Positions 1 through 44,636 of a DNA stretch of 44,636 nt are shown in pieces. How positions within the stretch are numbered: position 1 is the first letter of the stretch; each line of letters starts with the position of its first letter. This DNA comes from Bacteroidota bacterium (GTDB lineage Bacteria; Bacteroidota; Ignavibacteria; Kapaibacteriales; UBA2268). The stretch lies in the NCBI GenBank assembly GCA_021780815.1, contig JAJXYC010000010.1:1-44636 (forward strand), in the 5' to 3' direction. A program made the translations under genes and the position numbers. The notes beneath the pieces were generated by a model, which had not been told where the DNA came from, did not search any database, and was given only the letters and a program-made list of their open reading frames with translations.

Positions 1-3000
1 ATAAATTATAGTAGTTACAGAGGCGGAATCTACAATAGTAGAAATTATTTTGGCTTTATAGCCTGAAAAGTATTTTTGCAGGGAAAAAAATATCTACAAT
101 AGTAGAAATTATTTTGGCTTTATAGCCCAATAATCGTAACGAAAACACGATTACGATATCTACAATAGTAGAAATTATTTTGGCTTTATAGCCAACATCT
201 CTTTAAAATTAATCGCTGAATATCTACAATAGTAGAAATTATTTTGGCTTTATAGCCTAATAAATTATAGTAGTTACAGAGGCGGAATCTACAATAGTAG
301 AAATTATTTTGGCTTTATAGCCTGAAAAGTATTTTTGCAGGGAAAAAAATATCTACAATAGTAGAAATTATTTTGGCTTTATAGCCTAAATTTTCTATAA
401 TTGCCATATCGTCAGATCTACAATAGTAGAAATTATTTTGGCTTTATAGCCGACAATTTACAAGAAATTGATGATTTGAATCTACAATAGTAGAAATTAT
501 TTTGGCTTTATAGCCCGTAGTGTTTGGTCGCATTACTGCACAAATCTACAATAGTAGAAATTATTTTGGCTTTATAGCCCCATTGCCAACCAGTTGGGGT
601 AGTATTAATCTACAATAGTAGAAATTATTTTGGCTTTATAGCCTAAGCCAGTCCCCCCATCTGAAACCAAATCTACAATAGTAGAAATTATTTTGGCTTT
701 ATAGCCCATATAGCACTCATGAAATTATCGTGTTATCTACAATAGTAGAAATTATTTTGGCTTTATAGCCTCAGGTGAATTAACCCGCAGATTGGCTATC
801 TACAATAGTAGAAATTATTTTGGCTTTATAGCCATAACAGACAAGGTGTTTTTATGCATAATAATCTACAATAGTAGAAATTATTTTGGCTTTATAGCCC
901 CGTCGAGGTAGTCGATGAATATAGAATCTACAATAGTAGAAATTATTTTGGCTTTATAGCCTTGTTAACTGGCGAAGGTGAGATGTTTAATCTACAATAG
1001 TAGAAATTATTTTGGCTTTATAGCCCTTTTTCGGGTTTTGCTTTTTGCAACATCTACAATAGTAGAAATTATTTTGGCTTTATAGCCTTAATTGATGCCA
1101 AAAAAAAATATGGGAAGATCTACAATAGTAGAAATTATTTTGGCTTTATAGCCGATGCAATCAAGGAACAACAAATAAATATCTACAATAGTAGAAATTA
1201 TTTTGGCTTTATAGCCTTTAGCTTTTCAGGGGGGGTTAATTGATGCATCTACAATAGTAGAAATTATTTTGGCTTTATAGCCTTCAATGTTTCTATAATT
1301 GCCATATCGTCAGATCTACAATAGTAGAAATTATTTTGGCTTTATAGCCTCGAAAAATTCAATGCATTTTGATTTTCGTATCTACAATAGTAGAAATTAT
1401 TTTGGCTTTATAGCCCAATAACATTTGATTTTCAAAAAACAAATATCTACAATAGTAGAAATTATTTTGGCTTTATAGCCATTGGTAGTTGTGTATTTCA
1501 AGGTATTAAATCTACAATAGTAGAAATTATTTTGGCTTTATAGCCGATGGATTCGATGAATTTGCAGCATTCGAATCTACAATAGTAGAAATTATTTTGG
1601 CTTTATAGCCCCGAAAAAGCACACAAACCACAGCCGAAATATCTACAATAGTAGAAATTATTTTGGCTTTATAGCCTATTATTCTTGCAGTTGGCTTCTG
1701 CAAATCTACAATAGTAGAAATTATTTTGGCTTTATAGCCCTGATTCAATCAGACAGGTTATAATTTAATCTACAATAGTAGAAATTATTTTGGCTTTATA
1801 GCCTTCGAATCGGCTGGATGGAACGAAGAAATCTACAATAGTAGAAATTATTTTGGCTTTATAGCCTCCTATTCAAAGAATAGGGAAACATTAAATCTAC
1901 AATAGTAGAAATTATTTTGGCTTTATAGCCCCGAATAATAGCATTCTCTCGAATAATTATCTACAATAGTAGAAATTATTTTGGCTTTATAGCCAAGGTA
2001 AAAAAATGGACAAACAAATTGAATCTACAATAGTAGAAATTATTTTGGCTTTATAGCCTTGCTAAGAAATGCAGAAGAATTATACAAATCTACAATAGTA
2101 GAAATTATTTTGGCTTTATAGCCAGAAACCGTAAACGATAACAATAACAAATCTACAATAGTAGAAATTATTTTGGCTTTATAGCCGTCAAATACGAACC
2201 ATTCAGGGGGTTTCCATCTACAATAGTAGAAATTATTTTGGCTTTATAGCCTTGTGAAGTGAAAGACTTCGCAAGAAATCTACAATAGTAGAAATTATTT
2301 TGGCTTTATAGCCCGACACGATTAAAATGCAAACAACACAGATCTACAATAGTAGAAATTATTTTGGCTTTATAGCCCAACTTTTGTAAGTGATTGCAAA
2401 GCTGATCTACAATAGTAGAAATTATTTTGGCTTTATAGCCACTTCTACGATGCTGAAGGCTATGACCGTATCTACAATAGTAGAAATTATTTTGGCTTTA
2501 TAGCCTAAAAAAAATGTACAATGACCAATTTACAATCTACAATAGTAGAAATTATTTTGGCTTTATAGCCCTTAAATCATGCAAAAATAGCCCGTTTCAT
2601 CTACAATAGTAGAAATTATTTTGGCTTTATAGCCCATCTTACTGATTTTCTCGAAGGTAATGATCTACAATAGTAGAAATTATTTTGGCTTTATAGCCCT
2701 AAAGAATTTAAAGCATCTATTTTTTTAATCTACAATAGTAGAAATTATTTTGGCTTTATAGCCCGCCTGCCATGATGGAACAACCGATAAATCTACAATA
2801 GTAGAAATTATTTTGGCTTTATAGCCCGAGACAAACAAGAATACAAACAACAAATCTACAATAGTAGAAATTATTTTGGCTTTATAGCCCTAACGTTGCT
2901 GATGGGTAAGTATTAATCTACAATAGTAGAAATTATTTTGGCTTTATAGCCGTCAACAGGACTGTTAGCAAAAGCTACATATCTACAATAGTAGAAATTA

Positions 3001-6000
3001 TTTTGGCTTTATAGCCACTATGGCGATAATGCTCGGCTATTTTGGATCTACAATAGTAGAAATTATTTTGGCTTTATAGCCAGGTTTTTCGGACTTACTC
3101 CCGAAAACGATCTACAATAGTAGAAATTATTTTGGCTTTATAGCCCCTCGTTATCTCAGGAGAGGTTCAATTTAGAATCTACAATAGTAGAAATTATTTT
3201 GGCTTTATAGCCGCTATGCTTCGACGGCATCAGTACGACATCTACAATAGTAGAAATTATTTTGGCTTTATAGCCATTTTTAGCATACAAGCAAATATTG
3301 TGCATCTACAATAGTAGAAATTATTTTGGCTTTATAGCCTAAATGAATTTGAAGAAACAACAAAAAAATCTACAATAGTAGAAATTATTTTGGCTTTATA
3401 GCCGTTATGCTTCTATCGGGTAAGAATGCAGATCTACAATAGTAGAAATTATTTTGGCTTTATAGCCTTTTTCGCCGGATTTTCCGACCCATCCTTATCT
3501 ACAATAGTAGAAATTATTTTGGCTTTATAGCCTTTTCACGGTTAGACTGCTTGCCTTCCTGATCTACAATAGTAGAAATTATTTTGGCTTTATAGCCTTT
3601 GTAGAGCTGCAAGCGTGTTATTGGCAGATCTACAATAGTAGAAATTATTTTGGCTTTATAGCCTTGCTCGTATTCTGGACTTACTGATGAATCTACAATA
3701 GTAGAAATTATTTTGGCTTTATAGCCCGAACTAATCCAAGCGGTACGGGTACAACATCTACAATAGTAGAAATTATTTTGGCTTTATAGCCATGATAAAA
3801 ACCGAGACCAACTGGTAAAATCTACAATAGTAGAAATTATTTTGGCTTTATAGCCTCCCGCTCACTAAAGCCGAAGTTTACATCTACAATAGTAGAAATT
3901 ATTTTGGCTTTATAGCCTCGAAAGCTCCTCCGAACTTGCCTTTAATCTACAATAGTAGAAATTATTTTGGCTTTATAGCCCCAATTAACTGAGGTGTTAT
4001 AATGTATCCCATCTACAATAGTAGAAATTATTTTGGCTTTATAGCCCGCAGCTCGAATACGACATTACATTGGGATTATCTACAATAGTAGAAATTATTT
4101 TGGCTTTATAGCCTCTGGTAAAGAGGCATCGCAAGAAGCTAAAATCTACAATAGTAGAAATTATTTTGGCTTTATAGCCTCAATATTATCGTCAGAGGCG
4201 AAGACTCATCTACAATAGTAGAAATTATTTTGGCTTTATAGCCAATGTGGGAAAAACGACAATCCCGGAATATCTACAATAGTAGAAATTATTTTGGCTT
4301 TATAGCCTTTCATCGAGACGTTCCTTCCTTTCGCATCTACAATAGTAGAAATTATTTTGGCTTTATAGCCAGGCTGTTACTTCGATAGTCGAACCAACAT
4401 CTACAATAGTAGAAATTATTTTGGCTTTATAGCCAATTCAACCCTTTTGTAAATTCTCTTAATCTACAATAGTAGAAATTATTTTGGCTTTATAGCCTTC
4501 ATTAGGCTACTGTTACGGCATATAAATCTACAATAGTAGAAATTATTTTGGCTTTATAGCCAAGTATCGAATTACGATTCTCTTTTTAAATCTACAATAG
4601 TAGAAATTATTTTGGCTTTATAGCCTCTGGTAAAGAGGCATCGCAAGAAGCTAAAATCTACAATAGTAGAAATTATTTTGGCTTTATAGCCTTTGTTTAA
4701 TTCTGTTCATTGAATTTTATCTACAATAGTAGAAATTATTTTGGCTTTATAGCCCAATAATTACACCAATAGTAAATATAATATCTACAATAGTAGAAAT
4801 TATTTTGGCTTTATAGCCCGCCGTTATTATAATCAGCAATCAGCAAATCTACAATAGTAGAAATTATTTTGGCTTTATAGCCGCATTTATGTTTGTGTTT
4901 TCGTAATATTTATCTACAATAGTAGAAATTATTTTGGCTTTATAGCCGCGTTCGGTAATAATACGGACATAAATTATCTACAATAGTAGAAATTATTTTG
5001 GCTTTATAGCCAAAAAGTGTTTTAAGGTAAAAAAAAGGAAATCTACAATAGTAGAAATTATTTTGGCTTTATAGCCTCTTGTTGATTCAACCCGTGCATC
5101 ATATCTACAATAGTAGAAATTATTTTGGCTTTATAGCCCCTTGGTTGGCAATATCATGGTTTTTGATCTACAATAGTAGAAATTATTTTGGCTTTATAGC
5201 CCACCATACGAATTAATCAATATTTATTATCTACAATAGTAGAAATTATTTTGGCTTTATAGCCCATGATAAAATCTTGAGAGAATCAGCAAATCTACAA
5301 TAGTAGAAATTATTTTGGCTTTATAGCCTTACCTCGACGGGTTTCAATTCAATATATCTACAATAGTAGAAATTATTTTGGCTTTATAGCCATACAGCGT
5401 TAATATGCGGATCAATTAAATCTACAATAGTAGAAATTATTTTGGCTTTATAGCCGTAATTATTACTTATAATCAAATGGCAAATCTACAATAGTAGAAA
5501 TTATTTTGGCTTTATAGCCCTTTCAACGAATTAGCAAAATCATTTGCATCTACAATAGTAGAAATTATTTTGGCTTTATAGCCCCATATTCAGAGATTTA
5601 TCGACATGCTCCATCTACAATAGTAGAAATTATTTTGGCTTTATAGCCTTTGACGTTGTTGATGACGTCAACACCATCTACAATAGTAGAAATTATTTTG
5701 GCTTTATAGCCCCCTGTCGAACAAGTAGAAACAACAGTATCTACAATAGTAGAAATTATTTTGGCTTTATAGCCAAACTTCGTAAGGTGTCAATCCTTGT
5801 TATCTACAATAGTAGAAATTATTTTGGCTTTATAGCCTGCAAATGTCAGAATTGGTGACTATGTCATCTACAATAGTAGAAATTATTTTGGCTTTATAGC
5901 CTATCGAAGTTACCGAAGAAGAAACCGATCTACAATAGTAGAAATTATTTTGGCTTTATAGCCATGGGGCGGCGAAAATATCCACATTCCATCTACAATA

Positions 6001-7630
6001 GTAGAAATTATTTTGGCTTTATAGCCTATACAGATGCTATCTCTAATGCTAAATCTACAATAGTAGAAATTATTTTGGCTTTATAGCCATGTTTTTTTTC
6101 AAAAAAATATAAATAATCTACAATAGTAGAAATTATTTTGGCTTTATAGCCACAATCGCAATGAAAGCACGATTATGAATCTACAATAGTAGAAATTATT
6201 TTGGCTTTATAGCCATTTCATGCTCCTTGAATTTTTTTTGTATATCTACAATAGTAGAAATTATTTTGGCTTTATAGCCGGTATACATCGCGGCATCTGT
6301 CATTCCAAATCTACAATAGTAGAAATTATTTTGGCTTTATAGCCTTATTAATGGCGGTAGCGGTTCTACTTGGATCTACAATAGTAGAAATTATTTTGGC
6401 TTTATAGCCTGTTGTTCGAGGTTGCCGCGATTAGAATCTACAATAGTAGAAATTATTTTGGCTTTATAGCCCCACAATTGGCTCCAATTCCACAATTGGT
6501 GATCTACAATAGTAGAAATTATTTTGGCTTTATAGCCTCCTATTCAAGGAATAGGGAAACATTAAATCTACAATAGTAGAAATTATTTTGGCTTTATAGC
6601 CAGAAAATTGGAGATTTTAAGACGTTTACATCTACAATAGTAGAAATTATTTTGGCTTTATAGCCTAATTGTTCAGTTAGGGGGTTGGCTCAAATCTACA
6701 ATAGTAGAAATTATTTTGGCTTTATAGCCTTTGCAAGCGGAAACGCTCCCAAGTTAATCTACAATAGTAGAAATTATTTTGGCTTTATAGCCTTGTAATT
6801 TCTGTCGATAAATATCCAAATCTACAATAGTAGAAATTATTTTGGCTTTATAGCCCAATACTCCGACTAAGGAGATATTTCAAATCTACAATAGTAGAAA
6901 TTATTTTGGCTTTATAGCCTATTTTTAAAAACTCGATGAACAAAATATCTACAATAGTAGAAATTATTTTGGCTTTATAGCCCAGAAGCCCCAGAAAAAC
7001 TGAATTCAATATCTACAATAGTAGAAATTATTTTGGCTTTATAGCCTTTACAAGAAAAAAATAATAACAAACAAATCTACAATAGTAGAAATTATTTTGG
7101 CTTTATAGCCGGAAGTATCATAAGTGCAAGCTATATGTTTATCTACAATAGTAGAAATTATTTTGGCTTTATAGCCACCAGCAGGATTACAGTTTTACGG
7201 TAGCATCTACAATAGTAGAAATTATTTTGGCTTTATAGCCGTGAAATGTTTCATAGATATTTTATTTTAAATCTACAATAGTAGAAATTATTTTGGCTTT
7301 ATAGCCTTAAAGAAGTAGAGGGAAAAAATGAGTAATCTACAATAGTAGAAATTATTTTGGCTTTATAGCCGGAAAGCTCCAATAATTAGTATGCCTTATA
7401 TCTACAATAGTAGAAATTATTTTGGCTTTATAGCCGATTGTACCGTATGGCATATTGTTATCGACATCTACAATAGTAGAAATTATTTTGGCTTTATAGC
7501 CTTAAATCCTGGTGTTACAATTGAAGAAAATCTACAATAGTAGAAATTATTTTGGCTTTATAGCCTTACAGCGTATATGCGAACAAATTACACAATCTAC
7601 AATAGTAGAAATTATTTTGGCTTTATAGCC
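1..7630 (-). CRISPR. Type V-A CRISPR array, 119 repeats, truncated at left edge
   Basis: By hand I count 119 copies of one 36-bp repeat (first at 28-63, last at 7595-7630) with 118 complete spacers of about 26-31 nt and a partial spacer at 1-27. All copies look identical, including the most leader-distal ones, so the true array end lies beyond the window. Read on the minus strand the repeat ends in AATTTCTACTATTGTAGAT, the canonical Cas12a crRNA handle (TCTAC/GTAGA stem, TATT loop). Its 5' part, GGCTATAAAGCC, can fold into a second small hairpin. Transcription is therefore leftwards, in the same direction as the cas genes, with the newest spacers near 7630. Some spacers are duplicated or nearly so (see findings). 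Open reading frames crossing the array are translations of the repeats, not genes. Confidence 0.99.
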
Positions 7631-7806
7631 CGTTCTTTAAAAAGAACTTTTACAAAATTACTAATTTATAATATATTTACCAAATTTATTATAAATTATT
7701 TTTCACCCCCTTACTTTTTTATTCAATTATCAAAGAACTTATCTACCAATAATTTACACAGAATTCGCATCCTTTGTTTTTTATAGAAAGACCCATCTTT
7801 GCAATT
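7631..7806 (-). promoter_or_regulatory. CRISPR leader with promoter for the array
   Basis: This is the AT-rich stretch between cas2 and the first repeat. On the minus strand it holds TTTG (7681-7684), a 20-nt gap, then TAATTTTG (7653-7660), an exact match to the Bacteroidota -33/-7 promoter pattern. Transcription would start about 10-20 nt before the first repeat. An inverted repeat GTTCTTT/AAAGAAC (7632-7647) lies one base from the first repeat, where spacer integration takes place; a role as a leader anchor is inference. Confidence 0.8.
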
Positions 7807-8082
7807 TTAAGGGAAATATAGCAAATCTTGGTCTCTATGAATTGCGTTCCCATATTTTGTAGTTTTATTGTTATCTGTTTCAAAAATCAAAATACTATCT
7901 CCGCCATCAAATTGTTTTGCAAATTTACTTTCTATTTTAATTTTTAAAACCTCTTGTATTCTTTTTGTATTATTGACTTCAAAAACGGAATACTGCAAAC
8001 GAATACCACCATTTTGTTCTAACATTTTAGAGAACTGCCTTCTTAGCTTATCATCTGATATATCATAACTTACTATTAACAT
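7807..8082 (-). CDS. cas2: CRISPR-associated endonuclease Cas2
   Basis: This 91-aa protein is of normal Cas2 length. It opens with the beta-strand motif MLIVSYDISD, with the conserved Asp at residue 7, and has the ferredoxin-like pattern of the family, including the QYSVFEV strand. Cas2 dimers bridge two Cas1 dimers in the spacer-integration complex. The gene is the last of the operon, starts 7 bp after the cas1 stop codon, and is followed directly by the leader and array. Family assignment is firm from the motif, length and position. Confidence 0.96.
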   Translation of the reverse strand: MLIVSYDISDDKLRRQFSKMLEQNGGIRLQYSVFEVNNTKRIQEVLKIKIESKFAKQFDGGDSILIFETDNNKTTKYGNAIHRDQDLLYFP

Positions 8083-8089
8083 AAGATAT

Positions 8090-9061
8090 TTATTTAATTA
8101 AAAAGCGTGGAAAATTAGGGACGCTTTTCCTTTGCATAAAAGCTCTATAATAATCCCTAACATATACAAAAACATTGGATTTATATTGGATTAATTCATC
8201 ATAAAACATTTTTGTATAAATACTATTTTTTTCATATTTTAGAACATATTCATTTTTAAATAGGTTAAAGTCTTCATTTTTACATTGTTTTGTATTAAAA
8301 GCATTACGTACTTTTCTGTCAATGATACACCTAAAAGGTTCAACTAAATCGCAAATTAACGATTTACGTCTAAACCATAATTTATGGTACACACCTATAT
8401 ATGGGTCAAAGCCAAATAATCTAACGAATGATTCTATAAAATTGAATAAGATGGTGTATCCGATATCGAGAGTAGAATTTAAGGGATCTATTTTTGCTCT
8501 TGGGTACCGTGATTTCCAACCTAAATCTTTAAAATAAGCGGAGAAATAAGTTTTTGCAACACGTCCTTCTAAGCTTAATAACGAATCATAATCGCTAATA
8601 TCAGGAATAGATAATAATGATTTTTTACATTGGTCTTTTGCTTTTTGAATTGTATCTATTTTCAATCTAGTATTAGTTAATATTTTAAGTTGATTTTGTA
8701 TTTTATTTTCAACTAAAATTTTCGGGATTTGCAAATCGTTTTTGTCGTATTCGTATTGTTTTTGTCTTAATAAATAATTGGCTTCGGCAGTAATAGAAAA
8801 GAAAAAAACAGGGCGAAAATTAGTTTTCGTAACAACAATTGGAATTCCGTATTTCGTGCATTTATCTATTAATGCTGTTGTGATAGATATATGCCCAATA
8901 ATGAAAAGTGCTAAAATTTTTTGGAATGGTATTTTGGTTAAAGTTTTATTTTCTTTTGTATCTTCGAGAAAAAGTTCTCCATTAACAACTCTTAAAGTTT
9001 TGTTATCTAAGCAGTTGATAACGAATATAGAACGAAATTCAATATCTTTATTCGTAAACAT
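8090..9061 (-). CDS. cas1: CRISPR-associated integrase Cas1
   Basis: At 323 aa this has a typical type V Cas1 length. The metal-binding triad is visible: Glu165 in SLEGRVAKTYF, His226 in GVYHKLWF, and Asp238 in CDLVEPFR, with the expected spacing. Cas1 inserts new spacers at the leader end with Cas2, and Cas4 selects and trims prespacers. The start codon lies within the end of cas4 (14-bp overlap), suggesting translational coupling. Nothing appears degenerate, so spacer acquisition is probably functional, consistent with the long array. Confidence 0.97.
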   Translation of the reverse strand: MFTNKDIEFRSIFVINCLDNKTLRVVNGELFLEDTKENKTLTKIPFQKILALFIIGHISITTALIDKCTKYGIPIVVTKTNFRPVFFFSITAEANYLLRQKQYEYDKNDLQIPKILVENKIQNQLKILTNTRLKIDTIQKAKDQCKKSLLSIPDISDYDSLLSLEGRVAKTYFSAYFKDLGWKSRYPRAKIDPLNSTLDIGYTILFNFIESFVRLFGFDPYIGVYHKLWFRRKSLICDLVEPFRCIIDRKVRNAFNTKQCKNEDFNLFKNEYVLKYEKNSIYTKMFYDELIQYKSNVFVYVRDYYRAFMQRKSVPNFPRFLIK

Positions 9062-9614
9062 TATTTACCTCAGTTTTATCGCATAAATTGCTATAAATAC
9101 AGTGTGAACATTTATTTTTATTAGTTTGGATAACATCAGCGGGATTATAATTTTTAAATTGATTAATAAAGTTAATTAATTCGTTTTTATTTTCAGTTGT
9201 TGGGATATTAATAGGGAATAATTTGTTGTCAGATAATGAATAAAAAGCTAATTTGTTTATTGAATAACCCATCTCGGTCATACAGAAGTATTGTGCCCAA
9301 ATTTGATAATATTGTCCTTGATAGATAGTAGAAAGTTTGTATTTTCTCTCTACAAGTAATTTTTCTTTTGTTTTATATATATCAATTTTTCCAATTACAC
9401 CAAGTTCATTACTATAAACAGATAAAGAAGTTATTTCATTTTTGTGAGTAGAATATGTTTTGTTATCAATTGATAGATGTATTTCTTTTCCTTGTGCTTG
9501 TGGTGGGGCAGTAACCAGATTTTCATCTCCGCCCATATACACATTATGTAAATAAATAGAATATGGGCAAAAGATGAAATCGTTAAGGGATGATATGGGT
9601 ATATACTCAAACAT
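9048..9614 (-). CDS. cas4: Cas4 Fe-S exonuclease of the adaptation module
   Basis: The 188-aa protein carries the Cas4 signature: Cys16 in the FCPYS motif and a C-terminal trio Cys169, Cys172 and Cys178 that together would hold a 4Fe-4S cluster. The PD-(D/E)xK nuclease core is visible as Asp78 in GKIDIY and Glu89-x-Lys91 in VERKYK, followed by a QxxxY-like helix (QGQYYQIWAQY). In type V-A systems Cas4 helps choose prespacers with the right PAM and sets their orientation. The gene begins 2 bp after the stop of the second effector and overlaps cas1 by 14 bp, so it sits inside the same operon. Confidence 0.95.
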   Translation of the reverse strand: MFEYIPISSLNDFIFCPYSIYLHNVYMGGDENLVTAPPQAQGKEIHLSIDNKTYSTHKNEITSLSVYSNELGVIGKIDIYKTKEKLLVERKYKLSTIYQGQYYQIWAQYFCMTEMGYSINKLAFYSLSDNKLFPINIPTTENKNELINFINQFKNYNPADVIQTNKNKCSHCIYSNLCDKTEVNNVYE

Positions 9615-9616
9615 GG

Positions 9617-12600
9617 CTATAAATTTTGCAACCCTCTTTTTGCAATATTGAATGCAGCGATTTTATCATTGTCATCTAAGCTTTCAAGTCCCAATGGATT
9701 ATTCTTGTTATGGAAACCACATTTACTACAATAAAATACTTTAATCTTTTTATCTTCAAGATAATTAGGATTTTTACTACTTGCATAAGCTTTTTCGTTA
9801 CAGTTTGGACAAGTTAAACTTGTATCTTCTTCGCTTACAAATTTGATTAAGCCAAATTGTTTTATAGTTTCATTTTTAGGTTGCTTATTTTCTTTTACTG
9901 GAAATTTTTCAATCTCTCTTAATTTAATAAGTTCGCTAATGGGAGGCACCAATCCTTCTTGCTGAAACTTTCGATACAATGCCCATTCGAAAGGTCTTTC
10001 AATGTTGCCTTCAAAATTTTTTCTGTCCGATTCAACTTTGGTTTGCTTTAAATCTTCAATTGAAATAATGCCCGGATATTGCTGATACAAGAAATAAATT
10101 ACACCTATCATATTACCCACTAAAGCTCTTCGTGTCTGGTTAATTTGTTTTTCTGCTTTTGCTTCATTTTTTTTTTGATTGGCAAAATAGGCAAACAGGT
10201 CATCTCTAATTTTCTGATGAGGTTTAATATGTTCAAAATCCACTCTGCTTATATAAATTTTATCTTCTTTTCCTTCTATTTCCAAATAGAGGTTGAAATC
10301 TTTTTCTTTTAATTCAGCTTGTGGATTTATAATTAATTTCTGATATATTTTTCGATGAGCGTGCAATATTTTTAAATTTAAGAGAGTGGTTATGTCACCA
10401 TTTGTTACAATCTTTCCATTTATCACTTTAGCAGTGGTTAAATCAATAGAAGACACCTGTTTTTCTCCAAACAATTCATTGAATGTATCCTGAAATTTAC
10501 CATCTCTGAATGTTTTGTCATAAAGATCTTTATTCAAAAAATAGGATAAGTTTTGAATTGCTTTGTAAGGATTATTGCGTATCATCAATTCATGCTCTTT
10601 GTTATAAATGTATCCTTGTTTGGAAAAATCCAATTTTTTAAGTTCATAAACAGTAAACAATTGTGGTTTTTTGTCTTTATTCATTAATGCTAAAGTTGCT
10701 AATTCCACCTCTCCTGCATCAATACCATAAAACCATAACTTATTGTTGTTGAGGTTTTCTTTTAGCGTCCGATTAATTTTATCGTTAAACTTACCGATTT
10801 CAGTTCCTTTGGTCTTTGTATCCTTAAAAGCAAAAGTAATCTCGTTGCTCAATGCATTATCTGTAAATGTTGTGTTAAGAGTATATTGCTCATGCAAATA
10901 TCTGTTTCGTTTTGTCGGGTCATACAATTTAGAGTCTTTTCCGTATTTTTCTACTCTTGTTTTCTTTGCTATTCTCCAACTAATTGATATTTCAGGATTC
11001 AGACGCAGATTGTAGTTCTGTTCTTCATTTTGTTTTGTCCAGAAGCGCTTCCAAATTTGTGTGTGTGCTTTCAGATTCTTTTGTTCATCTTTTTGCAAAT
11101 CAAGGCTTGTAATCTTAAATATTTGAGCATTATACTTCTCAAGTATTTCTTTTTTCAATGTTTCGGAAACGATTTGCTCCTTTGCATAACAACACTTTTC
11201 CAAGGCTATTTGAAAATCTTGTAAAGAGGTAAATGATTGAACCGCCACTTCATCAAAAACACTTTTAGGCAAAGCCAAATTATTTTTTACAAAATCAGTT
11301 TTTAAAACTTCCTGATAGAAAGATATTAATTTAGGTTCATCTATTTCTTTATCGTCTTTGCTTTTATAAAAACAGAATTCTCCAAACTCTTTTTGGTTAT
11401 ATTTAGGCAATTCTTTTTGGATTTCAGGTAAAAAAGTATTGCCGTTTATCCCAAAGCATAATTTGCGTAATGCACGATAAGTCATAGATTCAAAATAATA
11501 TAATGAAGGATTTGAACATTTGTGTTCCTCTTTTGACGCACGAACCTCTTTATAAACTTCAAACGCATTTTCTTTAGGGATTAAAATCAATGAATGTTTT
11601 TGTTTTTCTTCTAAAACTAAAGCCCAATATTGTAACCTTTGCGAATCAATTCGTTCCTTTTCTATTTCTTTTATTTGGGCTTCTAGTCTGCCTTTTTTGG
11701 CTGCAATTTCTTTATATAACTGACGAATTTTAATGTAAGTTTTAAATTTTTTTTTGAAATAACTACTTCTCTCTCTTTTTAATTTAGTTATCTCCTTCTG
11801 AAGATGTTGAGCTTCGGAACTGCTTTTTGAAAGTAAACTTTTGGCTTTACTTTTTTCTGTTATCTTGTTTGTGAGTTTTATAAACTCTGCATATTTATCC
11901 GATTCGATTTGAAATAAAGGGAACTTACTTTTTAAATCATTATAACCTAAACCAGTGGAAACAGCTTCTAAAAATTTTGATTTTTGATAAGATTTGCATT
12001 CTTTGATTTTTGAATAGAATTCTACCAAAGGCAATTCTTTGGAAGCGATTATCTTTAATTCTTTAAGTATCTTGTCATAATCAGGTTTGCAATATCTTGA
12101 ATCCAATTGTTTTTTAAGTTGATCAATTTCTTTATCAAAATCCTTTCGTTTTTTATTGACTGTATAATAATTAAAACTTGCTTTGGCTATTACAATGCCC
12201 GAAGATTGGGAAGGTAAATAATTCTGTTCTGCTATACTTAATACCTCTTCAAATTTATTAAGTAAAGCCGTTAGTTTGCTTTTCGTTTTTTCGGTGTTTT
12301 TGTCATTGCTATTTTCAACAAAGCTTTTTATAAACGGGAACATTTGTCTTGTTCCAAGTTTCTTGATTGAAAGAGCAATTTCTGCATCTCTTGTTTTAGA
12401 TTCTTCTGGTCTATTGCTATCGGTATTTAATCTTTCAATAGTGGTTTTCCATTCATTAATAAATTCATCAAATACATATGATAAATAATTAACATCGTTG
12501 ATTTTGATTTTCTTTTCTGTATCGTCTTTTTTCCAATTGTAAAACAAATCTTTGGTAAATAAACGCAACCAACGAAAATGAATAGTGATATTTGATTTTA

Positions 12601-12802
12601 GCTTATGATTGTCATCAAATCTGATAAATTCATCCAACATCTTCGGTAATTCTTGCCCCATTTGAATCAATTTCAAAAGATAATTCTTTTTTGATTCTTC
12701 TGTAGAAAAATTTTGTAGATTTTCAATTTGATTACTTATGCCCTGAATTTTATCAGGCACTAATTTGAATCGAATGCTTTTTGTGATTTTATATTTTTTC
12801 AT
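9617..12802 (-). CDS. cas12a2: Second Cas12-family effector, Cas12a2/Cas12a3-like RNA-triggered nuclease
   Basis: This 1061-aa protein shares only the general Cas12a plan. Its N-terminus (KKYKITKSIRFKLVP) resembles the start of the Cas12a WED domain. The RuvC acids are intact: Asp695 (GIDAGE), Glu916 (ISIEDL) and Asp1046 (DNDKIAAFNIAKRG). Between the last two is a zinc ribbon (Cys998, Cys1001, Cys1025, Cys1028) where Cas12a has its Nuc domain. Residues about 310-400 are lysine-rich and likely coiled coil. Cas12a2 proteins are known to sit beside cas12a, share its crRNAs, carry a zinc ribbon and, when activated by target RNA, degrade nucleic acids and arrest the cell. Cas12a3, a related clade, is reported to cut tRNA tails. 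The protein seems shorter before RuvC than the Cas12a2 of about 1180 aa that I remember. Which clade it belongs to cannot be settled by eye, so the symbol is provisional. Confidence 0.8.
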   Translation of the reverse strand: MKKYKITKSIRFKLVPDKIQGISNQIENLQNFSTEESKKNYLLKLIQMGQELPKMLDEFIRFDDNHKLKSNITIHFRWLRLFTKDLFYNWKKDDTEKKIKINDVNYLSYVFDEFINEWKTTIERLNTDSNRPEESKTRDAEIALSIKKLGTRQMFPFIKSFVENSNDKNTEKTKSKLTALLNKFEEVLSIAEQNYLPSQSSGIVIAKASFNYYTVNKKRKDFDKEIDQLKKQLDSRYCKPDYDKILKELKIIASKELPLVEFYSKIKECKSYQKSKFLEAVSTGLGYNDLKSKFPLFQIESDKYAEFIKLTNKITEKSKAKSLLSKSSSEAQHLQKEITKLKRERSSYFKKKFKTYIKIRQLYKEIAAKKGRLEAQIKEIEKERIDSQRLQYWALVLEEKQKHSLILIPKENAFEVYKEVRASKEEHKCSNPSLYYFESMTYRALRKLCFGINGNTFLPEIQKELPKYNQKEFGEFCFYKSKDDKEIDEPKLISFYQEVLKTDFVKNNLALPKSVFDEVAVQSFTSLQDFQIALEKCCYAKEQIVSETLKKEILEKYNAQIFKITSLDLQKDEQKNLKAHTQIWKRFWTKQNEEQNYNLRLNPEISISWRIAKKTRVEKYGKDSKLYDPTKRNRYLHEQYTLNTTFTDNALSNEITFAFKDTKTKGTEIGKFNDKINRTLKENLNNNKLWFYGIDAGEVELATLALMNKDKKPQLFTVYELKKLDFSKQGYIYNKEHELMIRNNPYKAIQNLSYFLNKDLYDKTFRDGKFQDTFNELFGEKQVSSIDLTTAKVINGKIVTNGDITTLLNLKILHAHRKIYQKLIINPQAELKEKDFNLYLEIEGKEDKIYISRVDFEHIKPHQKIRDDLFAYFANQKKNEAKAEKQINQTRRALVGNMIGVIYFLYQQYPGIISIEDLKQTKVESDRKNFEGNIERPFEWALYRKFQQEGLVPPISELIKLREIEKFPVKENKQPKNETIKQFGLIKFVSEEDTSLTCPNCNEKAYASSKNPNYLEDKKIKVFYCSKCGFHNKNNPLGLESLDDNDKIAAFNIAKRGLQNL

Positions 12803-12808
12803 ATTACA

Positions 12809-15800
12809 TTATTTTTTAAAATTTTGCACAAACTGTAACCATTCTTTATTGCTAATTGCTAATTTAAGTTTTTTCAAATCTTCGGTTTGTTTTATTTGTT
12901 CAATTACCCAAAGTCCTTTTCGAGCAATGTTATATGCTCCGTTGGCATCGGCATTTTTTGGCAAATTATCGCTAGCCAGACGGCTATCGAAGAAAACGCC
13001 ATTTTTGTCAGCAACAGGCGAAATCAAATAGTCTATATCCGTACCTGTTATGCTATTGCGCATTTGCAAAGTGAGTTTTAATAAATGGAGCAACCATTCA
13101 AAAAAGGCTTTTTCGGTTTGCCGGTTAATGGCAACTTTAAGTTCTTCGTTGCTTTTATACCTTATGCCGTATTGCTCAAATAAATTTATAAACTCTTCAG
13201 TCAGTAAAATTTCACGATTATCCCATTGATTGTTTTTTTTCGGATTGCGGAAAGTTTCAATCCTATCTTTGTAGGTGCAAAGTGTCCATTGGGTTTTAGT
13301 GCCTTCGGCTTTAGTCGTAAAATTATTGTAGTCAAATTCAAACTCAAAATAGTTCTTTGTTTGATTATAACGTATTGAGTTGAATTTATCGAAGAAAGAT
13401 TTTGCTTTTTCCATATTTTCGTAGCGGGTATCAAACAGGTTTACAAAACCTGTTACGGGGTCCATTTTGCTAGTATTCCAAGCGGGAATATAAAACAGGA
13501 ATCCGCTCTGTTTTTGGTTCCTAAGTGAATCTATATTATAAATTCCAGTTAATTGTAATGCATGCAATATTCCTCCTCTTTCGTCCGAACTTTTCTTCTT
13601 ATCTACTAAGTAATTCAGTTTGTCAATCAGCATTTTTTCAAATTTCTGATATACTTGTTTTTCCACTTTTTGCCGACCACGCATAAAACCCATGTTCAGG
13701 TCTTCGAGCACTACAATGGCGTTGTATTCCACCATCAACTCACTTATTTTATGAATTACCTGACTCAGATAACCCTCTTTCAGCTCTTTGATGGTTTCAA
13801 TGGTTTTCCAGTTCTTGCGGGCTTCGTCACGGTTGCCTTCGCGGTTATCAAGCAATTTGTGATAATCGGTTTTGTAGGTTTTATCCTCATATTCGTTTAC
13901 AATCTCGTTGAGCGAGAATTGTTTTTTGATAGCTCCCTCACTATCAATAAGCGTAAGATACAGCAAATGCCTTTCACCCCGGTCGATACCAATAATATAT
14001 CTCTCTGAATTTTCTTTTAGGCTTTCTAAGGCTTTGTGATTAATTTTCTCGTTGAAAGATTGTATAAATTTTAATGCAGGAACTTTCAACGGAGCTTTAA
14101 AGTTCATGGTTATAGGCACATGAAACTGAAATTTGTCCACCGTGTAGCGTTTGTCTTTGATTATATCGTATTCAAACCGGCTTTGCCTTTTGGCATTCTG
14201 TTCATTCTTATTGTTTATGGCTTTGTGAGCTTTGTGTACAATTATATTTTCGGGCTTTATGCTCGATTTACGGAAGAACACCTCGGCTTGTCCATTCAGT
14301 TTATATACTACATCTTTCAGATTATCGGCATCGAAAAGCATTTTCCAGTAAAGCGTGTGCAGGTTGGGAGTTCCTTTGCTGTTAGGCGAAAAGTCTTTGT
14401 TGTAAAGTTGGAAAAGATAAAGATTGCCTTCTTCCACCAATTGATTAATATAACTTTCGGGAATTTTTTTGAAATTTATTTTATATCCTTGATGTTCCAC
14501 TTCCCTGTAAAATTCGCTTAAATCATTATAACTTTTCGTGTCCGAAAATTGAAATTCAAAGTGCTTCCAATCTTCGTGTTTGTTTATAGATGATTTAAAG
14601 AAATCAATTAATTCGTGGCAATGTTGAAGATTAAATTTATCTCCTTTTTTATGAGTTTCGTTCTGATAATGTTCCAGCAGTTCGGTACTTGGCTTAAATT
14701 CGTTAATTCTGGAGTTAGAAAAGAAAACTTTTGGGAGCATTTTATTGGCACCAGGCAAAAGTTTATATTCCATTTTTTCATAACAAGTTTCGTTGGTGTT
14801 TTCAAAATCTTTTTTAAAGATTTTGTTGTATTTTTTGTTCATAATACCTAAGTAATACAGCCCGTCTTTTCTAAAAATGAGGCTGGTATTATCGGATTCT
14901 TTGTTTACATCCCAACCGCCTAACAATGTTGAATTTTCGAAATTCAATTTTATTTTTTCGGTCGAATATGGTTTACGGGTCATGTAATTTCGCACTTTGT
15001 TGTAAAGCGGCGTAATTTGGTCGAGTGTCATCCAAAGCGAAGTGAATTCACCGTAAAACCGTTCATCTTTTTCCGCTTCATTGCCTTTACCCAGCAAAGG
15101 CTTTATAAACCATTGCAGGTTTTTTATGCTGTCGAGAAAAAGTTTGATTTTATCCACACTAATTTGGTCGTGTGCCAAGTCTTTCTCTTTCGGAAATGGA
15201 TTATTAAGCAAATCTGTAATTTGATGGTAATTATTTTGAATTTGAAGAAACAAGTTTTCTGTTTTTTCTTCTTCGGTGTTCCGTTTGCCCAATTGTTTGA
15301 AATAATCTTCTATTCTTTTGTGATAATCGGTATTGTCAAGCAAAAGCAAACATTCATTTATAAAACCAATAGAAAAACTATCCTGATTTCTGAAATATTT
15401 CTTTTGTTCTTCTTCATACTTTTCTGTCCCTGGCTTTTTCTTCCCTTTGTAATTCATGTCAAACCAAGCATTCATGGCTTTCTGGAACACTTCCCAATTG
15501 CCAAACATTTTTTGTGAAATATCGGTTAAGTTTAAATCTTTGCGCAGGTATATTTTATGCAAATCAAAATCATGCAGGTTTTGAAGGAGTTCTTTTAATG
15601 GAGATAAAGCATGTATGTTGATTTCCTGATACAGTTTTTCAATACTTTCTAATACTTCGTTTCCATCTTTAAATTCTTCGGGAATAAACGAAGCAGTTGA
15701 GCGGTCGCTCAATATTTGTTTGAAAAGCGGTTTCAGCTTTGGAATCCGTTCTTCTTTTTTAGCCGTTTGATTAAATAAGTTGATGTATTCGTTTAATCCT

Positions 15801-16570
15801 TTTATTTTTTCTTTACCATCTTCGGGAGTAAATCCGCCAATTAAATGATTATAAATATCAATGCCTGTTTGTGAAAGCGTTTTATTAAAATATTCCAGCG
15901 AAAACATTTCTTCAACCGAAGGTACTTGAATAATAAGTCCTAATTCATTATCAGAAAGTATTATCTGAAATTTTTCTTTAATCGGCGAGCTTTTTATTTT
16001 TTCGAAAGTCCGCATATTATCCAAAAACTTGGGCAGGTTTTGATGAATAAGACGGTACGCAATGGCGGTGGATTTATCTTCGGCGGAATACATATTTTTC
16101 CGGTTTTCGTGAAAACCTGTAAAGTAAGTAGTAAAGTTATCAAATTCTGCTATTAGTTTTTTTTCTTCTTCAGTTTGAACGAATGCTTTTAAATCGTTTT
16201 TAATTAATTCTTTTTCAAAAAGATTTTTATAATGCTTATGTTTAGTAAATCTATCGGCAATTTGTTTTCGTAATTTCGCTTGTAGCTCTTCAAACTTTTT
16301 CTTTTCTTCTTCGCTTCTTTTCGATTTTTTATATAATTCCTCATATTCTTTTAATCCGGTTAAGTTAAATTCTTCCAGCGCCTTTGTAATAAATACTTTG
16401 TGGTATTCATCAATGATTTTTTTTACTAATATGTAACTTTCGGCTCTATGTTTGTCTTCTTTTAATAATTCGTTTGTTCTTACTAATTCCAATGTTCTTC
16501 CCTGTGGGATTAATTCAAAACGTAATGTCTTTTGAATTGAATACAAATTTGTAAAATTATTCATAGACAT
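12809..16570 (-). CDS. cas12a: Cas12a (Cpf1) crRNA-guided DNA endonuclease
   Basis: The protein is 1253 aa from the ATG at 16570. I prefer this start because GGAGG lies 5 nt upstream; the reading frame also has an ATG at 16582, but that codon overlaps the GGAGG. Hallmarks, numbered from 16570: PAM-reading loop LLPGANKMLPKVFF with Lys610; pre-crRNA processing residues His779, Lys788 and Lys805 with the same spacing as His843/Lys852/Lys869 of the Francisella enzyme; RuvC acids Asp863 (GIDRGERH), Glu956 (VVLEDLN) and Asp1208 (NADANGAYNIA); and the Nuc arginine Arg1171 (LQMRNS). All known functions (crRNA maturation, T-rich PAM reading, staggered dsDNA cutting) should be intact. It is the first gene of the operon; the second effector starts 6 bp after its stop codon and may depend on Cas12a for crRNA processing. 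Confidence 0.98.
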   Translation of the reverse strand: MSMNNFTNLYSIQKTLRFELIPQGRTLELVRTNELLKEDKHRAESYILVKKIIDEYHKVFITKALEEFNLTGLKEYEELYKKSKRSEEEKKKFEELQAKLRKQIADRFTKHKHYKNLFEKELIKNDLKAFVQTEEEKKLIAEFDNFTTYFTGFHENRKNMYSAEDKSTAIAYRLIHQNLPKFLDNMRTFEKIKSSPIKEKFQIILSDNELGLIIQVPSVEEMFSLEYFNKTLSQTGIDIYNHLIGGFTPEDGKEKIKGLNEYINLFNQTAKKEERIPKLKPLFKQILSDRSTASFIPEEFKDGNEVLESIEKLYQEINIHALSPLKELLQNLHDFDLHKIYLRKDLNLTDISQKMFGNWEVFQKAMNAWFDMNYKGKKKPGTEKYEEEQKKYFRNQDSFSIGFINECLLLLDNTDYHKRIEDYFKQLGKRNTEEEKTENLFLQIQNNYHQITDLLNNPFPKEKDLAHDQISVDKIKLFLDSIKNLQWFIKPLLGKGNEAEKDERFYGEFTSLWMTLDQITPLYNKVRNYMTRKPYSTEKIKLNFENSTLLGGWDVNKESDNTSLIFRKDGLYYLGIMNKKYNKIFKKDFENTNETCYEKMEYKLLPGANKMLPKVFFSNSRINEFKPSTELLEHYQNETHKKGDKFNLQHCHELIDFFKSSINKHEDWKHFEFQFSDTKSYNDLSEFYREVEHQGYKINFKKIPESYINQLVEEGNLYLFQLYNKDFSPNSKGTPNLHTLYWKMLFDADNLKDVVYKLNGQAEVFFRKSSIKPENIIVHKAHKAINNKNEQNAKRQSRFEYDIIKDKRYTVDKFQFHVPITMNFKAPLKVPALKFIQSFNEKINHKALESLKENSERYIIGIDRGERHLLYLTLIDSEGAIKKQFSLNEIVNEYEDKTYKTDYHKLLDNREGNRDEARKNWKTIETIKELKEGYLSQVIHKISELMVEYNAIVVLEDLNMGFMRGRQKVEKQVYQKFEKMLIDKLNYLVDKKKSSDERGGILHALQLTGIYNIDSLRNQKQSGFLFYIPAWNTSKMDPVTGFVNLFDTRYENMEKAKSFFDKFNSIRYNQTKNYFEFEFDYNNFTTKAEGTKTQWTLCTYKDRIETFRNPKKNNQWDNREILLTEEFINLFEQYGIRYKSNEELKVAINRQTEKAFFEWLLHLLKLTLQMRNSITGTDIDYLISPVADKNGVFFDSRLASDNLPKNADANGAYNIARKGLWVIEQIKQTEDLKKLKLAISNKEWLQFVQNFKK

Positions 16571-17280
16571 GATATCCTCCATTATTTTGATTTATAATTT
16601 GTTTATTGAAAAAAATAATATCAATAATGTTATTCTTTTGCTATTTAATTTATCAAATTCGTTTGTATAGTGAGAACTCAACTGGATTTGTAGTATTATT
16701 GCTGACTTAATATTGCAATTTGTTTCTGTTGAGTTAATTCGTTGTAAGTATCTTTATCAAAATTACGAAATTTTTGCCAATTCACAACAGATATTTTTTT
16801 AAATTTATAAAAATTAATTCACAATATTCTACTATATTTTATTTCAATATAAATCATAAATTTGCAAAAATTTAAAATTAAAATTTCAATTTAATATCTT
16901 GATTATTTATTTAAAAATATCTATGGAACTTGAATTTGAGATAGATTGTAAATATAAATTAACTGCCAATAGAAGCAAAAAACTTAGTAGAACAATTGAT
17001 TGAGTGATTAATGTCTCTAATGATAATAAGCGACGTATTTTTGTAATTTAAATTGTTAAATAAATAAAATGAATCTGGACATAAAGAAGCAATGCCGCAT
17101 CACGATATTTGTATTTATTGAAATTTCCATATAATTGTTCTTTTGTACTTTTATTGGTCTTGTATTTTTTGTAAAGCAAATCTATTTAGTATTTTTGATT
17201 ATCGTGTTAGCATAATTTTTTATTTGCGGGATGTATAAAATAAAGATTGTTTACACTTCTTATGCAGGTTATTTCTATAA
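16571..17280. other. AT-rich intergenic region upstream of cas12a
   Basis: About 700 bp without a convincing gene. It contains the candidate cas promoter (16758-16787) and an untranslated leader of roughly 170-180 nt with an inverted repeat AACTCAAC (16675-16682) / GTTGAGTT (16728-16735). A 26-codon frame at 16923-17003 (plus) is too short to support. No second CRISPR repeat or tracr-like anti-repeat was seen here. Confidence 0.6.
16758..16787 (-). promoter_or_regulatory. Candidate promoter of the cas operon
   Basis: On the minus strand TTG (16785-16787) is followed by 19 nt and TAATTTTG (16758-16765), matching the Bacteroidota TTG / TAnnTTTG pattern. The same -7 octamer occurs in the CRISPR leader. 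It would give a cas mRNA with a leader of about 170-180 nt. In DNA this AT-rich a chance match is possible; the position upstream of the first operon gene supports it. Confidence 0.5.
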
Positions 17281-17289
17281 TAAATAAAA

Positions 17290-17323
17290 AACCTTCCGAA
17301 TATTTTTAATTTATCGGAAGGTT
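17290..17323 (-). terminator. Rho-independent terminator after ppdK
   Basis: A perfect 10-bp inverted repeat, AACCTTCCGA (17290-17299) and TCGGAAGGTT (17314-17323), is followed on the minus strand by a T-rich run. It lies 40 bp after the ppdK stop codon and separates this gene from the cas locus. Confidence 0.9.
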
Positions 17324-17362
17324 ACAAAGTGTGATAGAATCTTTCTTAATTAACAATTTAGA

Positions 17363-20185
17363 TTATTTTTTACTTTTTTTGTCTTTTTTGTCTTTTTTGT
17401 CAGACTTACCTTTTTTATCCTTTTTGTCTTTAGTCTTTTCAGCAATAGCATCTTTGATAGCGGCACGAGCAGCAGCAAGGCGAGCAATAGGTACTCTAAA
17501 AGGAGAGCAAGAGACGTAATTTAATCCGATTGAATGGCAAAATTCTACTGAAGCAGGTTCGCCGCCGTGTTCACCACAAATACCAATTTTTAAGTTTTGT
17601 TTAGTTTCTCTTCCTGCTTTAACAGCGTGTTTCATTAAAAATCCAACGCCAGTTTGATCAATAGAAACAAATGGGTCTATATCATAAATTTCTTTAGCGA
17701 CATAAGTAGGCAAAAAGCGACCTGAATCATCACGGCTTAATCCCAGAGTAGTTTGGGTTAAGTCGTTAGTTCCAAAGGAGAAAAATTCAGCAACTTGAGC
17801 AATATCGCCGGCAGTGATAGCGCCACGAGGTACTTCAATCATAGTACCAACCATATAATCAAATTTAATTCCTGTTTCATTCATTACATCATCTGCAACT
17901 TTGCGAACAATTTCTTCTTGATTTTTCAATTCTTTAACATTTCCGACAAGAGGAATCATAACTTCAGGAAAAACTTCTTGTCCGGCTTTTTTAACGTTGA
18001 CGGCGGCTTCGAAAATAGCACGAGATTGCATTTCAGTAATTTCAGGATAAATAAGTCCTAATCTGCATCCACGAAAACCGAGCATAGGATTAAATTCAGC
18101 AAGAGATTCCACGCGTTCTTTAATTTTTTGGAGGGAAACGCCCATAGCCTTAGCCATTTCTTTTTGTCCAGTTTCATCGTGAGGTAAAAATTCGTGTAAA
18201 GGTGGGTCAATTGTTCTGATTGTAACAGGACGTCCATCCATAACCTTAAAGATACCTTCGAAGTCAGTTCTTTGTAGAGGTAAAATTTTAGCTAGTGCTT
18301 TTTTACGAGATTCGGTGTCGTCAGAAAGAATCATTTCACGCATTGGACCAATTTTCCCTTCACCGAAGAACATATGTTCGGTACGAGTAAGACCAATACC
18401 TTCAGCACCAAAAGCAATAGCGTTTGCACTTTGGTCCGGTTGGTCAGCATTAGTGCGGATTTTGAGTTTTCTGTATTTATCAGCCCAAGTCATAATTTCA
18501 TTATACATTTGGAAAATAGGAGCGTCTTTTGGGTCCAATATTTTATTAATAAGGACAGATACAACTTCACTTGGTTTATTAGGAATATTTCCTAAAAGAA
18601 CTTCACCAGTAGAACCATCAATAGAGATGAAATCGCCTTCTTTAACTTCAATATTTTTTCCTTCAACTTTGAAAACTCTTGCTTTATAATCAACGTTTAA
18701 AGCACCGCATCCAACGATACAAGTTTTTCCCATTTGGCGAGCAACCAAAGCGGCATGTGAAGTCATACCACCTCTAACAGTTAAAATTCCTTCGGCGGCA
18801 TTCATACCGGCAATATCTTCTGGAGAAGTTTCAAGTCGAACTAGAATAACTTTTTCACCTTTGCTTGCCCAATCAACAGCATCTTCGGCATTAAACACAA
18901 CTTTACCAGAAGCGGCACCAGGACCTGCGTTCAAACCTTTTGCAATTAATTTCCCTGTTTTTAACATTTCTGATTTTGCATTTGAATCGAATACAGGTCG
19001 GAGTAATTGATTTAATTGGTCAGGTTCAATTCTCATTAAAGCTTCTTTTGGTTTGATTCGGCCTTCTTTAACCATATCGTAAGCTATTTTAACAGCGGCA
19101 AATGCGGTACGTTTTCCGACACGGCATTGTAGCATATATAAGCGACCTTCTTGTATTGTAAATTCAATATCGAGCATATCACGGTAATGGTCTTCAAGGA
19201 TTTTGCGGATTTCAAGAAGCTGTTCGTAAGATTTCGGGTCTTGTTCTTTTAAAGTGCTTATTGGTTGAGGAGTTCTAATGCCAGCAACTACATCTTCACC
19301 TTGTGCATTCATTAAATATTCGCCATAGAACTCATTGTCTCCTGTTGCGGCATTTCTTGTAAAAGCAACTCCAGTACCACTTGTTTCTCCTAAGTTACCA
19401 AACACCATAGCCTGCACGTTTACAGCAGTTCCCCAAGATTCAGGAATACCATTCAATTTTCTATAAACTTTGGCACGGTCGTTCATCCAAGAGCCAAAAA
19501 CAGCACCGATTGCTCCCCATAATTGGTCCATTGGGTCATTTGGGAAATCCATCCCTAACTTATCTTTAATTGCTTTTTTGAATTCTACAACTAATTCTTT
19601 TAAATCATCAACGTTAAGTTCAATATCGTGTTTAATTCCCCGAGCATGTTTTTTTGCTTCAAGAATTTCTTCAAATGGGTCAATGTCATCTTTTGTTTGT
19701 GGTTTTAACCCAAGCACAACGTCGCCATACATAGCAACAAACCTACGGTAGGAATCATAAGCAAATCTTTCATTCCCAGATTTTTTAATTAAACCTTTGA
19801 TAGTAATATCGTTTAAACCTAAATTTAAAACTGTATCCATCATACCGGGCATTGATGCACGAGCACCAGAACGAACTGATACCAATAATGGATTTTCAGA
19901 ATCTCCAAATTTTGCTCCAACTTCTTTTTCCATTTGAGCTAACGATGTTTCGACGTGTTTCTTTAAATCTTTAGGATAAGTTTGTTTGTTTGAATAATAA
20001 TAAGTACATACTTCTGTTGAAATTGTAAAACCAGGTGGTACAGGCAATTTCAAGTTTACCATTTCTGCTAAATTTGCACCTTTTCCACCTAATAATTCTT
20101 TCATTTCGGCAGTTCCGTCTGCTTTTTTTCCTCCAAAGTAATATACGTACTTTGAAGTATTAGTTTTTGCTTTCTTATCAGACAT
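17363..20185 (-). CDS. ppdK: Pyruvate, phosphate dikinase with lysine-rich C-terminal tail
   Basis: This 940-aa enzyme interconverts pyruvate + ATP + Pi and PEP + AMP + PPi. Visible domains are the N-terminal ATP-grasp part ([38 protein letters not shown]), the swivelling phosphohistidine domain with His477 in [12 protein letters not shown], and the C-terminal PEP/pyruvate barrel ending in [10 protein letters not shown] with Cys870. The family is usually about 870-900 aa; the excess is a tail from about residue 917 made almost only of Lys, Asp, Ser and Gly, encoded by short near-repeats. In an anaerobic-type metabolism it links glycolysis to the 2-oxoacid:ferredoxin oxidoreductase encoded downstream. 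A -7-like TAATTTTG lies at 20222-20229. Confidence 0.97.
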
Positions 20186-20393
20186 TTTTACTCCAATAAT
20201 AAAATTAAAAAATTATAAAATCAAAATTACAAAATATAATTTTTATTTAACGAAAAATTTCAATAAATATTTACTAATACTATTACTATTAAGATGCAAA
20301 AATCAATTTGTTAAATTTTAATTAATTATATATTAAAATATTGTATTATAGGGTTTTTTTTCGTAATTTCCAATTTTTAAAAACTCAAATATT

Positions 20394-21476
20394 ATGAATT
20401 TACAATCGATTGAAGATGCTATTAAAGAACTTGATAAATCAGGGATGAGGCAAATTATTCTTGACTTTTACCAACAAGTTCGCAAATCCAATTCTCGAAT
20501 TCCTGAACTTCCCAAAATAAGTAATACGAGAGATATAGATAAAATTTTAATTTTAGGTATGGGTGGTTCAGCAATAAGTGGTGATTTAGTAAGGAACTAT
20601 ATAGATGCAAATCATGCAGAAATAGAAGTGCCAATATTTGTTACACGGAATTATATACCACCTCGTTGGATTGATAGTAAAACATTAATCATAGCGATAT
20701 CTTATTCGGGGAATACGGAAGAAACATTATCAGGATTACAAACTGCTTCTTTAATTACTAAACACATTATTGGAATAACTTCTGGTGGCTCATTAGAAGA
20801 AGTTTGTAAGCAGAATAATTATCCTATAATTAAAGTTCCTGGTGGTTTTCAGCCGAGAGCTGCTCTTGGTTATATGTTCTTTAATTTATTAAATTTTATT
20901 CTTTTAAATTTTTGTGTTATTTGTACAGTTTCAAAAACTGCAATTGAAGAAGAAATAATAGCAGATTTTTTAGAAAATAAAGGCAAACAATATAATGAAG
21001 TTAACGAAAATAATGAAGCAATAAAACTTGCGATGCAGTTATATAATAAACAAGTTGTAATATATTCAAGTTCAAATTTGTTAGATGTAGTAAATCTACG
21101 TTGGAGAGGACAAATTCAAGAAAATGCAAAAAATTTAGCCTTTGGTAATTTTTTCCCTGAAATGAACCATAATGAAATCAATTCTTGGTTACATCCTAAT
21201 GAAATTGTATCTAAATCAGTAATTTTGTTTTTAAAAGATAAAAAAGATGATCCGAGAATTCAAAGCAGAATTCTTGCAACAAAACATATTCTTGCAACAA
21301 AGGTAAGTTATTGTGAAATACTTGAAAGTAATGAAGATATACCACTTTTACGGTTATTTGATTTGATTTATTTTGCAGATTGGGTAAGTTATTATTTATC
21401 AATTTTAAATAATCAGGACCCTACGCCAATCCCTTTGATTAGTCAATTAAAGCAAATAATGCAAGACAATAAATAA
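20394..21476 (+). CDS. Bifunctional phosphoglucose/phosphomannose isomerase (SIS family)
   Basis: The 360-aa protein has two sugar-isomerase (SIS) modules: ILGMGGSAISGDLVRNY near residues 53-69 and the phosphate-binding SYSGNTEETLSG, followed by the HNEINSW segment that carries catalytic residues in the archaeal-type bifunctional PGI/PMI family. It should interconvert glucose-6-P or mannose-6-P with fructose-6-P. The gene for mannose-1-phosphate guanylyltransferase follows 48 bp later, so a role in GDP-mannose supply for surface polysaccharide or glycosylation is likely. It is divergent from ppdK. A glucose-only role cannot be excluded. Confidence 0.88.
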   Translation: MNLQSIEDAIKELDKSGMRQIILDFYQQVRKSNSRIPELPKISNTRDIDKILILGMGGSAISGDLVRNYIDANHAEIEVPIFVTRNYIPPRWIDSKTLIIAISYSGNTEETLSGLQTASLITKHIIGITSGGSLEEVCKQNNYPIIKVPGGFQPRAALGYMFFNLLNFILLNFCVICTVSKTAIEEEIIADFLENKGKQYNEVNENNEAIKLAMQLYNKQVVIYSSSNLLDVVNLRWRGQIQENAKNLAFGNFFPEMNHNEINSWLHPNEIVSKSVILFLKDKKDDPRIQSRILATKHILATKVSYCEILESNEDIPLLRLFDLIYFADWVSYYLSILNNQDPTPIPLISQLKQIMQDNK

Positions 21477-21524
21477 TTATATTTTTTTATTATAGCAATA
21501 GTATAAATAAAACAAAAAATCAAT

Positions 21525-22661
21525 ATGGAAAAAGTAGCAATTATAATGGCAGGTGGCTCAGGTAATAGATTTTGGCCGTTAAGTAGAGTGCAAAAACCAA
21601 AACAATTATTGAACTTTGATGAAAATGGTTTAACTTTATTAGAAGAGGCGATTTTAAGAGCGGCGGAATTAATGCCGTTAGAAAATATATTTATTATCAC
21701 CAATCAATATCTACAAAATTCAATAAAGGAACTTTTAAAAAATATACCAGAGGAAAATATAATTGCAGAACCTTTAAAACGAAATACTGCTCCGTGTTTA
21801 GCACTTTCTTCGGCAATTATTTCGGCACGTTTTGAAAAAAAGAATGTAAAAGCCGAAGAAATATTAGTTTCTGTTCTTACTGCTGACCAGAGAATATTTC
21901 CTATTAAATCATTCATCAAAACTGTGGAACCTATTCTAAGATTTATAGAATTTAATCCTGTTCTTGCTACAATTGGTATTCAACCAGAAAGAGCAGAAAC
22001 AGGCTATGGATATATTGAAGTAGCAGAAGAATTTGACTATACATCAACCAATGTTCAAATTAAACCTTTGAAATCTTTCCATGAAAAACCAAATGTTGAT
22101 AAGGCGAATGAATTTTTTGTTAGCAATAAATTTTTATGGAATTCAGGGATGTTCTTTTGGCGACTTGATGTTTTCAATTCTAAAATGCAGAATTATTATC
22201 CGATTATTGGCGACAAGATTCCCATATTGAAAGAAATATTGGCAAAGAATCCAACTGAAAATGATTTAACAAAGAATTCTGAAATTTTAAGTATATATAG
22301 TGCTTTCCCTGATATTTCAATTGATTATGCATTAATGGAAAAAGCAAAGAAAGTAGTTGTTGCAAAAGCAACTTTTTCATGGGAAGATTTAGGAACTTAT
22401 GATACTTTGCCAAGAATTTTTCCCGTTGATGAAAATCAAAATTATGTGAGAGGCAATAATTCTTTAATTGAAATAAATAATTCAATTATTATTAATAACA
22501 CATCACCTGAAAAAGATTTATTATTAACCGCTTTAGGTTTTTCTGATATTGTTTTAGTTGCAACAGATGATGCTATTATGCTTTGTCCTAAGAACAGAGT
22601 TCAAGAAGTAAAAAGAATTGTGGAAAGATTAAATGTGGAAGGAAAGTCAAAATGGCTTTAA
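21525..22661 (+). CDS. manC: Mannose-1-phosphate guanylyltransferase
   Basis: The 378-aa nucleotidyltransferase opens with the pyrophosphorylase signature MAGGSGNRFWPLSR...PKQLL (residues about 9-29) and has the FHEKPN motif around residue 190 and WNSGMFFW in the middle. It makes GDP-mannose from mannose-1-P and GTP. The length fits the single-domain form without the C-terminal isomerase cupin found in bifunctional enzymes; the separate isomerase is encoded just upstream. A phosphomannomutase was not found in this window. Confidence 0.92.
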   Translation: MEKVAIIMAGGSGNRFWPLSRVQKPKQLLNFDENGLTLLEEAILRAAELMPLENIFIITNQYLQNSIKELLKNIPEENIIAEPLKRNTAPCLALSSAIISARFEKKNVKAEEILVSVLTADQRIFPIKSFIKTVEPILRFIEFNPVLATIGIQPERAETGYGYIEVAEEFDYTSTNVQIKPLKSFHEKPNVDKANEFFVSNKFLWNSGMFFWRLDVFNSKMQNYYPIIGDKIPILKEILAKNPTENDLTKNSEILSIYSAFPDISIDYALMEKAKKVVVAKATFSWEDLGTYDTLPRIFPVDENQNYVRGNNSLIEINNSIIINNTSPEKDLLLTALGFSDIVLVATDDAIMLCPKNRVQEVKRIVERLNVEGKSKWL

Positions 22662-22876
22662 AAAAATAATAATAGTAATAAATAATAAATAAATAAAGTT
22701 ACGACAAATTTAACAAACAGACAGAAATTTTATCTTAACTAATAATAACTTATAAATATAAGATTAATATTAATTAATATTTAAATGTGATTTAAATATT
22801 AATTAATCCTTTTAATTTTAGTAATTTGCAAATATTAAAATAACAAATTTAAAAAAATGAATCAAACGAGGTAATT

Positions 22877-23101
22877 ATGGCAAAAGCTTTCGGTGAGATA
22901 ATCATAGACATAGATAAATGCAAAGGTTGTGAGCTTTGTATTGATTCATGTCCGCAAAATACTTTAGCATTAGCACCGAAGATCAATCAAAAGGGCTATC
23001 ATTATGCTATCAAAGTTCAGGATAATTGTACAGGATGCTTAAACTGTGCATTAGTGTGTCCTGAGGGAATTATCAATGTTTATCGTAAAATTGTTAAATA
23101 A
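22877..23101 (+). CDS. 2-oxoacid:ferredoxin oxidoreductase delta subunit (2x[4Fe-4S] ferredoxin)
   Basis: A 74-aa ferredoxin with two full CxxCxxCxxxCP motifs: CKGCELCIDSCP and CTGCLNCALVCP. It is the first gene of a four-gene operon with the alpha, beta and gamma subunits of a CoA-acylating 2-oxoacid oxidoreductase and would carry electrons from the beta-subunit active site to external ferredoxin. The alpha gene starts 9 bp after its stop codon. Position and length match the delta subunit of KOR/VOR-type enzymes. Confidence 0.92.
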   Translation: MAKAFGEIIIDIDKCKGCELCIDSCPQNTLALAPKINQKGYHYAIKVQDNCTGCLNCALVCPEGIINVYRKIVK

Positions 23102-23110
23102 GAGGAAAAT

Positions 23111-24178
23111 ATGGGTGAATTAAAATTAATGAAAGGGAATGAAGCACTTGCTGAGGCTTTAATCCGTTCTGGTTGTGATGGATACTTTGGTTACCCAATT
23201 ACACCTCAATCAGAAGTAATAGAATATTTATCCCGTGAAGCAACTGCAAGAACAGGAATGGTCGTATTGCAAGCTGAAAGTGAAGTTGCTTCAATTAATA
23301 TGATTTATGGAGCAGCTGCTACCGGAAGACGTGTTGCAACTACTTCTTCAAGTCCTGGAATAAGTTTGATGCAAGAAGGAATTTCATATATTGCAGGTGC
23401 TGAACTTCCATGTTTAGTTGTAAACGTTGTTCGTGGTGGTCCGGGTTTGGGAACTATTCAGCCTTCACAAGCAGATTATTTTCAAGCTACCAAAGGTGGT
23501 GGACACGGCGATTATCATCTTCTTGTCTTGGCTCCTTATAATGTGCAAGAAATGGTCGATTTTGTTAAACTTGGATTTGAACTTGGTGAAAAATATCGCA
23601 ATCCTGTTATGATTCTTGCTGATGGTGCTATGGGACAAATGATGGAAAAAGTAGAATTATTTGAACAACAAACTCGTAAAACTTCTTTTGCTGATTGGGC
23701 TACAAATGGTAAACCAAAAGATAAAGAAAGAAGAATTATTACATCTTTGTTTATTGAGCCGGAAAGAATGGAACAAGTTAATTTGAACTTGCAAGCAAAA
23801 TATAAAGCAATGCAAGAAAATGAAGTACGATACCAAACTATGAATACTGACGATGCTGAATATATTTTAACTGGTTTTGGACTTGGTTCCAGAATTGCTA
23901 TGAAGGTTATGGAACTTGCTCGTGAAAAAGGCATTAAAGTTGGTTTAATTAGACCTCAAACTGTATATCCATTTCCTTATCAAGTATATAAAGACATTGC
24001 TCCAAAAGTTAAGGGTATATTAGATATAGAAATGAATGCCGGACAAATGGTAGAAGATGTTCGTTTGGCTGTTGGAGATAAAACTCGTGTTGAATTTTAC
24101 GGTCGTATGGGTGGAATTATTGCTGAACCTGACGAAGTATTTAATTATTTTGAAAAAGTTTTTTTAGGAGATAAATAA
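23111..24178 (+). CDS. vorB: 2-oxoacid:ferredoxin oxidoreductase alpha subunit (VorB/KorA type)
   Basis: The 355-aa subunit starts with KGNEALAEALIRSGCDGYFGYPITPQSE, the pyrimidine-binding domain pattern of this family, and includes the GGPGLGTIQPSQADYFQ stretch; the transketolase C-terminal-like domain (LIRPQTVYPFP) follows. With the beta, gamma and delta subunits it oxidatively decarboxylates a 2-oxoacid to acyl-CoA while reducing ferredoxin. The substrate (branched-chain 2-oxoacid, 2-oxoglutarate or pyruvate) cannot be told from sequence by eye, so the symbol is a family label. AGAGG sits just before the start, and the stop codon overlaps the beta-subunit start. Confidence 0.88.
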   Translation: MGELKLMKGNEALAEALIRSGCDGYFGYPITPQSEVIEYLSREATARTGMVVLQAESEVASINMIYGAAATGRRVATTSSSPGISLMQEGISYIAGAELPCLVVNVVRGGPGLGTIQPSQADYFQATKGGGHGDYHLLVLAPYNVQEMVDFVKLGFELGEKYRNPVMILADGAMGQMMEKVELFEQQTRKTSFADWATNGKPKDKERRIITSLFIEPERMEQVNLNLQAKYKAMQENEVRYQTMNTDDAEYILTGFGLGSRIAMKVMELAREKGIKVGLIRPQTVYPFPYQVYKDIAPKVKGILDIEMNAGQMVEDVRLAVGDKTRVEFYGRMGGIIAEPDEVFNYFEKVFLGDK

Positions 24179-24978
24179 TGACTAATCCTATAAGTATAAA
24201 TGAAGTTCCTGTAAATCCCGAAATTATTCAAGATGAATATTTGATTTACAAGAAACCAAGCACTTTAACCGATAAACCTTTCCATTATTGTCCAGGTTGC
24301 GGTCATAGTACTGTCCATAAATTATTAATGGAATTAGTAGAAGAAATTGGCATACAATCTGATATTATTGGCGTTGCACCAGTTGGTTGTTCTGTTTTTG
24401 CTTATGATTATATGGATATTGATATGCAAGAAGCCGCACATGGTCGTGCATTAGCTGTTGCTACTGGAGTACGACGTATGTTGCCTGATAAATATGTCTT
24501 TACTTATCAAGGTGATGGTGATTTAGCTGCTATTGGAACTGCTGAAACAATTCATGCAGCTAACAGAGGAGAAAATATCCTTTGTATCTTTATTAATAAT
24601 GGTGTTTATGGTATGACTTCGGGACAAATGGCACCTACTACGTTAGCTGGTATGGTTTCAACTACTTCGCCTTTTGGTCGTGATGTTAAAACACAAGGCT
24701 ATCCTTTAAAGATTGGTGAATTGCTATCTTTGTTACCAGGAGTTGCTTATGTTACTCGCCAATCTGTGCATACACCAACTAATGTTCGTAAAACTAAAAA
24801 AGCTTTAAAGCAAGCATTAGAATATCAAAAACAAGGACTTGGCTTTTGTATGGTCGAAGTTGTGTCTAACTGTCCTTCAAATTGGAAAATGACTCCACTC
24901 GAAAGTTTGAAGTTCGTTGAAGAAAAGATGATTCCTTTTTATCCATTAGGTGATTTAAAAGTTCCAGGAGGTAAATAA
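24178..24978 (+). CDS. 2-oxoacid:ferredoxin oxidoreductase beta subunit, ThDP-binding
   Basis: The 266-aa subunit has the Cys-containing HYCPGCGHSTVHKLL motif near residue 38, a conserved VGCSVFAYDY segment, and the thiamine-diphosphate motif GDGDLAAIG...NNGVYGMTSGQ. It forms the catalytic centre together with the alpha subunit. The start codon overlaps the stop of the alpha gene (TAATG), and the gamma gene begins 1 bp after its own stop, so the three are translated as a coupled set. Confidence 0.93.
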   Translation: MTNPISINEVPVNPEIIQDEYLIYKKPSTLTDKPFHYCPGCGHSTVHKLLMELVEEIGIQSDIIGVAPVGCSVFAYDYMDIDMQEAAHGRALAVATGVRRMLPDKYVFTYQGDGDLAAIGTAETIHAANRGENILCIFINNGVYGMTSGQMAPTTLAGMVSTTSPFGRDVKTQGYPLKIGELLSLLPGVAYVTRQSVHTPTNVRKTKKALKQALEYQKQGLGFCMVEVVSNCPSNWKMTPLESLKFVEEKMIPFYPLGDLKVPGGK

Positions 24979-24979
24979 T

Positions 24980-25519
24980 ATGACTGAAGAAGCTATTTTT
25001 GCCGGGTTTGGAGGACAAGGAGTCCTTTCAATGGGGATGATACTTGCTTACGCTGGTATGATTGAAAATAAAGAAGTTTGCTGGATGCCTTCTTATGGTC
25101 CTGAAATGCGAGGTGGCACTGCTAATGCTACTACTATTATTTCTGATACTTTAATTTCTTCTCCTATTATTTCTAAATATGATACCGTTGTTGCTTTAAA
25201 CCAACCTTCTGTTGATAAATTTGAAGGCAAAATTAAAACAGGTGGTACTATTATTTATGATGCTACCAATATTTTAACTCCGCCTACAAGAACTGATATT
25301 AAAGTTTTTGGAATACCAGGTAGTGAAACTGCTGTTAATTTGAAAAATATTAGAGTGTTAAATATGGTCGTGCTTGGTGCTTTTATTGCTACAAGACATA
25401 CAGTTAAACCTGAAACAATTTTAGAAGCTTTGAAAAAAGTTCTACCTGAACGATACCATAATTTAATTCCTTTAAACAAAAAAGCTTTTGAAGAAGGAAT
25501 GGCTTTGATAAAAAATTAA
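24980..25519 (+). CDS. 2-oxoacid:ferredoxin oxidoreductase gamma subunit
   Basis: The 179-aa protein begins with EEAIFAGFGGQGVLSMGMILAYAGM, the typical nucleotide-type fold start of the gamma domain, and has MPSYGPEMRGGTANATTIIS, both family hallmarks. It completes the four-subunit (delta-alpha-beta-gamma) 2-oxoacid oxidoreductase and is the last gene before a strong terminator. Confidence 0.93.
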   Translation: MTEEAIFAGFGGQGVLSMGMILAYAGMIENKEVCWMPSYGPEMRGGTANATTIISDTLISSPIISKYDTVVALNQPSVDKFEGKIKTGGTIIYDATNILTPPTRTDIKVFGIPGSETAVNLKNIRVLNMVVLGAFIATRHTVKPETILEALKKVLPERYHNLIPLNKKAFEEGMALIKN

Positions 25520-25560
25520 ATATAATAAATTTTTAATTTATTATATCTTACGAAAATAAA

Positions 25561-25610
25561 AAGAAGTGTCATTAAAAGTATTAAATCTAAAATGACACTT
25601 CTTTTATTAT
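25561..25610 (+). terminator. Strong terminator after the oxidoreductase operon
   Basis: A perfect 13-bp inverted repeat, AAGAAGTGTCATT (25561-25573) and AATGACACTTCTT (25591-25603), is followed by a T-rich run. A-rich sequence on the other side means it could work in both directions. Confidence 0.93.
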
Positions 25611-25686
25611 TTACCTGAACAAATCAAAAAATTATACTTTTATAAATTTCATTGTTTCTTCTGTCATTTTGAACGCTTTTTCTTTT

Positions 25687-25780
25687 CTCATTCTTCGCTT
25701 CGATCAGAATGATAATGCACTACGTGTCATTCCCTCGCAAGAGGGAATCTAATGGATTCTTCGCTGACGCTCAGAATGAC
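25687..25780. repeat. REP-like palindromic intergenic element, copy 1
   Basis: This element carries the modules CATTCCCTCGCAAGAGGGAA (a palindromic core) and GATTCTTCGC...GCTCAGAATGACG. The same modules recur at 29281-29368, 31187-31361 and in part at 35448-35473. All copies are intergenic, as expected of REP/MITE-like elements. No transposase is nearby. Confidence 0.8.
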
Positions 25781-26236
25781 GAAAAATTTTTTTGCATCTG
25801 ACTGTAATTTTTTTCAAAAAAAACACTCTCTATATATAAAGAATTTGTTAAATTAGAAAAGAAAGTTTTTACAAGAATGTAAAAAGTATGATAAAAATAA
25901 AGGGATACATAGAGAAGAAAGGAAAGACGAAAAAGGGCATAAGATGGGCTTTATGGCTTTATAGCTTTAAAGAGACTGCACAAACATATTTTTATTTTAT
26001 TCCTAACAAAAATAATCCTGAATTAAATAATTCAATATTCTTTAAAATTTGCTTCAAAAAGTTTTTGAAGTTTTGCGAGTGGAAATTCGTAATAGGTTAG
26101 CTGCAATGAGAAAAGTCCGGTGTTTAAGTAAACTTTATCATTGCAGCTGCTTCAGCCAATTACTTAACGAACTTAAGCAGAAAAACTTTTTGCTTAAAAT
26201 AATTTTAATATTATTTAATAAAATAAGGAAATTTAT

Positions 26237-26749
26237 ATGAAAACATTTTTGTTATCAATTTTGTTAATTATTGTCTTATCGTCAACATCTTTATTTAGCC
26301 AATGTTACGAATGCACAGGACAAGAAACTACTAATACTATAACTTATTCAGTTCCACAAGTAGGGTGTGGACAATGCGAATATACAGTAACTTACAAACA
26401 ATGTTCAACAAGTTCGAGTATTCTGATTGAATCAATTGAATCAAGCGCATCTAATCCAGTTTGTTGTCAGGGGACTGCAATCAATGACCCGATGGTATCT
26501 GGATATATTCTTGACGAAGCCGCAAACCAAATTGCACTGGTAGTAGGAGGAACCCTTACTATTTATACTCCTTCAAAATGTTGGAAATGGGAAGGGCACT
26601 TAGGACCAAATGGAATTCACACAGCTGTTTTAGTCACTTGTAGCTTTAATATAAGTTGTTGTGTTTATGTTTACGAAAATGGAAATTTAACTTCTCATAC
26701 TACGAAGGGTGCTGAAGTATGTAATGAGTGTATGCCATTATGTGAATAA
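26237..26749 (+). CDS. Exported cysteine-rich protein of unknown function
   Basis: I do not recognise this 170-aa protein. It opens with a clear signal peptide (MKTFLLSILLIIVLSSTSLFS, cut probably before QCYEC), so it is exported. The mature part is rich in cysteine, with clusters CYEC, GCGQC, CC, CSFNISCC and CNECMPLC, which suggests a small disulfide-bonded fold; a metal-binding role is possible but unproven. There is no T9SS C-terminal domain. It has its own terminator and precedes a T9SS cargo gene. Confidence 0.75.
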   Translation: MKTFLLSILLIIVLSSTSLFSQCYECTGQETTNTITYSVPQVGCGQCEYTVTYKQCSTSSSILIESIESSASNPVCCQGTAINDPMVSGYILDEAANQIALVVGGTLTIYTPSKCWKWEGHLGPNGIHTAVLVTCSFNISCCVYVYENGNLTSHTTKGAEVCNECMPLCE

Positions 26750-26761
26750 ATTATCTAATTT

Positions 26762-26803
26762 AGGGGTAGTAATGTTAAACAATATTAAATACTACCCCTT
26801 TAA
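26762..26803 (+). terminator. Terminator after the Cys-rich gene
   Basis: A 9-bp stem AGGGGTAGT (26762-26770) / ACTACCCCT (26791-26799) is followed by a short T run and A-rich sequence, 13 bp after the stop codon. Confidence 0.8.
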
Positions 26804-26820
26804 AAAATGAGGAGAAAAAT

Positions 26821-29187
26821 ATGTATAAATTATTTTGTAATTTTATGATACTCATTCTTGCCCAAACACTTTTTGCTCAATCATTATATAAATGGGAAGA
26901 TTGTACAAAAGGTTTAGAAGGTGTATCTCGGAATGTACTTATATATTCATACGAAAATGTCTTGTATTTGCGTTCACAGTTAAATACATTTTATTCCACA
27001 AATCTTGGAATAAATTGGAAGCCATTTAAAAGGTATGATTCAAATTTTAAATGTTTAACTTATCTTAGCATATCTTTTATAAATAAATATAAAAATATTT
27101 ACATTTTAACAAATGATTTTGGTCACTATATTTCAAATGATAAGCAGAATTGGCAAAAGTTAAAATTTGAATTACCTGATTTGCCAAGCAATAATGTGAT
27201 GACGGATAATATTAATTTAATAACTACTGATTCTACAATAATTTTAAGAGTTGTTTGGTACGAAAAAATTGATTCAACAAAATATTTGGAGCATAAACGA
27301 ACCTGTATTGCTAAAGGAATTGGGAATGATATTTCTGAAACCTATAAATTTGATACTTTATCGGAAGAAAATGATTATATTACGACTGAACAAGAAAAAT
27401 ATTTTACTTATTTAAATATAGATGGAATTGTTTACTCAATCTACTATACTTTACAAGGTCGTTATTTTAGTTATTATTACTTTTCAACAGATAATGGAGA
27501 AAGTTGGAGAAAAAAAGAAATATCGAATATTGAAGGTGGTATAAAAACACTTGTCAAAATTAATGGTAAATTATGGATAATTTCACCATTTGCATTGTGG
27601 CGCCCCAAAGATGATGGAACATACGAAAAGGTTGAAGATGAACAATTTGATAGTTTCAATACGGATTTTCTTTCTGAACATAAAGGAATGATTTATGCTC
27701 AAGCTATAGACAGCAGTAATCATAAATCCATATTAGTTCGTTCAATCAGTAATGGTTTAACTTGGGAAAAAGTTGGAAACCAATATTTTAAAATTAAACA
27801 ATTATTTTCGATTAATGGAGAATTAATAATTAAAAGTTCTAAGGGCATAATGGCTTCAACTGATGATGGAGAAAGTTGGGAAGAAAGAGAACAAGGTTTA
27901 TTTCAATCACCAAATTATAATGATGAAGGTCCATGGAAAAAAATAATTCAAGTAGGTGAAAATGAATGTATTACTGCACCAAGGAACGGTATGAATAATG
28001 TTATGATGAAATCTTATGATGGTGGTAAGACTTGGGAACATAAATATGTTATTGATTCAATTGGTTATACTGAATATGATTGGACTGGTGAGCTTTATAA
28101 TTTCACTTTTTCATCTAATAAATATGGTTTGTTTGCTGTGGACAGAGGTAGTAATAAAACTTATAAATCTTATGATAAGGGAGAAACTTGGGAAATTTAT
28201 TCAAATGTGGCAGCTTTTTACAAAGATGAAGATAAAAATATGTACGAAAGAAATGATACCTTGCTATATTTTTATGATGACCCATACTTTCCAAATGATA
28301 AATTCATATATTATTCTTTGGATACAGGAAAAACATTTGTAATTTATGATTCTCTATACCTTCAAAAATTACCAGAAAAAAGTGAGCATTTATTTGTAAA
28401 AAACGGTCAATATTTTGCTATCGATAACGAAAATACGATATATAACTCAACAAATGAAGGGAAAAATTGGGATATATTTACAAAAATCATTTTACCCGTT
28501 AAAGATTCATTATATAAGGTATTCTATTATGATGTTACTTCCGATAAACCAATATTAGTTTTTGGATATAAAGATAATCCAAATTATCCAAGTTTTACAC
28601 AAAAGACTCTGTTATCGCCATTATATTATACTGAGGATTTCGGCAATACGATTAATAAATTCAATTTACCTACGATTTCCTGGGTAATCCCTGTAAATCT
28701 GGACAACAAATACAAATTTGTTTATTTACAAAACCATTTAATTGTATTTCTTCAAGGTAGTTCTCAAAAATATTATGGATTATTTGAATTTGATAAGGAA
28801 AAAAATGACTGGACTGATATAACACCAGAACTAAACGGGAATGTTATAACAGATATTTTTCCGGTTGACGAATATTTGTACATTAGCACCTATGAAGGAT
28901 TATTCCGAACAAAAATTAATCCAGTATCTGTTCAAGAAAAAACAGAAAAAACAACACTATTGCCAATAGAATTATATCCCAATCCCGCAATAGATGAAGT
29001 AAATATTCTAAACAATTATTACACAATTGACCAAATAACAATATATGATATGCTTGGTAGAGAAGTAACCAAGCCATTTTTCACACAAGATAACTTTGAG
29101 ATAAGAGGTATTAAAGAAGGTTTTTATTTTGTAAAGTTAACTTTTGAAGGTGGGTGGTCAGTTTACAAAAAAATAATTAAACAATAA
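26821..29187 (+). CDS. T9SS-secreted Asp-box (BNR) propeller protein
   Basis: The 788-aa protein has an N-terminal signal peptide (ending near LFAQS). About nine or ten Asp-box-like turns are spread along the chain: STNLGINW, STDNGESW, SISNGLTW, STDDGESW, SYDGGKTW, SYDKGETW, SLDTGKTF, STNEGKNW and others. Such turns mark sialidase-like or Ycf48/VPS10-like beta-propellers, although no enzyme active site is evident. The last 80 residues (LYPNPAIDEVNI ... ITIYDMLGREV ... GFYFVKLTFEGG) form a type A T9SS sorting domain, so it should cross the outer membrane and stay surface-bound or be released. GGAG precedes the start. Binding target unknown. Confidence 0.88.
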   Translation: MYKLFCNFMILILAQTLFAQSLYKWEDCTKGLEGVSRNVLIYSYENVLYLRSQLNTFYSTNLGINWKPFKRYDSNFKCLTYLSISFINKYKNIYILTNDFGHYISNDKQNWQKLKFELPDLPSNNVMTDNINLITTDSTIILRVVWYEKIDSTKYLEHKRTCIAKGIGNDISETYKFDTLSEENDYITTEQEKYFTYLNIDGIVYSIYYTLQGRYFSYYYFSTDNGESWRKKEISNIEGGIKTLVKINGKLWIISPFALWRPKDDGTYEKVEDEQFDSFNTDFLSEHKGMIYAQAIDSSNHKSILVRSISNGLTWEKVGNQYFKIKQLFSINGELIIKSSKGIMASTDDGESWEEREQGLFQSPNYNDEGPWKKIIQVGENECITAPRNGMNNVMMKSYDGGKTWEHKYVIDSIGYTEYDWTGELYNFTFSSNKYGLFAVDRGSNKTYKSYDKGETWEIYSNVAAFYKDEDKNMYERNDTLLYFYDDPYFPNDKFIYYSLDTGKTFVIYDSLYLQKLPEKSEHLFVKNGQYFAIDNENTIYNSTNEGKNWDIFTKIILPVKDSLYKVFYYDVTSDKPILVFGYKDNPNYPSFTQKTLLSPLYYTEDFGNTINKFNLPTISWVIPVNLDNKYKFVYLQNHLIVFLQGSSQKYYGLFEFDKEKNDWTDITPELNGNVITDIFPVDEYLYISTYEGLFRTKINPVSVQEKTEKTTLLPIELYPNPAIDEVNILNNYYTIDQITIYDMLGREVTKPFFTQDNFEIRGIKEGFYFVKLTFEGGWSVYKKIIKQ

Positions 29188-29280
29188 CGCAACTTGACTG
29201 AAAATTGGGAATGAAAAACCGCTGAAGTTTGTGAAGGTGGAGTAAAGAAAATTAAAATAATATTATTTTTCCGATATTCT

Positions 29281-29368
29281 ACGCTGACGCTCAGAATGAC
29301 GGTTTACTGTTTTTGTCATTCCCTCGCAAGAGGGAATCTCATGGATTCTTCGCTACGCTCAGAATGAC
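29281..29368. repeat. REP-like palindromic intergenic element, copy 2
   Basis: It has the same modules as at 25687-25780 (palindromic core plus GCTCAGAATGACG). Its right part belongs to the duplicated 5' segment shared with 31307-31662. Confidence 0.8.
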
Positions 29369-29685
29369 GAAAAAATTATTTTTTGTATTAAGTTGTAACT
29401 TTTTGTTTGTTTAATTGTCTTTGTTTATTATAATAGGAAAAAAATATAAATTATTTTGTTATTTAAATAAAAATTATTATATTGCAAAAAATATTTTTAT
29501 AAACTTTTTTAAGGTGTTCATATGAAAGAATTTTTACAGAAAATTGAACATGAAGACAAAAAGGGCTTAAATACTTCAATACTTCAATACTTCAATACTT
29601 CAATACTAGAATATTGACGATAGTGTTAGGGATATATTTTATGGGAACTACACTATCATATTCAAACATACCTGCTTATGAAGAA
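29314..29685 (+). repeat. Duplicated 5' module, copy A
   Basis: These 372 bp match 31307-31662 almost base for base: I see one substitution, plus an extra 16 bp (two 8-bp units) inside the AATACTTC tract. The module covers part of a REP-like element, an AT-rich upstream region, a start codon and the first codons of the metalloprotease-like gene. Similarity stops abruptly after GCTTATGAAGAA. The near identity indicates recent duplication. Confidence 0.92.
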
Positions 29686-29703
29686 ATGGTAATATTATTG
29701 TAA
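29522..29703 (+). pseudogene. 5' fragment of the metalloprotease-like gene
   Basis: Within copy A of the duplicated module lies the start of the gene that is full length at 31591-34074. An ATG at 29522 with AAGGTG upstream reads only about 31 codons before a stop; the body frame (TTG at 29614, GTTLSYSNIPAYEE) ends at 29703 after diverging from the intact copy. It is a remnant with no plausible product. Confidence 0.75.
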
Positions 29704-29740
29704 AAAATTTTAAAATTTATTATTAATAGGAGGACATTTC

Positions 29741-31186
29741 ATGAAAAAATTATCATTTATCCTAATAATTATTATTTTTTTTATTCATAAAGGTTTTGCA
29801 GATTGGGAGCCTTTTCATATAAACAGTAATTACACATATTCTTTAAAGGATAATAAGGAAAGAGTTGTAAACATTCTGTTCGACTCTGTTGCTCAAAAAG
29901 GTAAATATACAATCCTTTATTCTTCGAAATTTATTGAAGATAGAAAATTTAGTTGTATTGATTCTTTGGAACATTCCATACGTGCCAAAAATTTATATCA
30001 GAGTAGATTGGTTCCTGATTCAATCTGTTTTGATGATAAATATATTTATTTTCAACTACCGAATTCTTCAAAAAATTATTTATATTTCCCATATAATGGC
30101 AATATTGGGGATTCCGTAATAACCCAAAAATCAGATTATTTAAATTATCTCTTTAAAATTGAAAATAAAGAATATAGTTTATCATCAGATTCAGTCATAA
30201 CAATTGGCGTTTATGAAGTTGGGAGCAATAATTCTTATAGTAAAAAAGTAACGACATTAAAAATTAGTAAAATGTTAGGTTTTTTGCAATACTCTACTTT
30301 TAATACATATTACATCAGTGAACTTGAATTAGAAGGTGTAAAATCAACTGAAAATCAAATAGGTTTTGTAGCAACAAATGAAGATATTTCGAGAATGGCA
30401 AATAATATAATTAAAGCTTTAGGTTCTTATCATACAGGTGATATGCTTTCTTGGTATATTGATGATTATAACATTGAAAATTCAGGTTATTATCTTGATT
30501 CTATAACAAATGTAATTTATGAGGGAAATAAAAAAATATTTTTCTTTAATCGTACGAAATATTTTAATAATTATAAGGTTTATTCAAATGGACAGTATAT
30601 AATTGATTCAACTGAGTTGTATGCTCAATTCACAAAACCAATAAATTCTTTCAATTTAAATATTCCATATATTTTTATAACTCAAGACGAAGAAGAATGG
30701 GGGCGCCCCGTTCATTATTTAGATTGCTACTACAAAACGGAAAATAATGTCTTAAAAGATTCTTTGTCAATCAAATATTATGGTACATTTGTTAATAGTA
30801 ATTGTATGCCAACTTCACCAACTGATGTGGATTATAGTTGCGAATTCAACGGAACTACGGGATTTGCTGAATATAAATATGGCAATGGAAATATTATTTT
30901 ATTAGGAATAAAGCTAAGTGATGGAACAATTATAGGAAATTACAATATAGTTTCCGTTCAGGAAAATGATATAACTTCAAGGTTTCTTTCCCCAAATCCA
31001 GTATTTGATAAACTCAATTTATATAATTTGCCAGCAAATGCAAGGAGTTACGAGATTTACGACCAACTGGGAATAAAAGTCAGAGGTGGAATAATTGCAA
31101 ATGAAATCGATGTTTCCACCCTTACCGCAGGAATATATTTCATAAAAATAGATAATGAAAAAGTGAGGAAATTTGTAAAGATATAG
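29741..31186 (+). CDS. T9SS-sorted exported protein of unknown function
   Basis: The 481-aa protein has a signal peptide (MKKLSFILIIIIFFIHKGFA) and a C-terminal T9SS type A sorting domain from about residue 410 (LSPNPVFDKLNLYNL ... AGIYFIKIDNEKVRKFVKI). The central 380 residues show no family that I recognise; they are rich in Ser, Tyr and Asn and probably mostly beta-structured. A good AGGAGG (29728-29733) sits 7 nt before the ATG. The last part of the gene is a DNA module nearly identical to the end of the gene at 34083-35447. Confidence 0.85.
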   Translation: MKKLSFILIIIIFFIHKGFADWEPFHINSNYTYSLKDNKERVVNILFDSVAQKGKYTILYSSKFIEDRKFSCIDSLEHSIRAKNLYQSRLVPDSICFDDKYIYFQLPNSSKNYLYFPYNGNIGDSVITQKSDYLNYLFKIENKEYSLSSDSVITIGVYEVGSNNSYSKKVTTLKISKMLGFLQYSTFNTYYISELELEGVKSTENQIGFVATNEDISRMANNIIKALGSYHTGDMLSWYIDDYNIENSGYYLDSITNVIYEGNKKIFFFNRTKYFNNYKVYSNGQYIIDSTELYAQFTKPINSFNLNIPYIFITQDEEEWGRPVHYLDCYYKTENNVLKDSLSIKYYGTFVNSNCMPTSPTDVDYSCEFNGTTGFAEYKYGNGNIILLGIKLSDGTIIGNYNIVSVQENDITSRFLSPNPVFDKLNLYNLPANARSYEIYDQLGIKVRGGIIANEIDVSTLTAGIYFIKIDNEKVRKFVKI

Positions 31187-31212
31187 ATTGCAACGCTTAC
31201 GCTCAGAATGAC
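30987..31212 (+). repeat. Shared 3' module encoding T9SS sorting domain, copy A
   Basis: These 226 bp align without gaps to 35248-35473. The first half carries scattered substitutions, while roughly the last 110 bp, running through the stop codon into REP-like sequence, look identical. The module covers the sorting domain and the following GCAACGCTTACGCTCAGAATGAC-type element end. Confidence 0.9.
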
Positions 31213-31361
31213 GGAGTGGTACGTGTCATTCCCTCGCAAGAGGGAATCCATTTGCGAAGAATGACAGGGTAGATTCCCATTTTCACGGAAATGACAGGGT
31301 AAGCGGTGTCATTCCCTCGCAAGAGGGAATCTCATGGATTCTTCGCTACGCTCAGAATGAC
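31187..31361. repeat. REP-like palindromic intergenic elements, copy 3 (compound)
   Basis: Two palindromic cores (CCCTCGCAAGAGGG) and several AGAATGAC ends are arranged in series, directly after the stop codon of the T9SS cargo gene. The right part is shared with copy 2. Confidence 0.8.
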
Positions 31362-31662
31362 GAAAAAATTATTTTTTGTATTAAGTTGTAACTTTTTGTT
31401 TGTTTAATTGTCTTTGTTTATTATAATAGGAAAAAAATATAAATTATTTTGTTATTTAAATAAAAATTATTATATTGCAAAAAATATTTTTATAAACTTT
31501 TTTAAGGTGTTCATATGAAAGAATTTTTACAGAAAATTGAACATGAAGACAAAAAGGGCTTAAATACTTCAATACTTCAATACTTCAATATTGACGATAG
31601 TGTTAGGGATATATTTTATGGGAACTACACTACCATATTCAAACATACCTGCTTATGAAGAA
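31307..31662 (+). repeat. Duplicated 5' module, copy B
   Basis: This is the 356-bp counterpart of 29314-29685, here leading into the intact metalloprotease-like gene. It contains three AATACTTC units, whereas copy A has four plus a degenerate one. Confidence 0.92.
31564..31587 (+). repeat. 8-bp tandem tract between start codon and gene body
   Basis: AATACTTC occurs three times in tandem, about 50 bp after an ATG (31515) that has AAGGTG upstream. Because 8 is not a multiple of 3, each gain or loss changes the reading frame. The sister copy has a different unit number, so the tract has changed length. Confidence 0.7.
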
Positions 31663-34074
31663 TTTGTTCGAATTGATTCAGTTAATTTTATTTGCGATTC
31701 AGTCGTAGCAGTTGGGGATACGATAAATTTAGAAATAAAATTTACCTCATTTGTTTCAGATTCCGCCACTATAGCACTTACAAGGTATAGCGGATTAAAA
31801 ATAATTGATGAAGATAGTACAAAAAAAGGCTTATTTGAATATATTAAATTGGATACAAATCAATCAATAACAAAAAATTACAAGATTGTAGCAACGGGAA
31901 TAATTCCTACTAAAATTCAATTTTTTATTAAAATATTTCATTCAATACCAGAAGTAACGGATTTATCTTACTTTACCCAGGAACTTTTACCGGTTGGCAA
32001 TGGACAAGGTTTTGGTATACCGGTAAGGGTTGCAAGTGATTGTGTGCAAAGTTTATGGATGGATGATAATGATGATGAATGTGATAATTACACTTTTTTA
32101 ACGCAACAATGTGAAGCGACTTTCATTGATTCGAATGCTGTTGATATTTCAGGTTCAGTTTCATTTGAAGATTGGAATGCTCCGGGCATAGATTCAATTC
32201 ATCCCGTCCAAATTAAAAGTCCTTATACTGAAGTATGGTTGTTTTTTAAACCCATAAATAATAATAAACAATTAATACACCCAAGAGATTATTCGCCAAT
32301 AGATGGACCAATTGAAGGAATACATTATGCGAAATGTGATGATAATGGCGTTTTTCATTTTAATTTCAAATATACAAAAGCAAAATTAGATTGTAATCAA
32401 AGTTATGAAATATTACTTTTAGTCGCAAAAGAAAATGAAGCAATCTGGTTAGAAAGTCCTACAAATCATATAAAAGTTTATGGAATATATAATAATTATA
32501 GACGACCAATGCCTGCACATATTCGCTTTTTTAAAGAATTGGGAGAGGGTAATATTGTTAATATTAATGGTAATTATACAGGTACTTGGAATTTTAATTT
32601 AGATTTTGGTGATGGTAGTATTTTTCGACATTTTACTTTATCACGAAAGTTTTTAAAAAGAATTTATCAGACTGAAAACTTATCTTCAATATTAGAATTA
32701 TCACAAATACGTATACTTTCAAAGCCAAAATACAATGCAAAGTACCATCCGGATGGGCTATACTACTCTGCTTTTAATTACACTTACATTCAAATTATTT
32801 TTCCTGACCATGCGGAATCAAGAGATATCCCTCACGAATACGGGCACTATTTAGATTACAAAAATTTTCATTTAGGTGGTTACCCAGTGGAGGGTTTTGC
32901 TGTATTCTTTAGTTGGGTATATAGGACTTGGCTTAATACTAATTATGGGGATCGAATTGATGTTCTGATAGATAATTGCGAAATAGGTCCTTATACTGAA
33001 GTAACTAATGAATATTATTTATCATCGGATGATTATCCAAACAATCCGATTAATTCTTGTACTCAATACAAAAACAGGTTTGGGAATATATCAAAAATTT
33101 TTGAAAATAGAGATGAATGCGCTTTTGCATGTTTTCTATGGAATTTGTATGATGGAAAAAATATGGGTGAATTTGGATATTCAAAATATGATGGAAAAGA
33201 AAATGATGATGTGGATGGCTTCTTTCATCAATTATTTTTTTCATTAATAAATATAAACAGAAGTGATGTAACACAAATAAAGGAATACATTAAGCAACAA
33301 TTTAACGTACCTGAATTAAGTGAATCAATTGACAATATTTTTAGTTTTATGGATTTTGGAGATTATAAATCTCTTTCAGAATTACCTACAAAAATGAAAT
33401 CTCCAAATATTAATTTTTCATATTCTACTGATGATTTATATTTAAATGTAAATTGGGGACCATCACAATCTTATAATTTTAATATTTCAACTGAACCTTT
33501 TCATTTAGGACCTTATTTAACAATTACGAATAATTGTCCTAATAATAATGTTTACAAGGTTTCTACTTTTAAAATTTCAAATTATAAAAACACAGAAGAT
33601 GGTGTTAGATGGTATAATTACGATTTTGAGAATCAAAGATGGAATGAGCCCAATATTGTACTAAATTATCCGGCAATTACATCAATAAATTATTTGCCAC
33701 TTTACACACAATCTAAATATAAAGTTGCAACATACAACGAAGGGGGGGATTCTTATTTGCCTTTTGCATATAATTATAATTGCAAACAAGGAATTGATGA
33801 ATTCATTGATAATAATGATATTATTGATGATTTGTATTATTCAAATAATTTAGTTTATTATCATTTAAATATCAATGCTAAAATTAATATTACAATCTTT
33901 GATAATAATGGTAAAAGCATTATAAATAACAATCATTTTGAACAGCAATTTGCTGGTAACAAAATTTATAATATAAAGGATTTCGTTAAGAATTACAAGA
34001 TAAAATTTATCAGAATTATAGCTATATCAGACGATAATTTAATTCAAAATAAAATTTTAAAAATAATTGAATAG
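31591..34074 (+). CDS. Exported zinc-metalloprotease-like protein, start out of frame
   Basis: The open frame encodes 827 aa from a TTG at 31591 (next ATG at 31618). Residues 415-419 read HEYGH, an HExxH zinc-protease motif, and Glu434 (VEGFA), 15 residues on, could be the third ligand as in gluzincins. The surrounding text (IPHEYGHYLDY) fits a peptidase; the N-terminal 350 residues look like beta domains. The last 80 residues (INITIFDNNGKSI) resemble a diverged T9SS domain. No signal peptide follows the TTG. A better start, the ATG at 31515, is one frame off and separated by the 8-bp tract; a fourth unit would join the two. It is therefore either phase-variable, currently off, or starts internally. 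Confidence 0.7.
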   Translation: MTIVLGIYFMGTTLPYSNIPAYEEFVRIDSVNFICDSVVAVGDTINLEIKFTSFVSDSATIALTRYSGLKIIDEDSTKKGLFEYIKLDTNQSITKNYKIVATGIIPTKIQFFIKIFHSIPEVTDLSYFTQELLPVGNGQGFGIPVRVASDCVQSLWMDDNDDECDNYTFLTQQCEATFIDSNAVDISGSVSFEDWNAPGIDSIHPVQIKSPYTEVWLFFKPINNNKQLIHPRDYSPIDGPIEGIHYAKCDDNGVFHFNFKYTKAKLDCNQSYEILLLVAKENEAIWLESPTNHIKVYGIYNNYRRPMPAHIRFFKELGEGNIVNINGNYTGTWNFNLDFGDGSIFRHFTLSRKFLKRIYQTENLSSILELSQIRILSKPKYNAKYHPDGLYYSAFNYTYIQIIFPDHAESRDIPHEYGHYLDYKNFHLGGYPVEGFAVFFSWVYRTWLNTNYGDRIDVLIDNCEIGPYTEVTNEYYLSSDDYPNNPINSCTQYKNRFGNISKIFENRDECAFACFLWNLYDGKNMGEFGYSKYDGKENDDVDGFFHQLFFSLININRSDVTQIKEYIKQQFNVPELSESIDNIFSFMDFGDYKSLSELPTKMKSPNINFSYSTDDLYLNVNWGPSQSYNFNISTEPFHLGPYLTITNNCPNNNVYKVSTFKISNYKNTEDGVRWYNYDFENQRWNEPNIVLNYPAITSINYLPLYTQSKYKVATYNEGGDSYLPFAYNYNCKQGIDEFIDNNDIIDDLYYSNNLVYYHLNINAKINITIFDNNGKSIINNNHFEQQFAGNKIYNIKDFVKNYKIKFIRIIAISDDNLIQNKILKIIE

Positions 34075-34082
34075 GTGAAAAA

Positions 34083-35447
34083 ATGAAGAAATTTATTTAT
34101 ACTTTATTTTTTATAATAATTGCATCAGTTATAAATTCCTTTGGACAAAATATTGATTTGAAATTAAAATGGGGAATTGATTCAATTATTACTAATAAGG
34201 GAGTTGTTAATACAAAAGACGTAATTTTTTATGATTTTTGCAATCATAACCAAAATATTCTTGTAGCAACATATTATTATTTGATATTACTTTCAGCTAA
34301 TGATGGAAGTTTTGTCAAATTATACCAACTTCCGAATATTAATGCCACAGAAGAAATTGATTCGAGTATTACTATAAAATCAATCTCAATATCTAATGAT
34401 ACAAAGAAATTTGCAGTTATAAATAGTTTATTGGACTTTTTTGTATATAATATTGAGGAAATCGATTATATTAATTCAAAATCTACTATTTTGAGTTCCT
34501 TGACCCGACCTTTCCTTTATATGCACACCTTTGCATTTAGTCCTGATGATGGTGAAATTTATATCACTTCCGACAATATAGACAAAGATAAAAATGGGTA
34601 CGTCAGTACTGGGATTGCAGAATACAATATCGATAAGAAAATTTTTGTAAAAAAGAAATATTTTTATCCAAGTGTAGTTTACTCTTGTGTTGAGACAAAA
34701 AATGTAAATGATTCACTCATGCTATTACAATTTTATAATTTGAATTATTATTATACATTTTTCAAGTTATTCAATCTTCATACATTTGATGTTCAAGAAT
34801 TTCCAATGAAAAAAAATGGTTTACCATACTCTAATATGAACATTTATATGAACATTTCACAGGATTTTAATTATGTAGTTCATAACAATCTTAATGGAGA
34901 ATTTATCATTCAATCTGTTAAGGACACAAATAATTATATTGAAGTTAAATCGATTCAAGGTTTTGAGCCTTTTAATGCAATATTTTCGAACGATAATTAT
35001 TATGTTATGATTGTCTACCATAATTACCAAGGTGATACAACTAAATCGAATTGTTTTTCGACTATTTATCGAATGAAGGATTTTCATTTGCTACTCGATA
35101 CTAATTTATTTTCGACCTCAAGTTGCTTTTCAAAAGTAGATTCGAAATATATTATCAGTAAATCAACCCAATATAATAATTTTAGATTAAATCTTTTTGA
35201 GTTTAACATTGTTTCAGTAAAAGAAGATAAACTAACTTTATTCTCCATTTCCCCAAATCCAGTATTTGATAAGCTCAATTTATATAATTTGCCTGCAAAT
35301 GCAATGAGTTATGAGATTTACGATCAACTGGGAATAAAAGTGAATAGTGGTAATATTGCAAATGAAATCGATGTTTCCACCCTTACCGCAGGAATATATT
35401 TCATAAAAATAGATAATGAAAAAGTGAGGAAATTTGTAAAGATATAG
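34083..35447 (+). CDS. T9SS-sorted exported protein, probable beta-propeller
   Basis: The 454-aa protein has a signal peptide (MKKFIYTLFFIIIASVINS, mature from about FGQN) and a C-terminal T9SS type A sorting domain from about residue 385 that is nearly identical to that of the 481-aa protein upstream. Between them are repeated strands such as FAFSPDDGEIYITSDN and SISNDTKKFAVINSL that look like WD40/YVTN-type propeller blades, but no enzyme motif is seen. It starts 8 bp after the metalloprotease-like gene, so the two are probably co-transcribed. Confidence 0.84.
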   Translation: MKKFIYTLFFIIIASVINSFGQNIDLKLKWGIDSIITNKGVVNTKDVIFYDFCNHNQNILVATYYYLILLSANDGSFVKLYQLPNINATEEIDSSITIKSISISNDTKKFAVINSLLDFFVYNIEEIDYINSKSTILSSLTRPFLYMHTFAFSPDDGEIYITSDNIDKDKNGYVSTGIAEYNIDKKIFVKKKYFYPSVVYSCVETKNVNDSLMLLQFYNLNYYYTFFKLFNLHTFDVQEFPMKKNGLPYSNMNIYMNISQDFNYVVHNNLNGEFIIQSVKDTNNYIEVKSIQGFEPFNAIFSNDNYYVMIVYHNYQGDTTKSNCFSTIYRMKDFHLLLDTNLFSTSSCFSKVDSKYIISKSTQYNNFRLNLFEFNIVSVKEDKLTLFSISPNPVFDKLNLYNLPANAMSYEIYDQLGIKVNSGNIANEIDVSTLTAGIYFIKIDNEKVRKFVKI

Positions 35448-35473
35448 ATTGCAACGCTTACGCTCAGAATGAC
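35248..35473 (+). repeat. Shared 3' module encoding T9SS sorting domain, copy B
   Basis: Counterpart of 30987-31212, 226 bp without gaps, including the stop codon and the partial REP-like end at 35448-35473. Confidence 0.9.
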
Positions 35474-35486
35474 AATAAATAAAAAA

Positions 35487-35515
35487 AAGTCTGTCTTTTG
35501 GACAGCCTTTTTATC
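35487..35515 (+). terminator. Terminator after the T9SS cargo block
   Basis: CTGTC and GACAG form a short stem with an outer G-C pair, followed by TTTTT, about 40 bp after the stop codon of the 454-aa gene. Confidence 0.65.
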
Positions 35516-35567
35516 GGATTTTGTTTTGATAAAATATTAAAATTATAATAATTTCGTTTCTTAAATA

Positions 35568-36236
35568 ATGAAATCTAATACTTTAAAATTTAATATATCT
35601 GAAATTTTTTATTCGATTCAAGGCGAAGGTACAAGAGCCGGTCTGCCATGTGTTTTTATTAGATTGCAAGGTTGTAATTTGAGATGTAGCTGGTGTGATA
35701 CCTCGTATGCGCTAGAATTAAATCAAAAAGAGATGGAAATGACTTCCGATGAAATAATTAACTTAGTTCAATCATACAATTGTAATTTTATTGAATTTAC
35801 AGGTGGTGAACCATTGGCGCAATTTAATTCGGTAGAACTCATAAATACGTTTGCTCAAAATAATTACACCGTTGCAGTAGAAACTAATGGTCATTTTCCC
35901 TTAAATCATTTAGATAACAAAGTTATCAAAATAATGGACATCAAATGTCCTGCTTCTAAAATGGATAAGTTTAACAACTATAATAATATTAATTTTTTAA
36001 ACAAAAGCGATGAAATTAAATTTGTAGTTTTAGATAAATCTGATTTTGATTGGGCGTTAGCAATCATAAGAAAATACGAATTAGTCCACAAAGTAAGCAG
36101 TATATTAATTTCTCCTGTTTATGGGAAATTGGAATATAAACAATTAGCAGAATGGATTTTAGAAACAAGATTGCCTTTAAAAATGCAATTACAAATACAT
36201 AAATTTATTTGGGAACCAAATACACGAGGAGTTTAA
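35568..36236 (+). CDS. queE: 7-carboxy-7-deazaguanine synthase QueE
   Basis: The 222-aa radical-SAM enzyme has FYSIQGEGTRAGLPCVFIRLQGCNLRCSWCDT at its N-terminus: Cys36, Cys40 and Cys43 bind the 4Fe-4S cluster, and the QGEG segment is typical of QueE. A TGGEPL motif follows near residue 80. It converts 6-carboxytetrahydropterin to 7-carboxy-7-deazaguanine, the core step of queuosine synthesis. No preQ1-type riboswitch was seen in the 50 bp upstream. The exonuclease III gene starts 1 bp after its stop codon. Confidence 0.93.
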   Translation: MKSNTLKFNISEIFYSIQGEGTRAGLPCVFIRLQGCNLRCSWCDTSYALELNQKEMEMTSDEIINLVQSYNCNFIEFTGGEPLAQFNSVELINTFAQNNYTVAVETNGHFPLNHLDNKVIKIMDIKCPASKMDKFNNYNNINFLNKSDEIKFVVLDKSDFDWALAIIRKYELVHKVSSILISPVYGKLEYKQLAEWILETRLPLKMQLQIHKFIWEPNTRGV

Positions 36237-36237
36237 T

Positions 36238-37041
36238 ATGAAAATTGTTTCTTGGAATATCAACGGCTACCGTGCTATTACTGGACAAAATACAAGTAAA
36301 GGAAAAGATAACCAAACCAATAATTTATTATTTGATTATATTTATTCTGAAAATCCTGATATAATATGTTTGCAAGAAACAAAATGTAGTCCTGACCAGA
36401 TTCGCTCCGATTTATATGCTCCCGAAGGTTATCAAGTGTTTTATAATTGGTCTAAAATAAAAAAAGGATATAGTGGAGTTGCTACTTTTACAAAAATTCA
36501 GCCTGCCACAATTGTTACTGATATTCAAATTGAAAAATTTGATGTAGAAGGTAGAATTTTGCACACAGATTTTGCTGAATTTGCTTTGTTGAATATTTAT
36601 TTTCCTAACGGCTCATCAGGACAAACCCGTATTGATTATAAATTGGAATTTTATGATGCAATTTTTGAATATACCAATAATTTACGAGAACAAGGGAAAA
36701 AAATTATTATGTGTGGTGATTACAATACTGCTCATAAAGAAATTGATTTAGCCCGTCCAAAAGAAAACGAAAACTCTTCTGGTTTTTTGCCTATTGAAAG
36801 AGAGAAAATTGATTGGCTGGTCAATAATGGTTGGTTAGATACCTTCCGATTTTTCAATAAAGAACCTAATCAATATACTTGGTGGGACTTGAAAACTCGT
36901 GCAAGAATTCGTAATATTGGTTGGCGGATAGATTACCACTTCATAACAAATGATTTACTTAATAATTTAAAGGCTGCAAAAATAGAACCCGATATTGTAG
37001 GTTCAGACCATTGTCCTATTGTAATTGAACTAAGTTTTTAA
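36238..37041 (+). CDS. xth: Exodeoxyribonuclease III / AP endonuclease
   Basis: This 267-aa member of the exonuclease III family shows WNINGYRA, the metal-binding Glu47 in CLQETK, GDYNTAHKEIDLARP in the middle, and the C-terminal GSDHCPI motif with the catalytic His. It cuts DNA at abasic sites and removes 3' blocks in base-excision repair. It is coupled to queE by a 1-bp gap. The spacing of motifs is as usual for the family. Confidence 0.95.
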   Translation: MKIVSWNINGYRAITGQNTSKGKDNQTNNLLFDYIYSENPDIICLQETKCSPDQIRSDLYAPEGYQVFYNWSKIKKGYSGVATFTKIQPATIVTDIQIEKFDVEGRILHTDFAEFALLNIYFPNGSSGQTRIDYKLEFYDAIFEYTNNLREQGKKIIMCGDYNTAHKEIDLARPKENENSSGFLPIEREKIDWLVNNGWLDTFRFFNKEPNQYTWWDLKTRARIRNIGWRIDYHFITNDLLNNLKAAKIEPDIVGSDHCPIVIELSF

Positions 37042-37114
37042 GCCTCCTGTTCTTGACTTAAAAATATAAGTTAAAATGTCCTTTATCTCTTCTTTATCTC
37101 TTTATTGAGGAGGC
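37042..37114. terminator. Inverted repeat between convergent xth and carB
   Basis: GCCTCCT (37042-37048) and AGGAGGC (37108-37114) are perfect complements, separated by 59 nt of T-rich DNA and set exactly between two convergent genes. The loop is long, so this is a weak terminator call. Confidence 0.4.
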
Positions 37115-37120
37115 AATGTT

Positions 37121-40100
37121 TTACATTTCTTGCCAACTTTTTATTGAGATTTCGTTAATTCCAATTTTACAGAAAGCATAAATAAAAGCACTGGCAAGCC
37201 TTGCATTGGTTATTAATGGTGTATTTCCATCGATAGCGATTCTACGTATTAAATAATCTTTTTCTAATTCTTTTTCAGTTAAATCTTTAGGAATATTAAT
37301 AATTAAATCAAAATGCTTTTGTTTAATCATCTCTAAAACTTGTGGAGTGCCTTCCTCATTCGGTCTATAAACTCTATTAGTTTCAAGTCCTGCATTTTTC
37401 AGAAAGTCATAAGTTCCTCCCGTAGAAAACACATTATAACCATTGTCAATAAGCATTTTAGCACTATTTACTAATTCAGTTTTAGAACGAACAGGTCCAC
37501 CTGAGAACAAGATGTCTTTCTTTGGAATTATATAGCCAACCGATAACATTGCACTTAAAATTGCTTCGTAATAATTTTCACCGAGGCATCCTACTTCACC
37601 AGTTGAAGCCATCTCAACTCCCAAAACTGGGTCAGCAGAATGCAATCTTGCAAAAGAAAATTGGGGTGCCTTTACTCCAATATAATCTAAATCAAACAAT
37701 GATTTATTTGGTTTAGGTGGCTTTTGTCCTAAAATCGCTTTAGTTGCTAATTCAATTAAATTTGATTTTAAAACTTTGGATACAAAAGGAAAACTCCTTG
37801 AAGCTCGCACATTGCATTCTATTACTTTAACGTCGTTGTCTTTTGCTAAAAATTGAAGATTAAAGGGACCCGTAATATTAAGAGATTGTGCAATTTGGCT
37901 TGTTATTTTCTTGATTCTTCTTGTTGTTTCGACATATACTTTTTGAGGCGGGAAAAGCATCGTTGCATCTCCTGAATGCACACCAGCAAATTCTACGTGT
38001 TCAGAAATTGCATAAGCAAGAATTTCTCCGTTATCTGCCACTGCATCCATTTCAATTTCTTTTGCTTCTTCTATAAATTTTGAAACTACGACTGGATATT
38101 GTTTAGAGACAGAAGCGGCTAATTTCAAGAACTTTTCTAATTCAGTTTCATTAGAAACAATATTCATTGATGAACCAGATAATACATAAGAAGGACGGAC
38201 CAAAAGAGGATATCCCACTTCATCGGCAAATTCTAAAATATCTTCTATACTTGTTAATTCTCTCCATTCAGGCTGGTCAATTTTTAATTTATCTAATAAT
38301 TCAGAAAATTTATGTCTATCTTCCGCCATATCAATAGAAAGCGGGGAAGTACCAAGAACAGAATAGCCATTTTTATATAATTTCATTGCTAAATTATTTG
38401 GGATTTGTCCGCCCATTGAAACGATTGTTCCTGATGGTGCTTCAAAATCTAAAATATCCATTACTCTTTCAGTCGTAAGTTCGTCAAAATAAAGTTTATC
38501 GCAAATATCGTAATCTGTGCTTACGGTTTCAGGGTTATAATTTATCATAATTGAGCGTAATTTACTGTTTCTAATAGTATTTGCCGCATTGACCGAACAC
38601 CAATCAAATTCTACACTAGAACCAATTCTATATGCCCCAGAACCAAGTACAACAACCGATTTCCCATCATTTTCTGGAATAATATCATTTTCTGAACCGC
38701 AATAAGTCATATATAAATAGTTTGTCTTTGCAGGATATTCTCCTGCAAGTGTATCAATTTGCTTAACAACAGGTAAAATATGCCTCTTTTTTCTTTCTTG
38801 ACGAACAATTTGAACAGCATCATCCATTGAAATATTATTATCCTTTAAGACAAATCTAGCAATTTGAAAATCCGAAAATCCTTTCTTTTTAACGTCAAGG
38901 AACAATTCATCTGGAATTGCTTCTAATGAATTGTATTGTGAAAGTTCATCTTTAAAATGGAAAATATTATTTAATTTATTTAGAAACCATCTATCAATTT
39001 TTGTTAATTCATAAATTTTATCAATTCCAATTCCTTGACTTAATGCTATTGCTATTATAAAAATTCGTGTATCAGTTGGTTCTGCAAGTTCTTTTTCAAT
39101 ATCATTAACGATAATATCTTTATTGCCAACAAAGCCATGCATCCCTTGTCCAATCATTCTCAACCCTTTTTGGATTGCTTCTTCAAAGTTTTTACCAATT
39201 GACATAACTTCGCCAACACTTTTCATACTACTACCAATTTGTTTTGAAACTCCTTTGAACTTATTCAAGTCCCAACGTGGTATTTTGCATACTACATAAT
39301 CAAGTGATGGTTCAAAAAAAGCAGGTGTTGTTTTGGTGATAGAATTTTTTAGATTATGCAAGCCGTATCCTAACCCTAACTTTGCTGCAACAAATGCTAA
39401 TGGATACCCTGTTGCTTTTGAAGCCAATGCTGATGAACGTGAAAGTCGAGCATTTACTTCTATTACACGGTAATCCTCTGAATTTGGGTCTAATGCATAT
39501 TGCACATTGCATTCACCAACTATTCCAATATGCCTAATAATTTTAATTGCTAATTTCCTTAACAATTGATATTCACTATTTGTCAAAGTTTGAGAAGGGG
39601 CTACAACAATACTTTCACCAGTATGAATGCCTAACGGGTCAAAGTTTTCCATATTACAAACTGTAATGCAGTTATTGTATTTGTCTCTTACTACTTCGTA
39701 CTCTATTTCCTTCCAACCTTTCAAAGACTCTTCAACCAATATTTGTGGAGAATAGGCAAAAGATTTCTGAGCTAGTGTTTCTAATTCTTGTTCATTTGAA
39801 CAAAATCCGCTTCCAAGACCACCGAGAGCAAATCCTGCTCTAATAATAATCGGGAAATTTAAAACTTTGGCGGCACTCTTTGCTTCTTCTATATTGTTGC
39901 AAGCAATACTTTTAGGGGTTTTAACATCAATTTCATTTAATTTCTTTACAAATAATTCTCTATCTTCTGTATCTAATACTGCTTGAATTGGGGTACCTAA
40001 AACTTTTACATTGTATTTTTCAAAGATATTGTCCTTAAAAAGACTTATGCCACAATTTAATGCGGTTTGACCACCAAAAGAAAGTAATATACCGTCTGGT

Positions 40101-40339
40101 CTTTCTTTTTGAATAACTTTTTCAACAAAATAAGGTGTAACTGGTAGAAAATAAATTTTGTCCGCTGAATTTTCGGAAGTTTGCACTGTCGCAATATTTG
40201 GATTAATAAGTATTGTTTCTATATTTTCTTCTTTTAATGCTTTTAATGCTTGTGAGCCTGAGTAATCAAATTCACCAGCTTCTCCAATTTTTAAAGCTCC
40301 TGAGCCAAGCAATAGCACTTTTTTTATTTTTGCTTCCAT
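37121..40339 (-). CDS. carB: Carbamoyl-phosphate synthase large subunit
   Basis: The 1072-aa protein has two homologous ATP-grasp halves ([20 protein letters not shown] near residue 9 and [20 protein letters not shown] near residue 565) and a C-terminal MGS-like allosteric domain ([18 protein letters not shown]). It makes carbamoyl phosphate from ammonia delivered by CarA, bicarbonate and two ATP, feeding pyrimidine and arginine synthesis. The length is normal. The wording [19 protein letters not shown] resembles what I remember of CAD-type enzymes more than the E. coli form. The start overlaps the end of carA by 16 bp. Confidence 0.97.
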   Translation of the reverse strand: [1072 protein letters not shown]

Positions 40340-41403
40340 TTTTTCACCTCATCAATAAAGTTATCAAATAAAAATTCTGTGTCTGTTGGACCACCAGAAG
40401 CCTCCGGGTGAAACTGTACTGAACATATTGGTTTATTTTTATGCTTCAATCCTTCGTTAGAATTATCATTTAAGTTAATAAAATATGGCTCCCATTCTTC
40501 TGAAAGACTACTTTCATCAACTGCAAATCCGTGATTTTGTGTAGTAATATAAGCCCGATTTGTACCAACTTCTAAAACTGGTTGATTATATCCTCTATGA
40601 CCGTACTTTAATTTATATGTTTTTGCTCCACTTGCAAGAGCAAGCAATTGATTGCCTAAACATATCCCAAAAATAGGACGGTCTTCGGTTAAAACAACTT
40701 TCAAGTTATTTATCGGTGATTCACATTGTACCGGATCACCAGGTCCATTAGAAATAAATAAACCGTCATATTCTTCTTTGGTAAAATCATAATCCCATGG
40801 AACTCTTATAATTGTTGTATTCAATTTTAGTAAAGACCTAATAATATTTGCTTTTACACCACAATCTACTAATAAAATCTTATGCTCCCCAGTTCCATAT
40901 ACAACTTTTTCTTTTATACTGACCATATTTACAAGATTATCTTTATTGGGATCCCAAAAATCTATCGGGTGGTCCGCAAATTCTATCTTACCGAGCATTG
41001 CTCCTTTTTCTCTAATTCTTTTGGTTAAAGCTCTACAATCAACATCATAAAGTGCTGGAATTTTATTTTCTTTTAACCAATCAGCAAGGCTCTTTATAGC
41101 ATTCCAGTGGCTGTAATTAAAAGAATAATCTGATATAATTAATCCTGAAATATGTATCTTGTCTGATTCAAAAAAGTTTGGAATACCACCTGTTTCTGAA
41201 TAAACAGGTAATCCATAGTTGCCAATTAAAGGATATGTGAGAACAAGTATTTGACCTTTGTACGATGGATCTGTTAAACTTTCAGGATAACCTACCATTG
41301 CAGTGTTAAAAACCACTTCACCTGCATTAGATCTTTCATACCCGAAAGTCTTCCCGACAATTTCAGTTCCATCCTCCAAAATTAATTTTGCAGTTTTGGA
41401 CAT
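40324..41403 (-). CDS. carA: Carbamoyl-phosphate synthase small subunit (glutaminase)
   Basis: The 359-aa subunit has the N-terminal CPSase domain (EVVFNTAMVGYPESLTDPSY) and a class I glutamine amidotransferase domain with the triad Cys248 (GICLGNQ), His332 and Glu334 (FHPEA). It releases ammonia from glutamine and channels it to CarB. It is first in the carA-carB pair. The 140-bp AT-rich upstream region has a TAATTTTG (41491-41498, minus) but no clear -33 partner. Confidence 0.97.
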   Translation of the reverse strand: MSKTAKLILEDGTEIVGKTFGYERSNAGEVVFNTAMVGYPESLTDPSYKGQILVLTYPLIGNYGLPVYSETGGIPNFFESDKIHISGLIISDYSFNYSHWNAIKSLADWLKENKIPALYDVDCRALTKRIREKGAMLGKIEFADHPIDFWDPNKDNLVNMVSIKEKVVYGTGEHKILLVDCGVKANIIRSLLKLNTTIIRVPWDYDFTKEEYDGLFISNGPGDPVQCESPINNLKVVLTEDRPIFGICLGNQLLALASGAKTYKLKYGHRGYNQPVLEVGTNRAYITTQNHGFAVDESSLSEEWEPYFINLNDNSNEGLKHKNKPICSVQFHPEASGGPTDTEFLFDNFIDEVKKWKQK

Positions 41404-41546
41404 TGTTTTATTTTTATTTTATAATTTTCAAATTACTTAAATATATTTTTTTTATTTTCAATAATCAAAATATATTTTTTACAAATTCTACAAAATTAAG
41501 AATATTCTTTGGTTAAATTGAAAAAGTTTTTTCAATATTTCCGATT

Positions 41547-41586
41547 ATTTCTCCAAATACAACTGAATTCCTCTTCTTTTCACTAA
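41547..41586. repeat. 40-bp direct repeat, downstream copy
   Basis: These 40 bp match 42886-42925 with a single mismatch and lie 19 bp after the stop codon of the DUF1828-like gene. The two copies bracket the two-gene cassette exactly. Confidence 0.9.
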
Positions 41587-41604
41587 ATGCCGAAACAATT
41601 AGGT

Positions 41605-42384
41605 TTAATACGATTTTATATTGTCATTAAAATATTTTTCAATTCTTGGTAAATTATCACCTGAAAGAGATGAAAACTGCTTTTCGCAGACATCTGAAAA
41701 CCGAGCTAAAACCTTTCTGTTAATAGATTCTTGGTCTTCAAAAATTGCTATTGAATGAAATCTTAAATTCCACCTTTCGTATTGCAGTAATGAAATAGTA
41801 ACATCTCTGCATTTATCATCAGTATTAATAGCAAAGATATAAAGAGGTTTAGCCATACCATTAACTCTACAATCAACAGGATATTTTGCTCTTGGGTCAT
41901 TATCAGGATGGTTATAATCAAATTTTATTCTCGAATTATCAATTTTTTCAGAAATGAATTCTCTGAAATCTTGTAGAAATGTTGATTTAACTCTTTCTTT
42001 ACTTAAATAATTAATATCAGAAATTCTAACTAATCCCTGAATATATGAAAATAAAGAATCGCCCCAAGAATCATTTAGTTCTGTTAAAATTGCACCATAC
42101 TTAACCTCTAATTCAAATTGAGAAAGAACATTTGAAATAATTTGTGATCTTGTCCCTTTTTCAATTGTATCAATATCGAGTTCATAACTAAGATGCATAA
42201 AAGTATGTCCTTCATCAGTCAGAATCCATTTCCCATTTTCATATTTCAAAACAATAGAGAAAAAATCACCATCTTCAAATTGAAATGGAGTGAACACTTT
42301 AAATCTATTTGTTCCTTCTTGGTATAAAGAAATATCGGAGGAAACCTTTTTTTGAAATTCGGATTTTATTAATTCAGTATTCAT
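41605..42384 (-). CDS. DUF1828-like protein of unknown function
   Basis: About 259 aa. The N-terminal third (FSIVLKYENGKWILTDEGHTFMHLSYELD) fits my memory of the DUF1828 pattern, a small domain often met in mobile or toxin-antitoxin-like neighbourhoods; the rest is not recognised. The C-terminal part has a D-x(7)-YP-D-x-R stretch and alternating beta strands (KPLYIFAINTDDK) that might be nuclease-like, but no catalytic set is certain. I prefer the ATG at 42384 (AGGA 6 nt upstream) over the one at 42390. It follows the partner gene by a few bases, so the two are one transcription unit. Confidence 0.7.
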   Translation of the reverse strand: MNTELIKSEFQKKVSSDISLYQEGTNRFKVFTPFQFEDGDFFSIVLKYENGKWILTDEGHTFMHLSYELDIDTIEKGTRSQIISNVLSQFELEVKYGAILTELNDSWGDSLFSYIQGLVRISDINYLSKERVKSTFLQDFREFISEKIDNSRIKFDYNHPDNDPRAKYPVDCRVNGMAKPLYIFAINTDDKCRDVTISLLQYERWNLRFHSIAIFEDQESINRKVLARFSDVCEKQFSSLSGDNLPRIEKYFNDNIKSY

Positions 42385-42392
42385 AATCATTC

Positions 42393-42881
42393 CTAACTAA
42401 ATAATGGTTGCATATTTGAATTTGGAAAAGAAACATTGCAATCTTCTGTAAAACATAGCCATGCAGAATGAATATCTGAATATCTATCGGTCGGCTCTGC
42501 AAAATGCTCTGGTTTAAATTGTGAATTTGTTTGATAACGTTCTGTTGCTAAATGAATATGAAAATCATAAAACCTTTCGGTCTTTTCAAGTCTATTCTGG
42601 TGTTGGTGACTTTTACCATTATATCTTTTTAATCTTATTAACATATTAGAATTCGGCTTAATATAACCTAAAATAATTGAGAAATCCAAATGATGATGGA
42701 TACTTTGACGAACCATAATTCTAAATTTACTCCCATCTGGCCGGTCAATATTAAATTCATTTTCTTTATGCCCTTTCTTTTCTTTTGCTTTTGCTAAAAA
42801 ATCTTTAAATTCATGAGGAAATTTCTTCAACTCTTGAATTAAATTCTCAATTTCTTTATCAGTTAAAAAATCTGTTGCCAT
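42393..42881 (-). CDS. Small partner protein of the DUF1828-like cassette
   Basis: I do not firmly recognise this protein. From the ATG at 42881 it has 162 aa; GGAG (42890-42893) lies 8 nt upstream. The open frame extends to 42944, but that extension contains the direct repeat and is unlikely to be translated. It has a charged N-terminal helix region (LTDKEIENLIQELKKFP) and a His-rich core (RQSIHHHLDFSIILGY, HQHQNRLE, YDFHIHLATERY) ending in a Trp/Cys segment. The two-gene arrangement with a DUF1828 protein suggests a toxin-antitoxin or defence-type pair (possibly DUF6978-like), but this is inference. Confidence 0.6.
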   Translation of the reverse strand: MATDFLTDKEIENLIQELKKFPHEFKDFLAKAKEKKGHKENEFNIDRPDGSKFRIMVRQSIHHHLDFSIILGYIKPNSNMLIRLKRYNGKSHQHQNRLEKTERFYDFHIHLATERYQTNSQFKPEHFAEPTDRYSDIHSAWLCFTEDCNVSFPNSNMQPLFS

Positions 42882-42885
42882 TTTT

Positions 42886-42925
42886 ATTTCTCCAAATAAA
42901 ACTGAATTCCTCTTCTTTTCACTAA
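42886..42925. repeat. 40-bp direct repeat, upstream copy
   Basis: Matches 41547-41586 with one mismatch, 1339 bp away. It contains the Shine-Dalgarno site of the first cassette gene. Confidence 0.9.
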
Positions 42926-42944
42926 TCTTCGAAAACTCAACCAA

Positions 42945-43625
42945 CTTCTTTCAAATCCTGCTTCTCAATAAAATAATTGTGTCCATCAAGTAATCTTTCT
43001 TTATTTTCATTTGTATCATTCCTTCATCTGATTCCCATTATCTCCACGTTTGTTCGCTAAATTTCTCCTTTTTTGAATTTTAGCAAATGAATAAATGCAA
43101 AATAAGGAAAAAACATTCTATATCCAAAAATATTTTTGATTATTATATTTTTTTTAATTATTCTTTATTAAATATCTGTAAGATAACCATTTTGCCAGTC
43201 TGAATAATAAGAAAAATAATTAACCTAATTATTAATGCTAAATTAATACTAATATCACCAATACTATAAACTCCTTTATGCCCTTGCTTTTCTTCTTATT
43301 TCTACAAATACAAAATTTTTGGAATATTTATCATTTGAAAATAGGCTGTCCTTATATAAATTCGATGTTATTTTTATCCTTGTTCATTAAAAAGTTCAAA
43401 TTTAACTTTCTAAACATCCAATTTTTTCCGAAATCTTTGCTCTTTTTCTGGCATAATTTTTGATTCTTTTCACCTTTTTGGAGGCATTTTTTAGATGCCT
43501 TTTATGACTTTTTTTTTAATGAACTTTGTTCATTATCCTTGCCTTTTCACTTTGGCACTTTGTTATCAGACAAATGCGATAAGCTGTAATTTTTGCGGAA
43601 TCTAAGTAAATCCCGCAATTTTATC
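42945..43625. other. Intergenic region without a supported gene
   Basis: About 680 bp, very AT-rich. A 61-codon frame at 43278-43463 is almost all Phe/Leu/Ile from T-runs and is not called. A terminator-like hairpin AGGCAT (43482-43487) / ATGCCT (43495-43500) followed by T-runs, and a second inverted repeat AATGAAC/GTTCATT (43518-43534), could end a small plus-strand transcript, but I see no gene to go with them. Confidence 0.5.
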
Positions 43626-43697
43626 CGTAAATTTACGTATTTTTACAAATTAGGTAAATTTACGGATTGTGGAGGTAAATTTACCGTCGTATTTTTG
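43626..43697 (+). promoter_or_regulatory. Promoter overlaid by three palindromic operator-like sites
   Basis: The palindrome GTAAATTTAC occurs at 43627-43636, 43654-43663 and 43675-43684. The first and third extend to perfect 12-bp palindromes. A good Bacteroidota promoter (TTG 43667-43669, 20 nt, TATTTTTG 43690-43697) lies across them: site 3 falls between the -33 and -7 boxes and site 2 just upstream of -33. This is the layout of a repressor operator; the regulator is unknown. Confidence 0.65.
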
Positions 43698-43735
43698 CTT
43701 TTGTAAATTATGCACAATTAAAAAAAGAAAACGTG

Positions 43736-44227
43736 ATGACAGAAAATTTACAAATGAAAAGATACATACCAAGAATTCAAGTGCTAATCGCTCAAGAAAC
43801 TTTGGAATACTCCGATAAACTTCGTGAAATTTTCAAAGATGACCCTGACATTTACTTAATTGGTGTTGTCGCTGACGGCCGTGAATTGGTTTCTTGGATG
43901 CTTAATCGTCAAATCGATATTATTGTTACTGATATGAGCTTGCCGATTATGGACGGCTTGTTTACTATGCAACTAATTTCAAATTTAAATAATAAATCTA
44001 AATTTATTTTCTTTACCGATTATGATGACGAATGGTTAATTCGTAAAGCTATCAATATGGGAGCTGCAGGGTTTGTTTCCCGTAACTCCGAAGATGCCTG
44101 CATCAAAGATGCTATCAAGGTTGTTTATAGAGGCGGCGCTTATATTGATATCGATTCTTTGAAAAAACTTAGCCAATACAATTTGAAAGCTGTTGATATG
44201 AGTAAATTTTCTGAATACCTTACTTAA
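43736..44227 (+). CDS. Stand-alone response-regulator receiver-domain protein
   Basis: 163 aa from the ATG at 43736 (a GTG directly before it is also open). It has a CheY-like receiver domain: phospho-acceptor Asp in IIVTDMSLPIMDG and the NarL-type ending GAAGFVSRNSEDACIKDAIKVVYRGGAYI. No helix-turn-helix follows, since the protein ends about 30 residues later. The acidic pair that binds Mg is QE (VLIAQE) instead of two acids, and the conserved Lys appears to be Arg (FVSRN), so phosphorylation may be altered. Its role is unknown; the promoter with palindromic sites suggests tight control. Confidence 0.82.
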   Translation: MTENLQMKRYIPRIQVLIAQETLEYSDKLREIFKDDPDIYLIGVVADGRELVSWMLNRQIDIIVTDMSLPIMDGLFTMQLISNLNNKSKFIFFTDYDDEWLIRKAINMGAAGFVSRNSEDACIKDAIKVVYRGGAYIDIDSLKKLSQYNLKAVDMSKFSEYLT

Positions 44228-44340
44228 ATTTACTTGTTCTGTTTTTGACTATTTTTCTTTAAAAATAGATGTGTTCTTTGAAAATTGGAAAATCACTAAT
44301 GCGAAAAGTTGCGAAAATTAATTAACAAATTTTATAATTC

Positions 44341-44636
44341 AGAATGACAGATGGAGATTCTTCACTTCGTTCAGAATGACGGATGGAGATTCTTCACTTC
44401 GTTCAGAATGACAGATGGAGATTCTTCACTTCGTCCAGAATGACGGATGGAGATTCTTCACTTCGTCCAGAATGACGGATGGAGATTCTTCACTTCGTTC
44501 AGAATGACGGATGGAGATTCTTCACTTCGTTCAGAATGACAGATGGAGATTCTTCACTTCGTTCAGAATGACAGATGGAGATTCTTCACTTCGTTCAGAA
44601 TGACAGATGGAGATTCTTCACTTCGTTCAGAATGAC
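44341..44636. repeat. 32-bp tandem repeat array, open at right edge
   Basis: AGAATGAC recurs at exact 32-bp steps from 44341 to 44629, giving nine full units and a partial one cut by the window edge. Units vary only at A/G in GAC(A/G)GATGG and at T/C in CGT(T/C)CAG. The unit resembles the REP-like elements elsewhere in the window (AGAATGAC end, GATTCTTC) but is here in tandem. Confidence 0.92.

Follow-up and report, generated by a model that had tools for sequence, protein, structure and literature searches.

Locus organization

The window is a 44,636-nt stretch of DNA from a Bacteroidota genome, with a CRISPR array at its left end followed by a cas operon; by its gene families the locus is assigned to type V-A CRISPR-Cas. 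The following features are referred to below, with spacer numbers (#) counted from the leader.

1-27, minus strand: partial spacer, with a whole copy at 258-286; start of contig C15; a further 13 repeats of the array lie on contig C20
1-386, no strand assigned: site of the contig break and of a block duplication; 1-127 is exactly repeated at 260-386
28-7630, minus strand: type V-A CRISPR array, 119 identical 36-bp repeats and 118 whole spacers
1088-1246, minus strand: spacers #102 (1088-1117) and #100 (1217-1246), with an 11-nt target overlap and TTTG before #100
4114-4655, minus strand: stretch between the identical spacers #55 (4114-4143) and #47 (4626-4655)
7631-7806, minus strand: AT-rich leader of 176 bp, separating the first repeat from cas2
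7807-8082, minus strand: cas2 (TIGR01573, PF09827)
8090-9061, minus strand: type V cas1 (TIGR04329, 413.9 bits)
9048-9614, minus strand: type V cas4 (TIGR04328, 247.4 bits)
9617-12802, minus strand: second effector, assigned by homology to the Cas12a3 group, 1061 aa, without the tRNA-loading domain
12809-16582, minus strand: cas12a, 1257 aa (TIGR04330, 1568.6 bits against a cut-off of 300)

The repeat, ATCTACAATAGTAGAAATTATTTTGGCTTTATAGCC, occurs in 119 copies at 28-7630, where shuffled sequence leads to an expectation of 0; every copy is identical, which bears out the uniform 119 repeats counted in a sequence-only reading of the window. An Rfam search gave no match. Spacers in the window are 26-31 nt long with a mode of 28. 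The crRNA strand is the minus strand (GGCTATAAAGCCAAAATAATTTCTACTATTGTAGAT), continuing the direction of the cas operon, whose order is cas12a, second effector, cas4, cas1, cas2, leader and array; because the array continues the operon and leader on this strand, the newest spacers lie near 7600 (the newest of all at 7566-7594) and the older ones follow toward base 1.

The V-A locus of Francisella novicida U112 (PMC13034035, PMC9419969) similarly contains cas12a, cas4, cas1, cas2, leader and array; loci of this type have in common with the window 36-nt repeats ending TTTCTACT...GTAGAT and spacers of about 27-29 nt, and they use a TTTV-type PAM, which is likewise suggested for the window. What sets the present locus apart is an array of 132 or more repeats and the presence of a second effector within the operon. 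Of the 54 genomes searched in the host's family, 123 in its order and 391 in its class, the host's own is the only one with a type V cas1 scoring over the family cut-off; this rarity in the host's own groups fits sporadic horizontal gain.

Distal end and length of the array

Base 1 of the window is the first base of contig C15 and not the end of the array; the array reaches this base, and the earlier claim that it runs past the window therefore stands. The first 127 nt of the window recur exactly at 260-386 and the first 128 nt do not; this suggests that the assembly graph broke here, at a repeated stretch left unresolved, and the figure of 127 nt would agree with an assembler working on a k = 127 graph. 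Counted across the genome, the repeat occurs 119 times on one strand and 13 times on the other, and among the starts of the other contigs that of C20 proves to hold the array in inverted orientation: positions 1-66 of C20 match window positions 1-66 exactly as their reverse complement. This overlap spans a whole repeat, the greater part of one spacer and the first 3 nt of the spacer after it. C20 carries 14 repeats, one of which is common to the window, so that 13 are added; five match the window type, and the nine after them have G in place of A at position 13 of the repeat (crRNA strand), one of the nine also having a 1-nt insertion and another a further substitution. Beyond the variant repeats lies ordinary sequence, then a gene which by eye resembles dihydroorotate dehydrogenase. 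Joined across C15 and C20, the full array has at least 132 repeats and at least 131 spacers; of the repeats, the newer 123 do not differ from one another and the nine oldest are variant. The sequence-only reading took the repeats to be free of visible decay as far as the distal end; the real distal end, on C20, carries variant and decayed repeats, and decay appeared to be absent because the contig breaks at base 1.

The join of C15 to C20 has the 66-nt overlap as its sole basis: in two same-genus genomes the genes flanking the site are arranged differently and so do not confirm it. Since the repeats sit on different contigs, and the same-genus gene order gives no sign that the two adjoin, the genome could instead hold a second array on C20, separate from that in the window but built on the same repeat and having one spacer in common with it; however, the overlap is exact, in the right orientation and at both contig starts, and the genome has only one cas1 of this type, which makes separate arrays very unlikely. 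Inflation of a shorter array by the assembler, the outcome named earlier as one that would overturn the long array, is very unlikely because the spacers are unique: 128 of the 131 are distinct, and an assembler cannot make unique spacers. Such expansion would draw on the contig break, which interrupts the array where 127 nt are exactly repeated, and on the neighbouring identical pairs #114/#118 and #115/#119, which mark duplication of a 4-unit block at that break; the copy number of this block is uncertain by a few units. The remaining identical pair, #47/#55, is eight units apart, and the array shows little internal rearrangement.

For comparison, a cas12a protein query was run against a collection with one genome per species and the best 80 of 142 matches were taken; arrays were counted by script in flanks of at most 10 kb, two counting scripts differing by several repeats at some loci, and the sample leans toward short arrays because long arrays break assemblies. 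Among these best 80 of 142, the 45 complete V-A arrays have a median of 15 repeats (the largest being 68, 44, 42, 40 and 38), and 13 further arrays, truncated where a contig or locus ends, have at most 56. With its 132 repeats the present array is about twice as long as the longest complete array in the sample, which supports the earlier statement that it is long for type V-A and sets a high mark for type V-A length; no length distribution for V-A arrays was found in the literature searched. In the sampled arrays, too, most inner repeats are the same, and the mismatches present are concentrated distally; as this pattern is usual, the uniform interior seen here is ordinary. Against related loci, then, the array is unusual in its length, while its uniformity is no special feature. 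Next to the present array in total repeat number comes a sampled cas12a locus (L130) whose operon is flanked on both sides by arrays, one with about 32 repeats and the other with 56 or more.

Spacer content and probable self-avoidance

Three pairs of spacers are near-duplicates, each pair being variants of one target: #17 and #90 differ by one mismatch, #99 and #113 are identical in their first 24 nt, and #100 and #124 differ by a one-base length change; these pairs show repeated capture from varying related targets. Two overlapping spacer pairs allow the flank of a protospacer to be read: an 11-nt overlap places TTTG upstream of the #100 protospacer (0.03 such overlaps expected by chance) and an 8-nt overlap places TTTA upstream of the #27 protospacer (about 1 expected by chance). 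Together they suggest a TTTV PAM.

Comparison with virus and plasmid sets, proposed earlier as a check, yielded no convincing target. Phage and plasmid searches with a stretch of the array returned only chance-level or repeat-driven matches, and six single-spacer scans of viral contigs gave no match; thus no protospacer outside the array was found for any spacer tested, in phages and plasmids or, for the spacers scanned, in viral contigs. Two candidates were rejected: an 11-piece phage match (H1) is only a short stretch resembling the repeat, and a 28-nt stretch matching a genome from the same family is of low complexity and lacks a TTTV flank. In the host genome, searched with the spacers of the window and with a limit of five scored candidates per genome, only the array and C20 match strongly; the next matches, at 38 bits, are at chance level.

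The sequence-only reading was puzzled by a nuclease that carries more than a hundred possible triggers without killing its host. On the antisense strand the array flanks read ATCTA at 119 of 119 positions, and the PAM-side flanks are AGAT, not TTTV, again in 119 of 119. Targets flanked by AUCUA, the repeat complement, do not activate SuCas12a2, and its authors attribute to this the prevention of recognition of antisense array transcripts (PMC9811890); by analogy, the window's nuclease would obey the same self-flank rule. Given AUCUA self flanks, no TTTV on the PAM side and no self-target seen for the window's spacers among the candidates scored, the long array should need no special tolerance, and the puzzle dissolves.

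The second effector

The protein encoded at 9617-12802 was taken earlier to be Cas12a2-like. A single-sequence search of solved structures with this companion of Cas12a returns only Cas12a3 (E 1e-143 and 2e-129), and a profile of five relatives scores 1,127 and 1,103 bits to the Cas12a3 structures in contrast to 63.7 bits to SuCas12a2; on these alignments it is not Cas12a2 and belongs with the Cas12a3 group. SuCas12a2 (8D49; PMC9811890) is an RNA-triggered relative whose gene can occur in tandem with cas12a, the two having one array in common, and its AUCUA repeat flank is the same as that of the window; its match to the companion is nevertheless weak, 64 bits by profile and none by single sequence. 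The decayed far end and the identity of this partner are the two points on which the window alone misleads.

Ba1Cas12a3 (9HLX; PMC12851939) is the companion's best sequence match, and both the RuvC triad and the zinc ribbon are kept: D695, E916 and D1046 match D712, E1032 and D1137 of the Ba1 RuvC domain as read from alignments, and the zinc-ribbon cysteines are present. What the companion lacks is the tRNA-loading domain, which in Ba1Cas12a3 comprises residues 855-960 (PMC12851939); companion residues 835-848 stand against Ba1 residues 858-955, that is, 14 aa versus about 98. Cas12a3 cleaves tRNA tails, and deletion of the tRNA-loading domain from Ba1Cas12a3 cut cleavage strongly (PMC12851939); because of this effect, the domain-less group would either cleave another substrate or load tRNA differently. 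AlphaFold gave a poor model of the companion (mean pLDDT 52), which was left unused.

A Cas12a3-group gene lies directly beside cas12a in four of the 80 sampled loci (L122, L114, L120 and L127; best 80 of 142 matches), the hosts being Smithella sp. SCADC, an Elusimicrobia MAG, a Campylobacteraceae MAG and a Bacteroidales MAG; no relative was found in viral contigs. The length of the tRNA-loading stretch varies in steps: it is 116 aa in the Bacteroidales protein (L127), 74 aa in that of Campylobacteraceae, 53 aa in that of Elusimicrobia and 38 aa in both the Smithella protein and the companion. The Smithella locus (JQDQ01000121.1, L122) has cas12a followed by a 1064-aa companion which is 73% identical to that of the window and likewise without the tRNA-loading domain, then cas4, cas1 and the array; it differs from the window in its 40 repeats, a different 5' half of the repeat and a distant host. 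The set without the tRNA-loading domain may be Cas12a4 or an unnamed group.

Probable growth and use of the array

Observed directly in its anatomy, length, distal decay, variant spacers and flanks, this is a real, unusually long, otherwise ordinary V-A array. It is considered very probable that the locus is genuine, probably working and sporadic in its lineage, with an array that has grown at the leader and lost few spacers, whose crRNAs probably serve both nucleases and whose flanks avoid self-activation. Cas4-Cas1-Cas2 would add spacers of about 28 nt adjoining TTTV at the leader (7631-7806), the leader-side repeat being copied at each insertion; such copying would account for the long runs of identical repeats, and thereby for the 123 newer repeats being identical while the nine oldest keep an older base and begin to decay. 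The A/G border would then mark a single change of the leader-side repeat about 123 insertions ago. Growth would have come from repeated capture from varying related mobile elements and one block duplication, with few spacers presumably lost; very active adaptation and little spacer loss, the two causes named earlier for the length, would look alike in a single genome. The crRNAs probably serve Cas12a, for DNA cleavage, and the Cas12a3-group nuclease, which would be triggered by RNA; self-activation would be avoided since array transcripts carry the AUCUA flank and array DNA is without a TTTV PAM.

The array might otherwise be a silent relic, long and uniform from recent fast acquisition and no longer used, to which the absence of targets in the collections searched would be agreeable. 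All cas genes, however, are open and full-length with strong family scores, the second effector keeps its RuvC and zinc-ribbon residues and the newest 123 repeats are perfect; a relic is very unlikely. The array is an ordered internal record of 123 identical newer repeats, nine older variants and repeated capture of target variants.

It is possible, if somewhat short of probable, that this 131-spacer memory is common to Cas12a and a Cas12a3-group nuclease which is naturally without the tRNA-loading domain and so cleaves a substrate other than tRNA tails; together with the Smithella and Elusimicrobia proteins it would form a distinct RNA-triggered branch, unless this is the published Cas12a4. 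A partner lacking the tRNA-loading domain would offer a clear test of the natural role of that domain, and the companion nuclease is a more interesting object than the array beside it.

Elsewhere in the window, several secreted proteins with Por_Secre_tail (type IX secretion) signals, indicative of a Bacteroidota host, are encoded on the plus strand at 26821-29187, 29741-31186 and 34083-35447; between them, at 31591-34074 (plus strand), lies an open frame of 827 aa with no Pfam match. A DUF1828 protein is encoded near the right end of the window (41605-42390, minus strand).

What the first reader, a model, noticed from the sequence alone, without database searches (positions are those of the whole stretch)
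9617..16570. Tandem Cas12a and Cas12a2/Cas12a3-like effectors in one operon feeding on one array
Seen: two Cas12 proteins 6 bp apart in the same operon as cas4-cas1-cas2 and one array with a Cas12a handle. Both have intact RuvC acids. The second has a four-Cys zinc ribbon in place of a Nuc domain. Known: Cas12a2 nucleases sit beside Cas12a, share crRNAs and react to target RNA with collateral cleavage and dormancy; the related Cas12a3 is reported to cut tRNA tails. Inferred: a two-layer defence in which Cas12a cuts invader DNA and the second nuclease stops the cell if transcripts persist.
Basis: partly seen in the sequence, partly recalled or inferred. Interest (0 to 1): 0.9.

Follow-up and report, generated by a model that had tools for sequence, protein, structure and literature searches.

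The report
Cas12a with a compact Cas12a3-like partner
A bacterial CRISPR operon carries ordinary DNA-cutting Cas12a and, right behind it, a second nuclease related to the tRNA-cutting Cas12a3 but without the domain known to hold the tRNA; this second gene looks like an exchangeable cartridge that has moved between distant bacteria.

Summary
A 1257-aa Cas12a (RuvC acids intact) is followed after 6 bp by a 1061-aa second type V nuclease, then cas4, cas1, cas2 and a 119-repeat array, the only array with this exact handle in the assembly. The second protein is not Cas12a2: its only PDB matches are Cas12a3 (E 1e-143, 2e-129), and it groups with Cas12a3 at full support. It keeps the RuvC triad and a four-Cys zinc ribbon, but lacks the ~106-aa tRNA-loading domain through which Ba1Cas12a3 holds tRNA tails (37 residues where Ba1 has 120). 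Smithella sp. SCADC has the same operon and short form (74% identity), so this is no assembly defect. A third operon (G730) also lacks the domain; it is probably Smithella M82, source of the published tRNA-tail cutter Sm3Cas12a3. The second-effector gene is mosaic: exchanged between operons of distant bacteria, with a breakpoint at the zinc ribbon. Most likely it is an RNA-triggered RNase, probably trimming tRNA ends, sharing crRNAs with Cas12a; none of this was testable here. Tandem Cas12a/Cas12a2 operons and the back-up idea are already published. The compact domain-less form behind Cas12a and the cassette exchange are what this adds.

The parts
12809..16582 (-). Cas12a (type V-A DNA-targeting effector), 1257 aa, RuvC D867/E960/D1212, Nuc domain present
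   Evidence: TIGR04330 1568.6 bits against a cut-off of 300; Pfam RuvC_1, REC1, REC2, NUC, PI; residues by motif
9617..12802 (-). Second effector, 1061 aa: Cas12a3-related, without the tRNA-loading domain; RuvC D695/E916/D1046; zinc ribbon C998/C1001/C1025/C1028; starts 6 bp after cas12a
   Evidence: phmmer to 21we E 1.2e-143 and Ba1Cas12a3 9hlx E 2.4e-129; profile search finds only these two PDB sequences; tree; domain arithmetic
10238..10354 (-). Short linker (residues 817-855) standing where Ba1Cas12a3 carries the ~106-aa tRNA-loading domain
   Evidence: 37 residues between anchors here and in L009, 120 in Ba1Cas12a3 and in 21we (alignments)
9719..9811 (-). Zinc ribbon (residues 998-1028); the recombination junction seen in the Smithella SCADC copy lies at its start
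   Evidence: Cys positions; reciprocal identity switch at L009 about 13000-13050
9048..9614 (-). cas4 (type V)
   Evidence: TIGR04328 247.4 bits
8090..9061 (-). cas1 (type V)
   Evidence: TIGR04329 413.9 bits
7807..8082 (-). cas2
   Evidence: PF09827 and TIGR01573
28..7630 (-). CRISPR array, 119 identical 36-nt repeats and 118 spacers, Cas12a handle; runs off the contig end and continues on contig C20
   Evidence: repeat folds into two hairpins, z -3.66

Best explanation
The operon arms one crRNA pool with two nucleases. Cas12a cuts invader DNA. The second nuclease, a compact relative of Cas12a3 without the tRNA-loading domain, binds crRNAs from the same array, is switched on by complementary phage RNA and uses its RuvC site to cut host RNA, most likely the 3' ends of tRNAs, halting growth. 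It sits in a slot between cas12a and cas4 whose content (Cas12a2, or different Cas12a3 relatives) is exchanged by recombination. Shown here: operon, catalytic residues, Cas12a3 kinship, absence of the domain, single array, mosaic ancestry. Inferred: crRNA sharing, RNA activation, RNA substrate, growth arrest. tRNA ends as the substrate is the weakest step.
For: Only PDB matches are Cas12a3. hhalign of the three-protein group to Cas12a3: probability 100 over 987 columns; to Cas12a2 38.6, to Cas12a 63.6. Tree: grouped with Cas12a3 at 100/100. RuvC triad and zinc ribbon intact; Ba1 PFS-contact S469 is S439 here. Only one array with the handle in the assembly. Same gene order in L009 and L015. L015, also without the domain, is probably the source of Sm3Cas12a3, published to cut tRNA tails with sites shifted slightly upstream: its array has 23 spacers and its genome is given as 2.7 Mb, while published M82_1 has 2.75 Mb, a 23-spacer array on scaffold 536 and genes 536_53:54 related to a type V endonuclease. 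Mosaic.
Against: Deleting the domain from Ba1Cas12a3 substantially reduced cleavage of different RNA substrates (PMC12851939 section 9), so a natural protein without it may cut something else. The REC2 T-arm loop is not conserved (Ba1 R251/N253/K256/K257 against gap/D241/K244/I245, in a gapped stretch). G730 as M82 is an inference; its name is hidden. No convincing protospacer was found, so target type and flank are unknown. No Cas12a4 sequence was available to exclude that clade.
Confidence: 0.6

Rival explanations
1. RNA-triggered RNase with a different or broad RNA substrate: without the loading domain the RuvC site is open and cuts RNA generally, as reported for Cas12a4, rather than tRNA tails.
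For: The Ba1 tail-clamping domain is absent and the T-arm loop not conserved; published text ties tRNA preference to the domain and calls the group hyper-evolvable.
Against: If L015 is Sm3Cas12a3, a relative without the domain does cut tRNA tails.
Confidence: 0.27
2. A member of the published Cas12a4 clade rather than a Cas12a3 relative.
For: Cas12a4 could not be placed in the tree, as no sequence was available; Cas12a4 also has a zinc ribbon and cuts RNA.
Against: Strong match over most of the length to two Cas12a3 sequences of the PDB. The paper describes Cas12a3 and Cas12a4 as clades distinct from each other.
Confidence: 0.07
3. A Cas12a2-type effector that shreds DNA and RNA.
For: The same slot holds a Cas12a2 relative in G247.
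Against: No PDB Cas12a2 match at E<=10 with the profile; BLAST only 27 bits to the N-terminal half of SuCas12a2; hhalign 38.6.
Confidence: 0.03
4. A non-functional or merely regulatory relic of an effector duplication.
For: None found beyond rarity (1 of 123 genomes of its order, the own one).
Against: Full-length ORF with catalytic and zinc residues, 74% identical to the SCADC protein from a distant bacterium with the same linker length.
Confidence: 0.03

Closest known systems
Cas12a3 (Ba1Cas12a3, PDB 9HLX; PMC12851939)
   Same: 34% (Ba1) and 36% (21we) identity in BLAST alignments, RuvC triad, zinc ribbon, PFS-contact serine, clade
   Different: No tRNA-loading domain, REC2 T-arm loop not conserved, 1061 aa against 1168, encoded in tandem with Cas12a
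Sm3Cas12a3 (Smithella sp. M82; PMC12851939)
   Same: If L015 is this locus (inferred): same slot behind Cas12a, same absence of the loading domain
   Different: About 40% identity; 1217 aa with a longer REC region
Tandem Cas12a + Cas12a2 loci with shared array (PMC9811890)
   Same: Two type V effectors in tandem beside one array; same proposed division of labour
   Different: Second effector there is Cas12a2, here a Cas12a3 relative
Smithella sp. SCADC type V-A locus (JQDQ01000121.1)
   Same: Same gene order, 6-nt gap, second effector 74% identical, 1064 aa with the same 37-residue linker
   Different: Cas12a only 57%, cas4 and cas1 39% identical; its zinc ribbon is like that of the G730 lineage

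Membership tests
Cas12a3 | Sequence kinship / clade with Ba1Cas12a3 | tested here: met
   (Cas12a4 not included)
Cas12a3 | RuvC triad and zinc ribbon | tested here: met
   D695/E916/D1046, four Cys
Cas12a3 | tRNA-loading domain (Ba1 residues 855-960) | tested here: not met
   37 residues instead of 120 between anchors. Whether it defines the clade is unclear: L015, probably Sm3Cas12a3, also lacks it. I file P0001 as Cas12a3-related, not as canonical Cas12a3
Cas12a3 | REC2 loop contacting the tRNA T-arm (R251, N253, K256, K257) | tested here: inconclusive
   1 of 4 positions keeps its residue (K244 for K256); alignment is gapped there
Cas12a3 | Absence of the Cas12a2 aromatic clamp | not tested
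   No C-terminal Cas12a2 sequence was retrieved
Cas12a3 | RNA-triggered cleavage of tRNA 3' tails | not testable with these tools
   needs biochemistry
Cas12a2 | Sequence kinship with SuCas12a2 | tested here: not met
   27 bits by BLAST against its N-terminal half, no profile hit to PDB Cas12a2 at E<=10
Cas12a4 | Clade with ApCas12a4 | not testable with these tools
   No sequence named Cas12a4 among the PDB hits or in the loci fetched
Cas12a | TIGR04330 and Nuc domain in the second protein | tested here: not met
Type V-A locus | cas12a, cas4, cas1, cas2 and an array with the Cas12a handle | tested here: met

The most novel reading that the evidence does not exclude
The position between cas12a and cas4 is an exchangeable ammunition bay. 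Operons that keep the same Cas12a swap the RNA-triggered killer behind it (Cas12a2, or various Cas12a3 relatives without the tRNA-loading domain) by recombination at conserved ends, the 3' end of cas12a and the zinc ribbon, across phyla. The compact form here reaches its RNA substrate by a mechanism other than the tRNA-loading domain.
Probability: 0.4. Interest if true: 0.8.

Novelty: new variant of a known kind. Interest (0 to 1): 0.62.

Why it matters
Cas12a3 is reported as a CRISPR effector that prefers tRNA tails, explained by one added domain. A related group that keeps the rest of the enzyme but lacks that domain lets one ask directly whether the domain is needed, what the ancestral substrate was, and how substrate choice evolves. 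The mosaic ancestry suggests that the second effector is swapped like a cartridge while the Cas12a stays, a way for one immune memory to be read by changing weapons. The 1061-aa form would also be a compact RNA-triggered nuclease sharing Cas12a crRNAs.

Tried and rejected
Cas12a2 identity was rejected on sequence. Plain Cas12a was rejected. Assembly truncation as the cause of the missing domain was rejected, because the SCADC copy has the same 37-residue linker. The AlphaFold2 model on the three-sequence alignment was useless (mean pLDDT 37), so no fold search was run and the domain claim rests on sequence alignment alone.

Protospacers. Against 119 relatives, 24 had a match at E<=0.01, the own genome included. 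Rechecked spacer by spacer in 26 loci (L018-L043 without L041, plus L046): 10 matches with at most 5 mismatches, best 3 of 29, none exact; shuffled spacers gave 0, but these loci had been picked with the real array, so that control is biased. Four of the 10 are one T-rich spacer (41) in G022 (the same site counted in L018 and L046), G011 and G020, with 5' flanks TTCT, TTCT and CATA. I do not count these as protospacers. Three patterns, covering 6 of 118 spacers, found nothing in viral contigs. No PAM or target could be derived.

Relatives: none in viral contigs, plasmids or phages. The PADLOC model search in 391 class genomes gave 4 hits (own, G247, G062, G302); G062 and G302 lie at E 9e-4 to 1e-3, where 3 of 14 control genomes ring too, and were dropped.

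Tree limits: 11 rows, the two Cas12a2 rows only N-terminal, long branches meet, and P0001+SCADC with G730 has 85/87 support only. A literature search for effector exchange returned one paper by listing, not opened.
Full report
What is there. On the minus strand the window holds a compact operon: cas12a (12809-16582), 6 bp, a second nuclease gene (9617-12802), 2 bp, cas4 (9048-9614), cas1 (8090-9061, overlapping cas4), cas2 (7807-8082), then the array. Cas12a is unambiguous (TIGR04330, 1568.6 bits against a cut-off of 300; RuvC, Nuc, REC1, REC2 and PI domains). The second protein has no Nuc or TIGR04330 match; PADLOC calls it Cas12a, best through two short models (934 and 950 positions; 1083.6 and 1043.5 bits). 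The same models score 1195.5 and 1160 bits on the SCADC protein, so relatives of this protein were already in that database under the name Cas12a. The array has 119 identical 36-nt repeats and 118 spacers in the window. It continues on contig C20, with 13 repeats found at up to 6 substitutions and 14 exact handles. The assembly has no other exact copy of the handle: 119 + 14 in all, 0 for the reversed control. So Cas12a-type guides come from this one array. That the second protein uses them is inferred; the Cas12a2 paper reports guide interchange between Cas12a and Cas12a2 (PMC9811890, passages).

What the second protein is. phmmer against the PDB finds two sequences at E<=0.1, both Cas12a3: 21we (E 1.2e-143) and Ba1Cas12a3 9hlx (E 2.4e-129). 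A profile of three relatives again finds only these two at E<=10. BLAST gives 487 and 503 bits to the Cas12a3 pair, 22 and 27 to the two partial Cas12a2 rows and 25-32 to the four Cas12a rows. hhalign gives 100% probability over 987 columns to Cas12a3, 38.6 to Cas12a2, 63.6 to Cas12a. In an 11-row tree it joins Cas12a3 at 100/100; long branches separate these from Cas12a and Cas12a2, and Cas12a4 is absent for want of a sequence. The catalytic residues D695, E916, D1046 match Ba1 D712, E1032, D1137 (phmmer alignment; the MAFFT alignment misplaces the last one), and four cysteines form the zinc ribbon.

What it lacks. In Ba1Cas12a3, residues 855-960 form the tRNA-loading domain that clamps the tRNA tail; removing it or mutating its adenosine-stacking residues reduced cleavage (PMC12851939: abstract, sections 4, 6, 8-10, 12, 14, 41, 49 and passages seen). 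Between fixed anchors Ba1 and 21we have 120 residues, the window protein and the SCADC protein 37. The G730 protein is also short: 53 residues to a point that is 45 in the window protein. The REC2 loop that touches the T-arm is not conserved (1 of 4 positions keeps its residue, in a gapped stretch). On the other side, K922 stands where Ba1 has K1038, a minor-groove contact (alignment; contact). The structure prediction failed (pLDDT 37), so this rests on sequence.

Relatives. Smithella sp. SCADC (L009) has the same operon: Cas12a 1250 aa, 6-nt gap, second effector 1064 aa (74% identity), cas4, cas1, cas2, 40 repeats. G730, in the same class, has Cas12a 1250 aa, 6-nt gap, second effector 1217 aa (40%), cas4, a deleted cas1, cas2 and 24 repeats. 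G247, in the window's own class, has Cas12a followed after 42 nt by a partial protein cut by the contig end and similar to 8d49 (E 2.5e-100); 8D49 is a Cas12a2 structure (PMC9849127, passages). Cas12a over cut-off was found in 3 of 294 and 2 of 154 genomes. One of these five (G092) is cut at the contig edge; in the other 4 of 4 a second type V effector follows directly. The samples are small. Matches to this kind of second effector were found in 1 of 60 close relatives, 1 of 395 phylum genomes and 1 of 123 order genomes (each time the own genome), in 2 of 155 genomes of the SCADC class and in 2 of 297 of its phylum.

A swapped cassette. SCADC and G730 share Cas12a at 94.5% amino acids and 85% at fourfold sites, and cas4 at 90%, yet their second effectors share 43% and 35% at fourfold sites (Fisher p 4e-23). 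In 60-nt windows identity is 92-100% through nearly all of the last 400 nt of cas12a, 27-63% in the windows shown inside the second effector, and 85-95% again from within its zinc ribbon into cas4, with single cas4 windows down to 75%. Conversely the window and SCADC, from distant bacteria, share the second effector at 74% (fourfold 55%) but Cas12a at 57% (33%), cas4 and cas1 at 39% each (24%, 20%) (p 2e-5 against Cas12a, 5e-5 against the cas genes). This identity stops where the SCADC-G730 identity starts, at L009 about 13000-13050, the first cysteine pair of the zinc ribbon. The simplest reading: the SCADC gene is a hybrid whose body came from a lineage like the window's and whose zinc ribbon stayed Smithella-like. 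Against the window the left-hand rise is gradual, not sharp, so the left breakpoint is clear only between SCADC and G730. The general claim, a slot with changing content, rests on four loci.

Function. The nearest tested protein may be L015 itself. Smithella sp. M82 yielded Sm3Cas12a3, reported to cut tRNA tails slightly upstream of the Ba1 sites and to need the tail cytosines. The M82_1 genome is published as 2.75 Mb with a 23-spacer array on scaffold 536 and genes 536_53:54 related to a type V endonuclease (PMC5606693, abstract and passages); G730 is given as 2.7 Mb with a 23-spacer array and two adjacent type V effectors. If they are the same, tRNA-tail cutting does not need the loading domain, and the window protein probably does it too. 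If not, its substrate is open. A library search for Cas12a3 or the domain name since 2025 listed two papers, only one on the subject.

Known versus new. Tandem Cas12a + Cas12a2 with one array and the back-up idea are in print. Not found in print, within searches: the compact form without the domain behind Cas12a, and the cassette exchange with its breakpoint at the zinc ribbon. No tool named the window's genome. That it is Bacteroidota-like, and so of another phylum than Smithella, is my inference from its Por secretion-tail proteins; at least it is not in the SCADC class, since the search of that class (155 genomes) did not return its copy.

Noticed in passing
L015 14877-15183: cas1 of the G730 locus is broken by an internal deletion relative to SCADC (about 670 nt), while cas2 and the array remain, so this locus probably no longer acquires spacers.
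   Followed up: partly
window 28-7630: Near-identical spacer pairs (17/90 differ by one base; 99/113 and 23/117 are variants of each other) and exact duplicates (47=55, 114=118) suggest repeated acquisition from variants of the same invader, or array rearrangement.
   Followed up: no
L044 (G000:C20) 324-869: The distal repeats carry an A-to-G change (GCCGAAAT) absent from the 119 window repeats, marking the presumably old end of the array.
   Followed up: no
window 44338-44636: Nine copies of a 32-nt tandem repeat at 97% matches running to the window end.
   Followed up: no
phage record MT835469.1 147126-147175: A fecal phage record matches 11 pieces of the array at one 50-bp place, at 88%, perhaps a single repeat-like element.
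   Followed up: no
window 17363-20182: The gene just upstream of cas12a is a pyruvate phosphate dikinase/PEP-utilising enzyme; of the nine other neighbours tested with Pfam, eight match metabolic or secreted-protein families and one (31591-34071) matches nothing.
   Followed up: partly
L018/L046, L029, L032: T-rich spacer 41 has relatives with 3 to 5 mismatches in three genomes of the same family, perhaps a conserved T-rich element rather than a protospacer.
   Followed up: partly
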